Assembly: GCA_030168595.1 (NCBI GenBank)
Contig: CP115556.1
Span: forward strand, 1,612,001-1,676,000
Length of the DNA: 64,000 bases
Origin: Methanomassiliicoccales archaeon LGM-DZ1
Lineage (GTDB): Archaea > Thermoplasmatota > Thermoplasmata > Methanomassiliicoccales > Methanomethylophilaceae
Reading direction: 5' to 3'
Shown: in pieces, positions 1-64,000 of the stretch
Numbering within the stretch: the first letter of the stretch is position 1
Layout of the letters: each line of letters begins with the position of its first letter
Translations under genes and position numbers: made by a program
Notes under the pieces: generated by a model
The model's input: only the letters and a program-made list of their open reading frames with translations
Told to the model about the DNA's origin: nothing
The model's database searches: none

Positions 1-645
1 GTTCTTCGCTCCGTTGTGGGGGTCCACGGTGAACATGATCCCCGAGTATTCGGAGTTGACCATCTTCTGGACGACGACGGCCAGCTTGACGTCCTCGTGC
101 GAGTATCCCTGCTTCTCCCTGTAGGAGATGGCGCGGGCGTTGAAGAGGGAGGCCCAGCATTTCCTGATCTTGTCGAAGAGGTCCTTCTCGTCCTTGACGT
201 TCAGGTAGGTGTCCTGCTGCCCGGCGAAGGACGCATCGGGGAGGTCCTCGGCGGTCGCGGAGGACCTGACCGCAACGAACCCTTTCTTCCCGTCCAGGAG
301 CAGCTTGTAGTTCTCCTTGATCTGCTTCTTGAGGTCGGCGGGGATCTCGTGCTGGGCGAAGAGGTCCTGGATCTTCTTGGATGCCGCTACAAGGGTGTCG
401 TCGGAGTCGGGATCGACCTCCTTGATGGCCTCCATGATCTTCGGCATGATTTTGCTGGATTTTATGAAATAATCATAAGCAACAGTGGTCAGTACGAAGG
501 CGTGGGGCACCGGGAACCCGGAGGAGGTGAGCTCTCCGAGGTTAGCTCCTTTCCCTCCGACGACGGGGACGTCGCCGACGCGGAGCTCGTTCGAATCAAT
601 GATCATCCTTTTCTCGATATTAGAGTCGACCATGGAAATCGCCAT
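1..645 (-). CDS. ppsA: Phosphoenolpyruvate synthase, N-terminal part (cut by window edge)
   Basis: Reading the minus strand from about 645 to the left edge gives some 215 residues of PEP synthase (pyruvate, water dikinase), which converts pyruvate and ATP to PEP, AMP and phosphate for gluconeogenesis. Visible motifs of the ATP-grasp-like nucleotide-binding domain are VGGKGANLGEL near residue 25, VRSSATAEDLP around residue 120-130 with FAGQQDTYLN following, and SGIMFTVDP near the cut end. The phosphohistidine swivel and PEP/pyruvate domains, roughly 550 residues in this family, would lie left of the window. Two in-frame ATGs are possible, at 645 and 633; no clear ribosome binding site decides between them. 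It is divergent from the ATPase gene at 872, and the shared spacer is strongly AT-rich around 805-850. The identification is secure; the start is not. Confidence 0.93.
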   Translation of the reverse strand, partial: MAISMVDSNIEKRMIIDSNELRVGDVPVVGGKGANLGELTSSGFPVPHAFVLTTVAYDYFIKSSKIMPKIMEAIKEVDPDSDDTLVAASKKIQDLFAQHEIPADLKKQIKENYKLLLDGKKGFVAVRSSATAEDLPDASFAGQQDTYLNVKDEKDLFDKIRKCWASLFNARAISYREKQGYSHEDVKLAVVVQKMVNSEYSGIMFTVDPHNGAKN

Positions 646-871
646 TCTGGAACTGGTTTCGCGGCACTCGCCGCACTGAATGAGAAATCCTGTTCAGGCG
701 CTTATAAAGCTGATGGGGGACGCACGTTCTTAGGTGGTCTCAGAAGGGGGTTCTGCGGCTGTTTTCCATCTTTCCGAAGGGTGTTCGGGGGATTTCCGCG
801 GTGTTTCCCAAAAAATATAATTATTAATATAATAATACAAATTATATAAATCTCGGTCTCGGAGGCCCGCC

Positions 872-2254
872 ATGCCCGAAGCTCTTGTCGGAAGGAGGAA
901 GGAGATGCTGATCCTGGAGAACCAGTTCCGTTCCGAGGGGTCGTCGCTGGTAGCGGTCACCGGCAGGAGGCACTCCGGGAAGACCGCGCTCCTCACTTAC
1001 TTCGCGTCCAGGCACCCCAACACCCTCTATTTCCCGGCCAGGGAGGAACCGGCATCCAGGAACCTCGCGTACTTCAGGCGCGCTGCCGGAGAGTTTCTCA
1101 ATGATCCTTCGGCGGCCGCCGATGCCGACTGGAACCGCACGTTCAGGGCGCTGGTGGGCGGGAGGAGGTCGCAGAAGGTCGTGGTCATCATCGATGACTT
1201 CGACAGGATAGGCAGGAAGGACCCTTCGTTCCCGCCTCTGGTCCGCTACATCTGGGACACCGTCCTGAGGAATTCGCGCACCATGCTGGTGCTGAGCGGT
1301 TCTTCTTTCGCTGAAATGGAACGTCAGGTGACCGATTACGATGCGCCTCTCTTCGCTGCCATGACCGCCCGCATAGACGTGCGTCCGCTTGCATACGAGG
1401 CATGCCGCGAGCTCCTGGGCGGAGAAAAGGCGGGGAACGCACTGGAATACTACGCGGCCGCCGGCGGGACCCCGCTCTTCCTGAAGCGTCTGGCCCTGCA
1501 TCAATCCGTCTCCGAAGGAATCTCGGAGGAGCTGCTGGTGCCCGGGGGCTCTCTCTGCAGGGAGCCGATGGAGGCCCTCCGCGCGGAAGTGGCCGATCCA
1601 GGCGTCTACGTATCCGTCATGACCTCGATAGCCACCGGGCACCGCCGCCTCCTGGACATCTCAGAGGACCTGGGCATCCCGCAGACGGGGCTGACCAGTT
1701 ACCTTGCCAACCTGGTCTCGGCGGGGATCGCCGAGAGGGAGGTCCCGGTCCCGGGAGGAGGTAAGAAGGGGAGGTACTGCCTCTCAGACTCCCTGTCGGA
1801 GATATGGTTCGGCTGCGTCAATCCGAATCTGGCACTGCTGGAGACCGGGCGCAGGTCCGCGCTCACGGCGATGATAAGCGCCAAGCTGAGGGACGACATG
1901 GTGCCGAGGGCGTACCGCCGGGCATGCACCGAGAGGCTGTGGGAGATGTCGTCGTCCGGCGTCTGGGACTTCGCGCTCACCGAGGCGGGCGGATGGTGGG
2001 ACCGCGAGGCGGAGATCGGGGTCTGCGGCTATGATGCGTCCGGGAGGAACCTAGTCGCAGGCGACTGCTCCCTGCGGGGTCGCCCAAAGGGGCTGCAGGA
2101 CATTGAGGAACTGGAGGCGGCATCGGAGAGGGCGGCGCGCCAGCTCCGTGCCGGGGCGGTGTACTGGGTGATATTCTCGCCGGACGGCTTCGATCGGGAG
2201 TTGGAGGCCAGGGCCGCCTCGGACCAGCGTATCCGCCTGGTGCCTCTGGAATGA
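872..2254 (+). CDS. AAA family ATPase with DUF234-like C-terminal domain
   Basis: 460-residue archaeal ATPase of the STAND/AAA type. The Walker A motif is GRRHSGKT (residues 31-38), slightly degenerate from the usual GRRRVGKT, and Walker B is VVVIIDDFD (103-111). A winged-helix-like middle region follows. The C-terminus around residues 370-455 (GGWWDREAEIGV, then GDCSLRGRPKG) resembles the DUF234 domain, related to PD-(D/E)XK nucleases, in which the usual ECK core is replaced here by GDC. Members of this family are common in archaea and their cellular role is not settled. A TATA-like element lies at 843-850 and GGAGG at 861-865, six bases before the ATG. It stands alone between divergent ppsA and the por operon. 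Function beyond ATP hydrolysis is not claimed. Confidence 0.82.
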   Translation: MPEALVGRRKEMLILENQFRSEGSSLVAVTGRRHSGKTALLTYFASRHPNTLYFPAREEPASRNLAYFRRAAGEFLNDPSAAADADWNRTFRALVGGRRSQKVVVIIDDFDRIGRKDPSFPPLVRYIWDTVLRNSRTMLVLSGSSFAEMERQVTDYDAPLFAAMTARIDVRPLAYEACRELLGGEKAGNALEYYAAAGGTPLFLKRLALHQSVSEGISEELLVPGGSLCREPMEALRAEVADPGVYVSVMTSIATGHRRLLDISEDLGIPQTGLTSYLANLVSAGIAEREVPVPGGGKKGRYCLSDSLSEIWFGCVNPNLALLETGRRSALTAMISAKLRDDMVPRAYRRACTERLWEMSSSGVWDFALTEAGGWWDREAEIGVCGYDASGRNLVAGDCSLRGRPKGLQDIEELEAASERAARQLRAGAVYWVIFSPDGFDRELEARAASDQRIRLVPLE

Positions 2255-2298
2255 TATTAGGGGAGCCTAAGAATATTGGTGTTTTACGTAATCAGTTC

Positions 2299-2373
2299 TA
2301 CGGAAAACGTAAACTTGAACATTCCATCCGTCAGAAATGGGCATTTTTTCTGCGAAATCCTACGAAAAACACA
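2299..2373 (+). promoter_or_regulatory. Two copies of an ACGRAAAAC motif upstream of porCDAB
   Basis: TACGGAAAACGTA at 2299-2311 and TACGAAAAACACA at 2361-2373 form an imperfect direct repeat upstream of porC. The same core, TACGAAAAACGTG, occurs at 39118-39130 upstream of the acetyl-CoA synthetase gene. The first copy is also half of an imperfect inverted repeat with GTTTTACGTA at 2281-2290. A transcription-factor site is inference. Confidence 0.35.
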
Positions 2374-2432
2374 GCATTCCATATACAAGGGTTTAAATGA
2401 TATGGCATAATCTTCGGTCAAGGTTGTTCTAA

Positions 2433-2990
2433 ATGGACACAGAGATTTGCTGGCACGGAAGAGGCGGTCAGGGTGTCGTCACCGCGAACGAGATCCTCGC
2501 CGAATCTGTCATTTATTCCGGAAAGTACGTCAAGGCGTTTCCCGAGTTCGGGCCGGAGAGGATGGGCGCACCCATCAGGGCCTTCGCCCGCATCTCCGAC
2601 CAGCCTGTCAGGGTCCATACTCAGGTCTACGAGCCTGACATCGTCATCGTCATCGACCCCACCCTGATCGGCAAGGTCGATGTGGCTAAGGGCCTCAAGA
2701 AGGGGGGTTTCATCCTCGCCAACTTCGAGGGCACCCCCGCCGAGCTCCAGAAGGCCATCGGCACCTCTGCTGAATGCCACACGGTGAACGCATCCAAGAT
2801 CGCCCTGGAGGAGATCGGGAAGAACCTCGTCAACACCGCGATGCTCGGGGCCCTCATAAAGATCAAGCCCATCATCCCCTACAGCGAGATGGAGGACCAC
2901 ATCACGGACAAGTTCACCGGGAAGCTCTCGGACAAGCTGATCGTGAAGAACCTCGCCGCCCTCAAGAGGGCATACGAGGAGGTGCAGTAA
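2433..2990 (+). CDS. porC: Pyruvate:ferredoxin oxidoreductase subunit gamma
   Basis: 185-residue gamma subunit of the archaeal four-subunit pyruvate:ferredoxin oxidoreductase, which oxidises pyruvate with CoA to acetyl-CoA and CO2 while reducing ferredoxin, or runs in reverse for carbon assimilation. The N-terminal glycine-rich stretch GRGGQGVVTANEIL and FPEFGPERMGAPIRAF are characteristic of the gamma domain. The order gamma-delta-alpha-beta (porCDAB) with start/stop junctions is the usual archaeal arrangement. A TATA-like GTTTAAATGAT lies at 2391-2401. The stop codon TAA directly abuts the next ATG, and this is the only TAA stop among the protein genes I could read in the window. The alternative, another 2-oxoacid oxidoreductase (Kor, Vor, Ior), is less likely given subunit sizes and order. 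Confidence 0.9.
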   Translation: MDTEICWHGRGGQGVVTANEILAESVIYSGKYVKAFPEFGPERMGAPIRAFARISDQPVRVHTQVYEPDIVIVIDPTLIGKVDVAKGLKKGGFILANFEGTPAELQKAIGTSAECHTVNASKIALEEIGKNLVNTAMLGALIKIKPIIPYSEMEDHITDKFTGKLSDKLIVKNLAALKRAYEEVQ

Positions 2991-3275
2991 ATGGTCAACC
3001 TAGCAGGATACAAGGATCTCATCATTGGCAGCAGGGTGATCGAGCCCGGGAACTCCGAGAAGTTCCACACCGGCGACTGGCGGTCCATGGTCCCCGTCAT
3101 CGACCCCGACAAGTGCATCGACTGCCTTACCTGCTGGATCTACTGCCCTGACAACTGCATCCTCACCCAGGACAACAGGGTCACCGGCATCAAGCTGACC
3201 CACTGCAAGGGATGCGGCATCTGCGCCAAGGCATGCCCCAGGCAGGCCATCGTCATGAAGGAGGACATCGAATGA
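2991..3275 (+). CDS. porD: Pyruvate:ferredoxin oxidoreductase subunit delta (2x[4Fe-4S] ferredoxin)
   Basis: 94-residue ferredoxin subunit that carries electrons from the catalytic subunits to external ferredoxin. Two cluster motifs are visible: CIDCLTCWIYCP, then CKGCGICAKACP, each of the C-x2-C-x2-C-x3-CP type. The N-terminal half (GSRVIEPGNSEKFHTGDWR) is the region that docks to the other Por subunits in this family. It begins directly after the porC stop codon, and its own TGA overlaps the ATG of porA in an ATGA junction, so the four genes are probably translationally coupled. Confidence 0.92.
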   Translation: MVNLAGYKDLIIGSRVIEPGNSEKFHTGDWRSMVPVIDPDKCIDCLTCWIYCPDNCILTQDNRVTGIKLTHCKGCGICAKACPRQAIVMKEDIE

Positions 3276-4447
3276 GCAGCAAGGTCGGAAAGGACATCGC
3301 CATCAACGGCGACGGCGCCGTCGCCCTCGCCTGGAAGCAGATCAACCCCGACGTGTGCGCGGCCTACCCCATCACCCCGCAGACCATCATCGTCGAGGAT
3401 TTCGCCAAGTACGTGGCCAATGCCGAGGTGGATACCGAGTTCGTGGACGTCGAGTCCGAGCACTCCGCGCTCACCCTCTGCACCACCTCCTGCGCTGCCG
3501 GCGCCAGGACCTTCACCGCCACCGCGTCCCAGGGACTCGCCTACATGTGGGAGATGCTCCCGATCACCGCGGCCATGAGGACCCCGGTCATGATGGCCGT
3601 CGCCAACAGGACCGTCAGCGGACCTATCAATATCAACAACGACCACGGCGACGTCATGTCCGCCAGGGACACCGGATGGCTCTCCATCTTCGCGGAGAAC
3701 GTCCAGGAGGCCTACGACATGAGCGTCATCGGCCCCAAGATCGCCGAGAACCCCGAGGTCCAGCTTCCTATCCTCGTGAACCTCGACGGTTTCATCCTGA
3801 CCCATGCCATCGAGAGGATGACCCCCCTCGAGACCGATCAGGTGAGGGCTTTCGTCGGCCCGTTCAAGCCGTTCCACCCGCTGCTGGACACCGACCACCC
3901 CACCACCCACGACCTGATGGACGGACCTCTGTTCTACTTCCCGCACAAGTACCAGATGGTCATGGCCATGGAGAAGGCCAAGTCCGTCGCCCAGGACGCC
4001 TTCGACGAGTTCGCGGAGATCTCCGGAAGGCAGTACCATCTAGTCGAGCAGTACATGTGCGACGACGCCGACACCGTGGCCATCGTCCTCGGTTCCTCCT
4101 TCGGCACCATGAAGGAGGCCGTCGACAGGCTCAGGGGCGAGGGCATGAAGGTCGGAGTGGCCATGCCCAGGGTCTTCAGGCCCTGGCCCGCCGAGCAGAT
4201 CGCCAAGCTCATCGACGGCAAGAAGAACGTCATCGTCATGGACAGGCACCTGAGCATCGGAGCCTACGGCCCGATGTTCCCCGAGGTCTGCGCCGCGGCG
4301 ACGCTCAACTCCAAGGTCCCGAAGATGTACAACTTCATCTACGGTCTCGGAGGGGCCGACACGCAGGTATCTGACTTCATGGGCGTCTTCAAGGAGGCGT
4401 CCGAAGGAAGGGCTGCCAAGGTCAACTATGTGGGGGTGCACGAATGA
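3272..4447 (+). CDS. porA: Pyruvate:ferredoxin oxidoreductase subunit alpha
   Basis: 391-residue alpha subunit, which contributes the pyrimidine-binding part of the thiamine diphosphate site. The N-terminus has INGDGAVALAWKQINPDVCAAYPITPQT, typical of alpha subunits, and a later TVSGPININNDHGDVMSARDTGW segment is also typical. An upstream in-frame start at 3212 would run through porD; the ATG at 3272 is preferred because it forms an ATGA overlap with the porD stop, the same junction used between porA and porB. Length and sequence are ordinary for the family. Confidence 0.93.
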   Translation: MSSKVGKDIAINGDGAVALAWKQINPDVCAAYPITPQTIIVEDFAKYVANAEVDTEFVDVESEHSALTLCTTSCAAGARTFTATASQGLAYMWEMLPITAAMRTPVMMAVANRTVSGPININNDHGDVMSARDTGWLSIFAENVQEAYDMSVIGPKIAENPEVQLPILVNLDGFILTHAIERMTPLETDQVRAFVGPFKPFHPLLDTDHPTTHDLMDGPLFYFPHKYQMVMAMEKAKSVAQDAFDEFAEISGRQYHLVEQYMCDDADTVAIVLGSSFGTMKEAVDRLRGEGMKVGVAMPRVFRPWPAEQIAKLIDGKKNVIVMDRHLSIGAYGPMFPEVCAAATLNSKVPKMYNFIYGLGGADTQVSDFMGVFKEASEGRAAKVNYVGVHE

Positions 4448-5391
4448 GCGGACTTTCACTGAAGGAGCTCAACAACATACCCGAGAGGCTGGCCTCCGGG
4501 CACAGGCTCTGCGCCGGATGCGCGGAGTCGATAATCGCCAGGCAGGTCCTCATGGGGACCGAGAAGGACGTCGCGGTATCGGTCTCGACCGGATGCTTCG
4601 AGGTCTCGACCACCATCTTCCCGTACACATCCTGGAAGGTCCCGATGGTCCACACCGCCTTCGGTAACGGGGCCGCCGCCTGCGCCGGCCTCGAGACCGC
4701 CTACAAGTCCCTGAAGAGGCAGGGGAAGACGGACAAGGACATCAAGTTCGTCAACTTCGCCGGAGACGGTGCGACCTACGATATCGGCCTGCAGTCCCTG
4801 TCCGGCGCCATGGAGAGGGGGCACGAGATGGTGTACGTCTGCTTCAACAACGAGGCGTACATGAACACCGGCATCCAGAGGTCCTCCGCCACCGAGAGGG
4901 GAGCATCCACCACCACCTCGTGGAACGGGTCCGTCTCCTACGGAAAGAAGGAGTACCCCAAGGACATGACCGCGGTCATGGTCGCGCACGGCATCCCGTA
5001 CGCCGCCCAGGCCGCCCCGCATGCCTGGAGGGACATGGTCACCAAGGCCAACAAGGCGTTCGAGTGCGGAGGCCCTGCCTTCATCAACGCCCTGTCGCCC
5101 TGCCCCAGGGGATGGAGGTTCGCCCCCAGCGACACCATCGCTATCTCCAAGCTGTCCGTCGAGTGCTGCATCTGGCCTCTCTACGAGGTCGTCGACGGCG
5201 AGTATTCGATGTCCGCCGAGTCCAGGAGGATCGCCGAGAACCCCGACCTGAAGAAGCCCATGTCCGACTGGTTCGCGAGCCAGGGCAGGTTCAGGCACCT
5301 CAAGGACGAGAGGTGGGCGCCCGTCGTGGAGGAGATCCAGAAGGACGTCGACAAGAAGTGGGCGAAGCTCCAGAAGCTCTGCGGGCTCTGA
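4444..5391 (+). CDS. porB: Pyruvate:ferredoxin oxidoreductase subunit beta
   Basis: 315-residue beta subunit that binds the thiamine diphosphate and the proximal [4Fe-4S] cluster. LCAGCAE near residue 23 supplies two of the cluster cysteines, and GDGATYDIGLQSLSGAMERG followed by NNEAYMNTG is the thiamine diphosphate/Mg2+ region. It starts inside an ATGA overlap with porA and is the last gene of porCDAB; a strong GC hairpin at 5415-5434 follows. In a methanogen this enzyme can feed acetyl-CoA/pyruvate interconversion; the ADP-forming acetyl-CoA synthetase at 39.2 kb acts on the same intermediate. Confidence 0.94.
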   Translation: MSGLSLKELNNIPERLASGHRLCAGCAESIIARQVLMGTEKDVAVSVSTGCFEVSTTIFPYTSWKVPMVHTAFGNGAAACAGLETAYKSLKRQGKTDKDIKFVNFAGDGATYDIGLQSLSGAMERGHEMVYVCFNNEAYMNTGIQRSSATERGASTTTSWNGSVSYGKKEYPKDMTAVMVAHGIPYAAQAAPHAWRDMVTKANKAFECGGPAFINALSPCPRGWRFAPSDTIAISKLSVECCIWPLYEVVDGEYSMSAESRRIAENPDLKKPMSDWFASQGRFRHLKDERWAPVVEEIQKDVDKKWAKLQKLCGL

Positions 5392-5414
5392 GAGTTCGGA
5401 CAAAACCTTTTCGA

Positions 5415-5434
5415 GGGCCCGGATCCCCGGGCCC
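5415..5434 (+). terminator. Hairpin downstream of porB
   Basis: GGGCCCGG at 5415-5422 and CCGGGCCC at 5427-5434 form a perfect 8-bp stem with a 4-nt loop, 24 bp after the porB stop. There is no strong T-run, so this may act as an mRNA 3' stabiliser rather than a terminator. Confidence 0.5.
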
Positions 5435-5601
5435 CCGGCGGCATTGCCTTTCGGTTTTAGGCATGCCGTCCGAGATGTTTTTCGATGCAATCCCGGTGTG
5501 CTCTGCTTAATTTGTATAAACGGCCGGAACCGAGACGCCGGCACTATGGATGAGAAATCTTGGAGTGGCTGGTATCGGAACCTATTCCGGGGCCTGCCGT
5601 T

Positions 5602-6339
5602 TCATGCGGCCGCGAAGTAGATCAGAAACCCTACGGCCCCGCCGGCGAAGGCGGTGACGCAGTTGTTGCCATACTTCGAGATGAGCCCTTTGTTCTCGAG
5701 AACCGCCCCGACGACGCTGTCGAGGAGGTTCCCGATCATCCCGCAGACCGCGGGGATGAGGAAGAGGAGATCGAAGTCCCCGAAGACGAAGAACCACGCG
5801 ATGAAGGCGTAGATGAAGACAGCGATAAGGGAGGACAGAAGACCCAGGCGGGAGATTCCGCCGTTGATACCGGGCTCTGTGCGCTTCATGGTGGTGATCA
5901 TCCACACCTTGTCGTCTAGCACCCCGATCTCGCTGGAGACCGTATCGGCCATGGAGACGGCCACCGCTGAGATGAAGGCGCAGGCCAGAAGGTCGGCCGT
6001 GTCTCCGCCGCCGAACGTGCTGTCGGTGAGATTGACGAGAGCGATGGCCGCAGGTGCCAGGCCCACGCCCAGGATGTTCAGGGCAGAACGCTCGCCTTTC
6101 TTCCCTTCCTGGAGTCCTTTCTCCTCCTTCTTGCCGATATCGATCATGGTCGCGGCGAAGGCGACGGCCGGGAAAACCAAATATGCCAGCAGCCACCAGA
6201 TCGAGCCGCAGAGCCCTATGATGCATGCTGAGACGAAGGCTGCGGCGGCGCCGTCCTTGGTCAGCAGGCCCCGGCGGAAGGCCACTGCTGACAAGACAGC
6301 AGATAAAGCCAATATAGCCAGAGCCTCGAGCGCATCCAT
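5602..6339 (-). CDS. DUF92 family integral membrane protein
   Basis: 245-residue polytopic membrane protein with about six hydrophobic helices. The segment around residues 140-190, with ADTVSSEIGVLDD followed by KRTEPGINGGIS and LGLLSSL, is the conserved core of the DUF92 (TIGR00297) family. Plant members (VTE6) act as phytyl-phosphate kinases in prenyl salvage, so a prenol-phosphate kinase in archaeal lipid metabolism is conceivable; that is family-based inference only. A TATA box (CGTTATATA on the minus strand, 6361-6369) is centred 26 bp before the ATG, implying a leaderless transcript. It is convergent with porB and appears to be monocistronic. Confidence 0.8.
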   Translation of the reverse strand: MDALEALAILALSAVLSAVAFRRGLLTKDGAAAAFVSACIIGLCGSIWWLLAYLVFPAVAFAATMIDIGKKEEKGLQEGKKGERSALNILGVGLAPAAIALVNLTDSTFGGGDTADLLACAFISAVAVSMADTVSSEIGVLDDKVWMITTMKRTEPGINGGISRLGLLSSLIAVFIYAFIAWFFVFGDFDLLFLIPAVCGMIGNLLDSVVGAVLENKGLISKYGNNCVTAFAGGAVGFLIYFAAA

Positions 6340-6360
6340 GCCAGGAGATTGACGTCATCG

Positions 6361-6369
6361 TATATAACG
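6361..6369 (-). promoter_or_regulatory. TATA box of the DUF92 gene
   Basis: CGTTATATA on the minus strand, centred about 26 bp upstream of the ATG at 6339, so transcription should begin at or next to the start codon. Confidence 0.55.
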
Positions 6370-6413
6370 AGGCACTGGCCTTTATGCCGGGATTCGCTGG
6401 CACATCGGGGGCT

Positions 6414-6680
6414 TCAGCGGACCTTCTCCAAGAGCTCGGTGGCGTCGGAAATGCATTTGGCGCGGTCGGTCTGCGGAAGGAACATGACCTTCCCCTGGGA
6501 ATAGAGGGTGGTCTCCATCCCGTTCCAGTCGAAGACGAGCATCATCTCGTCCCTCTCCTTGATCGTACAGCCCTCCGCCTCCAGTATCTTCGCGGCCCTG
6601 TCCATGTCGATGTCCAGGATATCGGCGGAGATCGCCATGAGCGCCTTGCCCCCGCAGAGCCTTGCCGTGGTGAACCTCAT
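6414..6680 (-). CDS. Small conserved-looking protein, last gene of pyrBI unit
   Basis: 88 residues, not assigned to a family. The start at 6680 is chosen because it forms an ATGA overlap with the stop of the upstream kinase gene. The predicted pattern is strand-rich with two helices, including GMETTLYSQGKVMF and a C-terminal helix, somewhat like one half of a TATA-binding-protein fold; this is only a visual impression. Tight coupling to the UPF0200-type kinase and to pyrI/pyrB suggests co-expression, but no enzymatic motif is visible. Confidence 0.7.
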   Translation of the reverse strand: MRFTTARLCGGKALMAISADILDIDMDRAAKILEAEGCTIKERDEMMLVFDWNGMETTLYSQGKVMFLPQTDRAKCISDATELLEKVR

Positions 6681-7204
6681 AGCAGGGACCCCAGCAGCTG
6701 CGCGGACCTGGAGCGGAAATCCTCGAGGGAGGACATGTTCTCGATGGTGAGGTCGGAAAGGGCTATGACCTCGGCGGACCCCCAGGATATCTCGCGGGCG
6801 TCGCGGGCATCGAACTCCGCCATGTTCCGGGGAGCGTCCTCCCTGCCACGCTTCACCAGTCTGGCATATCTGGTCTGCGGGGAAGCGTGGACGGAGACCA
6901 CGGTCACCTCTCCGTGCTTCCGGAAGGCTCTGACCTCGTCCATGCTGCGGCATCCGTCGATCATGAAAACATCTCCCTCGGCCTTTTCGACGGCCCTCTT
7001 CGCCCAGATGTCGGTCCCGCGCTCATTGCGTTCGTTCCCTGCGAACTCGCCCATGCCGATCCCGCGGGCCTCGGCCCCGGATGCGGCATAGAACTCCCTG
7101 ACCAGGTCCCCCATGCGGACGAAGGGGATGCCGGCCGCCCGGCCAGCGGAGAGGAACTCCTCCTTCCCGGCCCCGGGCATGCCGGCGACGACTATCATCT
7201 TCAT
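6677..7204 (-). CDS. UPF0200-type P-loop kinase (dephospho-CoA kinase-like)
   Basis: 175-residue P-loop protein. Walker A is GMPGAGK (residues 8-14), followed by GIPFVRMGDLVRE, which is the family signature of archaeal UPF0200 proteins, related to dephospho-CoA kinase and adenylate kinase. The LID-like middle carries several arginines (KRGREDAPRN). The substrate is unknown. The ORF could be extended upstream, but the ATG at 7204 gives the P-loop at its normal distance from the N-terminus and overlaps the pyrI stop in an ATGA junction. It sits in a four-gene minus-strand unit, pyrB-pyrI-this gene-small protein, all joined by ATGA overlaps. Confidence 0.83.
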   Translation of the reverse strand: MKMIVVAGMPGAGKEEFLSAGRAAGIPFVRMGDLVREFYAASGAEARGIGMGEFAGNERNERGTDIWAKRAVEKAEGDVFMIDGCRSMDEVRAFRKHGEVTVVSVHASPQTRYARLVKRGREDAPRNMAEFDARDAREISWGSAEVIALSDLTIENMSSLEDFRSRSAQLLGSLL

Positions 7205-7680
7205 AGAAGGTTTTCCGAGATGTTGTTGAGGGTGCGGTCGCAGTACACGCACCTCAGCTTCGGCGGGTTCCTGCACTCGACCCAGAACTTGGGGGAGACA
7301 GGCTCGCCCTTGTTGGTGATGCAGTTCGGGTTGCTGCACCTGACAAGCCCCTCGACCTTGTCGCCGAGCTTGACGTCGTACTTCTCCGCGACGTAGTAGT
7401 CGCGGATGATGGAGATGGTGGCCTCGGGGGCGAGGAGGGCGATCTTGCTCACCTGGGTCTCATCGAGCTCGATGTCCTCGATCTTCACGATGTCCTTCCA
7501 TTTCTTCCCGGGCTTCTCGGTCCTGACGTGCATGCCGATGCTGATCCCGGAATCAATGTTGTTCTCGTTCACGCCGAGGATCTTCAGGACGTTGAGCGCC
7601 TGCCCGTTCTCGATATGGTCTATTACGGTGCCGTTCCTGATCGGCGGGATCTTGATCTCCATGTCCTCTGCTTCGTTCAT
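7201..7680 (-). CDS. pyrI: Aspartate carbamoyltransferase regulatory subunit
   Basis: 159-residue regulatory chain of aspartate transcarbamoylase. The N-terminal allosteric nucleotide-binding domain begins at KIPPIRNGTVIDHI and includes IGMHVRTEKPGKKWKDIVKIE; the C-terminal zinc domain has CSNPNC and later CRNPPKLRCVYC, the four-cysteine site that docks onto PyrB. The start at 7680 is set by the ATGA overlap with pyrB and by the N-terminal match; a longer in-frame extension merely runs antisense-like through pyrB. It provides feedback control of pyrimidine synthesis by nucleotides. Confidence 0.95.
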   Translation of the reverse strand: MNEAEDMEIKIPPIRNGTVIDHIENGQALNVLKILGVNENNIDSGISIGMHVRTEKPGKKWKDIVKIEDIELDETQVSKIALLAPEATISIIRDYYVAEKYDVKLGDKVEGLVRCSNPNCITNKGEPVSPKFWVECRNPPKLRCVYCDRTLNNISENLL

Positions 7681-8609
7681 ATCTCTCCCCCCAGTATGGA
7701 GCACAGGATGGCCATCCTGACCGGCACGCCGTTGAACGCCTGCTGGAAGTAGCGGGCGTGCGGGGTGCTGTCGACCTCCGTCGCGATCTCGTTCACCCTC
7801 GGGAGAGGGTGCATGACGATCATATCGTCCTTGGCGTTCCTGAGCATGGCGTTGTCGATCCTGTACGTCCCGGCGACCTTCTGGTATTCCGCAGGGTCGG
7901 GGAACCTCTCCCTCTGGATCCTGGTGACGTAGAGGACGTCGGCGTCGCCGATTACGTCCTCCAGCCTGTCGGTCCTGCGGGGGTTGCAGCCGTGGCTCTT
8001 TATCCTGTCGACGATGTCCTGGGGCATCTGCAGGCTGTCGGGGGCGACCAGGGTGAGATGGACGCCGAAGTTGGTGAGGGCCTGCGCCAGGGTGTGCACG
8101 GTGCGTCCGTACTTCAGGTCGCCCACCATGGTGACGTTGAGGCCCTCGAGCGATCCCTTGGCCTCCTTCATGGTGAAGAGGTCGAGCAGCATCTGGGTCG
8201 GATGAGATCCGGCGCCGTCGCCGGCGTTTATGACCGGGTTCTCGGAGACATCCGCGGCCAGCCTGGCGGCCCCCTCGTAGGGGTGCCTGAGCACGATGAC
8301 GTCGCAGTAGGCATCGACCATCCTGATGGTGTCCGCCAGCGTCTCTCCTTTGGCGATGGAGGTCATGGACATCTCGGACACGTCGATGACGTCGCATCCG
8401 AGGCGGTAGGCCGCGCTCTCGAAGGACAGCTTGGTCCGGGTGGACGGCTCGAAGAAAAGGTTGCCGAGGATCTTTCCGTCCAAGGCGCGTTTGACCTTCT
8501 CCCCTCTCGCATAGGGGACCATCTTCTTCGACAGGTCGAGGATGTACTCTATCTGGTCCTTGCTCAGGTCCCGGATGGAGACGAGGTCCTTGTCATAAAG
8601 CGATTCCAT
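7677..8609 (-). CDS. pyrB: Aspartate carbamoyltransferase catalytic subunit
   Basis: 310-residue catalytic chain that joins carbamoyl phosphate and aspartate in the first committed step of pyrimidine synthesis. Motifs: STRTKLSFESA (carbamoyl-phosphate loop, about residues 53-63), HPTQMLLDL in the middle, and MHPLPRVNEI near the C-terminus with the aspartate-binding residues. It is the first gene of the unit pyrB-pyrI-kinase-small protein. A TATA element (GGGTTAATAC on the minus strand, 8631-8640) is centred about 26 bp upstream of the ATG, indicating a leaderless message. Confidence 0.96.
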   Translation of the reverse strand: MESLYDKDLVSIRDLSKDQIEYILDLSKKMVPYARGEKVKRALDGKILGNLFFEPSTRTKLSFESAAYRLGCDVIDVSEMSMTSIAKGETLADTIRMVDAYCDVIVLRHPYEGAARLAADVSENPVINAGDGAGSHPTQMLLDLFTMKEAKGSLEGLNVTMVGDLKYGRTVHTLAQALTNFGVHLTLVAPDSLQMPQDIVDRIKSHGCNPRRTDRLEDVIGDADVLYVTRIQRERFPDPAEYQKVAGTYRIDNAMLRNAKDDMIVMHPLPRVNEIATEVDSTPHARYFQQAFNGVPVRMAILCSILGGEI

Positions 8610-8681
8610 GGATGCTGATGGACGACGCGCGTATTAACCCTTTACCTGCAGGGACCGGACGGACGCCCCCAGGCTCATTTT

Positions 8682-8690
8682 CTTATAAAT
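8682..8690 (+). promoter_or_regulatory. TATA box of arcS; decides the start codon
   Basis: CTTATAAAT at 8682-8690 is centred about 24 bp before the ATG at 8710. The longer reading from 8689 would begin inside this promoter element, so 8710 is the better start and the transcript is probably leaderless. Confidence 0.6.
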
Positions 8691-8709
8691 GCGAGCGATA
8701 GCACCGCGC

Positions 8710-10416
8710 ATGTTGGATGTCATCTGCAGGTCCCAGAGGGGCAGGGCCTGCAATTACGGCAGGGAGGGCGCCGCCCTCAGGACGCCCCTCCTGCTGAAGA
8801 CCGGGGCGGAGGGCGTTACCGGCGTGGTGCTGGACGGGAGAGGCCGCACGGTGCGCATCCTGGGCGCCGAGGTCTCGGTCGACCCGAAATGCAAGACCTC
8901 CGCCAATTCCGGCGTCTCGGCCGAGGCGCGGACCAAGGACGGCATCTCCGTCCTGAGGTTCCCCCTGCGCGGCGACGAGGTCCTTCCGGATGACTCGGAG
9001 GTCCTCATCATCCCCAACGGCTTCGATTTGAAAGAGGATTTCCGCGCTCTCTGCGACCAGATGGTCAAAGCTCGCGAAGTGGCAGGGTTCGGACGCCTGC
9101 TCGGCGTGCTGGGCCTTGCCGAGCCCGCCGACCTGGCGCTCCTCATCTACATGGGCGTCGACATCGTCGACGACGGCTGGTGCAGGGCGGCCGGGACCTG
9201 CGGCATGAAGCTCATCTCCGAGGGCAGGATCGAAAGCAAAGGCGACTTCTCCGAGGAGAACGTCCGCGCCATGGAGGAGGAGCTCTCCAAGGTCGATGCG
9301 TTCCTTGGTGCCGGCAGGCTCAGGGAACTCGTCGACCAGAGGTCGTTCTCCTCGCCGGTGGAGGTGGCCGCCCTCCGTGTCTTCGACGCCGAAGGCTACG
9401 CCTACCAGGAGGAGTGCTTCCCCACGGTCGGGACCAGGTTCTCCTGCAACACCGTCCAGGCCCTGAGGAGGCCGGACATCGTCAGGTACGAGAGGATGAT
9501 GGCCGAGCGCTACGTCCCGCCCGAGCACAAGAGGATCCTGCTCCTGCTCCCGTGCTCCGCGAAGAAACCGTACCACACTTCGAAGACCCACAAGCTCTTC
9601 GCATCGGCGATCCACACCGCCCCGCACGACACCCTGGTCCATGAGGTCATCGTTACCTCCCCGCTGGGAGCGGTGCCGAGGGAGCTTGATGCCATGTACC
9701 CGGCGAACTCCTACGACATCCCGGTCACCGGCGAGTGGAAGCCGGAGGAGAAGGAGAGGATACGCCGGATGCTGAAGGACCTGGTATCCAAAGGGCATTA
9801 CGAGAAGGTCGTCTGCCATCTCGGCGAGGACAGGGAGCTGGTGGAAGGGCTGTTCGGCGATACCGAGGTCATCGACACTGTCGTCGGGGACCCCGTGTCC
9901 CCCAAGTCCCTGGAGAACCTTGACAAGGCGCTCAGGTCCGCAGCCGCTGACATGGAGCCTGTCGATTACATGATCGACAGGAAGGAGACCATACGCTCCG
10001 CGCTCGGGTTCCAGTTCGGGAGGGACGTTGCCGATGCCATAATGGACGGCAGCACCTACGGCGTCGGAAGGTTCCCCTATTGGAAGATCTTCAGGGACCT
10101 GCCGGAAGGCAAAGGCAGGATCCAGCTGGGCATGATGTCCCCGGAGAGGGGGATGTTCTCCCTCACCATGGACGGCGCGCGCATCCTGGCCGGCATGGGC
10201 AGGAACACTGTTCAGATTCAGGATTTCCCCCTGAAAGGCAGCCTCTTCGCTGTCGGGGTCGAGAAGGCCGACCCGTCGCTGCGCATCGGCGACGAGGCCG
10301 TAATCGTCTGCAACGGGGACGTACGCGGGGTAGGGGTCGCCGCCATGTGCGGGCGCGAGATGGAGCAGCTGAAGCGCGGGATCGCTGTGAAGACCCGCCA
10401 CAAGCTGGAAGGCTGA
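8710..10416 (+). CDS. arcS: Archaeosine synthase (ArcS / TgtA2)
   Basis: 568 residues. ArcS helps convert preQ0 at position 15 of archaeal tRNA into archaeosine. The N-terminal two thirds is a TGT-like domain lacking an intact transglycosylase site; the diagnostic ArcS motif PCSAKKPY followed by S-x2-H is near residue 280, and a PUA RNA-binding domain occupies about residues 490-568. The start at 8710 is used because a TATA box lies 24 bp upstream and the upstream in-frame codons are promoter sequence. It is monocistronic, with a candidate small RNA downstream. Confidence 0.9.
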   Translation: MLDVICRSQRGRACNYGREGAALRTPLLLKTGAEGVTGVVLDGRGRTVRILGAEVSVDPKCKTSANSGVSAEARTKDGISVLRFPLRGDEVLPDDSEVLIIPNGFDLKEDFRALCDQMVKAREVAGFGRLLGVLGLAEPADLALLIYMGVDIVDDGWCRAAGTCGMKLISEGRIESKGDFSEENVRAMEEELSKVDAFLGAGRLRELVDQRSFSSPVEVAALRVFDAEGYAYQEECFPTVGTRFSCNTVQALRRPDIVRYERMMAERYVPPEHKRILLLLPCSAKKPYHTSKTHKLFASAIHTAPHDTLVHEVIVTSPLGAVPRELDAMYPANSYDIPVTGEWKPEEKERIRRMLKDLVSKGHYEKVVCHLGEDRELVEGLFGDTEVIDTVVGDPVSPKSLENLDKALRSAAADMEPVDYMIDRKETIRSALGFQFGRDVADAIMDGSTYGVGRFPYWKIFRDLPEGKGRIQLGMMSPERGMFSLTMDGARILAGMGRNTVQIQDFPLKGSLFAVGVEKADPSLRIGDEAVIVCNGDVRGVGVAAMCGREMEQLKRGIAVKTRHKLEG

Positions 10417-10463
10417 GGGGCCCCGTCAGATTCGGTCAGAATCGGCGACCCCTCCCGATTCCG

Positions 10464-10473
10464 CTTATATACC
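10464..10473 (+). promoter_or_regulatory. TATA box ahead of candidate ncRNA
   Basis: CTTATATACC at 10464-10473 sits 48 bp after the arcS stop with no gene start nearby; a transcript would begin near 10494. Confidence 0.45.
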
Positions 10474-10493
10474 GTGCAGGCGTGAAGAGGTAT

Positions 10494-10593
10494 AGAGGAA
10501 AAGGGAGCGGTTCCCCATACCTGCTCTTTCCCTCGGCCCGCACAAAATTCCATCCATCCTATCCCTAAATATCCCGTGCGGGCCATTCTTTTT
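10494..10593 (+). ncRNA. Candidate 100-nt structured RNA
   Basis: Predicted from three signals seen in order. A TATA box (10464-10473) places a start near 10494. A bulged hairpin follows: GAGG at 10495-10498, AAA and GAGC (10505-10508) pair with GCTC (10523-10526), TTT and CCTC (10531-10534). Then GGCCCGCAC (10535-10543) pairs perfectly with GTGCGGGCC (10576-10584) and is followed by ATTCTTTTT, an intrinsic-terminator-like end. There is no ATG inside. It does not match tRNA, 5S, SRP or RNase P consensus motifs that I know. The 9-bp hairpin may instead only terminate arcS. Confidence 0.38.
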
Positions 10594-10761
10594 CTCTGCG
10601 GACATCCGGGCCCGTTGCTCGGACCGTTCCGCCGGAGCTGTTCACTGTGCTCCGATGCAGGCATCGGAATGCACCGAATTAGAGGCCGGGTATGTCCGCC
10701 TGCATGGTATGATGCGGAGAGGCCGTCGGTATCCTGCTGCCGATTTCATGAGTCCCAGATA

Positions 10762-11643
10762 TCAGATCTTATCCGGATCCGGGTCGGGCATGTTCATGTC
10801 CTGGAGGTCGCCCTTCCTGAGGAACCAGATGCTGACTGCGAGCCCGATGATGAACGCCGCAGCCCCTCCGACCGCATGGACCCATCCGTCAATATCGGCG
10901 ATCGTGGAGAAAGCGACGGTGACAAGCGATCCCGCCGTGAGGCCGAATATGAGGCATCCGGTGAGGCGGTGGTGCTTGGTAAGGGCGTACTGCACGACCT
11001 TCGAGAATCCCAGCACCCCTATGATGGCTCCGAGCGCCAGGGGCAGCAGGAGGGCCGCGTCCATGTTGCTGATGCTGTCCGTGAAGGCGGTGAAGAGGCC
11101 GAACACGACCAGGACGGTCGAGTGGCTGATGCCGGGCATGAGCGCCGAGACCGCTACTACGAGCCCTACCGCGAACATGATCGCCATATCCGCTGCGGAA
11201 TGACCCAGCTCGGTGTCTCCGCCGTTGCCCATGAGGTCGGCGGCCAGCATGGAGCCCATGATGATGAAGCCGACGGCGGTCGCGATCCATTCGTTGCGGC
11301 CGAACCTGCCTTTATCGGGCTCGGTCATCTTCCATACCGCCGGCAGCTGCCCGGCGATGAGGCCGGCGAACAGGAACAGGGATTCCGTGGGATAACGGTC
11401 CATAGCGCCGCTGAGGATCTTGGCGGCGATGAGGGTCCCGATAAGGACCCCGGCCACCAGATAGAGGATGAACCAGAAATCCTTCTTCAGGTACACGCGC
11501 AGAAGGGCCAGGTCGCGGACGATGCGCTCGTAGATGCCGAAGCATACGCAGATGACCGCGCCGCTGATGCCGGGGAGCATGGCCGTGATGCCGACCAGTA
11601 TCCCGACCACGACTTCCTTGAACCCGCGGAAACGTTCTGCCAT
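10762..11643 (-). CDS. DUF368 family membrane protein, probable polyprenyl-phosphate translocase
   Basis: 293 residues with about eight membrane segments and an internal duplication marked by LPGISGAV near residue 24 and MPGISHST in the second half, both typical of DUF368. Bacterial members (PopT) recycle undecaprenyl phosphate across the membrane; an archaeal member would plausibly flip the dolichyl-type phosphate carrier used for glycosylation of surface proteins. That transfer of function is inference. The window also encodes very large secreted proteins that would be glycosylation clients. A TATA box at 11664-11674 (minus) is centred about 26 bp before the ATG, so the message is probably leaderless. 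Confidence 0.82.
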   Translation of the reverse strand: MAERFRGFKEVVVGILVGITAMLPGISGAVICVCFGIYERIVRDLALLRVYLKKDFWFILYLVAGVLIGTLIAAKILSGAMDRYPTESLFLFAGLIAGQLPAVWKMTEPDKGRFGRNEWIATAVGFIIMGSMLAADLMGNGGDTELGHSAADMAIMFAVGLVVAVSALMPGISHSTVLVVFGLFTAFTDSISNMDAALLLPLALGAIIGVLGFSKVVQYALTKHHRLTGCLIFGLTAGSLVTVAFSTIADIDGWVHAVGGAAAFIIGLAVSIWFLRKGDLQDMNMPDPDPDKI

Positions 11644-11663
11644 TGCGCCTTGTCATCCGGTCT

Positions 11664-11674
11664 TTTTATATAAA
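11664..11674 (-). promoter_or_regulatory. TATA box of the DUF368 gene
   Basis: TTTATATAAAA on the minus strand, centred about 26 bp upstream of the ATG at 11643. Confidence 0.6.
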
Positions 11675-11699
11675 CGAGTGAGTCGCAGAGCAATCTGCC

Positions 11700-11717
11700 C
11701 CATATGGCCATATATGG
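11700..11717. repeat. Two abutting palindromes upstream of the DUF368 promoter
   Basis: CCATATGG (11700-11707) and CCATATATGG (11708-11717) are perfect palindromes placed back to back, about 30 bp upstream of the TATA box of the minus-strand DUF368 gene. They could be an operator for a dimeric regulator; GATATC and AGATATCT palindromes lie just beyond. Confidence 0.35.
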
Positions 11718-11870
11718 AACGGATATCGGCCATCATCAGTGCCAGATATCTCTAGTGCTTCGCATCGTAAGGCCGTCCGGCACCGAGTCCTCTTTGCGGG
11801 ACAGAGGCCTGCGATACGGTATCGGGATCGGCGTTCGATCAATTCGGGACAGCAATAAAGGATCTCGGCG

Positions 11871-11966
11871 ATGAAGGAGAAAAAGTATCTTCCGACTTGT
11901 TTCAAAGAGGCTCTGAAACGCGGATATATCCGGAAACGAATCCCGGGCCTGCTGAAGTCCGAATGA
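11871..11966 (+). CDS. Possible 31-residue basic peptide (doubtful)
   Basis: A short reading frame, starting MKEKKYLPTCFKEALKRG and ending with TGA, in the otherwise gene-free stretch 11644-12028. Its composition is Lys/Arg-rich and amphipathic. AAAGGAT lies about 14 bases upstream of the ATG, a poor ribosome-binding distance, and no convincing TATA box is present. It may be chance. Confidence 0.2.
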   Translation: MKEKKYLPTCFKEALKRGYIRKRIPGLLKSE

Positions 11967-11998
11967 AGCGAGGCCGCGGCCAGGCCTAAGTTTGGGGC

Positions 11999-12016
11999 CG
12001 GGGGCAGATGCCCCCG
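11999..12016 (-). terminator. Hairpin downstream of the chlD-like gene
   Basis: CGGGGGC / GCCCCCG form a perfect 7-bp stem with a 4-nt loop (11999-12016), 12 bp past the stop of the minus-strand gene ending at 12029. No T-run follows. The rest of 11718-11998 holds no clear gene. Confidence 0.45.
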
Positions 12017-12028
12017 GGAGCATCCCGA

Positions 12029-13936
12029 TCAGTCCCAGATGTCCACGGTATCCTCTTTCTTCTCGAGGTCGTCCAGGAGGAAGAACCTTCCCCGGAGGGC
12101 CTTGGCGAGGTCCTTCGGAGCGTCGTTCTTGGTGAACCCGAGGCCGGTGTCGATGACGATCCAGTCGGCGTTGGGGATGCGGACCTGCTCCGCGATCTCG
12201 ATGCTCTCCTTGATGGGGTCCTTGGAGGAGTCGAGGGCCAGCGTCGATTTCCCGTCGGTGATGAGGACTATGTGGCACCTCTCGTCGCCGTGCTTGAGGG
12301 TGTACGGCATCATGTACTCGTACACCCTGATCAGCGCCTCCGAGAGCGGGGTCCCCTGTCCGACGGCGATGTTGTTGATGATCGGCTCCAGCTGCTCAAT
12401 GGCCCTGGTCGGGGCGAGGACGAGCTCGATCTGCTCCTCGTTGAAGGTCATCAGCCCGACACGGTCCCTCTTGACGTAATGGGTCTCCAGCATGGAGATG
12501 ATGGACGCCTTGACCTTGGACATCCTGTTGCGTATGATGAGGGACCCGCTGGTGTCCAGCAGGAACAGGAAGGTGGAGGAGACCTGCTTCTGCCTCACCT
12601 TCTCCCTGAGGTCCTGCTTCTCCAGCTTCACGCCGGGAGTCGGGTCGGCCTCGTGCCTGCTCTTCTGGTACGGCGCGGCGGCGCGGACGGTGGCGTCGAA
12701 GGCGATGTCGGTGCAGGTGCCCCTCGGGATCCTGGACTTGATGTACTTCCCGTTCCTGTCCTCGGTCTCGACGTACTTCCTCTTGGCGGCGTCGTCGCCG
12801 GCGCGGAACCCTTCGGAGTCCTCCGCTTCCAGGAGATCGATGGCCTCGAAGGTCTCGCCGACCTCGGACACCACGTCCTCCAGGTCCTCGGATTTGATGA
12901 ACCCGACATCGACGCTGTTCTTGGAAACAGATTCGGTCTGCTCGTTCATCTTCTTGACGATCTTGGCCTCCTCGGTCTCCCCTTTCTCGTCCTTGATGAA
13001 CCTGCGGATGCCGCCGAGCGGGTTGTAGCCCGTCTCGAGCGGGTTGTACTCCTTCTTCTCCTTCTTCTTCGGCATCACGGTGCGGCGGTGGCCCAGGCAG
13101 AGCACGGCCGCGCGGGCGGTGTCCTTCTTGCTGACCATTCTCCTGCCGTCGAGCGCGCAGAGGGCGGCCGCGGCGTAGGCGGTGGAGAGGGCCCCCCGGC
13201 AGCCTTTGACGCCGAGCGAGGTGCAGATGCGCGCGATGCTGCGCATCTGGGTCTTCGGGATGCGCACCTCGGGGAGCCGGCGCCTCGCCTCGGCGACCTC
13301 CTTCGAGATCTTCTCATCATCGCCGGCGAACAGCTTCTCGAGCCTGCTGTTCCCGTCCCCCAGGCCGAGAGCGCGGCGGATTATCTCCTCCGCCCGGCTC
13401 TCATCCTTCTGCCTGCGCATGGAGACGCTTATGTCGAACATGTCGAGGACGTGCCTGTCCAGGTACCTCCTGGTGGAGTTCATGCTCGCCAGGAGCTTCG
13501 TCTGGCAGCCGTACTCGGCCGAGATGTTCTCCCTCTCGACGCGCACCCGCCTGGAATGCACCGAGTCCAGCATCTGGATCAGCAGGCTGGTGTCGAAGAG
13601 GTCGGCGTCGTCCATGTAGATGTAGTTCCCGTCGGCGCGGTTCAGGAGGCTCTCGGCCATCTCGACCTTCCCGGTGGCGATGGCGGCCTCCATGTCTATG
13701 GCCCCGAAGATCTGCTCCCCGGTGGCGTTCAGGGGGACGTTGACGACCTTCCTTCCCGGGTCGATGCAGGGGACCGAACGCGCGATGGCTGTCTTCCCGG
13801 TTCCGGAGAGCCCCCTGATGAGGACCGCTTTTATTCCGGGGCTGACGGCCGCGCAGAGGACGGCGGTCTTCGCCATCTCATTGCCGACGATGGCCGAGAA
13901 GGGGAACACGCCGGCGTTCACATCGACGCCAGGCAT
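12029..13936 (-). CDS. ChlD/CobT-like chelatase subunit: AAA domain plus VWA domain
   Basis: 635 residues with the ChlD layout: an N-terminal AAA+ domain with Walker A GLSGTGKT (about residues 42-49), an acidic/proline-poor linker around 290-400, and a C-terminal von Willebrand A domain whose MIDAS motif is DTSGS (461-465), T-P at 529-530 and TDGK near 560. ChlD proteins couple AAA+ ATPase rings to a large chelatase subunit that inserts Mg2+ or Co2+ into tetrapyrroles. No chlorophyll pathway is expected in a methanogen, and cobalt transport genes follow divergently at 15.5 kb, so cobalt insertion with a CobN-type subunit encoded elsewhere is the likely role; this is inference. The start overlaps the end of the ChlI-like gene by 19 bp. 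Confidence 0.82.
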   Translation of the reverse strand: MPGVDVNAGVFPFSAIVGNEMAKTAVLCAAVSPGIKAVLIRGLSGTGKTAIARSVPCIDPGRKVVNVPLNATGEQIFGAIDMEAAIATGKVEMAESLLNRADGNYIYMDDADLFDTSLLIQMLDSVHSRRVRVERENISAEYGCQTKLLASMNSTRRYLDRHVLDMFDISVSMRRQKDESRAEEIIRRALGLGDGNSRLEKLFAGDDEKISKEVAEARRRLPEVRIPKTQMRSIARICTSLGVKGCRGALSTAYAAAALCALDGRRMVSKKDTARAAVLCLGHRRTVMPKKKEKKEYNPLETGYNPLGGIRRFIKDEKGETEEAKIVKKMNEQTESVSKNSVDVGFIKSEDLEDVVSEVGETFEAIDLLEAEDSEGFRAGDDAAKRKYVETEDRNGKYIKSRIPRGTCTDIAFDATVRAAAPYQKSRHEADPTPGVKLEKQDLREKVRQKQVSSTFLFLLDTSGSLIIRNRMSKVKASIISMLETHYVKRDRVGLMTFNEEQIELVLAPTRAIEQLEPIINNIAVGQGTPLSEALIRVYEYMMPYTLKHGDERCHIVLITDGKSTLALDSSKDPIKESIEIAEQVRIPNADWIVIDTGLGFTKNDAPKDLAKALRGRFFLLDDLEKKEDTVDIWD

Positions 13937-14952
13937 TTGCGTACCCCGGCCTCGTCGAACCCGGACTTGTCGAAGGCCCTCTTCTTCACCCTGTGGGCGA
14001 GCACGAGCGCCGCGACGGCCTCCATGTCCTCCTTGGTGATCTTGTCCCTTCCTTCGAGGGCGGCGTTGGCCCTGGCGGCGCGGATGAGGGTGATGTCCGC
14101 CCTGTGCCCCTCCATGTTGTAGTTCATGGAGATCTTGGCCGCCATGCGGACGGCGTCATCGTCGGCGGGGATCTTCTTCACGAGATTCCTGGCGGCCTCG
14201 ATCTTCTCGGTGAGCTCGTTCAGGCTGTCCTTCTCGGCGGCGACGTACGCCTCGGGATCGGCGTCGAACGCGATCCTGCGCCTGATGACCTCCATCCTGG
14301 TCTCGATGCTGTCCTCCGCTTCGACCTCGACGGAGAGGCCGAACCTGTCCAGGAGCTGGGGCCTCAGATTGCCTTCTTCAGGGTTCATGGTTCCTACGAG
14401 CACGAACCTCGCGGGGTGGGAGAAGGACACGCCTTCCCTTTCCACATAGTTCACGCCCATGGCCGCAGAGTCCAGGAGCAGGTCGATGATATGGTCATCC
14501 AGGAGGTTGATCTCATCCACATAGAGTATGTTGCCGTTGGCGCTCGCCAGGATGCCGGGCTCGAACTTCTTCTTCCCGGTCTTCAGGATGTACTCGATGT
14601 CGAGGGTCCCGGACACCCTGTCCTCGGTGGCGTTCAGGGGAAGTTCTACGACCTTCATGGGGACGTTCACGGTCTCGAGCTTCTCGCCGGCGGCGATCCT
14701 CGCCTTGCAGTCGGCGCACAGCCTCTTGGGGAAGCGCGGGTCGCAGCGGTATGCGCACCCTTTGACGGCAGGCCTGGAGGGCAGGAACTGCTCCATGGAC
14801 CTCACCGCAGTGGACTTCGCAGTTCCTTTCTCTCCTTTGATCAGCACTCCGCCGATCGTGGGGTCGATGACGTTCAGGAGGAGCGCCCTTTTCATTTTCT
14901 CCTGCTTTACAATCTTCGTGAACGGGAACAGTGTAGTCTCAGTCTCTTCCAT
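13918..14952 (-). CDS. ChlI/CobS-like AAA+ chelatase subunit
   Basis: 344 residues of the magnesium-chelatase ChlI type. Walker A is GEKGTAKST (40-48), Walker B is ILYVDEINLL (about 157-166), and sensor and arginine-finger regions follow. Four cysteines at 66, 70, 79 and 82 form a C-x3-C-x8-C-x2-C cluster in the N-terminal insert, a probable metal or Fe-S knuckle. With the overlapping ChlD-like gene it would form the ATPase motor of a metallochelatase. The pair is transcribed divergently from the cobalt importer. A TATA-like AGTATATACT lies at 15008-15017, leaving a leader of roughly 30 nt. Confidence 0.85.
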   Translation of the reverse strand: MEETETTLFPFTKIVKQEKMKRALLLNVIDPTIGGVLIKGEKGTAKSTAVRSMEQFLPSRPAVKGCAYRCDPRFPKRLCADCKARIAAGEKLETVNVPMKVVELPLNATEDRVSGTLDIEYILKTGKKKFEPGILASANGNILYVDEINLLDDHIIDLLLDSAAMGVNYVEREGVSFSHPARFVLVGTMNPEEGNLRPQLLDRFGLSVEVEAEDSIETRMEVIRRRIAFDADPEAYVAAEKDSLNELTEKIEAARNLVKKIPADDDAVRMAAKISMNYNMEGHRADITLIRAARANAALEGRDKITKEDMEAVAALVLAHRVKKRAFDKSGFDEAGVRKCLASM

Positions 14953-15118
14953 TTTGACATTCTCCGCCGCGTCCGCAAGGGCGCATATGCACCAATGAAC
15001 TATCCAGCAGTATATACTATATCCGTTAATCAGATGAATTGCCTATGGCCGTCGGGAACCGTGCGCGCCGATATCCGTATTAACGCCGTGCAGATGCATG
15101 CTCAGGAGAAAGATAATC

Positions 15119-15265
15119 ATGAACGCGCAGAACAGCAATGATGCACCGGTTCAGAAGATGGATAAGGCCGAGAGGAAGGAGATGAAGGCCAGGAACAAGG
15201 CCGCTAAGCTCGACAAGGCCTCGAAGAGCCTCTACAAGAACAAGACCTTCGTGAACAAGCACTGA
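15119..15265 (+). CDS. Small lysine-rich protein (48 residues)
   Basis: Reads MNAQNSNDAPVQK, then a Lys/Ala/Arg-rich helix-forming tail ending in FVNKH, followed by TGA. It has AGGAG at 15102-15106 upstream of the ATG and a perfect GC hairpin directly after the stop, so it looks like a complete small gene. I do not recognise a family. The pattern of alternating Lys, Glu and Ala suggests a single amphipathic helix that could bind nucleic acid or membranes. It lies between the chelatase pair and the cobalt transporter. Confidence 0.55.
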   Translation: MNAQNSNDAPVQKMDKAERKEMKARNKAAKLDKASKSLYKNKTFVNKH

Positions 15266-15271
15266 AACGCC

Positions 15272-15291
15272 GCGGGGCTCTCCGGGCCCCG
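15272..15291 (+). terminator. Hairpin after the 48-residue gene
   Basis: GCGGGGC and GCCCCGC form a 7-bp stem with a 6-nt loop just past the stop codon at 15265, followed by ATTTCC. This supports the small gene as an independent transcript. Confidence 0.5.
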
Positions 15292-15405
15292 CATTTCCAT
15301 CGGGCATATGCCCTTCAAACGGACGGGGTCCCGCCCGCTATCCCTCTTGATTTATTACTTTCTTCGATAATGTATATATAATGTGGTCAGTTATCGCTTT
15401 GTGAT

Positions 15406-15424
15406 ATTGGTTATTATATCCAAT
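15406..15424 (+). promoter_or_regulatory. cbiMN promoter with inverted repeat around the TATA box
   Basis: ATTGG (15406-15410) and CCAAT (15420-15424) flank the TATA-like TTATTATAT. A dimeric repressor bound here would block TBP; a cobalt- or nickel-sensing regulator is a natural guess but not shown. Confidence 0.4.
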
Positions 15425-15435
15425 CAGTGATTGGG

Positions 15436-15476
15436 GGCCGTCTGTCGGCCATGTGCCCGCGCAGTCAGGGCGCGGG
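15436..15476 (+). promoter_or_regulatory. Two hairpins in the cbiMN leader
   Basis: GGCCG/CGGCC (15436-15440 with 15446-15450) and CCCGCGC/GCGCGGG (15456-15462 with 15470-15476, 7-nt loop) lie between the predicted transcript start and the GGGGG ribosome-binding stretch at 15481-15485. Such a leader is unusual here, where many transcripts are leaderless, and may regulate translation. Confidence 0.35.
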
Positions 15477-15492
15477 AACAGGGGGTAAATGT

Positions 15493-16530
15493 CTGCACAT
15501 AATGGAAGGTTACCTCCCGCTGGAATGGTGCATCATCTGGTATCTCGTGATGATCCCGTTCGTGGTGCTGGGGTTCAGGAAAATTGTCAGGATCGTACGT
15601 TCGCATCCGGAGCAGAGGATGCTGGTCGCTCTTTCGGGGGCGTTCATATTCCTGCTCTCGTCTCTTAAATTGCCGTCCGTCACCGGATCGAGTTCGCATC
15701 CGACAGGGACGGGGCTCGCAGTCGTCCTCTACGGGGTGTTCGTATGTTCTTCGCTCTCTATGATCGTCCTGATATTCCAGGCCCTGCTCCTCGCTCACGG
15801 AGGCATAACAACCCTGGGAGCGAACTGCGTTTCTATGGGTATCATCGGGCCTGCCGCCGGGCTTCTGGCATGGAGGCTGCTCAGGGGGCTCCGCGTCAGG
15901 GTCGTCCCTTCGATGTTCGCGGCGGCGTTCTTCGCCGACCTCACGACCTATGTGGTCACGGCGGTCCAGCTGACCATCTGCTACCACAGCAACGGATGGG
16001 GGGCGGCGTTCACCGACTTCATGACCACATATGCTGTGACCCAGATCCCCCTTTCGTTCGTCGAGGGCATGCTGTTCGCCATGTTCGCGAAGTACCTGCT
16101 CATCACCCGCCCGGACATCTTCGGCCAGGACAAGCCGGACAAGCCGATCAACTGGAAGGCGTACGCGGCCGGGTTCGCAATTATTGCCGTCGCTGTGGTG
16201 GGGATCCTCGCCTACGGGGACTCCCAGGGCATGGACTTCGGCGGGTCGGACGATGCCGGCTCCGGCGATATCGCGGACAACAACGGCGGGAGCTACGAAC
16301 CGTGGACATCCGGAATCTGGGGGGACTACGAGCTCCCCGGCGAGACCGAATCGATGCTGTTCGCCCTTCAGGCGGCCATCGGCGCCCTGATCATCGGTTA
16401 CTTCATCGGGATACAGCATGCCAAGAGAAAGCTGTCCGATAATGCCCCGCCCGCGAGGCCGCTGCCGGCCGCCGGCGATGGGGAGAAGAAGGACGAAGAG
16501 GACATCCTCGAGAAGATCTACGAGTTCTGA
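15493..16530 (+). CDS. cbiMN: Cobalt ECF transporter substrate-binding component, CbiM-CbiN fusion; apparent CTG start
   Basis: About 345 residues. The first 215 are CbiM, the membrane substrate-binding component for Co2+; residues about 220-320 are CbiN-like (IWGDYELPGETESMLFALQAAIG), so the two are fused. CbiM/NikM proteins need an N-terminal Met-His, because the amino group and His2 bind the metal. The first in-frame ATG (15502) begins at MEGYLP and would remove that histidine; starting at CTG 15493 gives M-H-I-M-E-G, the canonical N-terminus, with GGGGG eight bases upstream. A longer GTG start at 15427 gives a polar, non-signal-like extension. The CTG start is inferred. It is the first gene of cbiMN-cbiQ-cbiO-cbiO. 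Confidence 0.9.
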   Translation: MHIMEGYLPLEWCIIWYLVMIPFVVLGFRKIVRIVRSHPEQRMLVALSGAFIFLLSSLKLPSVTGSSSHPTGTGLAVVLYGVFVCSSLSMIVLIFQALLLAHGGITTLGANCVSMGIIGPAAGLLAWRLLRGLRVRVVPSMFAAAFFADLTTYVVTAVQLTICYHSNGWGAAFTDFMTTYAVTQIPLSFVEGMLFAMFAKYLLITRPDIFGQDKPDKPINWKAYAAGFAIIAVAVVGILAYGDSQGMDFGGSDDAGSGDIADNNGGSYEPWTSGIWGDYELPGETESMLFALQAAIGALIIGYFIGIQHAKRKLSDNAPPARPLPAAGDGEKKDEEDILEKIYEF

Positions 16531-16541
16531 GGTGGGGGAAG

Positions 16542-17387
16542 ATGGCGCGCGGGCTCATAAGCGACCAGGTGGAGATGGACGAGCTGGCATACAGCTCGCG
16601 CATGGTCGACTGGTCCCCCCTCGGGAAGCTCCTGTTCACCGTGCTCCTGCTGGTGACCGGGCTCCTGACCAAAAGCATAGCCGTCCCGATGGCCGCGTTC
16701 TGCATCGGGCTGGGCCTGATGGCCTACTCCACCAACATGAAGCTCCCGCCGATCATAGCGTTGGCCATCGGCGAGGCGGTCCTCATAATGGTCATCGGCT
16801 GCGGGATGATCTCCATCCTCGGCGACAAGTCCCAGCCTGCTCTGATGGAAGGGAAGCTGCTGTGGTTCGACATGTACATGACCGAGGACAGCTTCAACCA
16901 GGCCTGGCTGGTCTTCTTCAGGGCGGTGGCCGGCGTGACGCTCATGCTGGCCTTCGCCAGCTCCACGCCGATACCCCATCTGGCGCAGGCGTGCAGGAAG
17001 CTGCATCTGCCCAGGGAGATAATCGAGATCGTGGTGCTGATCTACCGCTACGCCTTCCTCCTGCTGGAGAGGATGCTGGTGCTCATCAAGGCCGCCCAAT
17101 GCCGCCTCGGGTACAACGGGGGAATGCGCACGATCAGAGCTTATGCGGGGGCCATGGTGGGGACTTTCCTGTTCTCCATGGAGATCGCCGAGAAATCCGA
17201 CGCGGCCCTGGCGAGCAGGAACTACCTGGGGGTTTTCCCCGTCTACAGGCGCCCCAAAGGGATCTCGGCCGCCTGGGTCATTGCATCCATGGCATGCGCG
17301 GCATGCCTCTGGTGCTTCGGAGAGTATGTTATCGATTGGAACGGGATGGCCGAGCTCTTCTCGCCGCTTTTCGGGTGGGACCTGTGA
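16542..17387 (+). CDS. cbiQ: Cobalt ECF transporter transmembrane component CbiQ
   Basis: 281-residue T component that couples the CbiM substrate-binding unit to the ATPases. It has four to five hydrophobic segments and, in the C-terminal half, the cytoplasmic coupling helices with the alanine/arginine signatures typical of EcfT (AAQCRLGYNG and SDAALASRNY). It starts 11 bp after cbiMN with GAGGTGGGGG as ribosome binding site, and its stop overlaps the GTG start of the first cbiO. Confidence 0.9.
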   Translation: MARGLISDQVEMDELAYSSRMVDWSPLGKLLFTVLLLVTGLLTKSIAVPMAAFCIGLGLMAYSTNMKLPPIIALAIGEAVLIMVIGCGMISILGDKSQPALMEGKLLWFDMYMTEDSFNQAWLVFFRAVAGVTLMLAFASSTPIPHLAQACRKLHLPREIIEIVVLIYRYAFLLLERMLVLIKAAQCRLGYNGGMRTIRAYAGAMVGTFLFSMEIAEKSDAALASRNYLGVFPVYRRPKGISAAWVIASMACAACLWCFGEYVIDWNGMAELFSPLFGWDL

Positions 17388-18535
17388 GCGGCAGCGTCTT
17401 CAGGCTGGAAGGCGTGTCCTACAGCTACGGGGGCACCGACCGCAAAGCTCTGGATAATGTCACGCTCGATATAGAGGAGGGGAGCCGCACCGCGATCCTG
17501 GGGGCCAACGGGTCCGGGAAGTCCACTATGTTCTATTCCATGGACGGAGTGTACAAGCCGTCGGAAGGGCAGGTGCTCCACCGCGGTAAGCCGATCTCCT
17601 ACACGGTCCCGGGGCTCACCCGGCTCCGCGCGGATGTCTCCGTCGTCCTGCAGAACCCCGACGAGCAGATGTTCTCCTCCACCGTGGAGGACGACGTCGC
17701 CTTCGGGGCGGTGAACACCGGCGCCACCAGGAAGGACATCGACAGGAGGATAGACGGGGCTCTGCGCCTGGTCCGCATGACCGAGTACCGCCGCGTCCCG
17801 CTGCACCAGCTCTCGGGAGGGCAGAGGAAGAGGGTATCGATAGCCGGCGCCCTCGCCGTCCGTCCGCGGGTGCTGATCATGGACGAGCCCACCGCCGGCC
17901 TGGACCCGCAGGCGTACATGGAGGTCATGGAGCTCGCGGAGAGGCTCCGTCTGATGGGCGTCACCGTGATAATCTCCACCCACGACGTGGACCTGGCATA
18001 TTCATGGGCCGACAAGGTCCATGTGATGAACGCCGGGAAGCACGTCTACGAGGGGAGCTCCGAAGGGTTCTACGGGGACCCGGCCGCCGTCCGTGCCTGC
18101 GGGCTGTTCAGGCCGGCGGTCTACGAGATGAACGAGGCCCTGTCCAGGATGTCCGGGTCCGGGCCCGATCCCTACCCGAGGACGGTCGGGGAGTACCTGG
18201 CCAAGTTCGGGGGCTCCGGGAAGGCCGGCACGGTCCATTGCGTGAGCTGCCCCTCCGATGGGGAAGGCGTCGCCGGGAGGTACGCCGAGGAGGTCGCCAG
18301 GGCGGGAGAGGATTCCCGCCGCGGCATCACCGGCATGGACTCCAGGGACGCGGTCTCGGCCGCCCGCCTGAGGGCGGACTTCTACTTCGGCGGGATAGAT
18401 TCCTGCCTCACCGAGGCCGTCCTCGGGAGGGATTCCGTGCTGGTGTTCGATAAGGTATATGCCCCGCTGGTGAAGGAGAGGGCGGAGAGGATCAGGAGCT
18501 TCGGCGCCGATGTGGGACTGGAGGGCGACATATGA
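17384..18535 (+). CDS. cbiO: Cobalt ECF transporter ATPase CbiO (first copy) with C-terminal extension
   Basis: 383 residues, starting at GTG 17384 inside a GTGA overlap with cbiQ. ABC motifs: Walker A GANGSGKST (40-48), Q-loop LQNPDEQMF, signature LSGGQRKRVSIAG, Walker B VLIMDEPTAGLDP and a switch histidine in STHDVDLAY. Beyond the standard domain of about 265 residues there is an extra domain of about 115 residues beginning at YPRTVGEYL; it contains FYFGGIDSCLTEAVLGRDSVL. The second CbiO has a related but diverged extension. The two ATPases probably form an asymmetric pair, as in EcfA/EcfA'. The function of the extension is unknown. Confidence 0.9.
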   Translation: MSGSVFRLEGVSYSYGGTDRKALDNVTLDIEEGSRTAILGANGSGKSTMFYSMDGVYKPSEGQVLHRGKPISYTVPGLTRLRADVSVVLQNPDEQMFSSTVEDDVAFGAVNTGATRKDIDRRIDGALRLVRMTEYRRVPLHQLSGGQRKRVSIAGALAVRPRVLIMDEPTAGLDPQAYMEVMELAERLRLMGVTVIISTHDVDLAYSWADKVHVMNAGKHVYEGSSEGFYGDPAAVRACGLFRPAVYEMNEALSRMSGSGPDPYPRTVGEYLAKFGGSGKAGTVHCVSCPSDGEGVAGRYAEEVARAGEDSRRGITGMDSRDAVSAARLRADFYFGGIDSCLTEAVLGRDSVLVFDKVYAPLVKERAERIRSFGADVGLEGDI

Positions 18536-19725
18536 CCGATGTTCCCATCATGGAGCTCAGGGACGTCGATTTCAGCTACGGCCGCGGGAAGGGGAAGGCG
18601 CTGGACGGGCTGAACCTGAAGGTCCGCAAAGGTTCCAGGACCGCGGTCATCGGGGCGAACGGCGCCGGGAAGTCCACGATGTTCTGGAACATGAACGGGA
18701 TCTACCGCCCCGATTCGGGCGAGGTGCTGTACGACGGCGTCCCGCTGAAGTACGGCCGCCGTGCGCTCACCCGGCTACGCTCCGACGTCGCCGTCCTCTT
18801 CCAGAACCCCGACGAGGTGCTGTTCCGTCCCATCGTGGGGCAGGACGTGGCCTTCGGCCCGGAGAACATGAAGCTCCCGAGGGACGAGGTCGAGTCGCGC
18901 GTGTCCGAGGCCCTCCGCATGGTCGGCATGGAGGAGTACCGCGACCGCCCTGTCATGAAGCTCTCCTACGGCCAGAGGAAGAGGGTGGCCATCGCCGGCA
19001 TCATCGCGATGAAGCCCCGCCTCCTGATCATGGACGAGCCCACCGCCGGCCTGGACCCGCAGATGGCCTCTGAGGTCATGGAGATAGCCAGGCAGCTGAA
19101 CGAGGAGGGCGTGACCGTGGTGATGGCGTCCCACGACACCGATCTGATCTACTCCTGGGCGCAGGAGATTCATGTCATGAGGCACGGGAAGTGCGTGTAC
19201 TCGGGAGACCCGGAAGGCTTCTTCTCGGACGGGACCGCCGTGTACCTGGCCGGGCTGATGCCTCCGCGCATATTCCTGATGAACAGGGGGCTCTGCGAAC
19301 TGCGCGGGAAGGACCCGGCGCCTTATCCGAGGACCTATGCCCAGCTGATCTGCAAAACTGCCGAGGGCAGGGGTGACGCCGGGAAGTTCAACATCCTGCC
19401 GGTCCCGAACGGCTGCGATGTCCTAGATGTGAAGGACTCCCTCTCCGCGGCGGGGTTGCTGGAGGTTCCGAAAGGTATCTGCGGAAGAAGTGCCAGATGC
19501 ACCGAGGGGCTCCTGACCAGGGCACGCATCGATTATGTGTGCGGAGCGGCGGACGCCTGCATGGCCAGAGCGATGGAGGGCACCGACACGGCGCTCATAT
19601 GCGACCCCGCGATGGTTGGCTGCGTCCTGTCCTCCCTGGAGTTCTCCGAGCGCTGCGGATGGGGGACGATACCTCACGAGGTCCTCCCCGAGTGCGTGCA
19701 CAGGGGCAGGAAGTCAGAGGACTGA
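18532..19725 (+). CDS. cbiO: Cobalt ECF transporter ATPase CbiO (second copy) with C-terminal extension
   Basis: 397 residues, overlapping the first cbiO by ATGA. Motifs: Walker A GANGAGKST, Q-loop FQNPDEVLF, signature LSYGQRKRVAIAG (Tyr replaces the usual Gly), Walker B LLIMDEPTAGLDP, and switch histidine in SHDTDLIY. A C-terminal extension starting YPRTYAQLI parallels that of the first copy and keeps an R-x-DYVCGAADACM core, suggesting the extensions share ancestry and may be regulatory. It is the last gene of the cobalt transport operon; a GATCCC/GGGATC inverted repeat follows its stop. Confidence 0.9.
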   Translation: MTDVPIMELRDVDFSYGRGKGKALDGLNLKVRKGSRTAVIGANGAGKSTMFWNMNGIYRPDSGEVLYDGVPLKYGRRALTRLRSDVAVLFQNPDEVLFRPIVGQDVAFGPENMKLPRDEVESRVSEALRMVGMEEYRDRPVMKLSYGQRKRVAIAGIIAMKPRLLIMDEPTAGLDPQMASEVMEIARQLNEEGVTVVMASHDTDLIYSWAQEIHVMRHGKCVYSGDPEGFFSDGTAVYLAGLMPPRIFLMNRGLCELRGKDPAPYPRTYAQLICKTAEGRGDAGKFNILPVPNGCDVLDVKDSLSAAGLLEVPKGICGRSARCTEGLLTRARIDYVCGAADACMARAMEGTDTALICDPAMVGCVLSSLEFSERCGWGTIPHEVLPECVHRGRKSED

Positions 19726-19796
19726 CCGATCCCGGGGATCCGTTGGCTTTCTATGGAATGCCCGGAGGAAGCAGGAACGGACCAAAACAAGATGAG

Positions 19797-19869
19797 TGCA
19801 TTCGTCGGGATTCGAACCCGAGTAGCAAGCTTGGAAGGCTTGAATCCTAACCAGCTAGATTACGAATGC
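19797..19869 (-). tRNA. tRNA-Gly (anticodon UCC)
   Basis: Minus-strand cloverleaf of 73 nt including discriminator A. The acceptor stem is GCATTCG/CGAATGC, the anticodon arm CAAGC-CTTCCAA-GCTTG with anticodon TCC, and the T arm TCGGG-TTCGAAT-CCCGA. No intron and no encoded CCA. A TATA element (GTTATATACG on the minus strand, 19895-19904) lies about 30 bp upstream. Confidence 0.93.
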
Positions 19870-20000
19870 GCTTAGGCATCGGATATTTTGAATCCGTATA
19901 TAACACTTTTCGACAGGCGGAGGAGTCCAGCCAGAACGGCCGGGCCGTAATGGAAAAAAGGGTTGGGGGACGGGGATGCCCGTCCCCCGGGTTTTGCTGC

Positions 20001-20693
20001 TCAGGCTTCCTTCTTGGGGTCGCAGAGGACGTACTTCCAGACGGCCCAGGCGATCGCAGCGCCGATGAGGGGTGCGATGATGAACACCCAGACGTCTCCG
20101 GCGTTGCCGACGTCGGCGATGGCGTCGACGATAGCGGGGCCGATGGACCTGGCGGGGTTGACGGAGGTTCCGGTCAGGTTGATCCCGATGAAGTGGACCA
20201 TGGTCAGGGTGAGGCCGATGAAGAGTCCGGCGTACTTGTCCATGCCGTTCTTGGCAGTGGCAGCCAGAGCGACGAGGACGAAGACGAAGGTCAGGACGAC
20301 CTCGATCAGGATGGAGTATGCGACGTCGTCCTGGACGAGGTGGTTGGATCCGACGTTGGCGAGATCGTCGAGAGCGCAGTCGTTCATTCCCATGGCGAAC
20401 AGGGCGACGACGAAGGCTCCGATGATGGCGCCGATGACCTGGAAGATGAGATAGAACACAAACTCGGTCCAGGTGATCCTCTTGTCGAGGGCCATGCCGA
20501 GCGAGACAGCGGGGTTGAGGTGGCAGCCTGAGATCTGTCCGACGGTAACCGACATGACGACTACAGACAGACCGAAGGCGAAGGCGGTGGCCACGAGGTC
20601 GCCGGTCAGGACAGCGGTCCCTACACCGGCGAGAACGAGGACGAAAGTGCCGACCAGCTCAGCCATGTATTTCCTTATTTCAATTGCATCCAT
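20001..20693 (-). CDS. Aquaporin / glycerol facilitator family (MIP) channel
   Basis: 230 residues, six membrane helices and the two half-helix motifs NPAVS (first half) and NPARS (second half) that form the pore. The length is close to archaeal AqpM, which passes water and small neutral molecules. The ATG at 20693 (MDAIEIRKYMAEL) is preferred over a longer frame from 20825, whose added part is polar and reads through the promoter region. Selectivity cannot be fixed by eye. It is divergent from the TPR protein gene. Confidence 0.93.
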   Translation of the reverse strand: MDAIEIRKYMAELVGTFVLVLAGVGTAVLTGDLVATAFAFGLSVVVMSVTVGQISGCHLNPAVSLGMALDKRITWTEFVFYLIFQVIGAIIGAFVVALFAMGMNDCALDDLANVGSNHLVQDDVAYSILIEVVLTFVFVLVALAATAKNGMDKYAGLFIGLTLTMVHFIGINLTGTSVNPARSIGPAIVDAIADVGNAGDVWVFIIAPLIGAAIAWAVWKYVLCDPKKEA

Positions 20694-20917
20694 TTTATGC
20701 CCCCTCTGCCTGAGCAGAGAGTATCCTGCCAACCTCCCAGACCATATTAACGCTTTTTCATCGTACTGATACTGGAAACTACTGTCTCTAACATCTGGCA
20801 CATTATGTAAGCCCGATCCCCCCATACTGGCGGAAAATCATGCTCCCGCCTGCTGGCACATAATAAACGGATGCGTCCGCATTCTAAGCGGGCCTTTTTC
20901 CATACCTACAAATATTA

Positions 20918-20926
20918 ATTATAAGG
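20918..20926 (+). promoter_or_regulatory. TATA box of the TPR protein gene
   Basis: AATTATAAG centred about 24 bp before the ATG at 20945, implying a leaderless transcript. Confidence 0.5.
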
Positions 20927-20944
20927 CAAAGCTTAGCCCGTGGC

Positions 20945-23900
20945 ATGAACGGAAGGCCGGTCTTCGGCAATAAGACCGAGACCGAGGAATGGGAAGCCGT
21001 CCAGAGGATCGACCGTGCTAAGGACAAGGTCAAGGCCCTGTCCGACATCGTCGTCAAGATCACGCTCTCGGACGTGCCTGTGCACTCGGCCATCCTCACA
21101 GATGTCATCAACAGGGTAGCGGAGCACGACGATGTCGATGACTGGGAGAACGTCCTGAAAGATCTGGTGGCCAAGAGGCGCCCGCAGGATACCCGCCCTG
21201 TGCTGGCGGCGGCCGAGTACTGCATCAAACTGGGCAGGGCGGACCTCGCCAAGGAGTATCTGGACACTGTCAAGGAGACCTCGGACGTGCCCATGGCCTG
21301 CGTGGCCTGGGCCAAGTACTTCGAGCTCGTAGGGGACGTCAAGAGCGCCGTCAGGCAGCTCTACACCGCGATATCCAGCGATCCCTGCTGCAAAGAAGCC
21401 TACACGATGCTCGAGAAGCTCGATCCGGAGAACGACTGGGCGGACCTGCTGGCCTGCGAGTGCATCTGGGCCAAGGAGCCGTTCGACGAGCCCCCCGAGA
21501 AGAACACCCCCGAGCACGACCTCTACGGGATCTACCATGAGTGGTTCGTGGACGGCGGGGAGAAGGCGATCCACGCCCAGACCCTGCTCACCAACCACAA
21601 GCTGTTCAACGAGGGCGAGAGCATGTTCCTCATCGTCCGCGCCAGGATGGCCGTGTCGGGCCGCGATTGGACCGTCGCCGAGAAGATGTACAGCGCCGCC
21701 ACCGCTGGCAGACGCGTCGGGCCCGCCATGCTCTGCGAGATTGCCGAGATGTACGCCGCCCAGGGCGATTACGGGAAAGCTCTCTCCAAATACCGCGATG
21801 CCGAGGCCAGCGATCCCGGGTCTGCCAGGGTGGCCATGGGCCTCATCGACTCCTACACAGGCCTCGGTAAGGTCAACGAGGCCGTAGAGGTCACGAAAGA
21901 GTTCCTGCCTTCCGAGACCTCCGGTTACGATGCCTACCTGCATGTGGCCGATATACTGCTGAAGAAAGGATACCTCGACGAAGCGTACTCCAACGCCGAG
22001 AGCGTGTTCATAACATACCCCAACGACTGCAGGACGTCGGTCCTCCTCTCGAAGATCTCCATGGCCCGCGGGGACACGGTGTCCGCCGGGAAGCAGGCCA
22101 AGGATGCGGTCCATGCCGATCCCAAGGACCCGGAGGCCCTCGCCCACATGTCGAAGGTCTGCCTGGCCGCAGGGGACATAAAATCCGCTGTCAAGTACGG
22201 CAGGAAGGCTGTCAAGTACGGCCCTTCCAACGTCAATGCCCACATCTCCCTGATGGAGGCGTACCGCCAGTCCGGGGACAGCGGCAAGACCATCTCGGAG
22301 TGCCAGGCTGTTCTGGCGCTCGACGGGGGCAACAGCGAGGCATCCGACACCCTGGCGAGCCTTCAGTTCGAGGCGTCGCAGCGCACCCGCACCGACGACC
22401 TCTCGTCCAAGATCGAAGGCGAGGACGCGTTCGTCCAGAAGCTCGGCGACCTGATCTCCGCCGGGGACTACGACGAGGCGCTCACCCTTTGCTCGACCCA
22501 TGAGTCCCAGTTCGGGGGGCTCGCCATCGTCCGCCGGCTGAGGGGCAACGCGGAGTACGCCCTCGGGGAGTACGCCAAGGCGTCCGCATCGTATGCCAGC
22601 GCCGTCGCCGTCCAGCAGGACGCCGAGACCTGGTACTCCAAAGGCATGGCCGACGAGGCCCTCGGGGACCTGGAATCGGCCGAGTCGTCCTATGACAGGG
22701 CGATCATGATGGATATCAAGAACGACAAGTACTGGATATCCAAAGGGTGCGTCCAGGAGAAGAAGGGCGACCGCGCCGAGGCCGTCAAGTCGTTCAACCG
22801 CGCCATCGAGCTGAACCCTGTCTCCTCGTACGCCCTGGCGAGGAAGGCGGCCATCTTCGCCGAGGAAGGCCGCTACGAGGACGCCCTGCACTACCTGTCC
22901 ATGGCGGGCATGGTGGAGCCCAACAACGACGCCATCTACGCCCTGCGCATGAAGATCTGCCTGAAGGCCAGCAGGTACCGCGAGGTCATCGACATCGGCA
23001 CCAAGCTCCTCAGGAGCAAGAGCGAGCCCGACGACACCATCGTCTACTGCATCGTGCAGGCTTACATCGGCTCCGGCGACACCTCGGGGGCCGAGAAGGT
23101 CCTGGAGAAGCCGCTCAGGAACAATCCCGAGTCGGAGATCCTCATGCGCGCATCGAGGGACCTCTACGTCGCCATGAGCAGGAACGATGAGATCATCCAG
23201 GTCTGCCGCTCTCTCCTCAGGGTGGCGCCGCACGACAGGGTGACCAAGAAGGACCTCGCCGACGCCCTCTTCCGCACCGGGAAGGGGGAGGAGGCGGCGT
23301 CCATCTATGCATCCCTCAACGAGTCCGCCTCGACGGAGAAGATCGACGAGGCCGGCTCCATGAAGGACCCGGAGGCCAACATGGCGGTTGCCAGGTCGCT
23401 GATGGAGGCTAGGGATTATGTCGGGGCCGGGAAGATGGCCGACCGCGCGCTCAACGCGGACCCCAACAACACCGACTACATCCTGTTCAGGGCGTCGCTG
23501 TACCGTGTCAGCGACAGTGCCAGGATAGCCGAGGCCTATCTCTCGCAGAACATCCAGAGGAACCCGGCGGCCGCCCCGCTGTACGTGTACGCGGGCGACC
23601 TGCGCGTGGAGGAGAAGGATTACGAGGGGGCCATCGAGGCCTACAACAAAGCGATGGAGAAGGGCATCAAATCCGCTTCCCTGTATGACAAGCTGGGTTC
23701 CGTCCAGAAGGCCATGGGCAGGACCGACGCCGCCATGCAGAGCTACGAGGCGGCGCTCAGGCTCGACCCGAAGGACGATTCCGCCGGGAAGGAGCTTGCG
23801 AAGCTGCAGATCTCCAAGAAGATGTACGACAGGGCTCTCATGACGATAGACAACGCCCTCGCCGTCCATCCCAGCTCCGACGGGTTCGCCATCAAGGCGT

Positions 23901-24562
23901 CCGCCTGTCGCGGGCTGAAGGACAGGGACGGCGTGAAGGACGCCTACTCCAAGTTCATCGCCTATCCCAACCCGGCCGAGGAGGACGTCAGGGCGGTCAT
24001 CGCCGCGCTGAACAGCGTCAACCTCAGGGCCGAGGCGGACAGCATGAAGGACGGCATATCGCAGGAGGCCGTCAAGGAGACCCACCTCGTCCCGCAGAGC
24101 GTCATGAGGACCGCGGAGCGCATCATGCGCCGCGCCTACATGATGGGCCTGGCTATCGACGACCAGGACGTCCTCGACGCCATCGGCGCCGATGAGAGCG
24201 AGGCCGCGGTGGCCTACCTGAAGAACATCCCCGAGTACGGCGAGGTGGTCTACGGGGCCGCCGGCTACGAGAGGATGGAAGCGCTGTCCAGGAACGCGCT
24301 GGTCAGGTCCAAGGTCGAGAAGATGTCCGACATCACCGTCGAGAAGGCCTACATGGCTGGCGGCGCCAGGGATGCGGAGGAGGCCAAGCTCCTGGTCGGC
24401 TACATACGCAGCTGCCCCGAGTCCAAGCTCCCCAGGGAGATTCCCGACGAGTACGCCTCGATCGTCCCGAGCGTGACCAAGAAGGACACGCCGGAGCAGG
24501 TCATGAGGGACAAAGGCGTCGGGTACTTCGGCGCGAGGATCATCCTCTCGGCCGTGGAGTGA
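20945..24562 (+). CDS. Large tetratricopeptide-repeat protein (1205 residues)
   Basis: 1205 residues made almost entirely of TPR-type helical pairs; repeats are visible through most of residues 90-1030, for example AEKMYSAATAGRR, DALHYLSMAGMVEPNN and AMQSYEAALRLDPKDD. No signal peptide or membrane helix is seen, so it should be cytosolic. The last 170 residues are not TPR and may be a distinct helical domain, with KGVGYFGARIILSAVE at the end. TPR arrays are protein-binding scaffolds; the partner is unknown. The gene stands alone, with a TATA box 24 bp ahead of the start and a strong hairpin after it. Large TPR proteins are common in methanogens, but this one is long. Confidence 0.85.
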   Translation: MNGRPVFGNKTETEEWEAVQRIDRAKDKVKALSDIVVKITLSDVPVHSAILTDVINRVAEHDDVDDWENVLKDLVAKRRPQDTRPVLAAAEYCIKLGRADLAKEYLDTVKETSDVPMACVAWAKYFELVGDVKSAVRQLYTAISSDPCCKEAYTMLEKLDPENDWADLLACECIWAKEPFDEPPEKNTPEHDLYGIYHEWFVDGGEKAIHAQTLLTNHKLFNEGESMFLIVRARMAVSGRDWTVAEKMYSAATAGRRVGPAMLCEIAEMYAAQGDYGKALSKYRDAEASDPGSARVAMGLIDSYTGLGKVNEAVEVTKEFLPSETSGYDAYLHVADILLKKGYLDEAYSNAESVFITYPNDCRTSVLLSKISMARGDTVSAGKQAKDAVHADPKDPEALAHMSKVCLAAGDIKSAVKYGRKAVKYGPSNVNAHISLMEAYRQSGDSGKTISECQAVLALDGGNSEASDTLASLQFEASQRTRTDDLSSKIEGEDAFVQKLGDLISAGDYDEALTLCSTHESQFGGLAIVRRLRGNAEYALGEYAKASASYASAVAVQQDAETWYSKGMADEALGDLESAESSYDRAIMMDIKNDKYWISKGCVQEKKGDRAEAVKSFNRAIELNPVSSYALARKAAIFAEEGRYEDALHYLSMAGMVEPNNDAIYALRMKICLKASRYREVIDIGTKLLRSKSEPDDTIVYCIVQAYIGSGDTSGAEKVLEKPLRNNPESEILMRASRDLYVAMSRNDEIIQVCRSLLRVAPHDRVTKKDLADALFRTGKGEEAASIYASLNESASTEKIDEAGSMKDPEANMAVARSLMEARDYVGAGKMADRALNADPNNTDYILFRASLYRVSDSARIAEAYLSQNIQRNPAAAPLYVYAGDLRVEEKDYEGAIEAYNKAMEKGIKSASLYDKLGSVQKAMGRTDAAMQSYEAALRLDPKDDSAGKELAKLQISKKMYDRALMTIDNALAVHPSSDGFAIKASACRGLKDRDGVKDAYSKFIAYPNPAEEDVRAVIAALNSVNLRAEADSMKDGISQEAVKETHLVPQSVMRTAERIMRRAYMMGLAIDDQDVLDAIGADESEAAVAYLKNIPEYGEVVYGAAGYERMEALSRNALVRSKVEKMSDITVEKAYMAGGARDAEEAKLLVGYIRSCPESKLPREIPDEYASIVPSVTKKDTPEQVMRDKGVGYFGARIILSAVE

Positions 24563-24574
24563 AAAACTGCCCCC

Positions 24575-24601
24575 CCCCGGCCGATTCTTTTCAGGCCGGG
24601 G
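24575..24601. terminator. Bidirectional hairpin between TPR gene and truD
   Basis: CCCCGGCC (24575-24582) and GGCCGGGG (24594-24601) form a perfect 8-bp stem with an 11-nt loop containing TTCTTTT, between two convergent genes. Confidence 0.55.
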
Positions 24602-24613
24602 AGCGTTCAGCCC

Positions 24614-25924
24614 TCAGTAATCCGTGATCTCGGATTTCATGAACTCGCGCATGAGGCAGGTCGCGTAGTTCCCTTTGGGCAGGAAGAACTTCAGGGAGTA
24701 AGAGTTCCCGGATACTTCGTAAGAGAGGTCCCTGACCGGGCAGAGGATTTCCCTCCTGCCGCCTTCCGAGCTGCAGTGCGGCAGGCCGGGAATGATGAAG
24801 TTGTCGGGCTCGAGGCCCTGCTCCTCCACGACCTTCCTCTCGATCTCCCCCATCTCTCCGTCCGCGAACTCGCTCGCGGAACCGAACAGGCACCCGGTGA
24901 CGAACGCCCTGCCGAGCCTGACCTGCCTGTCGACCAGGTCGATGTTGGCATCTGTGGCCCTCACGGGCCTCTCATGCATCGGTATGCCGTCAGGGTCCAG
25001 CGGGATGACGATGTCCCCCACGGCAGGCCTGTTGATGGGCATCCCGGCCGCGATGCGCCTGCTGAGCATGATGTTGAACAGGTACGACTGGTAGGCGTGG
25101 ACGAACATCATCTGCAGGTTCACAGGCATCTCCGCGATGGCTCCGACCCAATCGCCCGGGCGGTCCACCATGTGCATGACCATGGTCTTCTCGAAGCTCA
25201 TCGCTTCGGGGATCTCCCCGACCAGCGGCCCCCAGTCGTCCGCGGCCGCCAGCTTCTCTCTCATGCCGAAGGCGGAATCGTCCTTGGACGCGTTCGTCGC
25301 CGGGTCGCAGACATAGCATCTGACCGCACCTTCGATATCCCCGCGGACGAGATGCTCCCCGACGAGATGGGTTATGGGCCTGACGATGCCGAACCTCTGA
25401 ACTCCGTAATAGTTCGGGAAGCCTCCGACGGTCCCGATCTCCGCCGCGACGCTGCTGACAGAATCCTCGATCTCCGCTTCCGACATATCGCAGCCGGAGA
25501 CCCTGATCCTGAAATCGTTGCCGGAGAGGTCCCCGAGCTTCAGCCCGCGGTTGGAGGTGTAGACATCGGATATGCTGATGTCCTTGAGGGACAGCCTGCC
25601 CAGGATGTCCGGCGAGCCCAGGAAGGACATCAGCTGGGTGGTGACGGCGCGCTTGTCCTTGGTGCCGGCGAAGCCGATCCTGTCGCGCGATATGCCCAAC
25701 TGGCGGGACATCAGGCGGATCATGCGGTTGGTCTCCCAGTTGCGGGCGGTCACCGTGGCTATGGTGAAGCGCCCGTTGTCGGCCGGCTCCGGTCTGGAAG
25801 AGACCTCGGTGACGACGAAATCCTCGGGGGCGGCCTTGATGCGGCCGCCGGTGCCCGCGCCGCCCGTGAGGTAATAGAGCATGCCGACGTCCGCTTCGGC
25901 GGTGCGGCATTCCCTGAAGGCCAT
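24614..25924 (-). CDS. truD: tRNA pseudouridine synthase D
   Basis: 436 residues. TruD makes pseudouridine 13 in tRNA. The catalytic aspartate is in GFAGTKDKRAVTTQ (motif GxKDxxA), and NWETNRMIR and the N-terminal PEDFVVTE are also TruD signatures. The ATG at 25924 is used; a GTG at 25930 that overlaps the rpoL stop (GTGA) is an equally possible start and would add two residues. It is the last gene of a minus-strand run with rpoL and probably the DNA ligase. Confidence 0.94.
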   Translation of the reverse strand: MAFRECRTAEADVGMLYYLTGGAGTGGRIKAAPEDFVVTEVSSRPEPADNGRFTIATVTARNWETNRMIRLMSRQLGISRDRIGFAGTKDKRAVTTQLMSFLGSPDILGRLSLKDISISDVYTSNRGLKLGDLSGNDFRIRVSGCDMSEAEIEDSVSSVAAEIGTVGGFPNYYGVQRFGIVRPITHLVGEHLVRGDIEGAVRCYVCDPATNASKDDSAFGMREKLAAADDWGPLVGEIPEAMSFEKTMVMHMVDRPGDWVGAIAEMPVNLQMMFVHAYQSYLFNIMLSRRIAAGMPINRPAVGDIVIPLDPDGIPMHERPVRATDANIDLVDRQVRLGRAFVTGCLFGSASEFADGEMGEIERKVVEEQGLEPDNFIIPGLPHCSSEGGRREILCPVRDLSYEVSGNSYSLKFFLPKGNYATCLMREFMKSEITDY

Positions 25925-25926
25925 GT

Positions 25927-26187
25927 TCACTCTTCGATTTTGCTGAAATAGGCTGCGACCGCCTCGGCGGCCTTCTTCAGGGCCGCTTCGGGAGTGCCGG
26001 AGGAGACCTTGATCTCGAGGTAGGGGTCGTCAAGGTCGGGATGGTCCTCGATGTACCTGCTGTAAACGACGTCCTTGTCGGAGTTGAGCTCCTGAATCAG
26101 GGGCTCCACAAGGGTTGTGCTTGAATCTTTGAGCCCGATCCTGAGGGTCTTGCCCTCGTCGGACCTGGTCACAACGTACATCTGCAT
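25927..26187 (-). CDS. rpoL: DNA-directed RNA polymerase subunit L
   Basis: 86 residues, the archaeal equivalent of Rpb11, which dimerises with subunit D in polymerase assembly. Typical features are the N-terminal strands, EGKTLRIGLKDSSTTLVEPLIQ around 10-31 (a form of the alpha motif) and a C-terminal amphipathic helix. The ATG at 26187 is chosen because a TATA box is centred 25 bp upstream; a much longer frame from 26622 runs through the promoter and the ligase gene and is rejected. An ATG two codons later is also possible. Confidence 0.93.
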   Translation of the reverse strand: MQMYVVTRSDEGKTLRIGLKDSSTTLVEPLIQELNSDKDVVYSRYIEDHPDLDDPYLEIKVSSGTPEAALKKAAEAVAAYFSKIEE

Positions 26188-26204
26188 GTTTGGCCCATCG
26201 CGCG

Positions 26205-26218
26205 TTTTATTATAAAGG
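26205..26218 (-). promoter_or_regulatory. TATA box of rpoL
   Basis: CCTTTATAATAAAA on the minus strand, immediately past the ligase stop and centred about 25 bp before the rpoL start; it also shows that rpoL has its own promoter. Confidence 0.6.
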
Positions 26219-26222
26219 TTTG

Positions 26223-28055
26223 TCACTCGTCCGCGGAACCGTTCTCCGATGCCCTCTCGGCCTCTTCCACGCTTTCCACGTCCCTCTCGTCCTGCATCTC
26301 GTAGAATTCGACGATCTCGGCGGCGGTGGTGCACTGCTCGGGGGTCTTGTCGTCCCTCACCCTGCCGGTGAACCTGGGGAACCTGAGGCCCAGCCCCGAG
26401 CCCTCCTTGACCGCGCCGCGGGCGATGGTGTGGATGGGGCTGATGCTGATGTCCGCGGCGGTGACCTCGAGGACCAGCCCAGGGACGAACCACACGTCCG
26501 GCACCATCTCGGCGTCCACAGATGACGGCCGTCCCTCCGACCTGTACTTCTCCAGCATTCCCGGCAGGGCGGCCAGGAACGCATCGTCGAACCCGGTCCC
26601 CAGCTTGCATGCGGTGCCCCACCTTCCCGTGTCTGGGTCATATGCCGCCATCAGCAGGGCGCCGTAGACGCCGGCGCGCTTGCCCATGCCGTAGAACGCC
26701 CCCACGACGGTGAGGTCGAAGCTGTCGACGAGGGCCTGGGTGTAGTCCTTCTTGTACTTGATCCAGAGGAACCCCCTGGAACCGGCGCGGTACACGGAGT
26801 CCTGGGCCAGGGATTTGGCCATGATGCCCTCGCATTTCGACCCGATGGCGGTGTCGAAGAACTTCTGGGCCTCCTCCTCGGACCCTATGACCGCCCTCTC
26901 TGAATAACCCAGGCGGTCGTACCCGTCCCCCTTCGACTCCGAGAACGAGGACTCGAGCATCATCCTCCTGTAGGGGTAGGGCTTGAGGGTCAGGTCTTCG
27001 CCGTCGCGGTAGAGCATGTCGAACATGAATATGCGCACGGGGACGTCCTCGACGGCCTTGGACATGCCGTGCTTCTTCCTCCTGTGGGTCACGTTCTGGA
27101 ACGGGAGGAGCCCGTCGGCGGCGGGGTCGTAGGCGACGCACTCGCCCTCGACTATGGCCTCCTTCCCCTTCAGCTGGGCGGCCAGCGCCTCCCCGATGTC
27201 CGGGAAGTTGGGGGTCAGGTCCTCCAGGCGGCGGGAGTAGAGCTTCACGAAGCCGTCCGGGCCCTTCCTGATGTGGGCCTGCACGCGGATGCCGTCGTAC
27301 TTGTACTCGAAGGCGCACTTCCCGCCCATCCTCGCCATGATGTCCGGGAGGGACCTGAGCCTCTCGGCGAGCATCACCTTCACCGGGCTCCCGACGGCCA
27401 CCTTTATCGCGCGGACCCCGTCCATGCCCTTCTCCGCGAGCGTCTCGGCCACCAGGCCCATGTCGCAGGTGATGTTGAACGCCCTCTCGATCTCCGGGCG
27501 GTCGTCCTTCGACGCGAAGGCCTGCGCCAGGGCGTCCATGACGGTCATGGAGCCGGCACCCACCCTCATCCTGCCGGTGACGATCCTGCAGAGGTAGCGG
27601 GCCTCCAGCGGGCCGGAGTCCGAAAGCATCCTGGCGAGGATCTTGGTCTTCCGGTCCTGGGAGTCCTTCCCGGAGGCGGACTCTATCTTCAGCAGGGAAT
27701 CTACTACTCCTTCGAAGGTCAGCGGCTCGGAGAACAGGGTCATCTGCTTCTTCTTCTGGGTCAGCACCTCGGCGACCTCTCCCGGGTCCCCGGTCCTGAC
27801 CCACATGTCCTCGACCTCGGAGAGGCTCCTGCCCGATACCGAGGAGATCGCCCTCAGGACCAGCTTGTCGGCCATGCCGAGCTCCAGGGGGACGAAGTCC
27901 GGGTGCAGCCTGCCCACCGACAGGTAGATCGTCTGCCTGATGTACTTCGGGTCGATCTCCGAGAAGTACCCGGCCAGTATGTCGGTCATCTCCAGTCTGC
28001 TCGATGTCGATTCGAGCCTGTCGAACGTCTCCGCCAGTTCGCTGAAAAGCATCAT
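26223..28055 (-). CDS. lig: ATP-dependent DNA ligase (archaeal/eukaryal type)
   Basis: About 610 residues, which seals nicks in replication and repair. The nucleotidyl-lysine motif I is YKYDGIRVQAH (Lys adenylated), with EGECVAYDP (motif III), GIMAKSL (motif IV) and LWIKYKKDY (motif V) downstream; the N-terminal helical DNA-binding domain spans about residues 1-220. Two starts are possible: ATG 28064 (MGKMMLF) and ATG 28055 (MMLF). GGAGG sits one base before 28064 but nine bases before 28055, so I take 28055. The C-terminal 25 residues are acidic. Confidence 0.95.
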   Translation of the reverse strand: MMLFSELAETFDRLESTSSRLEMTDILAGYFSEIDPKYIRQTIYLSVGRLHPDFVPLELGMADKLVLRAISSVSGRSLSEVEDMWVRTGDPGEVAEVLTQKKKQMTLFSEPLTFEGVVDSLLKIESASGKDSQDRKTKILARMLSDSGPLEARYLCRIVTGRMRVGAGSMTVMDALAQAFASKDDRPEIERAFNITCDMGLVAETLAEKGMDGVRAIKVAVGSPVKVMLAERLRSLPDIMARMGGKCAFEYKYDGIRVQAHIRKGPDGFVKLYSRRLEDLTPNFPDIGEALAAQLKGKEAIVEGECVAYDPAADGLLPFQNVTHRRKKHGMSKAVEDVPVRIFMFDMLYRDGEDLTLKPYPYRRMMLESSFSESKGDGYDRLGYSERAVIGSEEEAQKFFDTAIGSKCEGIMAKSLAQDSVYRAGSRGFLWIKYKKDYTQALVDSFDLTVVGAFYGMGKRAGVYGALLMAAYDPDTGRWGTACKLGTGFDDAFLAALPGMLEKYRSEGRPSSVDAEMVPDVWFVPGLVLEVTAADISISPIHTIARGAVKEGSGLGLRFPRFTGRVRDDKTPEQCTTAAEIVEFYEMQDERDVESVEEAERASENGSADE

Positions 28056-28098
28056 CTTCCCCATCCTCCGTCATCATATCAAACATGCCGCCGGGCCG

Positions 28099-29637
28099 TC
28101 AGAAGTACGTCTGGCCGGAGCCCACCCTCGGCCCCTTGGACAGGGACCTGCTGAGAGATTCCAGCCTCTGGCGCATCATCTCCTCCTTCTTCTTGCTGGC
28201 CTTCTCGACGGCCTCGTCCATCGTGCCCTTGGCCACCAGCACGTAGACCTCGCCGTCGCTCTTCCTCCCGGTCCTCCCGCGGCGCTGTATAGTGCGGATC
28301 TCCGACGACACGGGCTCGTAGAAGATCACCGCATTGGTGCTGGCTATGTCGAGACCCTCCTCGCCGACGGAGGTGGAGACGACCACGTTAAAGTCTCCGC
28401 TGCGGAAACGTTCCAGCATCTCGATCTGCTCGCTCTGCCTCAGGCCGCCGTTGGCCTGCCCGATGAGCTTGGCGACCCTCGCGCCGTTCACCAGGGCGAG
28501 CTTCTCGCTGAGGATGTCGCAGGTCTCCCTGTACTGAGCGAAGACCAGCACCCTGGGGCTCTCGCCCGAGGCGATGACGCGCGACACCAGGCCCATCACC
28601 TGCGAGATCTTCGGGTGCCCGACATTGCTGCTCTCCGCCATGTGCCAGGCGTGCAGGTATCCCTCGTCCTGGGTCAGCTCGCGGTCGGCCTTGGACGCTC
28701 CCGGGGCCTCGGCATCGGCGTTCACCTTGGACAGGAACTTCCTGAGCTGGGGGATCCCCTGCGTCTCCGCGAGCTCGATGGCGTAGAGGAGCTTGATGCA
28801 GGCCGAGGTGAGGACCAGACCGCGGAAAACGGTGTAGGTCCTCTCCCCCCTGCCCAGGCGCATCTGGAGGGACGATTGGATCGAGAGCATGTGCTTCTTG
28901 GACGCCGGCCATCCCGGATCGGTGAGCCTGAGGGCCACCAGGTCCCCGAAGTACCCGTCGAGCACTTTCTTCAGCTCCGCGGAGATGTCCGTAATCTCCT
29001 GCGGCAGGGTGACCTCGATCCTGTTCACATAGGTGTCGTGCACGTAAGGGGAGACGTCCGGGTCGTCCTCGGTGCGCATCTCGATCCTCACCAGGCCCAG
29101 GTTCCTGCAGACCTCCTCGATCCTGGAGGCGTCGCTGCCAGGGGAGGCGGTCATGCCGAGGGTGCGGCAGCCGGCCGGGATGTAGCGGGCGACGTTCACG
29201 TAATCGTAGTTGCCGGTGGCGCGGTGGGCCTCATCGAATATGACCATGCCGAACCCGGATAGGTCGTAGACTCCGTTGTCGAGGTCGTTGGAGACCGATT
29301 GGGGGGTGGAGACCGTGAACCCGCTCCCGGCTATGACCGCGGCCCTCTTGGGCGGGCGCATCTGCCCGTTGAGCATCCCCACGGAGATGCCGTCCAGCAT
29401 CGATGAGAAGTACTCGCTGTGCTGGTCGACGAGCGGCTTGGTGGGCGCCAGCATGAGCACTTTCTTCCCTTCGGAGAGCACCCTGGCGGCCGCCAAAAGG
29501 GCGACGGCGGTCTTCCCCAGCCCGGTGGGCAGGATGACGAGGGTGTTCTGCCTGAGGCATTCCGCGGCGATCTCCGACTGGTAGCGTCTGTCCTCCAGTC
29601 TTCCTTCGGCGATGCCCGGCATGCGGACATACTGCAT
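28099..29637 (-). CDS. hef: Hef/FANCM-type superfamily 2 helicase without nuclease domain
   Basis: 512 residues. Walker A is PTGLGKTAVAL, Walker B DEAH, TASPGS is motif III, and SVGEEGLDI and QRRGRTGR are motifs V and VI. The inserted helical domain between the two RecA folds, rich in Leu and Arg, is the fork-recognition insert of Hef and FANCM. In Euryarchaeota Hef usually carries a C-terminal XPF-type nuclease and HhH region, making about 750 residues; here the protein ends soon after motif VI (GSGQTYF), so it is helicase-only, possibly working with a separate nuclease. A TATA box at 29656-29669 (minus) is centred 25 bp before the ATG. Confidence 0.88.
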   Translation of the reverse strand: MQYVRMPGIAEGRLEDRRYQSEIAAECLRQNTLVILPTGLGKTAVALLAAARVLSEGKKVLMLAPTKPLVDQHSEYFSSMLDGISVGMLNGQMRPPKRAAVIAGSGFTVSTPQSVSNDLDNGVYDLSGFGMVIFDEAHRATGNYDYVNVARYIPAGCRTLGMTASPGSDASRIEEVCRNLGLVRIEMRTEDDPDVSPYVHDTYVNRIEVTLPQEITDISAELKKVLDGYFGDLVALRLTDPGWPASKKHMLSIQSSLQMRLGRGERTYTVFRGLVLTSACIKLLYAIELAETQGIPQLRKFLSKVNADAEAPGASKADRELTQDEGYLHAWHMAESSNVGHPKISQVMGLVSRVIASGESPRVLVFAQYRETCDILSEKLALVNGARVAKLIGQANGGLRQSEQIEMLERFRSGDFNVVVSTSVGEEGLDIASTNAVIFYEPVSSEIRTIQRRGRTGRKSDGEVYVLVAKGTMDEAVEKASKKKEEMMRQRLESLSRSLSKGPRVGSGQTYF

Positions 29638-29673
29638 ATACCCAGGTTATCGGCGGTTTATTAAAAAGGATTA

Positions 29674-29702
29674 TCGGGCCGCCCGATCGGGGGCAGGCCC
29701 GA
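29674..29702 (-). terminator. Hairpin between hef promoter and the IscA-like gene
   Basis: TCGGGCC (29674-29680) and GGCCCGA (29696-29702) form a 7-bp stem just downstream of the minus-strand gene ending at 29712. Confidence 0.4.
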
Positions 29703-29711
29703 CGGAAGGTT

Positions 29712-30044
29712 TCAGTAGGAACCGCATCCGCCGCCGCAGGATGCGCAGCCGTTGAAGTTGGGGTTGCGTATCGAGAGGCCGGTGCCGAAGTTCGGGTCGT
29801 CGACGAACTCGATGACGCACTCGTCGAGGGCCTTGGCGGTCTCGTCGTCATAGAACATGTCGAAGCTCTTCGCGGTCTTGTCGACCTGCTCCCCCTCGGA
29901 GGGCTTCTCCTGGAAGGACATCCCGAACTGCGGGCCGGAGCATGCGTACCCGGAGAGGTAAACCTTGATACCCCATCCGGTCTTCTGGTTCTTCTCGAGG
30001 AGCTCGTCGATGAACTTCTCCGCTTCAGGGGTTATTGTAACCAT
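29712..30044 (-). CDS. IscA/HesB-type Fe-S cluster assembly protein
   Basis: 110 residues of the A-type carrier family. The first part MVTITPEAEKFIDELL and LSGYACSGPQFGM, with Cys in the position of the first IscA cysteine, is followed by a C-terminal CASCGGGC, richer in cysteine than the usual CGCG. It should hold or deliver a 2Fe-2S or 4Fe-4S cluster. It is next to an AhpD-like gene on the same strand but has its own TATA-like element (ATTTTTATAGC, minus, 30070-30080). Confidence 0.85.
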   Translation of the reverse strand: MVTITPEAEKFIDELLEKNQKTGWGIKVYLSGYACSGPQFGMSFQEKPSEGEQVDKTAKSFDMFYDDETAKALDECVIEFVDDPNFGTGLSIRNPNFNGCASCGGGCGSY

Positions 30045-30107
30045 GATTTATGATTAGTCAGGACTGCTATAAAAATGTTAGGTGGTACCTAAATCAGCCT
30101 GTATGAG

Positions 30108-30491
30108 TCACTCCACATCCATGCCGTAAACGTCCGCGAACACGCGGAAGGCGTACGACTGGCTCCTTGTCATGCACATGTAGCCGGCTATCTCGAGGAC
30201 CTCCAGGATCTCGTCCTTGGTGGCGCCGAGCGCGGCTGCGTTCCTGATGTGCTCCTTCATGCAGTACTGGCCTCCGAGCGCGGCTGCGGCGGCGAGCGCG
30301 ACCAGTTCTCTTGTCTTTTTATCCAGGCTTCCCTCGCCCTCGAACAGCTTCATGCTCAGCTCGGCGTTGGGGACGAAAAGGTCCGGGCGTTCCGAGAGGA
30401 CCTTGTTCACCAGGGGGACCTTCCCGCGCGTCTCCTCTATCGTTTTCAGGATCCCGTCGGCCTTCTCTCTAAGCTTCTCTTTGTTCTCCAT
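30108..30491 (-). CDS. Carboxymuconolactone decarboxylase (AhpD-like) family protein
   Basis: 127 residues, all helical, with QYCMKEHIRNA in the position of the family's CxxC/H motif: one Cys and a His three residues on (C-x3-H), the resolving Cys being absent. ELVALAAAAALGGQYC and GATKDEILEVLEIA are characteristic. Family members range from peroxidases to lactone decarboxylases, so the reaction cannot be assigned. Neighbourhood with an Fe-S carrier loosely suggests redox defence. Confidence 0.82.
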   Translation of the reverse strand: MENKEKLREKADGILKTIEETRGKVPLVNKVLSERPDLFVPNAELSMKLFEGEGSLDKKTRELVALAAAAALGGQYCMKEHIRNAAALGATKDEILEVLEIAGYMCMTRSQSYAFRVFADVYGMDVE

Positions 30492-30601
30492 GCCTGATGA
30501 TAGATGCGCATGATGTCATTCTTTTCCCTGCAGATGGAGGTCTTCTCCAACTTGGATTGATAATTTATACCGTGCGCGGGATACTTCGCCGGGGAAAACG
30601 A

Positions 30602-30688
30602 ATGCTGAAGACCACCAAGATTTTCATCGGCATCATTGTCGTCGCCGCCGTCATCGCGGCGGCCTGCTTCCTCGTCTTCTACGAGTGA
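30602..30688 (+). CDS. 28-residue single-helix peptide resembling the signal of the next gene
   Basis: Reads MLKTTKIFIGIIVVAAVIAA followed by ACFLVFYE and TGA. It has a TATA box (TTTATACC, 30566-30573) about 32 bp before the ATG. Its first 20 residues match closely the N-terminus of the secreted protein starting at 30860 (MLKTTKLFISLIAVSAIIAA). It may be a stand-alone membrane miniprotein, or the surviving signal peptide of a deleted paralogue. Confidence 0.5.
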   Translation: MLKTTKIFIGIIVVAAVIAAACFLVFYE

Positions 30689-30859
30689 ACTGCCGGCCCG
30701 TTCCGTGCGGGCCGGAAACGCCTTCCGCTCCATGCCTTCTGCAGATGATCCCGGAACGCTGTGTCCAGATGCGGAACGTTCGTTCGCCAGGTTTGGAAGA
30801 TACGTCCAATCGTTTTTATAATCTGATTAAGTTATCGAGTCCAGCAAAGCGTGGTAATA

Positions 30860-32506
30860 ATGCTGAAAACGACGAAATTGTTCATATCACTCATCGCCGT
30901 CTCCGCAATAATCGCCGCGGCGGCCGGGGCCGCCGTCTACGATGATTCCGACGGGGCGCATGAATACGACGGTTCCGTGCTCATCGAGGATCAGTACGGC
31001 GTCTATTTCTGGGCCCACGGCGACGGGGACGACTACGGAGAGGTCATAAAATCGATCGACGGCACCCGCGGCCTCGATATCGATTACACCGAGAGCAGCT
31101 ACGGTGTCATGGTCAGCGGCATCAACGGACTGTCCCAGACATCGGATTACTCCGGGTATTGGGCATTGTACCAGTACGATGACGGCAAGTGGGTCTACAG
31201 CAAGGTGGGCCTCAGCAGCGTCTCCACGGATGACTGCGAGTACATCGGCCTGTTCTATGTGAACTGCGATACATCCACCTACGCGGTCACCGCGGGCGGG
31301 CCCGACAACGTCGAGGTCCCGAAGGTCTGGAAGGCTGCCTACTTCACCGGTTCCCACAACGATGTCGTGTTCGCTATCCAGTCGCAGTCCGGCATGTACA
31401 TGTACGTCAACGGCCACGGCGACACGGTGTTCGACGCCTTCACGGATGCTGCTGAAACCTATAACATCCCCTTCGAGGCCAGCCATTCCAAGTACGGCGA
31501 CGGCATCCAGTCCCTCTTCGGCCTGTCGATGAGCTCTGCGACCGTCGGCGACAAGACCGTATGGACCTACTGGGCGCAGTTCGTCTCGAACAACAACGGC
31601 CCCTGGGCGTATGCGCAGATGACGATGGAGAAGCTCAGCACCGCAGTGTTCAGCCAGGTCGGCATCGCCTACGGCGACGGTTCCGAGATCACCGCCCCGC
31701 TCTATTCCCAATCGTCCGAGAAGGCATCCTCGCTGATCCTCATCGAGGACCAGTACGGCATCTACAGTTGGCTTTCCGCCGACAGCGGCGAGTATTCGAC
31801 CTATGCCGACATGCTCGTCGGCCTCGACGGGAAGAACGGGTTCGACATCGATTATACGAAGGGCAGCTACTTCAGCATCAACTCGATCAACGGGCTGGCG
31901 AACGACTATTCGAAGGCCAGCGAGAGCATCTACTATTACTGGGCCACTTACGTCTATGATGACGGGAAGTGGATCTACAGCGACAAGGCCGTCGACGGCC
32001 TCAGTACCTCGATGCACGATGTCATCGGCCTGTTCTACGTCAAAGGGACCATGGCAGGAACAGAGGAAGGAGGGCCCGAGAATGTTATCGTTCCGAACAT
32101 CTCCGATGCCGCTGCCTGGAACGGATCTACCGACGGCACGGTTTTCACGATCCAGTCCGAATCTGGGTACTACTTCTACATCAACGGGACCGGGAGCACG
32201 GTCTTCGATGCGTTCAGCGATGCCGCAAAGGATTACAACCTCCCCTTCGAGGCCAGCCATTCCAAGTACGGCGACGGAATAAAGTCACTGTTCGGCCTGG
32301 CGATGACCTCCAAGACCGACGGTACCACTACCACATGGACATACTGGGCGCAGTATGTGCTCGATGAAGCCGGCTCAGTCTGGGATTACTCCAGCTATAC
32401 GATGGAGAAGATCAGCACTTCCGACTGCTCGCAGATGGGCATCGCCTACGGCACCGGCAGCATGGGCGTGGGAGGCATCACCGCCCCTGTCTACAGCAAA
32501 AGCTGA
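30860..32506 (+). CDS. Secreted protein of four DUF4430-like (transcobalamin C-terminal-like) domains
   Basis: 548 residues. A signal peptide (MLKTTKLF then a hydrophobic run to about residue 26) is followed by two copies of a two-domain unit: A (about 38-150), B (155-275), A' (287-405), B' (410-540). Units share IEDQYGxY, DIDYT...SY, INGL, W..Y..DDGKW and VFDAF.DAA.....PFEASHSKYGDGI..LFGL. The periodic Trp/Tyr-rich pattern matches DUF4430, the beta-domain of transcobalamin and intrinsic factor. No C-terminal anchor is present. Next to btuF/btuC/btuD-like genes, it is probably a secreted or surface-associated corrinoid-binding protein; ligand binding is inferred. GTG 30851 is an alternative start. 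Confidence 0.78.
   Translation: MLKTTKLFISLIAVSAIIAAAAGAAVYDDSDGAHEYDGSVLIEDQYGVYFWAHGDGDDYGEVIKSIDGTRGLDIDYTESSYGVMVSGINGLSQTSDYSGYWALYQYDDGKWVYSKVGLSSVSTDDCEYIGLFYVNCDTSTYAVTAGGPDNVEVPKVWKAAYFTGSHNDVVFAIQSQSGMYMYVNGHGDTVFDAFTDAAETYNIPFEASHSKYGDGIQSLFGLSMSSATVGDKTVWTYWAQFVSNNNGPWAYAQMTMEKLSTAVFSQVGIAYGDGSEITAPLYSQSSEKASSLILIEDQYGIYSWLSADSGEYSTYADMLVGLDGKNGFDIDYTKGSYFSINSINGLANDYSKASESIYYYWATYVYDDGKWIYSDKAVDGLSTSMHDVIGLFYVKGTMAGTEEGGPENVIVPNISDAAAWNGSTDGTVFTIQSESGYYFYINGTGSTVFDAFSDAAKDYNLPFEASHSKYGDGIKSLFGLAMTSKTDGTTTTWTYWAQYVLDEAGSVWDYSSYTMEKISTSDCSQMGIAYGTGSMGVGGITAPVYSKS
31471..32276 (+). repeat. Internal duplication in the DUF4430-like protein gene
   Basis: A stretch of more than 30 identical bases, coding for FEASHSKYGDG, begins at 31471 and again about 774 bp later at 32245. 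It marks recent duplication of the roughly 250-codon A-B unit. Confidence 0.6.
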
Positions 32507-32573
32507 AAACCGAATGTTTTAAGGGAACAGGCCCGGGGCCTATAGGTCCCGGCCCCAGTTCCGGAGTGATATC

Positions 32574-33932
32574 ATGGAGGGGACCCTGTGGAAGACCGTT
32601 CTGACCGTTGCGCTCCTTCTGACGGGATGCGCCGTCGGCGTAGCAGCCGTTCCGCACTCCTCCGCATCGTATGCCGCAGGGATCATCCTGGATTTCGGCG
32701 GCTATGACATCGATTACATGGGCCTCGAAGATTCCGGGGAGAACGCCGTCTCGGCGCTGGACAGCATCTGCGCCGGCAAAGGTTACGAGGTCGTGTATTC
32801 TGAAGGCTCGTCCGTGCCGTCGTCGGTGAACTCCCTGCCGGCTTCCGGGTCATCGGCATCATGGTCGCTCTTCGTCACATATACAGGCGATACAGGATGG
32901 ACCAGATGGTCCGGGGATCCCGCCGATGTCTCCGTGGGGGACTTCGCGGCGGTCTGCTGGGGCCTCTGCGGCGAGGGGGAATACCCGACGCCCGGCGTCG
33001 ATGCGACCGGCACATGCTACTACGGTTACGGGCAGTGCATGCGCATCGTCTCCATGTCGCCGTCCTGCACCGAGACCATCGCCGCCGCCGGCGCCGAGGG
33101 CCTGATAGTGGCCACGGACAGTTACAGCAACTATCCTGTGTCTGTAACCGAAGGGAAGAAGAACGGTTCCATATCCGAGATCGGAGGGTACACCAACCCG
33201 AGCTTCGAGACGGTCGCGGCCCAGAACCCTGACCTGGTGATAGGCATGGGGGACCAGTCCGTGCATCTGTCGATCATCGGCAAGATGCGCACCCAGGGCG
33301 TGAACTGCCTTGCGGTCTACGATGCGTCCACGGTCGAGGAGATCGAGGTCAACACCTACATGATCGGCGTAGCATGCGGCTACGAGATGCATTCGGTCCA
33401 GACCATCGGCCAGATACAGGATGCCCTCGACGAGCTGGCGTCCCTGGTCTCGGCCGGTTCTACTGACTCAGGCGTCATGGTCGCCCTCTCATCGGCCAAG
33501 TCGCCGTGGGTGGCGGGAGGCAGCACGTACGTGTCGGACGTCATCGCGCGCGCCGCATGCAGCAATGTTTACTCCAGTCTCAGAGGCTGGGTCCAGGTGA
33601 ACAGCGAAACGGTGGCCGAATACAATCCGAAGTGCATAATCGTGGTATCGTCGGACTACGAATGCTCCGAGAGCGGCTACAGCAAGATGCTGAGCTCCCT
33701 GAGCGCAGAATGGCGGAGCACCGATGCCTATGCGGACGGGAACATCTATCTGCTGACGGACGGGGCCACGGACCTGGCCTCCAGGCCGTCCACGCGCATA
33801 GCGCAGTTCGAGGAACTTATGTGCAGGATCCTCCAGCCCGCTATATTCACTGACATAGAGATCCCGCATTGGATCGGGGATGATTACACGGACTATCTGA
33901 CATATACAGCAGAGCTGGGATTCGCATCATGA
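32574..33932 (+). CDS. BtuF-like corrinoid-binding protein with N-terminal DUF4430-like domain
   Basis: 452 residues. The N-terminus has a hydrophobic segment ending in LTGC (Cys19), a plausible lipobox, so it may be a lipoprotein. Residues about 36-147 resemble DUF4430 (NAVSALDSICAGKGYEVVYS, W.LFVTYTGDTGWTRW, AVCWGL). From about 157 (RIVSMSPSCTETIAAAGAE) to 440 it is a periplasmic-type binding protein of the BtuF/FhuD class that delivers ligand to a BtuCD-type transporter. Coupling of a second putative corrinoid-binding domain to BtuF is unusual. It starts 67 bp after the previous gene and its stop overlaps the next start (ATGA). Confidence 0.85.
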   Translation: MEGTLWKTVLTVALLLTGCAVGVAAVPHSSASYAAGIILDFGGYDIDYMGLEDSGENAVSALDSICAGKGYEVVYSEGSSVPSSVNSLPASGSSASWSLFVTYTGDTGWTRWSGDPADVSVGDFAAVCWGLCGEGEYPTPGVDATGTCYYGYGQCMRIVSMSPSCTETIAAAGAEGLIVATDSYSNYPVSVTEGKKNGSISEIGGYTNPSFETVAAQNPDLVIGMGDQSVHLSIIGKMRTQGVNCLAVYDASTVEEIEVNTYMIGVACGYEMHSVQTIGQIQDALDELASLVSAGSTDSGVMVALSSAKSPWVAGGSTYVSDVIARAACSNVYSSLRGWVQVNSETVAEYNPKCIIVVSSDYECSESGYSKMLSSLSAEWRSTDAYADGNIYLLTDGATDLASRPSTRIAQFEELMCRILQPAIFTDIEIPHWIGDDYTDYLTYTAELGFAS

Positions 33933-36900
33933 ACGGCCGGCGCCTGGCCGCCGTATTGGCGGTCCTGGCGGTCATACTGTCCGGCGCGGCCGTGCAGGCA
34001 TCGCAGGGCTCCGATGCGGACACGGGCCTCTGGGTCCTCATCGACGAGGGCGACGGCGACACGTATTGGGCCGCCGCCGACCAGACCCAGACGACGGTCG
34101 GAGGGGTCCTGCAGTCGGCGGCCGAGAGCCTCGGCCTGGAGTACTCGGCAAGCGGCGGCGCCGTCACCGTCGGCGGCATGAGCGAGGTAACGGTGGGCGG
34201 ATCGGAGCATTCCGAGACCAGCTCATGGAGGTACTATGTCTGGGACTCCTCCGGGGAATGGACGGACATGACCTCATCATCGTTCCTGTCAGAGGCCCCT
34301 GCCGCATCCAGCGTCGCGCTGGGATTCTATCCGGCCGGCACCGTCCCCACCGAGACCCCAGACGACATGTCCTCTTGGACCATGATCCGCGGGAACTCAT
34401 CGCTCACCAAGGTCCAGGGAGGGGACGACACCTCCGGGTCCGGCCCGGCCACCGCGATGTCCAAATCCCTGGGGCAGAACTTCGTCGACGCCAATCCCCT
34501 CATAGCCCGCGGATGCGTCTACGTGGTCTACGGCGGATATTACAGCGGGGACAGCATGCCCACGCTCTACTGCTTCGACAGGTACACCGGCGCCGAGAAA
34601 TGGCATGTGTCCTCGCCCGAAGGCGTCGGTTACGAGACCCAGACAGGTGCCATCGCCGGAAACTACTACTATTGGCCGGTCACCAACGGCCACATCCTGA
34701 AGGTCCCCCTGTCCGGCCCCGGCACCGAGAGCTACACGGTGGAGGTATCCTCGGTGCTGACGGGTTCCTCAGGCTCCCTGACGGTCAGCGCCGTAGAGTA
34801 CAAGCTCAGCTCGGGATCGTCGTATGTCTCGGCGGAGAAGGAGGAAAGGGACACCGACGTGTTCATCATCCCGGCGGAGATCGGATCCGCCTATGACATC
34901 AATGTGACGTCGGACGGCACGGTCTACCATGGGACCGTGACAGTATCGTCCTCATCCAAGGGCGGGGTATCGGTCTCCTTCGACGGAGACTCGATCAAAT
35001 CCTATACGGACAGCACCGCCCCCGCATACAGCGACGTCAGCAGCGCCTATGTGATGAAGAAGTTCGCCGCCTTCGACAGCTCCCGCACCATAGAAGGGCG
35101 CTCGATGTACGCCACCGGCGTTGCATCCATCACCGTGTGGGGAGGCGCCCTGTTCTTCGGCACCTCCAGCGGCTACACCTATGCCATGGACTTCGACCTG
35201 AACGTCCTGTGGAGGACGGACACCCTGGGCCAGAACTACTACGACTGCCCCTCGGTCTCCGGCGGGAACGTCTATCTGGGGAACTACAACGGGCAGCTTT
35301 ACGTCCTGGACGCCGCCACCGGCGATGTGAAGGCCAGTGCCAGCATAGCATCGTATGCTTCCAAGGTCTACGGCAGCGGCGGGAGGGTATGCTCTCCTGT
35401 CGCCGTCGGGGACCTCATCTTCATGAGCGTCTCGGACGGGCTGGGGATGAACAGCGTCCAGGGAGGGCTGCGCGTGTACAGGTTCGACGGCTCGTCCCTG
35501 ACGGAGGTCCTCAGCGACGACTCCGTCGGCCTGTCGTCCACCTTCATGACCTATGTCAGCTCCGAGGACGGCTCCTGGGTCTATTTCCTGTGCGACAAGG
35601 GCCTCTGCAGGGTCTCCGCCGACGGGAGCGGGGCTGCGGAGACCGTGGATTCCGATGTCAGCGGGATCCGCGGCTCGCCCGTGAACGTCGGCGGGAAATA
35701 CCTGGTGTACCAGGACTATGCTTTCAGCAGGAACGGCAGCGGAGGGACAATCCATGTGGTCTCATTGGACGGGGAGGAGGTCGGCAGCATATCCCGTCCG
35801 TCCGACATCGACCAGTGGACGATGACCTCGGTGCTGGTATGCGGGAGCATGATATACATCGGCACCGACGGAGGATTCGCGATCCTGGAGTCCGACCTGA
35901 CCGTGGGGGTATCGTCCGCGGGGGACAGCGGGGGCCTGCCGGGCTGGGCCATCTGGGCCGCGATCATCCTCATCGCGCTGGCGGCGCTGGCGGCGACGGT
36001 CATCCTGCTGGCGCGCAGGGCCGGGAAGCCTCCGGGGAAGTACCTGTCGGAGAAGCTCGGGGAGATGAGCGGGTTCCGCAACGAAGCCCTCTCCAAGACC
36101 GCGGCGAACAAGCGCCGCCTGCTCTTCGTCCTCATCCTGGGCACGGCCCTGGCCGCCGCCGCGTTCCTCTGCTGCCTAGCCTTCGGCCCGTCCCACAGCA
36201 TGTCGCTGTCCGAGGCGGCCGGCAACCTGGTCTCGGCCATAGACAAAGGCGGGAAAGGGCTGACCAATGACGAGCTCTATGTCTACGAGTCACGCCTGCC
36301 CAGGGCCATCGCCGCCATGGCGGTGGGCATGGGCCTCTCGGTCGCAGGGTGCATGTACCAGGCGGTCATCAGGAACCCGCTCGTCGACCCGTACATAATG
36401 GGAGTGTCCTCCGGGGCCGGGACCTTCGCGGTGGCCGCCATCGCCAGCGGGTTCACCCTCTGGGGGCTGCTCAGCAGCTCGAACTTCATGGTGCCAGTCC
36501 TCGCCGTGATCGGGGGCCTGCTGGCCTTCGGCCTCACGATGCTCATCGCCGTCCTGGCCGGGAGGACCTCGACGTCGTACGTCCTGGCCGGAGTGGTCAT
36601 CGGGCTGGCATTCTCATCGATCCAGACGGTGATACTGACCACTTCCGATTCCGAGGACCTGCAGAACGCGGTCTCCTGGCTGTACGGAAGCTTCACATCC
36701 GTCGACTGGGACAATGTCTGGCTCATATTCTTCCCGACGGCCTTCATGTGCGCCGCCTCTCTCCTCTGGGCCAAGGAGCTCAACCTGGTCCTCCTGGGGG
36801 ACGACAACGCCCAGCAGATGGGGCTCAACGTCAGGAGGTTCGATGCGGGGATGCTGATCCTGGCGTCGGTGCTGACATCGGTCTGCGTGGCCTTCGTCGG

Positions 36901-37141
36901 CATCATAGGCTTCGTCGGTATGGTCGTTCCCCACATCTGCAGGATGATCCTGGGAAGCGACCATCGCCTGGTGCTGCCGGCGTCCATCGTGCTGGGGGCG
37001 GCCATGATGCTCCTGGCCGACCTTCTCGCCAGGATGATCATGATCCCGCAGGAGCTGCCGGTGGGGGCCATCACCACGGTGATCGGCGTCCCGCTGTTCG
37101 CCTACCTGCTCATCAAAAGGGGGAAGATGTACAGTGGATGA
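33929..37141 (+). CDS. BtuC-type ABC permease fused to extracellular DUF4430-like and beta-propeller domains
   Basis: 1070 residues, about three times normal BtuC length. Order: signal/membrane segment (1-25); DUF4430-like domain (about 32-140, TVGGVLQSAAESLGL, SSWRYYVWDSSGEW); PQQ-type beta-propeller (about 165-660) with blades such as LYCFDRYTGAEKW and LYVLDAATGDVKA and an inserted strand-rich stretch near 270-355; a membrane helix (670-697, WAIWAAIILIALAAL); a charged linker; then a complete FecCD/BtuC permease (730-1070) with ESRLPRAIAAM, GAGTFAVAA and GFVGMVVPHICR. It would place a receptor permanently on the outside of the permease. One uninterrupted frame; no sign of a sequencing join. 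It overlaps btuF-like by 4 bp and btuD-like by 8 bp. Confidence 0.88.
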   Translation: MNGRRLAAVLAVLAVILSGAAVQASQGSDADTGLWVLIDEGDGDTYWAAADQTQTTVGGVLQSAAESLGLEYSASGGAVTVGGMSEVTVGGSEHSETSSWRYYVWDSSGEWTDMTSSSFLSEAPAASSVALGFYPAGTVPTETPDDMSSWTMIRGNSSLTKVQGGDDTSGSGPATAMSKSLGQNFVDANPLIARGCVYVVYGGYYSGDSMPTLYCFDRYTGAEKWHVSSPEGVGYETQTGAIAGNYYYWPVTNGHILKVPLSGPGTESYTVEVSSVLTGSSGSLTVSAVEYKLSSGSSYVSAEKEERDTDVFIIPAEIGSAYDINVTSDGTVYHGTVTVSSSSKGGVSVSFDGDSIKSYTDSTAPAYSDVSSAYVMKKFAAFDSSRTIEGRSMYATGVASITVWGGALFFGTSSGYTYAMDFDLNVLWRTDTLGQNYYDCPSVSGGNVYLGNYNGQLYVLDAATGDVKASASIASYASKVYGSGGRVCSPVAVGDLIFMSVSDGLGMNSVQGGLRVYRFDGSSLTEVLSDDSVGLSSTFMTYVSSEDGSWVYFLCDKGLCRVSADGSGAAETVDSDVSGIRGSPVNVGGKYLVYQDYAFSRNGSGGTIHVVSLDGEEVGSISRPSDIDQWTMTSVLVCGSMIYIGTDGGFAILESDLTVGVSSAGDSGGLPGWAIWAAIILIALAALAATVILLARRAGKPPGKYLSEKLGEMSGFRNEALSKTAANKRRLLFVLILGTALAAAAFLCCLAFGPSHSMSLSEAAGNLVSAIDKGGKGLTNDELYVYESRLPRAIAAMAVGMGLSVAGCMYQAVIRNPLVDPYIMGVSSGAGTFAVAAIASGFTLWGLLSSSNFMVPVLAVIGGLLAFGLTMLIAVLAGRTSTSYVLAGVVIGLAFSSIQTVILTTSDSEDLQNAVSWLYGSFTSVDWDNVWLIFFPTAFMCAASLLWAKELNLVLLGDDNAQQMGLNVRRFDAGMLILASVLTSVCVAFVGIIGFVGMVVPHICRMILGSDHRLVLPASIVLGAAMMLLADLLARMIMIPQELPVGAITTVIGVPLFAYLLIKRGKMYSG

Positions 37142-37940
37142 GGTAAAGGCCCCGTTGCTGGAGGTCAGGGACCTGTGCAAGACGTACGAGAACGGCTACA
37201 GGGCGGTGGACGGAGTGTCGTTCAGCCTGCCGGAGGGGCGCCTGGTCGGGCTCATCGGGCCCAACGGGTGCGGGAAGTCCACCATGATGAAGTGCATCAA
37301 CAAGATGCACCAGATCACCTCCGGGGACGTCCTCATCGACGGGGTATCCGTGAAGGGCCAGACCCCGAAGCAGATATCGAAGCAGGTGGCGAACGTCCCT
37401 GCCGAGCTTAAGAACAGCTTCGGCCTCTCGGTGTCAGATACGGTCATGCTCGGGCGCTATCCCTACCTGAGGAACCTGTGGTGGGAGACCGACGAGGATG
37501 AGACTGAGGCGGTCGACGCCATGAAGAAGTTCGGCGTCTACGGCCTCCGCGACCGCAGGATCGACATGCTGTCCTCCGGCGAGAGGCAGAGGGTGCTCAT
37601 CGCGAAGGCCTATGTGCAGAAGCCGAGGCTTATGCTTGTCGACGAGCCCACGTCGCACCTCGACATGAAGTACAAGCTCAATGTGATGGAGTACCTCAAG
37701 GGACTCACGGGCGGCAACATGACCGTCCTCGTCGCCGAGCACGACATCTCCCTCATGGCGAGGTACTGCGACATATGCCTCATAATGAAGAAAGGGCATC
37801 TGGTGGCCTCCGGCGATCCCAAGAAGGTCATCACCGAGGACCTGATCCGCGACGTCTACGACGTGGAGGCGACCGTCGGCCTCGACCGCGAGGGCGAGAT
37901 CTACGTGCTGCCGAAGAGGTACGTCGGGAAGGACTTCTGA
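37134..37940 (+). CDS. BtuD-type ABC transporter ATPase
   Basis: 268 residues, starting at GTG 37134 within the end of the permease gene and preceded by GGGGGAAG. Walker A GPNGCGKST, signature LSSGERQRVLIAK, Walker B LMLVDEPTSHLD, switch His in AEHDISLMARY. It belongs to the FepC/BtuD group that drives uptake of corrinoids, haem or siderophores. With the permease and the BtuF-like protein it forms a complete importer; the corrinoid assignment rests on the DUF4430-like domains and on the cobalamin genes elsewhere in the window. An iron-chelate substrate cannot be excluded. Confidence 0.92.
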   Translation: MDEVKAPLLEVRDLCKTYENGYRAVDGVSFSLPEGRLVGLIGPNGCGKSTMMKCINKMHQITSGDVLIDGVSVKGQTPKQISKQVANVPAELKNSFGLSVSDTVMLGRYPYLRNLWWETDEDETEAVDAMKKFGVYGLRDRRIDMLSSGERQRVLIAKAYVQKPRLMLVDEPTSHLDMKYKLNVMEYLKGLTGGNMTVLVAEHDISLMARYCDICLIMKKGHLVASGDPKKVITEDLIRDVYDVEATVGLDREGEIYVLPKRYVGKDF

Positions 37941-38025
37941 CCGTTGCCGCTGACTGCCGCATCCCCCGTTCATAAACCGTCCTGAACACTCCTCTTCCGC
38001 GCCCTGAGCGGTGCGGAGAGAGCCA

Positions 38026-38715
38026 ATGAACGACAATGAAGAGCTGACCGCGGTCTTCGCGGAGGTCGGTAAGAAGTACGGGTTCGAGACGGTGAAGGCG
38101 GAGTTCATGTCCTGCCGCGATTTCAAGGTCAGGTGGCAGATGAGCTACCGCTGGGCCGATTTCAAGGTGTCGGACTACATGCGCAATGCCCCGCGCGAGG
38201 CAGTTGAGAGCCTGGCCAACACCATCTTCGGGAAGATGGTGAGCGGTGAGGACAGCGTCTACGAGAAGATCATAATCGATTACGTCTCGTCCCCGAAGTT
38301 CGTCGAGACGTACCAGCCGCTGTACCTCAGGAGGAACAGGGACCTGACGCATTCGCCCCTGGGGAAGAACAGGGACCTCGGGGAAGCGTACGAGCGCCTG
38401 ATCGGGCTCGGGCTGGTCGAGCGCGACCCTGCGGTGTGCCTGACGTGGACCAAGGAGCCGATACCGACGGGGAGGGCCGCCAGGTGCTCGGTGCTGATGA
38501 AGGTCGTGGCGGTCTCCTCCCTGCTCGACGACCCGAACATCCCGGAGGAGTGCCTTGATTACGCACTCTACACGGAACTATGCAGGATCTCCATCGGCTT
38601 CGACCCGAACGGGGACAGGAACCGCCTGCTGATGCCGAAGCTCACCGAGAAGTACGGCAGGGAGAGGTCGAAGGAGGCATCTGACGGGCTGAAAGCGGTC
38701 CAGATGTACGTATGA
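38026..38715 (+). CDS. Hypothetical protein, possibly a degenerate zincin-like fold
   Basis: 229 residues, start chosen at ATG 38026 with GGAGAG upstream; GTG 38011 is an alternative. No signal or membrane segment. Conserved-looking blocks are KVRWQMSYRWADFKVSDYM near residue 35 and a C-terminal LDYALYTELCRISIGFDPNG. The second block sits where zinc peptidase-like proteins have HExxH, but both histidines are missing, so if related it would be catalytically inactive; this is a visual comparison only. It follows the corrinoid importer at 85 bp on the same strand. Confidence 0.7.
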   Translation: MNDNEELTAVFAEVGKKYGFETVKAEFMSCRDFKVRWQMSYRWADFKVSDYMRNAPREAVESLANTIFGKMVSGEDSVYEKIIIDYVSSPKFVETYQPLYLRRNRDLTHSPLGKNRDLGEAYERLIGLGLVERDPAVCLTWTKEPIPTGRAARCSVLMKVVAVSSLLDDPNIPEECLDYALYTELCRISIGFDPNGDRNRLLMPKLTEKYGRERSKEASDGLKAVQMYV

Positions 38716-38750
38716 CGGTGCCGGGCCGCAGATGCACGGATGCCGGAGAA

Positions 38751-38782
38751 CGCCCGGGACGGGCAGAAGTGTCCCCCGGGCG
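38751..38782 (+). terminator. Hairpin downstream of the hypothetical gene
   Basis: CGCCCGGG (38751-38758) and CCCGGGCG (38775-38782) form a perfect 8-bp stem, with CCTTTT at 38791-38796 after it on the plus strand. Confidence 0.45.
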
Positions 38783-38796
38783 CTAACACGCCTTTT

Positions 38797-38995
38797 CACG
38801 GCCCGCTGTAACGGCGGTCTCCGGGCACTGACGTACGCCGGGGGTATGTGTCGGACCCTGCGTTGGCCTCCGGTCATCGTCCGCGGCGTCACGCCGCAAC
38901 TACCGCAGGAGCCCAATACGAGATTGGGACAGGGCCTCTGTCGGCCGCCCCGTACGCGTTGCGTTCACTGATCGCGCACCCCGGTCAGGGCGGTA
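38797..38995 (-). ncRNA. Candidate structured RNA in the 500-bp gap before acd
   Basis: The gap 38716-39217 has no credible protein gene. A minus-strand TATA-like GGTATTATACG (39016-39026) would start a transcript near 38995. Downstream are closely packed perfect hairpins: GACAG/CTGTC (38928-38942), CCCAAT/ATTGGG (38912-38928), GCGGCG/CGCCGC with a 3-nt loop (38883-38897), and CGGAC/GTCCG (38852-38883). None of the tRNA, 5S, SRP or RNase P signature motifs is visible on either strand. The strand and ends are uncertain. Confidence 0.35.
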
Positions 38996-39117
38996 CAGTA
39001 TTCCATCCGCAGGCGCGTATAATACCGTATCCTACGACGATGGACGTACAAAAGGTTCGTCGATAATGCCTGCAATACGTCAAATGTCCGAATTCGAAAA
39101 TTTAACCGCCCAATTAT

Positions 39118-39130
39118 TACGAAAAACGTG
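39118..39130 (+). promoter_or_regulatory. TACGAAAAACGTG motif shared with porCDAB upstream region
   Basis: Occurs about 88 bp before the acd start; nearly identical elements lie at 2299-2311 and 2361-2373 ahead of porC. Suggests co-regulation at the acetyl-CoA node; not proven. Confidence 0.35.
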
Positions 39131-39143
39131 GAAACACTGCAGA

Positions 39144-39192
39144 AATAAGGCTTATTTTTTCGAATTTCACAGTCTAATTGATTAGCCTTATT
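39144..39192 (+). promoter_or_regulatory. Inverted repeat overlapping the acd promoter
   Basis: AATAAGGCT (39144-39152) and AGCCTTATT (39184-39192) are perfect inverted copies 31 nt apart. The first is embedded in a palindrome AAATAAG-G-CTTATTT (39143-39157); CTAAT-TG-ATTAG (39174-39185) lies between. The second copy overlaps the TATA element TTATTAAT (39188-39195), 26 bp before the ATG at 39218. This is a strong operator candidate. Confidence 0.45.
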
Positions 39193-39217
39193 AATGAGAA
39201 GTTTATACTGCCGATTT

Positions 39218-41320
39218 ATGATAGAATTCCTCAACCCAGAAGGAGTTGCCGTCATAGGCGCATCCGACAACCCCTCCAAACTAGGGGGGATGCTCGTCAA
39301 GAACATGCTGAACGCGGGTTACGACCCAGAGAAGCTCTACCCCATAAATCCCAAGGGAGGCATGATCCAGGGAGTAAAGGCGTACGCTTCCCTTGCCGAC
39401 GTGCCGGCCGACAGGAAGATCGACCTGGCCGTGGTCGCGGTGAAGAACACCTTCGTTCTCCAGGCCCTCAGGGACTGCGCGGCGCGCGGAGTGCACTGCA
39501 TGAGCATCCTCACCGCGGGGTTCAAAGAGGACTCCCCCGAGGGAGCGAAACTGGAGAAGGAGCTCCTGGCCGAGGCCAAGGCGAACGGCATCCGCATCTG
39601 CGGCCCTAACTGCTTCGGCGGCATGAACATCAGGAACCACGTCAACTACACGTTCTCGCACCTCCTCCCCCAGCCCGGGAACATCTCCATCATGTCCCAG
39701 TCCGGGGCCGTCGGGTCGTCCATCCTCGACTGGTCCTGCGCTAACGGAGTGGGGCTTGCCAACTTCGTGACCTTCGGGAACAAATGCGACCTCGACGAGG
39801 CCGACTTCCTGAAGTACTTCTCCGAGGATCCCAACACCAAGGTCATCGGGATCTACGCCGAGGGCATCGCGAACGGGGAGAAGTTCATCTCCGCGGTCGA
39901 GAACATGCCCGTGAAGAAGCCCATCGTCATCTTCAAATCGGGCAAGACCGCGGCCGGTTCCAAGGCCGCCTCGTCCCACACGGGGTCCATCGCGGGCTCG
40001 GACGCCGTCAACAACGTCGTCTTCAAGAAGCTCAACATCCACAGGGCATTCGACCTCGACGAGCTGTTCGACGCGCTCCTCGTGTTCTCCTGCTGCAGCC
40101 CCATGAAGCAGGACGGTATAGGCATCATCACCAACGCCGGCGGACTGGGCGTCATGTCCGCCGACGCCGCCTACAGCGCCAAATGCGTCAGGGCCGCCAA
40201 GCTCTCCGACGAGACCATCGCGGAGCTCCACAAGGTCCTTCCCAAGCTTGCCGGCGTCACCAACCCCATCGACATCAGGGGAGACGCGCAGCCTGAGGAC
40301 TTCGAGATCGCCATCAACACCGTCATGCAGGACAAGGACGTCGGCGGGCTCGTCATCATGGGGTCCCCGCTCGACACCGCCGACCTCGTCTCCGTCGCCA
40401 AGCTCCTCGTCAGGATCATGGACGACATCCCCTACCCGACGACGGTCTGCTTCGCCGGAGGGTCGAAGTGCGAGGAGGCCGATGCCATCCTCAGGAAAGG
40501 CAAGTTCCCGTGCTACCCCACCCCCGACAGGGCCGTCCGCGCCCTCGACATCCTCAGGCAGTACAACATCGGCCTGGACCAGGACAACGACGCCCTCAGG
40601 GTGCCCAAGGTCAACGGCCGCTCGAAGGTCAAGGCGGTCATCGACAGGGCCTACGCCGACGGAAGGCACACGCTCACCGAGTCGGAGGGCAAGGAGATCT
40701 TCAACGCTTACGGCATCCCGACCCCCGGAGAGGCCACCGTCAAGTCCGAGCAGGAGGCGGCCGAAGCCTGCAACAGGATCGGCTACCCGACCGTCATGAA
40801 GATCGTCTCCCCTGACATCCAGCACAAGACCGATGTCGGAGGCGTCGTCGTCGGCGTGGCCGACGAGGCCGCGGCCCGCGCCGCCTACAACAGGATCATG
40901 TCCTCCTGCAAGAAGAACGCCCCCAAGGCCCGCCTCGACGGCGTCTCCGTGCAGCAGATGGTCTCCGGGCAGGAGGTCATCCTGTCCATGATGAGGGACC
41001 CGCAGTTCGGTCCCGTCGTGTCCTTCGGGCTCGGCGGGATCTACGTCGAGATCCTCAGGGAGATATCCCAGATGCACGTCCCGATGTCGGAGCAGCAGCT
41101 CGAGGAGATGATCACCTCCACGAAGGCTTACAAGCTGCTCTCGGGCGCCAGGGGAATGCCCGTGGCGGACATCGACTCCATCAAGGACGTCATCAAGAGG
41201 CTCGTCCTCATCGCCCAGGAGAACCCCGAGATCACCGAGCTCGAGATCAACCCCGTGCTCGTGGGCCTCAAGGGCAAGGGCTGCTGGGCGGTCGACTGCC
41301 TCTGCAACCTGAAGCACTGA
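39218..41320 (+). CDS. acd: Acetate--CoA ligase (ADP-forming), fused alpha-beta
   Basis: 700 residues. The alpha part (about 1-460) has the CoA-binding fold with GVAVIGASDNPSK at the N-terminus, SQSGAVGSS, and the phosphohistidine segment SSHTGSIAGSD near residue 255; the beta part (about 475-700) is an ATP-grasp domain with MKIVSPDIQHKTDVGGV and FGLGGIYVEI. The enzyme interconverts acetyl-CoA (or another acyl-CoA), ADP and phosphate with acetate, CoA and ATP. ATG 39218 is used rather than ATG 39194, because the TATA element is centred 26 bp before it and the upstream frame would start within the promoter. Confidence 0.93.
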   Translation: MIEFLNPEGVAVIGASDNPSKLGGMLVKNMLNAGYDPEKLYPINPKGGMIQGVKAYASLADVPADRKIDLAVVAVKNTFVLQALRDCAARGVHCMSILTAGFKEDSPEGAKLEKELLAEAKANGIRICGPNCFGGMNIRNHVNYTFSHLLPQPGNISIMSQSGAVGSSILDWSCANGVGLANFVTFGNKCDLDEADFLKYFSEDPNTKVIGIYAEGIANGEKFISAVENMPVKKPIVIFKSGKTAAGSKAASSHTGSIAGSDAVNNVVFKKLNIHRAFDLDELFDALLVFSCCSPMKQDGIGIITNAGGLGVMSADAAYSAKCVRAAKLSDETIAELHKVLPKLAGVTNPIDIRGDAQPEDFEIAINTVMQDKDVGGLVIMGSPLDTADLVSVAKLLVRIMDDIPYPTTVCFAGGSKCEEADAILRKGKFPCYPTPDRAVRALDILRQYNIGLDQDNDALRVPKVNGRSKVKAVIDRAYADGRHTLTESEGKEIFNAYGIPTPGEATVKSEQEAAEACNRIGYPTVMKIVSPDIQHKTDVGGVVVGVADEAAARAAYNRIMSSCKKNAPKARLDGVSVQQMVSGQEVILSMMRDPQFGPVVSFGLGGIYVEILREISQMHVPMSEQQLEEMITSTKAYKLLSGARGMPVADIDSIKDVIKRLVLIAQENPEITELEINPVLVGLKGKGCWAVDCLCNLKH

Positions 41321-41334
41321 AACGAAACATTTTG

Positions 41335-41353
41335 GCCGGGGTCATCCCCCGGC
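41335..41353 (+). terminator. Terminator of acd
   Basis: GCCGGGG (41335-41341) and CCCCGGC (41347-41353) form a 7-bp stem with a 5-nt loop, followed by GATTTTC. The remainder to 41606 shows no gene. Confidence 0.6.
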
Positions 41354-41606
41354 GATTTTCACATACTCAGACCGCCTTCGGGCCGCGTCTGCTGTCCCTG
41401 TTGCGTGCCGGAAGCACGTTCGATGCAGGACTGTACAGGCAAAATGGTCTGTATCTTGCTCTCGGTCTGCAGGAACCGATCGATATCGATGTCTCTGAAT
41501 ACTTATTGCTGCCCGGCAGTTAATTCATAATGTGCCAGCATGCAGAAATCATGTCAGAATCGTTCAGTGCAGAATGCTGCTCTGCAGTCTCAGGGCCAGC
41601 GACTCT

Positions 41607-42281
41607 TCAGGCGGAGGAAAGAGACGTCCAGGATGCCATTAGGTGGATGGTCAGCCCGCTGGTCGAAAGCAGGTCTGAGACAGTCTGGCCGCTGCTGGTG
41701 CCTCCGCTGCTGATCACGGTCACGCCGTCGGTTCCGGTGAAAACATCATAGCAGCCTACCTCGTAGCCGCTGATAGCCAGAACCCATTGGTTCACAGAGT
41801 TTGAATCGCTGATGCTGTTGGTCAGTTCGTATTGCAGTTTGGGTGCATCCCTGTAGAGGACGATATCGCTGCTGTAGTTGCTGAATTTGAGCGTGACGGA
41901 TTTTATCCCTGCGCCGCTGTTGGCATTATCTGACTCATGGTCTATGGTGAAATATCCGTACAGGTAGGCACCCGGGTCTTCTCCGGTGTCCTTGTTAGAT
42001 TCTATGCTTATCGAATATCCGCCGTTCGCAGGTATGAGCTGGAATGATGTCGGCGTGGAATCAACGGCGCTCCAGTAATTTTCATTGAACGTCAGGCTTG
42101 AAGCTGTTGATGCATCGCCGCTCCCGGAGATCTCCAGAAAACTCAGGCCGATATAATCCGAGTTCACAGAGTTGCTGTTGTTGGTGACGCTGGATGTCAG
42201 GGCGTAAGCGGAGGGTATAGCTACAGCTGCCGCCAATACGATTGCAGCAACTGCAAGCAAACCCGTTGTCCTCCTGTTCAT
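41607..42281 (-). CDS. Secreted Ser/Asn-rich protein, unknown function
   Basis: 224 residues. A signal peptide is clear: MNRR, a hydrophobic run to about residue 25, and a SAYA cleavage-like end. The mature part is strand-rich and rich in Ser, Asn, Thr and Gly (YIGLSFLEISGSGDAS, YSISIESNKDTGE, AISGYEVGCYDVFTG), with potential N-glycosylation sequons such as NYS. No anchor is visible. It is transcribed divergently from the giant adhesin-like gene over a 310-bp AT-rich spacer, suggesting a related surface role. I do not recognise the family. Confidence 0.72.
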   Translation of the reverse strand: MNRRTTGLLAVAAIVLAAAVAIPSAYALTSSVTNNSNSVNSDYIGLSFLEISGSGDASTASSLTFNENYWSAVDSTPTSFQLIPANGGYSISIESNKDTGEDPGAYLYGYFTIDHESDNANSGAGIKSVTLKFSNYSSDIVLYRDAPKLQYELTNSISDSNSVNQWVLAISGYEVGCYDVFTGTDGVTVISSGGTSSGQTVSDLLSTSGLTIHLMASWTSLSSA

Positions 42282-42524
42282 TATTAACGCTCCTTTTCCG
42301 AATCCGCAAGAATCCTTACTCTGAGTAAAAGCGATTACTGCATTTCGATTTAAATTAGTATGATGGCTCAGCCGGTTCGATGGATTCTTTCCTCAGTTTG
42401 CGCTATCCGCATAGAAAGGGCAGGATGGATTTTCTTGATGAGCCGTACCTGATGCCTGCATATGCTTCGTTCATGTCTCTTCTTTATTGTGTTGCCCACG
42501 TTCAGGTGTTTGTATCAGGTTAAT

Positions 42525-42537
42525 ATTTTTATAAAAA
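42525..42537 (+). promoter_or_regulatory. TATA box of the giant adhesin-like gene
   Basis: TTTTTATAAAAAG, giving a predicted leader of about 30-40 nt; the 42282-42524 spacer otherwise holds only divergent promoter sequence. Confidence 0.55.
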
Positions 42538-42591
42538 GAAAGAACAACTTCTTCGTTCAACAGACGAGAGCAATCGCATATCTGGCACGGA

Positions 42592-45500
42592 ATGTTCATT
42601 ATGTCCAATTACAGTCGCAAGGCAACAGGAGTCGGAAGGATTGACCGTAAGAAGACGCTGTTCGCGCTTTTCGCTGTCATCATAATGCTGCTGTCATCCG
42701 CAGCGATCCTCGGCGGGAGCTCTGCTTCCGATGAAAGCTCCGGAAGCAGCAGTTCGGTGCATTCCATAACCTACTACGAAGATGAAGCGAGCCTCAACAG
42801 CAACACTAACGGAGTGACGGTGGAATACGACGGCATCGCATCCACCGAGTACAACCCGGCTTACAGCGATGTGTTCAAGAACTCAGGCTGGAGCAAGCTC
42901 AAGCTTAGCGAAACGACGAGCGTCGGTAGCATAACGTCCAAAACCGTTTCGAGTTACAAAATCAATGTTACTGTGCCTCTGAGTGAAGGTATAACACTGG
43001 ATCTTTCCGACTGGAAAATTTCCGGAACAATTACTGCTGCTAAAGCAGAGTTGTATAGCCGGTACCCGGGTTATTGTACTTCAAGTCCAACTGTTAGTAG
43101 TGACAATGTTATCACATATTCACCAGCTACTTACTATGATGGTAGCAAATACAGCGGAAACGCTACAGCCACTGCTACTATCACAATATCGCGCTTAACC
43201 ACGCCCTCGTCAATATCTGTGCCTTATGTTTTCTGCGGCTGGACTTCCGACGGTTCGGACCTGATCTACCCGGGAGATGTCGTTGACAAGAGCATAAGTA
43301 AGCTCTATGCGAAATGGGCCACGCCGGATGTGTTCCTGTATTCATCTCTTACGCCGGCTTCCGGAAGCACGCTCAGCGGCAAACCTGCATCGCCGACATA
43401 TGCCACATATATGCTTCCGATCAACAGCAACGGCGGATATACGAGTTACAGTTCGATACAGTATTCGGACGGCCGTACCGAGCCTACGATGTTCACCACG
43501 ATCTATGAGATCAACGGGGCGTTTCCAACCAATCTCAGTACTGGAACATACCGTTCCAACGATCCGGATGCCACTGTCAATTGGAATAAAACAGTATACT
43601 GTGATGGAGACGTGATCATCGACAGCGTGCATCTCAACTGCTCCGCCAGCGGAGACCACGGAGATCCTCATTATAGGAGTTATCCGCTGTTTGCGAATGG
43701 ACATCGCCTCATCCTCGGTACAGGCCTCGATGCCACCAGCGGATACCGGATGCAGGTCTTCGGGGGATTGAGCAGCGGGACACTGGATTCAGCTATCGAA
43801 ACAGGGAAATCCATCGTTTCATACGATGACGGTCCGAACGGTCTGAACGGGAAAATCTTCGACATAGGCACGTTCCTGATCGTCCACAGCGGAACATATT
43901 ACAGTATCGGGGCTGTGGGATGGTGCAATCTCGGCACATCTGGCAGTCCGCTCTCGTCATACATGGTGCTGAAAGGAGGAACCATAACCGACACTGTCGT
44001 CGGAGGAAGTTCGAGGACCATATGGGGCGCTGTCAACCGTTCTATATCCGACAGCAACAAAGACCAGCTTTTGGGAGGGACGTTCACATATGTCACCGGC
44101 GCCAAAATGACCGGGGACACCTGGGAAGAAAGCAAACTGGGCTATGCCAGCGTCGGCGATAACAGGACCGAGTCATCGATCCTCGAGGGCGGACCCGGAG
44201 GTTCGGGCGGCAAGGGGGCCGTGTACGGCGCGGCTCACACCTTCATCACTGATAAGGCCAAGCTGTGGGATGCTCAGGCCGGAGGAAGAAGAGGAGATTC
44301 CACTACCCAGTTCGCGTATATGGAGATCAGTGGCTCAGCTGTAATCAGCCATATAGCATGCGGTACCATCACCGACGGTAACAGCAGCTCCGGGAATCGT
44401 GACTCGGTCGGCAATGTCAAGATCGCCACCTATGACAATTGCAAGGTCGGGATGCTCTTCGGAGCAGGTTATGACACATGGGCGTACCCTAACTACACCA
44501 GTATGCTGAGCGGAACCATCGATGTTGAGATCAACGGCGGGACGATCGGCTATGTGTACGGCGGAGGCTACAGAGGTTCCGTAGGTACTTCATCCAGCAA
44601 TGTGGCCATCAAGGTCGCCGTCAACGGCGGGACGGTCCTCAAGGATGTCTACGGGGGCGGGAGGGGAGGAGTGGACAAGATCCTCCACAACGCAAGTACC
44701 GGGGCCAGGGAGGGCAGTTCCTCATATTGGAACTCCATGGGAAAATCCTATGTGTACGGCACGGTCAGCGTCCTCATCGCCGGCGGGACCGTCGGAGGCA
44801 ATGTGTACGGCGGCGGGGAATCGCTTCCCAGGCTGTCCGGTTACAACGCCGAGGGTGGCATCAATGTTGCATCGGTCATAGGCAGCACGAGCGTGACCGT
44901 CACCGGAGGGGAGATCAAAGGGAGCGTTTACGGAGCCGGAAAGGGAGTGACTATCGACAGTTTCTCCGCTCAATCTAATTCCGGCACTGTGACCTACTCT
45001 GGCACAGTTCCGGGGACGACCGACGGAGGGAACTATTCCCAATCATATGTCGTCAACAGTTCCGGGAATTACATTTGGCTCGACTGGTTCTCTGGATTCA
45101 CTCCCACATACGACACCAGCATCATTGAGAGGTACCTAGAGTTCGCCAAGGTCGAGGGGAGCTCCAGCGTCAACGTGTCCGGCGGGACCATAGGAGGAAG
45201 CGTCTACGGCGGCGGCGCATACGGAAGGATCACCGGAGATGCCAGGGTAGCGATCTCTGGAGGTTCCATCGGAGGAAGCGTCTACGGCGGCGCCATCGGC
45301 CACAGCGGGATCACCGCGGTGGAAGGAGACAGGTACATCGACGTCAGCGGGACCGCGACGATCACGGACAACATCTACGGCGGGACTGCGTACGGGAATG
45401 ACGGGGTCAGCGAAAAATTCGACGAATCCGATGCGACGATCTGCATTCAATCCGGCTCCATCGGGGGCTCCCTGTTCGGAGGAGGCTTCCAGGGAACCAC

Positions 45501-48500
45501 TTACGGTGATGTCAAGATATACATCGGATACAGGGTCAGCGATCATTTCAGGCTGGAAAGCACCGATGACAGGACAACCATAACCATAGGGGGATCTGTC
45601 TACATCGGGGGAGATGTAGGAGAGATCGGCGAGAACGATACTCCGTATACCCAGTACCTCGTCATGGGAGGAGGGAACCTCAGCATCTTCGGTGCATATT
45701 CCGACATCTCCATAAGCGGAAGCCTAATGGGCAGCGGGAACGCCTGCCTCACCAAGGGAAATACTGTCATCTACTGCGACCGTTTCATCAATCTCAGCGA
45801 GATGCATGCGATCCACCGTGCCACCACTGTCACCCTGTCCGGAACGATGATCACGCTGAAGGGAAGGGGGACTGTCGACGCTAATTCGGCGGATTCGCTC
45901 TATTCTCTGTTCATGATCGTCACGCTGCAGCTGAGGGATTCCTCGGTCATCACGCTCGACAGTGCGGTGGACGCCGTGACGGACTATTACAGCCAGAACA
46001 AGGACGGCAATCCGACCACTCCCTCGTCCCCTTCCAACAAGATCATCATCGGAAGCGGCAACTCGTTGACCATAAGGGGGGCCGGCAGCTACGGCTCCTC
46101 GTACGGCACCGTGTCCGGATACACCGTCCTGTCTGTCAGCAGCAGCGACGGCGGTTACGGGGTCTGCGTCCTCGGGAGCACCGCCTCCTCAGGAGGTTTC
46201 GTGGCCACCAGGAACGGTACCTATGTGCAGGCCGACTTCATGGACGTCTCGGATTACTGCAGATGCTGGTTCATCTCCGGTACCATCACGAGCGCCCAGT
46301 CGGTCAGGCTCAGCTACACGTCCGGAACGGCATCCGAATCCGTGGACTTCTCCATCATCAAACTGCGCTCCGATACCGTCCTCAGGTACATGGGAGGCTC
46401 CTTCGTAACGGCGAACACCGCTTACAGCCTGGTGGAGACCCCGTCGGAAACGAACCAGTTCGGTGTATCCATCGTCAGCAGCACCAGCTCCGAATCAGAA
46501 AGCGTGAATGTTGTGCCTCACGCATCCGATTCCAAAATCGGAACGATACTCCCGACTGATTCGCAGAACCCAACCCTCAGCGTCACCGTGAGCGGGATCT
46601 TCGGGGACGAATCGCACCACATCGGATACTGCACGATATACCTCCAGGAAGCGAGCGCCATCTCGTACGTCGGGGACGACGGCAGCGAATCTACCAGCTA
46701 CGTGCTCACCAACAGCATCCAGCTGACGGTCGAGATATACACCGAGGGCAGCGGGACCAATCTTGAGAATGATTCTGTCACCATCGGGGCCGTCCACGGT
46801 TCCGGTTCCGGGGACATCATGATACCCAGCAAGCTGAACGGCTACACTGTCGCCGTCGAAAGCGTCAGCTCCCCCGACGGATCGGGCTCGACGCTCACCA
46901 TCGCGGCCGAGATGAACCTCGACAACACCTCCGGATGGAGCAGCACGAGCAGCGCCTTCCAGATCAGCCCGTCTCTCGAAGGGAGCACCCTCGGGGAGCT
47001 CAACGGAGGATACACAGCCAGGCTGGTCTTCTCGGTCACAGGGTTCGACAGCACCGAGAGCGAGGTCTACACCGTGGTCCTGTCGCTGAGCTACGAGGGC
47101 ACCGTGAGAACGGTCACCGTCACGGTCACCGTCCAGGCGCTCGCCGATATCAACGTCACCTTCGTCGATATGAGGCAGGATTCCGAGGTCATCTACGCGT
47201 TCCCGTACGGAACGGTGATAACCGAGGCCGACTGCCCTCCGACACTTAGCAATTTCATCGGCTGGTACTATGAGTCGTCCTTCGAGAGCGTCTACAGCTA
47301 CAGCACTCCCCTGACCGCGGATACGACGCTGTACGCCAGGTACATGCTCACCGTCACCTTCGACAGCCAGGACGGGACCGTCGCGCAGATGTACGTGGCG
47401 GACAGCGAAGGAGGGACCCTCATCACCGCTCCTTCCGATCCTTCCAGGGAGGGATACACCTTCAGCGGATGGTACACCGAGAAGGACTGCATCAACAAGT
47501 GGGATTTCACCCTCGACAAGGTCGTCCGCAGCATGACCCTGTACGCAGGATGGGTCGGCCAGGACATCACCGTCACGTTCACGTACAACGGCACCCAGAT
47601 CACAGACTCAGGCACTGCTTACACGGCCACCGTTCAGTACGGTTCCGTGTTCGGAGTCCTGGACGAGGCCAAGTCCTCCGCAGAGCACAAGGACGTCACG
47701 ATACTGGCCGCCGCCGAGAGCATCCTCAGGACGAACTACCTCAACAACGGCGAGATGTTCATCCGCTGGCAGGCGGAGGTCTCGGACAGCGTGACCATAC
47801 CCATCTATGATGATACAACGGTCGACGTGAACGTCATCCCCAGGGTCGACGGCGCCATATCGTCGACGGTCAACCTCATCGCCGTCACCTCGGACGTCGC
47901 CCTGCAGGTCACCATGGACGGCAACTCCAGCGATCTCACCACGAATGTCTCCGCCCCGGTATCGTTCCTGGTGTACCCCGACAGCGATTCCTTGCTGTCA
48001 GACTCCTCAGGTTCCTATTGGGAGTTCGTTTTCAACCTCAACGATGCGACCCGCTCGGGATGGCTCCTCGCAGGCTGGTCCGAGTCGAAGGATGCTCAGC
48101 CCGACGATGATGACACCTATGGGAACGGAACCTCCGTGACCGTCAAGGTCTATGTCACGGACGCGAGCGGCAACGCGATCGACAGCCCGAACTACGAGAG
48201 GACCTACTATGCCGTGTGGGACCACATCCCGTACACGGTGACGATCATGGAGAGCTCCCACGGGACCATCGACGCTTATTACAACGGCGTGTCTGGGAGC
48301 ACTTTCACCGCATACTACGGCGACCGCATCTCCCTGAGGTTCACCCCGTACAGCGGCCAGGAGCTCGCCAGATGGGTCATCAGCGGAGAGGGGACGATCC
48401 CCGATGACCAGATAAGCTCGTCCAGCGCGACTCTGATCGTCACCGGAGACTGCGCCGTGTACGCCAACACCGTAGGGCCCCAGATCGTGCAGCTGTACGT

Positions 48501-51500
48501 GTCGTTCAACGGCGGAGAGCAGATCGACAGCCCGCCCCGCGCCATGCTCAGCACCGACGGCGTGACCGCCGCGGATAACGTCCAGGACGGCTTCTGGAAC
48601 ACGAGCAGGAACTGCTACCAGTACCAGATAATCACCGACACCGGCGACTACTACATCTGCCTCGAGGGAAAGAACGGGACGCTGTACAGCTTCGGCCAGA
48701 TCACCGTCGGCGTCAACGGGAACTCCCAATCGCTGGACGTCCTCACCGTCACCGACAATATCACGGATGCGGACGGGGGGCACAGCTCCGTCAGCGAGTA
48801 CATCTCGCCCGGATCGGATGTCAACCTGACGGTCCTCGCAGGGTACGGGTACAGCATCAGCTATGCCATCGGCAGCGGGGATGCCGTCGTGCTGGGGACC
48901 GGCTCGCCGGCCTCTACCGACACCCACCTGTCGTTCAACGTTCCCTCCGATACCGCAGCAGGCATCGTCCTGACCGGCACAGTGAAGGCTGCGTCTTACA
49001 CCCTGAACCTGCATCTCGTCTATGACGGGACCTTCAGGGACAGCAAGGCCTACTCTGTGCCCCAGGCGACGTACACGTCCTTCAAGTTCGGGACCTCCTT
49101 CTCCACAGTGATCCCGGCGGACAGCGAGATAACCAGCAGCTCCGGGACCACCCTGACCGATGACAGCTATGCGGTCGTCGCGTGGTACCTGACCCGCACG
49201 GTATCCGGTTCCACCGTCACCTATTCGGACCCCATCGCGGCCACCAGGACCTTCGACGCCGCCCTGCTCAACAGCACCGGCGTCATCGACCTGTGGTCCA
49301 GGATCATCGACATCACGAACGAGTACCAGGTCACGGTGGAAGAGAAGGTGATGAACGTCAACGGCGTTTACGAGTCTGTTTCCGGCTCTGTCGTCGCCCA
49401 TGCAGTGACCGAGGACACCTCGGGCACCGACTACAAGGATAAGATCTACTCCGGGACCTACGTCATCGGGGATTACAGCACCTTCAGCAGGAACATCAGC
49501 ATCTACGCCAAGGAAGCTGACCACGGAGATGGAACCCCCAGTTACACCATAAGCGGTAACGAGATGACGTTCACCCTGCCGTGGGGATATGCCATCCTCA
49601 TCGAATACGTAAGACCCAGCATCGCCGTGTCGTTCGATTTCGGCACCGGAACCGGGACCTCCGACATAACCGAAGCGTACTATGAACAGGGGATCTCTCT
49701 CCCCGATGCGACCCCGCCGGACAATTACACGTTCAGCGGATGGAGCGTTACCGTCGGCAGCAGGCAGTTCACGCTGAGCGCGGACGCCGGCACCTACACC
49801 GTCACATCGGAGGATGTCGAATCGTCCTCGATGGTGTTCACAGCCGTATACGAGCCTCAGACCGCATACACCCTGACGCTCGTCACCGAGATCGGGGCCT
49901 TCAGCAACGGATACTCCAGGATCTCGTTCACGGTCGGAGTGGGCGAGGATATACAGGGATACCTCAGCAGCACGCCCACGGTCGAGAGCGGCAGCCCGTA
50001 CACGTTCAGCAGATGGTCTCCGGCGACCGTCGCGGTGATGCCCGATAACGACCTGACCTATACCGCCGTCTGGACCATCAGGACCTACACCCTCACCTTC
50101 GCAGGTGTGCCGGTGGATGAGAACGGGACTTCCGTGGACCGCGTCAGCATCAGCGCCGCGGCCGACAAGGACACCTTCGTGAGCGGGAACTCCCTGCCCT
50201 ACAACACCCACGTGACCCTCACGATCAAGTTCGACACGAACTACACGCTGGGCTCCTTCTCTCCCTCTGCCTCGGTCATCGGGAGCGCGCCCTCCGAAAC
50301 CGGGACGAGGACATTCACCTGGTCGTTCTTCCTGACCCAGGACACAGATATCAAGATAACACCGGAATGGGCCGGCCTGGAGCTGCAGTTCTTCCTCGTG
50401 GGCACCGACGGGACCGTCACCCACGACACCTCGCTGGACATAGCCGTCCAGAGGTACGGGGATGCCAGCTTCTCGAAGTTCACCAGGGCCGGGTACACCG
50501 ACGGGAACGGGAACCTCGAGATCAAGTGGTACACCGACCGCGCATGCACCACCGAAGCGAACTGGGACGAGGCCTCCGGGAAATACACCGTGACAGGGGT
50601 CATGAGCTCGATGGCGTTCTACGCCAAGCCCGTGCCCAACACCTACACCGTGAAATACATCGATTCCGACGGAACCGAATACGGGACCCAGACGATGACC
50701 TATGATGTGCCGGCGCAGCTCTCCGGGTTCACGTATCCCGCTAAGGACGGTTACATCTTCATCGGATGGGAATACGGCTCCAAGTTCTACATCATCTACG
50801 ATGTCAAGGTGCTCAATCTGACTGACACGAACGGCGGCACGGCCGAGTTCGTCGCCGTCTGGGCGGAGATACCCAGCGTGGACGTCAAGTACGACGGCAC
50901 TGCGCATTCCGGATCGATCTCCGCGGACCACGGCACCGTCTACTACGGCACCGTCAACCTCACCGCCAGCAACTACGGGACCAGCGGGAGCACCACGCCC
51001 GTGGGCTATACCCAGGCAGGCACCTACACTACCTATTACTTCATCCTGTTGACCAACGAGAACAGCGGCGGCGTCGATAACCTCCACGGTTCCTTCGAAG
51101 TGAAGATCGAGAAGAGGGACGTCACCTTCACCTCCGGCAGCTCCGAGAAGAGCTGGGACGGCGAAGCTCTCACCGACCATACCGTCACGGTCTCAGGGGA
51201 CGGCCTCGCTTCCGGCGATACCGTCACCTATGATTGGACCGGGACGATAACCGATGTCGGGACTGCGGAGAACACCTTTACCGTGGTATGGAGCGGGGCA
51301 TCCCAGGACAACTACAACGTCACCGTGGCCTACGGGACGCTCGAAGTGCTGACCGCGTCCGGAGGCATCACGGTAAGCCCCACGTCGTACACCAAGACCT
51401 ATGGGGATGCGTCGTTCAGCCTGAACGCCAAGCCCACGCAGGAAGACTCTTCCGCGACCCTTACCTATGCGTCCGGCAACGAATCCGTCGTCACCGTGGA

Positions 51501-53079
51501 CAGCAGCGGCAACGTGACCATTGTCGGTGTCGGTTCCGCCAGGATAACCATCAACCTGAAATCAGATAATGTGACAGCAGACCCCGCCAACGTCAGCATC
51601 ACCGTCAACCCGAAGGAGCTCACCGTCACCTACGATGAAAGCTACAGCAGCGGCATCTCCAAGGTTTACGACGGCAGCACTGCGGTGACCCAGGCCCTCG
51701 AGTTCGCGCTCAGCGGCATCGTGAGCGGCGATGAAGGCAATGTGTCCCTCACGGCCTCCTACGCATACACGTCCGCGAACGCGTCCGCTTCGGTGCCTGT
51801 GCGCGTGGCGCTGTCACTGACCGGCGACCGTGCAGGCAATTACACCGTCAGCGACATAACCCTCCCGGGATCGATCTCCGCGAAGACCGTCACGCTGACC
51901 TCGTCCTCCGCCAGCAAGGTGTTCGACAACACCGCCCTGACCGACAGCACCGTCACCGTCTCGCCCTCGGCGGACAGCAGCCTGTTCAGCAGCCTCAGGG
52001 CCACCGGCTCGATCACCAATGCGGGCACGGCGTCCAACACGATCGCCTACACGCTCGCTTCGGGCGTCACCGCGTCCAACTACAGCATCGTGTCCGTGCC
52101 GGGGACCCTGACGGTCACCGTCAGGTACATCGACGTCCCCGCCGCCAGCGCGGTCGAGTACACCGGGAACGCCATCTCCGCTTCCAACGCGTTCGCCGTG
52201 AGCCCGTACTACCGCGTCAGCGGCACAGGCACCGCTGTCGGGGAATACGATGCGACCCTCTCCCTGACATATGCCGGCAACACCCTCTGGAACACCGATC
52301 CGGCGACCGGGGACAACCAGACTGTGAAGTGGACCATCGCCCAGGGTACCATCAAGGCATCCGATTTCACTGTGAACACCGATGCCGAGACATACAGCGG
52401 AGCGGACATCACCAAGGAGATCTCCAGCAGCCTTACCCTCGGGACCGATTACCGTGTGGCCTACAGCGACAACCGCAATGCCGGAAGGGCCACCATCACC
52501 ATCACCGGGATCGGAGGCTATGCGGGGACCGTAACCTTCAACTTCACCATCCAGCCCAAGGAGCTGACGATCGTCCTGCAGGATACGGAAGTGCCGTACG
52601 ACGGGCAGGCCCATAGCATCAGCTACGAGATGGCCGGGCTTGCCGACGGCGATACGGAAGACGGGGCCGGCATGATCTTCGAGAACAACGGCCAGACGCA
52701 GCCTGGGACATACACAGTCACCCTGACAGGGCTCAGCAACACGAACTACAAGATCAGCGATAACAGCCTGAGGTCCGCGACCCTCACCATCGAGAAGTAC
52801 CGCCTTATCGTGATCGCCGCCAGCGCTTTCACCAGCGTGAACGTGACCGACACGCTGAGCACCGATGCTTACACTGTGATAGGGTACAGGGGAAGCAGCC
52901 TTGCCGAAGACTTCAAGATCACCGTGAGCGGGACCCAGAGCGGATGCGGGATCTCCGAGAACACGGTGACGGTGGAGGCGCTGACCGACAGCGCGGGGCT
53001 CTACGAGATAGAAACGCACAACGGGATCCTGGCGATCTTCAAGACCGGGTACAGCTCGGTCCATATCGTCACAGCATGA
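42592..53079 (+). CDS. Giant adhesin-like secreted protein with InlB-type and MBG/YDG-type repeats
   Basis: 3495 residues in one frame. A basic N-terminus and hydrophobic segment (about 22-42) form the signal. An InlB-like repeat (FCGWTSDGSDLIYPGD, ending LYAKW) lies near residue 215. Residues about 640-970 are a beta-helix-like array of GG-x-I-GGSVYGGG units. About 1520-2760 hold many InlB_B (Listeria-Bacteroides) repeats such as REGYTFSGWYTEKD. About 2763-3400 hold MBG/YDG-type Ig-like domains (VYDGSTAVT, GNYTVSD). There is no C-terminal membrane helix or sorting motif. Likely an attachment protein facing host mucosa or gut partners. ATG 42601 is an alternative start. The following gene encodes an anchored protein with the same repeat type. 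Confidence 0.88.
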   Translation: MFIMSNYSRKATGVGRIDRKKTLFALFAVIIMLLSSAAILGGSSASDESSGSSSSVHSITYYEDEASLNSNTNGVTVEYDGIASTEYNPAYSDVFKNSGWSKLKLSETTSVGSITSKTVSSYKINVTVPLSEGITLDLSDWKISGTITAAKAELYSRYPGYCTSSPTVSSDNVITYSPATYYDGSKYSGNATATATITISRLTTPSSISVPYVFCGWTSDGSDLIYPGDVVDKSISKLYAKWATPDVFLYSSLTPASGSTLSGKPASPTYATYMLPINSNGGYTSYSSIQYSDGRTEPTMFTTIYEINGAFPTNLSTGTYRSNDPDATVNWNKTVYCDGDVIIDSVHLNCSASGDHGDPHYRSYPLFANGHRLILGTGLDATSGYRMQVFGGLSSGTLDSAIETGKSIVSYDDGPNGLNGKIFDIGTFLIVHSGTYYSIGAVGWCNLGTSGSPLSSYMVLKGGTITDTVVGGSSRTIWGAVNRSISDSNKDQLLGGTFTYVTGAKMTGDTWEESKLGYASVGDNRTESSILEGGPGGSGGKGAVYGAAHTFITDKAKLWDAQAGGRRGDSTTQFAYMEISGSAVISHIACGTITDGNSSSGNRDSVGNVKIATYDNCKVGMLFGAGYDTWAYPNYTSMLSGTIDVEINGGTIGYVYGGGYRGSVGTSSSNVAIKVAVNGGTVLKDVYGGGRGGVDKILHNASTGAREGSSSYWNSMGKSYVYGTVSVLIAGGTVGGNVYGGGESLPRLSGYNAEGGINVASVIGSTSVTVTGGEIKGSVYGAGKGVTIDSFSAQSNSGTVTYSGTVPGTTDGGNYSQSYVVNSSGNYIWLDWFSGFTPTYDTSIIERYLEFAKVEGSSSVNVSGGTIGGSVYGGGAYGRITGDARVAISGGSIGGSVYGGAIGHSGITAVEGDRYIDVSGTATITDNIYGGTAYGNDGVSEKFDESDATICIQSGSIGGSLFGGGFQGTTYGDVKIYIGYRVSDHFRLESTDDRTTITIGGSVYIGGDVGEIGENDTPYTQYLVMGGGNLSIFGAYSDISISGSLMGSGNACLTKGNTVIYCDRFINLSEMHAIHRATTVTLSGTMITLKGRGTVDANSADSLYSLFMIVTLQLRDSSVITLDSAVDAVTDYYSQNKDGNPTTPSSPSNKIIIGSGNSLTIRGAGSYGSSYGTVSGYTVLSVSSSDGGYGVCVLGSTASSGGFVATRNGTYVQADFMDVSDYCRCWFISGTITSAQSVRLSYTSGTASESVDFSIIKLRSDTVLRYMGGSFVTANTAYSLVETPSETNQFGVSIVSSTSSESESVNVVPHASDSKIGTILPTDSQNPTLSVTVSGIFGDESHHIGYCTIYLQEASAISYVGDDGSESTSYVLTNSIQLTVEIYTEGSGTNLENDSVTIGAVHGSGSGDIMIPSKLNGYTVAVESVSSPDGSGSTLTIAAEMNLDNTSGWSSTSSAFQISPSLEGSTLGELNGGYTARLVFSVTGFDSTESEVYTVVLSLSYEGTVRTVTVTVTVQALADINVTFVDMRQDSEVIYAFPYGTVITEADCPPTLSNFIGWYYESSFESVYSYSTPLTADTTLYARYMLTVTFDSQDGTVAQMYVADSEGGTLITAPSDPSREGYTFSGWYTEKDCINKWDFTLDKVVRSMTLYAGWVGQDITVTFTYNGTQITDSGTAYTATVQYGSVFGVLDEAKSSAEHKDVTILAAAESILRTNYLNNGEMFIRWQAEVSDSVTIPIYDDTTVDVNVIPRVDGAISSTVNLIAVTSDVALQVTMDGNSSDLTTNVSAPVSFLVYPDSDSLLSDSSGSYWEFVFNLNDATRSGWLLAGWSESKDAQPDDDDTYGNGTSVTVKVYVTDASGNAIDSPNYERTYYAVWDHIPYTVTIMESSHGTIDAYYNGVSGSTFTAYYGDRISLRFTPYSGQELARWVISGEGTIPDDQISSSSATLIVTGDCAVYANTVGPQIVQLYVSFNGGEQIDSPPRAMLSTDGVTAADNVQDGFWNTSRNCYQYQIITDTGDYYICLEGKNGTLYSFGQITVGVNGNSQSLDVLTVTDNITDADGGHSSVSEYISPGSDVNLTVLAGYGYSISYAIGSGDAVVLGTGSPASTDTHLSFNVPSDTAAGIVLTGTVKAASYTLNLHLVYDGTFRDSKAYSVPQATYTSFKFGTSFSTVIPADSEITSSSGTTLTDDSYAVVAWYLTRTVSGSTVTYSDPIAATRTFDAALLNSTGVIDLWSRIIDITNEYQVTVEEKVMNVNGVYESVSGSVVAHAVTEDTSGTDYKDKIYSGTYVIGDYSTFSRNISIYAKEADHGDGTPSYTISGNEMTFTLPWGYAILIEYVRPSIAVSFDFGTGTGTSDITEAYYEQGISLPDATPPDNYTFSGWSVTVGSRQFTLSADAGTYTVTSEDVESSSMVFTAVYEPQTAYTLTLVTEIGAFSNGYSRISFTVGVGEDIQGYLSSTPTVESGSPYTFSRWSPATVAVMPDNDLTYTAVWTIRTYTLTFAGVPVDENGTSVDRVSISAAADKDTFVSGNSLPYNTHVTLTIKFDTNYTLGSFSPSASVIGSAPSETGTRTFTWSFFLTQDTDIKITPEWAGLELQFFLVGTDGTVTHDTSLDIAVQRYGDASFSKFTRAGYTDGNGNLEIKWYTDRACTTEANWDEASGKYTVTGVMSSMAFYAKPVPNTYTVKYIDSDGTEYGTQTMTYDVPAQLSGFTYPAKDGYIFIGWEYGSKFYIIYDVKVLNLTDTNGGTAEFVAVWAEIPSVDVKYDGTAHSGSISADHGTVYYGTVNLTASNYGTSGSTTPVGYTQAGTYTTYYFILLTNENSGGVDNLHGSFEVKIEKRDVTFTSGSSEKSWDGEALTDHTVTVSGDGLASGDTVTYDWTGTITDVGTAENTFTVVWSGASQDNYNVTVAYGTLEVLTASGGITVSPTSYTKTYGDASFSLNAKPTQEDSSATLTYASGNESVVTVDSSGNVTIVGVGSARITINLKSDNVTADPANVSITVNPKELTVTYDESYSSGISKVYDGSTAVTQALEFALSGIVSGDEGNVSLTASYAYTSANASASVPVRVALSLTGDRAGNYTVSDITLPGSISAKTVTLTSSSASKVFDNTALTDSTVTVSPSADSSLFSSLRATGSITNAGTASNTIAYTLASGVTASNYSIVSVPGTLTVTVRYIDVPAASAVEYTGNAISASNAFAVSPYYRVSGTGTAVGEYDATLSLTYAGNTLWNTDPATGDNQTVKWTIAQGTIKASDFTVNTDAETYSGADITKEISSSLTLGTDYRVAYSDNRNAGRATITITGIGGYAGTVTFNFTIQPKELTIVLQDTEVPYDGQAHSISYEMAGLADGDTEDGAGMIFENNGQTQPGTYTVTLTGLSNTNYKISDNSLRSATLTIEKYRLIVIAASAFTSVNVTDTLSTDAYTVIGYRGSSLAEDFKITVSGTQSGCGISENTVTVEALTDSAGLYEIETHNGILAIFKTGYSSVHIVTA
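44520..45510 (+). repeat. Tandem GGSVYGGG-type coding repeats
   Basis: Imperfect repeats encoding NGGTIGYVYGGGYRG, AGGTVGGNVYGGGE, SGGTIGGSVYGGGAYG and SGGSIGGSVYGGAIG. GGAGGAAGCGTCTACGGCGG occurs twice exactly, about 78 bp apart (near 45192 and 45270). This is protein-domain repetition, not CRISPR. Confidence 0.65.
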
Positions 53080-53088
53080 GGGCAGAAG

Positions 53089-55227
53089 ATGAGGTATGCG
53101 ATCGCGGCCGTAATTGCATTGGCAGCGCTGGCGGCGGCCTTGGCCGCCCCGGCCGCGGATGCGGATGATGCAACGAGCTGTGACATCGGGGATTTCACCT
53201 ATACCCTCAACACGGACAGCGGCACCGCCGAGATAACCACCTACATAGGGGAAGGCGGCGCCGTCACGTTCCCAGCGACGGCGGAATGCGGCGGGAATAC
53301 CTTCACTGTCAGCTCCATAGCCGAGGGGGTCCTCGGAGAGAAGGCCTCCGCGGTCACGAGCGCGGCCATCGAATCCGAGGTTCAGTACCTCCCGGCCGGG
53401 ATCTTCAGGAACTGCACCGCCCTGGAAACTGTAACCTTCCCGTCGACGGTGGCCCTGGTCCCGATCCAATGCTTCGACGGATGCACCTCCCTCAGGTCCG
53501 TGAGCCTGGGGAACATCACGATCATCAGCGATGCCGCGTTCAGAGGATGCACCGCCCTTGAATTCAGTATCCCAGAGACCGTCACTCAGATCGGCAGCGA
53601 GTCGTTCAGCGGATGCTCGGCGTTGGATGCCCAGCTCCCGTCGGGACTGGAATACCTCGGCCCCGACGCCTTCAGCGGATGCGTTTCCCTGAGCGCTGTG
53701 TTCGTCCCTGGTACAGTGAGAATCGTGGGCGCGGAGGCGTTCTACGGATGCACCGGGATAACGGATCTGACTCTGGGCGGCGGGGTCGCCAATATCCGCG
53801 ACAGAGCGTTCTACGGATGCACGGGCATAGCGTCCGTGACGCTTCCGTCCACCCTTACAGCGCTGGGCAGCCAGGCGTTCGGAGGATGCTCGTCCGTGAC
53901 CGGTTTTGAGTCAGACAGCTCAGCGTTCACTGTCGCGGACGGAGTGCTGTTCGATTCGGACGGAACAACGCTGATCGCCTACCCTGCGGGGAAGGATGCG
54001 GACTCCTATGCCATCCCGTCCGGCGTGGACTCCATCGAGGGGTATGCGTTCAGAATGCCGTCCTCGGCATCGCTGAAGACCATCGATGCAAGCACGCTCG
54101 CCTCCGTTCCGAGCTATTCCTTCGCAGAATGCGCATCCGCTGTCTCGATAATCCTGAACTCCTCTGTCAGCAGCATCGGCAACGGCGCCTTCTCTGGATG
54201 TGCCAGCATGACAGGCATCGACCTGGGGGACTCGCTTGCCAGGATCCCTGTCAGATGCTTCGAGGGATGCACGTCCCTCACCGAAGTGACCGTCCCGGCA
54301 TCGGTCACCGAGATAAGGAGCATAGCTTTCAGCGGCACCTCGGGCCTGCGCCTCGATATCCTCTCCTCCAGGCTGAACGTCTACTCCGACGCGTTCAGCG
54401 GGGCCGAGGGGCTCAGGGTGAACACGGTCCTGGACACCTCCTCATGGGGCTCGGGGATCACCGTGAACCAGGACCTGTTCACGATGACCGTGGTCCTGAC
54501 CGACGATTCCTCGTACGAGGTGCAGTTCCATGCCGGTGACGCGACCGACCTGGAGACCCCTGTCCGTGCCGGGTACGGGTTCGTGGGTTGGATCGGCAAA
54601 CCGGCCGTCATGCCTGCGCAGGACATAAGCGTCTCCGCGGACTGGACTCGGAACATCTACTATCTGGCATTCGATGCCAACGGCGGCACCGGGAGCATGG
54701 AGGCCCAGACCGTCCTCTACGGGATCAACACCCCTCTGAAACCGTGCGCTTTCGACAAAAGCGACGGTGTGTTCGCCGGATGGTCTCTCACCGCCGACGG
54801 TTCAGTCGTGTACACCGACGAGGAAATGGTGACCGATGTCGCTTCCCAGCAGGGCGAGACCGTCATCCTGTACGCGGTATGGGCGGAGCCGGATTACATC
54901 ATCGTCTTCAACGCGAACGGCGGAGAGGGCGAGATGGCCAACCAGAGCTTCGCCGAAGGAGTAGGGCGTATCCTCAGGCCCAACACCTTCCAGCGCGAAG
55001 GATTCACCTTCGAAGGGTGGGCCCTCACCGCCGACGGCTCCGTCGTGTACACCGACGGCCAGTTCGTGACCCCGACCTCCGACATGGTCCTGTACGCCGT
55101 ATGGGGCGGCGGGGAGCCCGCGGACGGGGATTCATCGGAGTCCGCAGCCGCCATCCTCGCCGTCTTCGCCGGGACATTGATATCCGCCGCCGTGGCGGCC
55201 GTTGCATACGTGCGCCCGAGGATGTGA
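53089..55227 (+). CDS. BspA-type leucine-rich repeat and InlB-repeat surface protein with C-terminal anchor
   Basis: 712 residues. Signal peptide about 1-26. Residues about 60-440 are BspA-type (LRR_5) repeats, for example IFRNCTALETVTFPST, CFDGCTSLRSVSLGN, AFYGCTGITDLTLGG. Residues about 465-670 contain three InlB-type repeats (FDANGGTGSMEAQTVLYG; FEGWALTADGSVVYTDG). A membrane helix at about 683-707 followed by RPRM anchors it with the rest outside. It begins 9 bp after the giant adhesin stop with GAGGGCAG upstream, so the two form an operon; the shared InlB repeats suggest this protein could tether the unanchored giant partner, which is inference. Confidence 0.9.
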   Translation: MRYAIAAVIALAALAAALAAPAADADDATSCDIGDFTYTLNTDSGTAEITTYIGEGGAVTFPATAECGGNTFTVSSIAEGVLGEKASAVTSAAIESEVQYLPAGIFRNCTALETVTFPSTVALVPIQCFDGCTSLRSVSLGNITIISDAAFRGCTALEFSIPETVTQIGSESFSGCSALDAQLPSGLEYLGPDAFSGCVSLSAVFVPGTVRIVGAEAFYGCTGITDLTLGGGVANIRDRAFYGCTGIASVTLPSTLTALGSQAFGGCSSVTGFESDSSAFTVADGVLFDSDGTTLIAYPAGKDADSYAIPSGVDSIEGYAFRMPSSASLKTIDASTLASVPSYSFAECASAVSIILNSSVSSIGNGAFSGCASMTGIDLGDSLARIPVRCFEGCTSLTEVTVPASVTEIRSIAFSGTSGLRLDILSSRLNVYSDAFSGAEGLRVNTVLDTSSWGSGITVNQDLFTMTVVLTDDSSYEVQFHAGDATDLETPVRAGYGFVGWIGKPAVMPAQDISVSADWTRNIYYLAFDANGGTGSMEAQTVLYGINTPLKPCAFDKSDGVFAGWSLTADGSVVYTDEEMVTDVASQQGETVILYAVWAEPDYIIVFNANGGEGEMANQSFAEGVGRILRPNTFQREGFTFEGWALTADGSVVYTDGQFVTPTSDMVLYAVWGGGEPADGDSSESAAAILAVFAGTLISAAVAAVAYVRPRM

Positions 55228-55244
55228 CGGTATCCGGGCACCCA

Positions 55245-55269
55245 GGCACGGCCCGGTCCGGACCGTGCC
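55245..55269 (+). terminator. Terminator after the surface-protein operon
   Basis: GGCACGG (55245-55251) and CCGTGCC (55263-55269) form a perfect 7-bp stem, 17 bp past the stop codon. Confidence 0.5.
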
Positions 55270-55297
55270 GGCCTGCATCCGCCGTCCCTTTCTTCCC

Positions 55298-55308
55298 TTT
55301 ATTTATAG
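55298..55308 (+). promoter_or_regulatory. TATA box of dphB
   Basis: TTTATTTATAG, centred about 28 bp before the ATG at 55333; leaderless or nearly so. Confidence 0.55.
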
Positions 55309-55332
55309 ATGTGAAAGTTACATGTCACGATT

Positions 55333-56133
55333 ATGACACCCGAGCTCGATTTCGTAGGTCTCGGCCTGAGCGGCGTGGACGGCATGACCGTGAAGGCGTT
55401 CAACGCTCTGAAGGAATGCGACAGGATATTCGCGGAGTTCTACACCTCCAATCTCATCGGCGCCTCCGCGGAAGATCTCGAGAAGGCCCTGGGGAAGAAG
55501 ATCGAGATCGTCTACCGTTCCGAGGTCGAGGAGGGCCACAGGATCATCGACAGCGCCAAAGAGTGCAGGACCGCCTTCGTGACCGCCGGCGACACGATGC
55601 TCGCGACCACCCACGTGGACCTCATGATCCAGGCGAAGTACGAGAACATCCCCGTGAAGGTGTTCAACGGGGTCTCGATCTTCAGCGCCTGCCCTACATG
55701 CTTCGGCCTCCAGCCCTACAAGTTCGGGAGGGCGGTCACCCTGCCGTTCCTCGAGAAAGGGTGGCAGCCCAAGTCCCCCTACGACCACATCATGGAGAAC
55801 AAGAAGCGCGGTCTCCACACCATGATCCTCCTGGACATCCGCGCCGAGGAGCTGCGCTACATGACCGCCAAGGACGCCATCGAGTGGCTCCTGGCCGGGG
55901 AGGAGAAGTGGGGTGAGGGACTCATAGACGACAAGACCCTCCTCTGCGTGGTCTCCCATGCGGGAGCGCCGGACCAGAAGGTTTCCGCCGGCTACCCGAA
56001 GGACCTCCTGAAGATGGACCTCGGGTCTCCCCTGCAGACCCTCGTCCTGCCGGGCGAGCTCCACTTCATGGAAGCGGAGGCCCTGGTGGACTTCGCCGGA
56101 GCTCCCAAAGAGATCATCAAGGACGATGAATGA
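55333..56133 (+). CDS. dphB: Diphthine synthase
   Basis: 266 residues. DphB uses S-adenosylmethionine to methylate the diphthamide intermediate on elongation factor 2. Motifs of this tetrapyrrole-methylase-like fold: FVGLGLSGVDGMTVKA at the N-terminus, VTAGDTMLATTH and NGVSIFSACPTCFGLQPYKFG in the middle. The length matches archaeal DphB. Its stop overlaps the start of the aTrm5 gene (ATGATG), so two translation-related modification enzymes are co-expressed. Confidence 0.95.
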   Translation: MTPELDFVGLGLSGVDGMTVKAFNALKECDRIFAEFYTSNLIGASAEDLEKALGKKIEIVYRSEVEEGHRIIDSAKECRTAFVTAGDTMLATTHVDLMIQAKYENIPVKVFNGVSIFSACPTCFGLQPYKFGRAVTLPFLEKGWQPKSPYDHIMENKKRGLHTMILLDIRAEELRYMTAKDAIEWLLAGEEKWGEGLIDDKTLLCVVSHAGAPDQKVSAGYPKDLLKMDLGSPLQTLVLPGELHFMEAEALVDFAGAPKEIIKDDE

Positions 56134-57152
56134 TGGCCAGGTGCATTCGTGTCCCGAAGAAGGGCGCCGAGCCTCTGAGGGAGGCCCTTATGGAGCAGGG
56201 CCTCCTGGACCTGGACCACAGGATCCGCCGTGACGGGGACTTCATCCTCATCCCGGTGCTGGCCGATTCCTTCGGCGGCTATGAGGCCGAGGAGGCCGAC
56301 CTCGAGGTCCAGGAGCACGGCGAGACCGATTACCGGAACCTCTCCGGGGTCCCCGAGGGTCTCAGGGATCTCCTGCCGTCCTCGTTCGATGTCGTCGGCG
56401 ACATCGCGATTATGAAGCTTCCCGATGAACTGCTTCCTTACAAGGCGGGCATCGGCGAGGCCTTGCTCAAAACTGAGCATGGGGTCCGGGCGGTGTTCCT
56501 CGACGGGGGTGTCAAGGGCGAGTTCAGGATCCGCGACCTCGAGAAGATCGCCGGCGAAGGCACTTCCGAGACGGTCCACCGCGAGTACGGCACCAGGATG
56601 ATGACCGACCCGTCCAAGGTCTACTTCAACCCCCGCCTGGCCACCGAGAGGGCAAGGGTCGCCTCGCTCGTAAGGGACGGCGAGGTCATCATCGACATGT
56701 TCGCGGGAGTGGCGCCTTTCGGCACCGTGATCGCGCGCCATGCGCATCCCGCGAAGATATATTCCATCGACCTGAACCCAGAATGCGAGAGGTTCATGCG
56801 CGAGAACATCCGCATGAACGGGATAACCTGCATGGAGGCCATCATCGGGGACTCGACGCAGGTCATAAAGGGCCTGCCGAAGGCGGACCGCATAATCATG
56901 AACCTCCCGCAGATGGCCGACCGGTTCCTGGACTCCGCTCTCCGTGCCGCGAAGCCGTCCGGTACGATCCACATGCACCGGGTGATGGAGCGCTCCGCGT
57001 TGGAGGATTTCGAGCGGGACCTCGTATCCCGGATGGCCTCCGAGGGCCTGGGGATGAGGATCGTCCGCGTTCAGGAGCTGAAGACGTACTCGCCAACCAT
57101 GAGCGTGTACGTCTTCGACATCATGCCTGAGGCTGCTGATTCTTCGGAGTGA
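56130..57152 (+). CDS. trm5: tRNA (guanine-37-N1)-methyltransferase, archaeal Trm5
   Basis: 340 residues. The enzyme methylates G37 next to the anticodon to prevent frameshifting. The Rossmann core has FAGVAPFGTVIARHA (SAM site) and IDLNPECERFMRENIRMNG; the catalytic motif NLPQ (MNLPQMADRF) is present. The N-terminal D1 domain is short but present. The 3' end overlaps the convergent dCTP deaminase gene by 32 bp. Confidence 0.94.
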   Translation: MMARCIRVPKKGAEPLREALMEQGLLDLDHRIRRDGDFILIPVLADSFGGYEAEEADLEVQEHGETDYRNLSGVPEGLRDLLPSSFDVVGDIAIMKLPDELLPYKAGIGEALLKTEHGVRAVFLDGGVKGEFRIRDLEKIAGEGTSETVHREYGTRMMTDPSKVYFNPRLATERARVASLVRDGEVIIDMFAGVAPFGTVIARHAHPAKIYSIDLNPECERFMRENIRMNGITCMEAIIGDSTQVIKGLPKADRIIMNLPQMADRFLDSALRAAKPSGTIHMHRVMERSALEDFERDLVSRMASEGLGMRIVRVQELKTYSPTMSVYVFDIMPEAADSSE

Positions 57153-57615
57153 GCGTGACCCCGGTCTGGCCCTGGTAATGCCCCGAGCGCTTCTCGTAGC
57201 TCTTCTCAGAAGGGGAGCTCATCGTCTGGAAGACCAGCTGGCAGTAGCGCTCCCCGATGGGGATCTCGAGCTCGCTGTCCGAGGTGTTGTAGGATCCGAG
57301 GGTCAGGGTGCCTTCGAACCCTGCATCGACCATACCGAAGGCGGCCACCGTGCCCTTCCTGATCCAGGTGGTCCTCAGCCAGAGGTTGCCGCAGATATCG
57401 TCGGCCATCTTAACCCTCTCAACGGTGGATACGAAGAACATGGTCTTCGGGGGGATCCTGACGGTCCCTTCCTTCACGATGCTGCCGTTGACCGAGATCT
57501 CCGCGACGCGGAGGTCGTAGCCGTTGGGGGTCAGGCTCTTCTCGCTGTAATCGGAGATGCCGATGCGGCCGGTCTTCATGCAGTGCAGGATATCTCTGTC
57601 GGAGAGTATCGTCAT
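57121..57615 (-). CDS. dcd: dCTP deaminase
   Basis: 164 residues, trimer-forming dUTPase-like fold. It deaminates dCTP to dUTP; some archaeal members also hydrolyse dUTP. Motifs: MTILSDRDI at the N-terminus, RTTWIRKGTVAAFGMVDAGFEGTLTLGSYN with the catalytic Glu, and the C-terminal GHYQGQTG that closes over the nucleotide. ATG 57615 is preferred to 57633, because a TATA element (CCGATAATAGT, minus, 57637-57647) lies 27 bp before it and the family starts at ILSDRDI. It ends inside the trm5 gene. Confidence 0.92.
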   Translation of the reverse strand: MTILSDRDILHCMKTGRIGISDYSEKSLTPNGYDLRVAEISVNGSIVKEGTVRIPPKTMFFVSTVERVKMADDICGNLWLRTTWIRKGTVAAFGMVDAGFEGTLTLGSYNTSDSELEIPIGERYCQLVFQTMSSPSEKSYEKRSGHYQGQTGVTLTPKNQQPQA

Positions 57616-57871
57616 GCTCAGCACATGCTCCAACGGACTATTATCGGTATCGGAAGGCGGATCCCGGGGCAGCGATGGACGGATTGCGCCTTCCTTTTCA
57701 CTTTATTTAAATATTGTTCTTATGGGATGCTCAATCCAAGCCGTTCTGTCCGACGGATTCCGCATCCTGCGGATGCTGGCACATTTCCATTCCGGCGGAA
57801 ACCGGGCGGGGCCGAATGGATGGGATGTCCGACATATTATTATCGTACCCGCCTATATGCGGGCAGATAAG

Positions 57872-58987
57872 ATGAGGTTCGAGCCGAGGAAGGAGATAGC
57901 GGACCTCCCCGCGACCGTTCACGGGGGCCAGGGATGGCGCTATGCCGGCGTGGAGGACTACAGTCAGAACCTGAACCCGTTCGGTCCTCCCCCGGAACTT
58001 GCTGATGCGATAGTCGGCGCCATGTCCCAGATGGGCCACTATCCCGACGCTTCGAACGCCGAGCCCCGCCGCGCCCTCGCAGAGGCGTACGGCGTCCCTG
58101 CCGAATGCATCTCCATGGGCGCCGGGTCCTCGGAGATCATCAGGGACTTCCCGAACGTCTTCTGCGCGAAAGGCGACAGGGTCCTTCTCATGCATCCGTC
58201 CTTCGCCGAGTACGCCCAGCAGTGCCGCATCGCGGGCGCCGAGGTGTCCTACATGGAGCTGGAGCCGGAGAACGGCTTCAGAATAGATGAGGTGGCCCTC
58301 TCCGCCAGGCTCAGGGAGGAGCCCTATAAGGCGGTCTACATCTGCAACCCCAACAACCCCACCGGGGTCATCGAGGACAGGGCCAAGCTGGAGCGCATCA
58401 TCTCAGAGGCTTCGGACCTGGGCACCCTGGTGTTCCTCGACGAGACCCTGCTCGCCCTCTCGGACCCCGACGGCACGAGGACCATGATCCCGCGCATCGG
58501 CAGGTACGATAACCTCGTCATCGCCGATTCCTATACCAAGAGCTTCGCGGTCCCCGGATTGAGGATCGGGTTCTGCATATCCTCGCCCGAGATCGCGGAG
58601 CAGATGGCCAAGGTCCAGCTCCCGTGGAACCTCGGCGTCGCCGAGCAGGCGGCCGCCGTCTATCTGGCGGGAAGGCTGGATTATGTGAGGTCGGCGGCCT
58701 GCGAGCTCCGCAGGGAGTCCGAGCGCATGGAACGCGAGCTGTCCGGCATAGGCTTCCCGTGCGTGCATACCGACTCGTTCTTCAGGTTCGCGCCTGTCGG
58801 GACCGCCGCCCGCGACGGCCGCGGCCTGCAGGAGAAGATGCTCCGCCATGGGATCATGATCAGGGACTGCGCCTCCTTCGGCGGCAGGTTCGCCGGATAC
58901 GTGAGGTACTGCGCCAAGGACAGCGAGCGCGACGGCCGCTTCATCGAGGCGGCGGAAGCCGTGATGAAGGAAACGGAAGGCCTTTGA
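57872..58987 (+). CDS. cobD: CobD-like threonine-phosphate decarboxylase (PLP enzyme)
   Basis: 371 residues of the histidinol-phosphate aminotransferase/CobD fold. HGGQGWRY and YSQNLNPFGPP mark the N-terminus, CNPNNPTGV and FLDETLLAL the cofactor region, and the PLP lysine is in DSYTKSFAVPGLRIG. CobD makes aminopropanol phosphate, the linker that CbiB attaches to cobyric acid; the next genes are cbiB, cbiZ, cobS and cobY, which decides CobD over HisC. Start ATG 57872 is chosen from the N-terminal match, with a TATA-like TATTATTATCG at 57834-57844 and a very short leader. Upstream in-frame ATGs at 57722 and 57857 are less likely. Confidence 0.9.
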   Translation: MRFEPRKEIADLPATVHGGQGWRYAGVEDYSQNLNPFGPPPELADAIVGAMSQMGHYPDASNAEPRRALAEAYGVPAECISMGAGSSEIIRDFPNVFCAKGDRVLLMHPSFAEYAQQCRIAGAEVSYMELEPENGFRIDEVALSARLREEPYKAVYICNPNNPTGVIEDRAKLERIISEASDLGTLVFLDETLLALSDPDGTRTMIPRIGRYDNLVIADSYTKSFAVPGLRIGFCISSPEIAEQMAKVQLPWNLGVAEQAAAVYLAGRLDYVRSAACELRRESERMERELSGIGFPCVHTDSFFRFAPVGTAARDGRGLQEKMLRHGIMIRDCASFGGRFAGYVRYCAKDSERDGRFIEAAEAVMKETEGL

Positions 58988-60028
58988 ATGGAACTGTGGG
59001 CCGACGGTATACTGATCGCTGTCGCCGCGCTGCTGATCGACCGCTACATCGGCGACGTCCCGAACAAGTACCATCCCCTGAGGTGGATGGGGAACCTGCT
59101 GGACGCCATGGACCGCAGGATACACGACCGGAAGTCCAAGATGTGCGTCCTCTACGGGTTCCTGGGATATGTCGTCATCCTCCTGATCTTCGGCGGCGCG
59201 GCGCTGACTATCACGGCAGTCCTCCGCAGGGGCCTGGAGGGCGTGATGGAGTTCAGCATCTTCGGGATCGAGGGAGACCTGGGGGAGGTCCTGTGGATCA
59301 TCGTCTCCGGGCTGTTTCTCAAGGTAACCTTCGCGCTCTTCGCGTTCAGGAGGTTCTGCTCTCCGATACAGGACGACCTCAGGGAGGGCCGCCTGGACGA
59401 TGCAGCCGACAAGACCCAGATGATGGTCAACCGCAGGACCAGGGGCATGGACGAGGCGCACATCGCCTCGTCGTGCTGCGAGACGGTGTCCGAGAACCTC
59501 GTGGACAGTGTGGTGTCCCCCCTCTTCTACTACGGCCTCCTGGGGCTCCCCGGGGCCATCGCTTTCAGGTGCTCCAACATGATGGACGCCATGTGGGGCC
59601 ACGTGAACGAGAAATACTACGTCCTGGGCCATTTCCCGGCGAGGCTCGACGACGTCCTGGGGTTCATCCCCTCCAGGCTCGCCCCGTTCTTCGAGCAGCT
59701 GGCCGCCTGGCTCATGCGGCTAAAGGGCAGGAAGTCTGCGGTGAGGGCCGCCGTCCGCGAGCACAGGAAGACGCCCAGCCCCAACAGCGGATGGCCAATG
59801 ACGGCCGCTGCCGCCGCCCTGGGGATCTCGTTCGAGAAGGAAGGGGTCTACGTCATGGGCGAGGGCCCCCTTCCGTCGGTAGACGATATATCCAGATGCT
59901 GCCGCCTGATAGAGGCCACGTCCCTGCTCTTCGCTGTCATAGCGGTGTTCCCCCTGTCGGCGCTGCTGGGAGTGCATGTACAGGTTTTCGCAGAGGACTT
60001 CATCCTCGGTCTGCTAGGAGTGTTCTGA
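58988..60028 (+). CDS. cbiB: Adenosylcobinamide-phosphate synthase CbiB
   Basis: 346 residues, integral membrane protein with four to five helices. The family signature LLIDRYIGDVPNKYHPLRWMG is at the N-terminus, and CETVSENLVDSVVSPLFYY and PSPNSGWPMTAAA are the other conserved blocks. It condenses adenosylcobyric acid with aminopropanol phosphate from CobD. It starts on the base following the cobD stop, so the two are translationally coupled. Confidence 0.95.
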   Translation: MELWADGILIAVAALLIDRYIGDVPNKYHPLRWMGNLLDAMDRRIHDRKSKMCVLYGFLGYVVILLIFGGAALTITAVLRRGLEGVMEFSIFGIEGDLGEVLWIIVSGLFLKVTFALFAFRRFCSPIQDDLREGRLDDAADKTQMMVNRRTRGMDEAHIASSCCETVSENLVDSVVSPLFYYGLLGLPGAIAFRCSNMMDAMWGHVNEKYYVLGHFPARLDDVLGFIPSRLAPFFEQLAAWLMRLKGRKSAVRAAVREHRKTPSPNSGWPMTAAAAALGISFEKEGVYVMGEGPLPSVDDISRCCRLIEATSLLFAVIAVFPLSALLGVHVQVFAEDFILGLLGVF

Positions 60029-60029
60029 A

Positions 60030-61151
60030 ATGAAGTATGTGCGCGGTTGCGAGGTGATCGACGAGGGCGGCGGGAACGCCACCGCCGTCATCCGCCTCAC
60101 AGAGAAGATGGAGGTGCTCAGCAGCGCCCCCATGAACGGAGGGGAGGCCCTCACCGATACGGTGTTCATCATGCAGGTCCCCCACGACTACGACAGCGTG
60201 GACTACCTGGCCGACCTGGAGGCCGTCAGGCGCAGGCATTCCCTGCCCGAAGACTCTGTGGGGTTCATGACGGCGGCCGAGGTGAAGCATGTGTTCTCCG
60301 TCTCGGAGGACAGCTTCGGCGATGCGAGCGCGTTCGTGGCCGCCACGGCGGGCGCCACCAACGCGGTGGAGGCCGGGCAGGAGCTGGACCGCTGGGAGGA
60401 GAGGAAGGCCAGGTCTGAGGAGATATCGAGGAGGCTCGCCGGAACCATCAACATCGTGGCGGTCTCATCGGTGCCGCTAGATACCGCCGGCAAGACAAAC
60501 CTGTTCATCCCGATCGTGGAGGCCAAATCCCTCGCGATGCGCGACATAGGGTACAGGGAGACCGGCACCACCTCCGATGCGATGGCCGTCATCTCCCCGG
60601 TATCGCCGAGGAGGTTCGGCTTCGCGGGCACAGGCACCGACATCGGCATATCGGTCGCCAGAGGGGTCAGGAAGGCGGTCGCGGAGTGTCTGCGCAAGCG
60701 CGGGGAATCGCCGGAGCCGGAGAGCGCCCTCAGGATGCTGCTGCGCCACAAGGTCACCCCCGGGATGCTCTGGGACTGCGCTTCCGCTCTCGGCCTCGAC
60801 GAAGGGGTCCGCGGGAAGTTCAAGGAGACCGCGGAGGCCATGGCCTCGGACCCGGACATATGCGCCGTGGTATGGGGCATCCTGTCGGCCGGCTCTGCAT
60901 CCGACAAGGGGCTCCTGTGCGGGCAGGACCCGGATTATCCGGTAGAGGTCCTCTCGGACGGGACCTGGGGGATATTCCTGGCAGGGAAGATATCTGAGGA
61001 CAGGGGAGGCGATTCCACCATCGATCTGATGAGGATGCGCCCTCTCAAAGACACTATGATCAAAGAATACGCCGAGGTCGCCGCCTACGGGCTGGTGGGC
61101 GGGGTCGTCGGTTACATGACGGGGTTCTCCGATGAGCGACGGCAGTGCTGA
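60030..61151 (+). CDS. cbiZ: Adenosylcobinamide amidohydrolase CbiZ with extra C-terminal domain
   Basis: 373 residues. Residues about 1-235 are CbiZ, which removes the nucleotide loop or aminopropanol from incomplete or foreign corrinoids so they can be rebuilt; GFMTAAEV, ATAGATNAVEAGQ, INIVAVSSVPLD and GTGTDIGISVA are typical. From about 240 an additional domain of about 130 residues begins (MLLRHKVTPGMLWDCA, then DPDICAVVWGIL and AYGLVGGVVGYMTG). It resembles the archaeal CobZ/PgpA-like alpha-ribazole phosphatase pattern, the step otherwise missing from this operon; that match is from memory and tentative. The end overlaps cobS by 20 bp. Confidence 0.88.
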   Translation: MKYVRGCEVIDEGGGNATAVIRLTEKMEVLSSAPMNGGEALTDTVFIMQVPHDYDSVDYLADLEAVRRRHSLPEDSVGFMTAAEVKHVFSVSEDSFGDASAFVAATAGATNAVEAGQELDRWEERKARSEEISRRLAGTINIVAVSSVPLDTAGKTNLFIPIVEAKSLAMRDIGYRETGTTSDAMAVISPVSPRRFGFAGTGTDIGISVARGVRKAVAECLRKRGESPEPESALRMLLRHKVTPGMLWDCASALGLDEGVRGKFKETAEAMASDPDICAVVWGILSAGSASDKGLLCGQDPDYPVEVLSDGTWGIFLAGKISEDRGGDSTIDLMRMRPLKDTMIKEYAEVAAYGLVGGVVGYMTGFSDERRQC

Positions 61152-61974
61152 ATCAGGAAAGGGAGGCATCGCCGCCGCCCTGAAGGCGATGATCTCGTTC
61201 TTCACCATCATCCGCCTCGATGTCGGGCAGACGGAGTTCGAATCCATGGAACGCAGGTTCTGGCTGGCGCCGGTCATCGGCCTGCTCAACGGCCTTGTCG
61301 CCGGGTTCATCGTGCTGCTCCTCATCGAATGCGGGGTCTCCTCGACGGTCGCGGCGGTGTTCGTGCTCGTCACTCCGTTCCTGTTCTCCAAATTCCTGCA
61401 CTTCGACGGGCTGACCGACTTCGGGGACGGGATGGTTGTCTCTTCTGGTAAGCGCGAGGACCACATACGCGCCCTCAAGGACACCCTGGTCGGCGCCGGA
61501 GGCATCGGGACGGCCATAACCGTATGCCTGATATCCTTCGCCTGCTATTGCGGGCTCTCGATATACTGGCTCATCTTCCCGGCCGTTATGATCGCCGAGA
61601 TCGCCACCAAGAACGCCCAGGTGTTCGCGGCGGCCTGGGGGGAGCCCGGGAACGGCATGGCCTCCCGCCAGGTGGGGTTCACGAACAAATCCTCCGCTGT
61701 GCGTTCCCTGATCCTCTCGGCCGTTCTTTTCATCCTCGTGTGGCTGGCCTACATCATCATCGCAGGCAACCTTGGATGGCACAAAGAAGGCCAACTGGTC
61801 GCGTACTTCGCCGTGCTGGCACTTATCATATCGTCCGTCTCGGGCTGGATCATGGCGCGCAACGCCAACCGGGTCTTCGGGTTCGTGAACGGCGATATCC
61901 TCGGGGCATCGAACGAGATCTGCCGCGCGGCCGTGCTGACGGCCTTCTGCATCATAGCCGGGCTGTGGTTCTGA
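61132..61974 (+). CDS. cobS: Adenosylcobinamide-GDP ribazoletransferase (cobalamin synthase)
   Basis: 280 residues, membrane protein with about six helices. CobS joins adenosylcobinamide-GDP to alpha-ribazole (or its phosphate), completing the lower loop. Motifs FLHFDGLTDFGDGM and GAGGIGTAITV are the conserved Mg2+-binding and family blocks, and NGDILGASNEICRAA is the C-terminal block. The start lies inside cbiZ (20-bp overlap) and the stop abuts cobY. Confidence 0.95.
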   Translation: MSDGSAESGKGGIAAALKAMISFFTIIRLDVGQTEFESMERRFWLAPVIGLLNGLVAGFIVLLLIECGVSSTVAAVFVLVTPFLFSKFLHFDGLTDFGDGMVVSSGKREDHIRALKDTLVGAGGIGTAITVCLISFACYCGLSIYWLIFPAVMIAEIATKNAQVFAAAWGEPGNGMASRQVGFTNKSSAVRSLILSAVLFILVWLAYIIIAGNLGWHKEGQLVAYFAVLALIISSVSGWIMARNANRVFGFVNGDILGASNEICRAAVLTAFCIIAGLWF

Positions 61975-62574
61975 ATGGAAGCGCTCATCAACGCCGGCGG
62001 CAAGGGCACCCGCATGGGCCCGATGGGGATCGAGAAGCCCATGCAGCCCATCGGCGGCGCGCCGGTGGTGTGGAGGGCGGTGAGCGCCATGCTGTCGGCG
62101 GACGGCATCTCCCGCGTGGTGGTGTCGGTGAGCCACAACACTCCCGAGACCGAACGCTACCTGAACGGCATGGGGATAGAGACCATCAGGACCTCCGGCG
62201 AGGACTTCATGATGGACCTGCATGACGCCTTCAGCGTTCTTGACGGGGATTACGTCATGACCTGCCCTTCCGACATGCCCCTGATAACCGACATCGCCGT
62301 CGAGGAGGCCCTGAGGGCCTTCCGCCCGGAGATGGAGTCCATGATCGTGATGGTGGATGCCGGCCTGGTCCGCAGGATGGGCATAACCCCGTCGTACACC
62401 AGGGAGATAGACGGGAAGGAATGGGTGGTGTCCGGCCTCTCGGTGATGGACAGGAAGGGCACGCTCGAGGGCAGGTACCTCAGGGAGCACTGCCTCCTGA
62501 CCGATTGGCGCGAGCTCGCGGTGAACGTCAACACGCCTGCCGAGCTCGAGCTCGCGAGAAGCATAATCGGATGA
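61975..62574 (+). CDS. cobY: Adenosylcobinamide-phosphate guanylyltransferase CobY
   Basis: 199 residues, nucleotidyltransferase fold. It activates adenosylcobinamide phosphate with GTP and is the archaeal replacement of the bacterial CobU. The NTP-binding loop is INAGGKGTRMG (residues 5-15) with EKPMQPIGG following, and CPSDMPLIT holds the metal-binding acidic residues. It starts immediately after cobS and is the last gene of cobD-cbiB-cbiZ-cobS-cobY. CobT, which would make alpha-ribazole phosphate, is not in the window. Confidence 0.93.
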   Translation: MEALINAGGKGTRMGPMGIEKPMQPIGGAPVVWRAVSAMLSADGISRVVVSVSHNTPETERYLNGMGIETIRTSGEDFMMDLHDAFSVLDGDYVMTCPSDMPLITDIAVEEALRAFRPEMESMIVMVDAGLVRRMGITPSYTREIDGKEWVVSGLSVMDRKGTLEGRYLREHCLLTDWRELAVNVNTPAELELARSIIG

Positions 62575-62603
62575 CCGGGGGCGGCCGACGGCCGCCGGGC
62601 CGG

Positions 62604-64000
62604 TCACTCTTCGCCGGTGTCCTCGAGCGCGGGGCTCTCGGACTTCTTGGACCTGCGCGCCTGGGTCTTCTTGGCGGACGCGGAGCCCTTCGCCGAGGGG
62701 GACTTCCGGACCCTCTTCTTCTTGTCCGGGAGGACGACGGTGATGACCTTCCCCACCTTGCCGTCCGCGGCCTCGCTCTCATCCTTGTCCTTGGACGAGG
62801 CGCGCTTCTTCCTGCGGGTGGGGCAGTCCATGTTGATGCACTCTTTCACGTTCCCCATCTGGATGATGGGCGCTCCGCACTCGGGGCAGGCCTCGCCGGT
62901 GGGGGTTATGGTCCCCCTGGGCCTCAGCGGGTAGGTCTGTGTGCAGTTCGGCCACTCGGAGCATCCCGCGAACCTCTTGCCGGCGCGGGAGTAGGTGATC
63001 CTTATGGTGCCCTTCTTGCAGGTGGGGCAGAGACCCAGGTTGTTCTTCTCCGTGTTGGAGGGGCATTTCGGGTCGATGCACTGGAGGGAGGGGGGCATGC
63101 CCCTCCTTATCACCTTGATCTGCGCCAGGCCGCACACCGGGCAGACCGAATCGGTCATCTGGATCATCGCGCCCTTGGGGAGCGGATAGGCCCTCTTGCA
63201 CTCGGGGTACCCGTTGCAGCCTATGAAGTTCCCGTTCTTCGACTTCTTGACGGTCATGCTGTTGCCGCAGGACGGGCAGATGCCGACGAACTGCTGCTTC
63301 TTCAGGGCGGCCTTTATCTCGTCCCCGATGGCCTCGGACTCGGACTCGATCTTCACCGCCACCCCGTGGAGCATGTTCTGGGACTCGGAGACGACGTCCC
63401 CGAGCTCCCTCTCGCCGCTGGCGATGGAGATCATGTCCCTCTCGAGCTTGGCGGTCATCTCGGGCTCGGTGATGCCTCCGCCGTGGCGCTCCAGCGCCTT
63501 GGTGAGGGCGATCCCGGAGGCGGTCGGCACCAGGTAGTTGCCCTGGACGTAGTTCCTGGAGAACAGCTTCCCGATGATGTCGTGGCGGGTGGACTTGGTG
63601 CCGAGCTGCAGGCGGTCCATCTCCTGGATGAGCGAACCCTGGTTGTACCTGTACGGGGGCTTGGTCTGGGACTCGTCGTTGGAGATCCCCCTGACGTCCA
63701 CGGTGTCGCCGACGGCGAGCTCCGGGACCCTGGACTCGGCGGACCTGAGGTACTTCCCGTAGTACTTCTTCCAGCCCTTCTCCTTCTGAACGTACCCCTC
63801 GGCCGCGAAGGGTTCCCCTCCGACGTCGAGCTTCACTTTCGTGACCTCAGCCTGCGCGTTGGGGGCCAGGGTCGCCAGGAAGCGCCTGACGATTAGTTCG
63901 TAGAGCTTCCACTTGTCTCCTTTCATCTTCTTGGAGGAAGCAGCAGCTGTCGGGTAGATAGGCGGATGGTCCGTCGTCCTCCTCTTGCCGCGGGACGGGG
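62604..64000 (-). CDS. topA: DNA topoisomerase I (type IA), C-terminal part, cut by window edge
   Basis: About 465 C-terminal residues on the minus strand; the frame stays open to the right edge, so the 5' part is outside (an internal Met at 63926 is not the true start). RGKRRTTDHPPIYPTAA at the edge and GTKSTRHDIIGKLFSRNYV further on are type IA topoisomerase motifs. After residue about 225 of this fragment come four C4 zinc-ribbon units (CPSCGNS...CNGYPEC, CPVCG...CIDPKC, CPTCK...CSEWPNC, CPECG...CINMDC) and a Lys/Ser/Ala-rich basic tail. It relaxes negative supercoils. It is convergent with the corrinoid operon. Confidence 0.93.
   Translation of the reverse strand, partial: PSRGKRRTTDHPPIYPTAAASSKKMKGDKWKLYELIVRRFLATLAPNAQAEVTKVKLDVGGEPFAAEGYVQKEKGWKKYYGKYLRSAESRVPELAVGDTVDVRGISNDESQTKPPYRYNQGSLIQEMDRLQLGTKSTRHDIIGKLFSRNYVQGNYLVPTASGIALTKALERHGGGITEPEMTAKLERDMISIASGERELGDVVSESQNMLHGVAVKIESESEAIGDEIKAALKKQQFVGICPSCGNSMTVKKSKNGNFIGCNGYPECKRAYPLPKGAMIQMTDSVCPVCGLAQIKVIRRGMPPSLQCIDPKCPSNTEKNNLGLCPTCKKGTIRITYSRAGKRFAGCSEWPNCTQTYPLRPRGTITPTGEACPECGAPIIQMGNVKECINMDCPTRRKKRASSKDKDESEAADGKVGKVITVVLPDKKKRVRKSPSAKGSASAKKTQARRSKKSESPALEDTGEE

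Follow-up and report, generated by a model that had tools for sequence, protein, structure and literature searches.

A single open reading frame joins an extracellular receptor module to a complete BtuC-type permease in the window, the 64,000-nucleotide stretch of DNA from Methanomassiliicoccales archaeon LGM-DZ1 that was analysed here. We consider it fairly likely that this frame encodes the permease of a type II importer with a covalently attached corrinoid-capture receptor that would feed the separate binding protein BtuF, and that the arrangement goes back to one fusion of a formerly free receptor. The fused architecture is a family-wide trait of single origin, not one odd gene. The joining of a DUF4430 plus propeller module to BtuC is an apparently undescribed variant of a known importer.

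Architecture of the fused receptor-permease

The frame at 33929-37141 (+) is open over 1070 codons, without internal stops, as the earlier note had described it. All its parts lie on the + strand: a signal segment (33929..34009; hydrophobic core at residues 3-27 by hydropathy), a DUF4430-like beta-grasp domain of the SLBB, transcobalamin-like type (34010..34408), a PQQ/BamB-type beta-propeller (34409..35938), a single membrane helix with a positively charged tail (35948..36022), and a cytoplasmic linker leading into a complete FecCD/BtuC permease (36023..37138). The hydropathy profile displayed the N-terminal signal segment, a helix at about residues 674-698 (peak 2.89, also a helix in the AlphaFold model), and then the permease helices, in line with the signal segment and extra helix claimed earlier. 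Because BtuC is oriented N-in, this profile leads us to expect a topology in which the ectodomain lies outside, one helix passes inward, and a short cytoplasmic linker connects to BtuC.

The permease half matched FecCD (PF01032) at residues 743-1063 above the Pfam cut-off, with an E value of 2e-84, covering profile positions 3-311 of 311, which upheld the reading of a full permease, and it aligned with the E. coli BtuC structure 1l7v (E 4e-48). Residues R789, R792, and R1035 are the equivalents of arginines 56, 59, and 295 of E. coli BtuC, which we take to be the BtuF-docking residues. A complete FecCD domain, a binding protein and an ATPase encoded in the same operon, and the docking arginines were thus all found, as in a FecCD/BtuC type II importer. 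The best B12-specific BtuC equivalog model, PRK03784, gave 213 bits against the 334 needed, and the assignment of B12 specificity therefore rests on gene context. The whole genome (1.77 Mb) yielded 16 FecCD-type matches, several of them grouped at C1:1595030-1606638, a short way upstream of the window.

The propeller was recognized by Pfam PQQ_2 at residues 399-533 (E 6.5e-8, above cut-off), and a profile of 33 relatives searched against the PDB returned strong matches to designed and natural PQQ propellers and to BamB. AlphaFold modelling of the ectodomain gave a beta-grasp domain and a BamB-like propeller, with a Foldseek match to BamB at E 2e-14, so that the domain order previously read by eye was reproduced by structure prediction. 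A propeller insert at about residues 286-386 is clade-specific and modelled with low confidence. No homology to BtuG was found, the top structural and sequence matches being BamB/PQQ propellers.

The claim of a DUF4430-like domain was sustained as remote homology with a beta-grasp model, but not as a Pfam call: no match to PF14478 (DUF4430) above the gathering score was obtained for the fused domain or its 32 relatives. The homology runs through a chain of profiles, in which the domain of the fused protein matched its counterpart in distantly related receptors that stand alone (99.0%, E 5.5e-18), and that counterpart in turn matched Pfam-grade DUF4430 proteins (96.3%, E 1.5e-9); the direct comparison of the fused-protein domain with Pfam-grade DUF4430 proteins was weak, at only 15.6%, and that with the repeats of a secreted protein encoded upstream reached 93.7% (E 1.8e-7). 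The AlphaFold model of the domain (md198adeedb70, pLDDT 88) has the element order E-E-H-E-E-E-E-E-E with a hairpin after the helix, and this is the order given by Burroughs et al. (2007, PMC1796856), who described a hairpin insert after the helix in the transcobalamin-like SLBB clade. Foldseek returned beta-grasp folds, all weak and none below E 0.001, with a best TM-score (of target) of 0.60-0.63 for 3u7z, and a direct sequence match between the SLBB domain and solved structures was not found. Taking profiles and model together, we accept the N-terminal domain as a putative remote DUF4430 homologue outside Pfam membership.

The fusion is not a product of chance or of sequencing error, because dozens of genomes share the fused frame and both halves are kept under purifying selection; a frameshift artefact, one of the earlier note's grounds for refutation, is thereby rejected. 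Compared with a 94%-identical copy, dN/dS was 0.12 for the propeller, 0.22 for the helix and linker, and 0.05 for the permease. In another genome of the same species, the copy (G012:C1:74223-77433) appears as two frames overlapping near residue 231, probably an assembly frameshift.

Operon context

The fused gene stands in a conserved operon on the + strand. A secreted protein at 30851..32506 contains four DUF4430-like, transcobalamin-C-terminal-like repeats (repeat HMM, 4 copies), and 4 of 21 repeats related to these match Pfam DUF4430, with a best E value of 2.9e-5. It is followed by a BtuF-like binding protein (32574..33932), which confirms the separate BtuF proposed beside the fused ectodomain and is composed of an N-terminal DUF4430-like domain (about 32634-33008) and a Pfam Peripla_BP_2 domain (33009-33929, E 2e-27). 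The former aligns with the receptor's domain, and its profile matched the secreted-protein repeats at 94.6% (E 6.8e-8). DUF4430-like domains thus extend beyond the fused permease to BtuF and the secreted upstream protein. Downstream lies a BtuD-like ABC ATPase (37134..37940; ABC_tran E 1.9e-32), whose match to the corrinoid ABC transporter ATPase model PRK09536 (E 5e-62) is below that model's cut-off. The start and stop codons of btuF and the permease overlap at 33929/33932 (ATGA) and those of the permease and btuD at 37134/37141, a pattern as in a translationally coupled operon. The sole Rfam match within the window was one tRNA, with no cobalamin riboswitch.

The order of secreted DUF4430-repeat protein, DUF4430-BtuF, receptor-BtuC, and BtuD is conserved in relatives, and a gene related to the secreted repeat protein lies upstream of BtuF in many loci. 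BtuF is present in every complete locus, and the ectodomain is therefore an addition to BtuF and not a replacement for it.

Several variations on this organization were encountered. Locus L070 contains an 876-aa frame (5314-7941, +) with two DUF4430-BtuF units head to tail, a double binding protein. In L057, a BtuF-like domain forms the C-terminus of a 1586-aa protein (11061-15821, -) with DUF4430-like and other repeats, whose neighbours are two permeases, one fused and the other stand-alone. The fused frame at L055:6907-10485 (-), in genome G013, is longer by about 200 residues, which lie between propeller and permease and include two further DUF4430-like repeats. At L042:1318-4870, two genes lie directly upstream of the fused-receptor operon: one encodes a fusion of NifH with a nitrogenase-component-like part, the other a further nitrogenase-like protein. 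Within the window itself, a 3495-aa secreted repeat protein (List_Bact_rpt, MBG; 42592-53079) is located between the importer operon and a cobinamide-salvage cluster.

Distribution and origin of the fusion

Of 102 Methanomethylophilaceae genomes, 62 carry an unbroken propeller-permease frame by our own count from the match list; they cover 11 of the family's 14 genera. When public genomes were searched with the ectodomain, with a 9-row subset of the 33-row alignment as query, matches came from Methanomassiliicoccales/Thermoplasmata MAGs only, several of them from ruminant guts. In the permease tree, all fused copies fall in one clade (96/94). Nested within it are stand-alone permeases from L051, L053, and L057, each encoded beside a fused copy, with which they probably form heterodimers.

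The sister clade (100/99) includes permeases of split loci (L056, L072, L081, L082, L096, L109, and L111) together with the permease of a truncated second locus in the genome studied here. At the split loci, a free receptor with signal segment, SLBB domain, propeller, and helix is followed directly by BtuC and then by BtuD. These free receptors are single-pass proteins of 617-655 aa that end right after the equivalent of the fused protein's extra helix, and the latter is for this reason best read as the anchor of an ancestral free receptor. Both states occur in one genome of a sister family (G240, loci L095 and L096). That the receptor exists in both free and fused forms argues strongly for joint action of receptor and permease. 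Elsewhere in the class (Thermoplasmata), in families less closely related, the receptor has no adjoining BtuC; in the operons examined there it stands beside a Pfam-grade DUF4430 protein, as at L100, where this protein is accompanied by CbiQ, a double ABC ATPase, and an ECF S component.

The simplest reading makes the fusion a late event. The receptor would at first have been a separate protein, anchored by one membrane pass and serving ECF-type importers, would then have become associated with BtuFCD, and would have been fused to BtuC once, in the Methanomethylophilaceae or an ancestor. From these loci we infer the direction of the series, from an ECF-associated receptor through a receptor beside BtuC to the fusion.

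The second related BtuCD locus of the same genome (C1:998000-1012000; L075:5080-7556) encodes a permease 52% identical to the fused one, preceded only by the last ~130 receptor residues and the membrane helix. The DUF4430 domain, the first propeller blades, and BtuF were not detected at L075; it looks like a truncated split locus and was set aside as an example of the intact split form. N-terminal extensions of 390-450 aa at some loci were likewise rejected, their arginine-rich start being an out-of-frame reading of the overlapping btuF. In-frame TGA codons in some frame matches were considered as recoding, and the inspected cases proved to be two adjacent genes of the split form.

Ligand, mechanism, and significance

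In the mechanism we favour, the DUF4430/SLBB beta-grasp domain and the propeller on the outer face would bind cobamide or cobinamide, the ectodomain acting either by itself or jointly with the secreted DUF4430-repeat protein. This would raise the local corrinoid concentration at the transporter, and the ectodomain would hand the corrinoid to BtuF, which itself bears a DUF4430-like domain; capture probably lies upstream of BtuF, because BtuF is retained. Loaded BtuF would dock on BtuC, ATP would be hydrolysed by BtuD, and the imported corrinoid would be remodelled by CbiZ/CbiB/CobS. Ligand binding, hand-over, and a gain in uptake are likewise inferred. A more specific version, put forward tentatively, is a relay of DUF4430-like domains running from the secreted protein through the permease ectodomain to BtuF before the pore, or direct entry from the tethered receptor, which would make the ectodomain a high-affinity capture device, a BtuG-like lid in an ABC permease.

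The ligand of the FecCD permease and its binding protein cannot be assigned by sequence, because heme and siderophore homologues, FhuB among them, score like B12 ones for both. It is on this ground that a non-corrinoid ligand, whether another tetrapyrrole, heme, a siderophore, or another soluble cofactor, has to be weighed, and the 16 FecCD-type matches in the genome, the NifH/nitrogenase-like genes adjoining L042, and the remark that archaea with SLBB proteins are often B12 producers and might be scavenging another compound (Burroughs 2007, PMC1796856) point the same way. We nevertheless regard it as unlikely, since CbiZ/CbiB/CobS directly adjoin the importer in several genera and DUF4430 is the C-terminal domain of transcobalamins (PMC4350170). 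The cobinamide-salvage genes directly follow btuD in L047, L048, L052, and L110, and are divergent, beside btuF, in L055. In the window, a salvage cluster encoding a CobD-type aminotransferase, CbiB, CbiZ (E 2.1e-45), CobS (E 1.5e-35), and a nucleotidyltransferase (57887..62574, +) lies on the importer's strand, 20 kb downstream. CbiZ is the archaeal cobinamide amidohydrolase. Salvage-gene adjacency supports corrinoid as the ligand, and with it the corrinoid link that had been suggested for the transporter. Dependence of the Methanomassiliicoccales on corrinoid methyltransferases and their expanded BtuC set have been reported (Genome Biol 2024, PMC10804542). The genome contains the de novo pathway marker CbiC in addition to CbiZ; salvage therefore probably supplements synthesis, and uptake is not obviously essential.

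The ectodomain might instead serve mainly as a scaffold or surface anchor that docks BtuF and the secreted repeat protein, or keeps the importer attached in the envelope, with no ligand binding of its own. The retention of BtuF in every complete locus would suit such a role, as would the resemblance of the propeller to BamB, a scaffold, and the suggestion that extracellular partner domains act as tethers and that SLBB proteins form complexes together (Burroughs 2007, PMC1796856). Yet across the class the receptor retains a DUF4430-like domain whose invariant residues include tryptophans and glycines, and it is also found without BtuF or BtuC; we hold the scaffold reading to be unlikely, if slightly less so than a non-corrinoid ligand. 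Far less probable is the presence of two products in the cell, with internal initiation or proteolysis freeing the permease and leaving the fusion of little mechanistic meaning. An in-frame ATG at residue 713 is indeed preceded by the purine-rich GGGGAG, and split forms exist; however, this methionine is not conserved, its place being taken by I, V, or L in the closest relatives, and the fusion, of one origin, has been retained through the family. Capture by a covalently attached receptor, followed by delivery to BtuF, remains our preferred explanation.

The system resembles E. coli BtuCDF, a type II ABC importer, in its FecCD permease with the same docking arginines, its BtuF-like protein, and its BtuD-like ATPase. 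E. coli BtuC, however, has no ectodomain or extra helix, and here DUF4430-like domains are found on the permease, on BtuF, and on a further secreted protein. A closer precedent for the receptor is the SLBB plus propeller protein of Clostridium, which, with SLBB operons containing CbiO/CbiQ, was predicted to scavenge B12 (Burroughs 2007, PMC1796856). These scavengers share the surface DUF4430/SLBB and propeller domains and a paralogous SLBB partner in the operon, and other Thermoplasmata examined here have their ECF version; they are separate proteins associated with ECF modules, whereas the present receptor accompanies BtuFCD and is covalent to the permease. The Bacteroides surface lipoprotein BtuG is an extracellular propeller that captures B12 at sub-pM affinity on behalf of an outer-membrane transporter (PMC10404256), and the B12-binding domain of the surface lipoprotein BtuH (PMC8941943) also serves a B12 transporter. 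By analogy, this capture step makes capture by the ectodomain plausible. BtuG is a seven-bladed, lipid-anchored lid on an outer-membrane TonB transporter and a partner of BtuB, whereas the present propeller is BamB-like, is encoded in one frame with an ABC permease, and is held by a membrane helix. The BtuC clades described for the Methanomassiliicoccales concern the same order and its expanded BtuC repertoire, and in one cultured strain BtuFCD was noted beside adhesin-like proteins; that analysis used 281 aligned positions, and the words fusion and propeller are absent from its text (PMC10804542). Among open-access papers, no report of a BtuC/FecCD permease with such an ectodomain was found. 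Of the earlier assertion that no described transporter has this architecture, the novelty of the fusion to BtuC thus stood within that literature, but the DUF4430 plus propeller combination has a precedent (PMC1796856).

To build a receptor into the B12 permease would be an uncommon design among ABC importers. The three states, in which the receptor serves an ECF importer, stands beside BtuC, or is fused to it, form a natural series for the recruitment of a scavenger and its merger with a transporter, and a testable prokaryotic counterpart to the transcobalamin domain of animals. The finding is of interest to specialists in transporters and methanogens. Methanomassiliicoccales produce methane from methyl compounds via corrinoid enzymes and compete for corrinoids in guts, and the built-in receptor would suggest how these archaea win scarce corrinoids.
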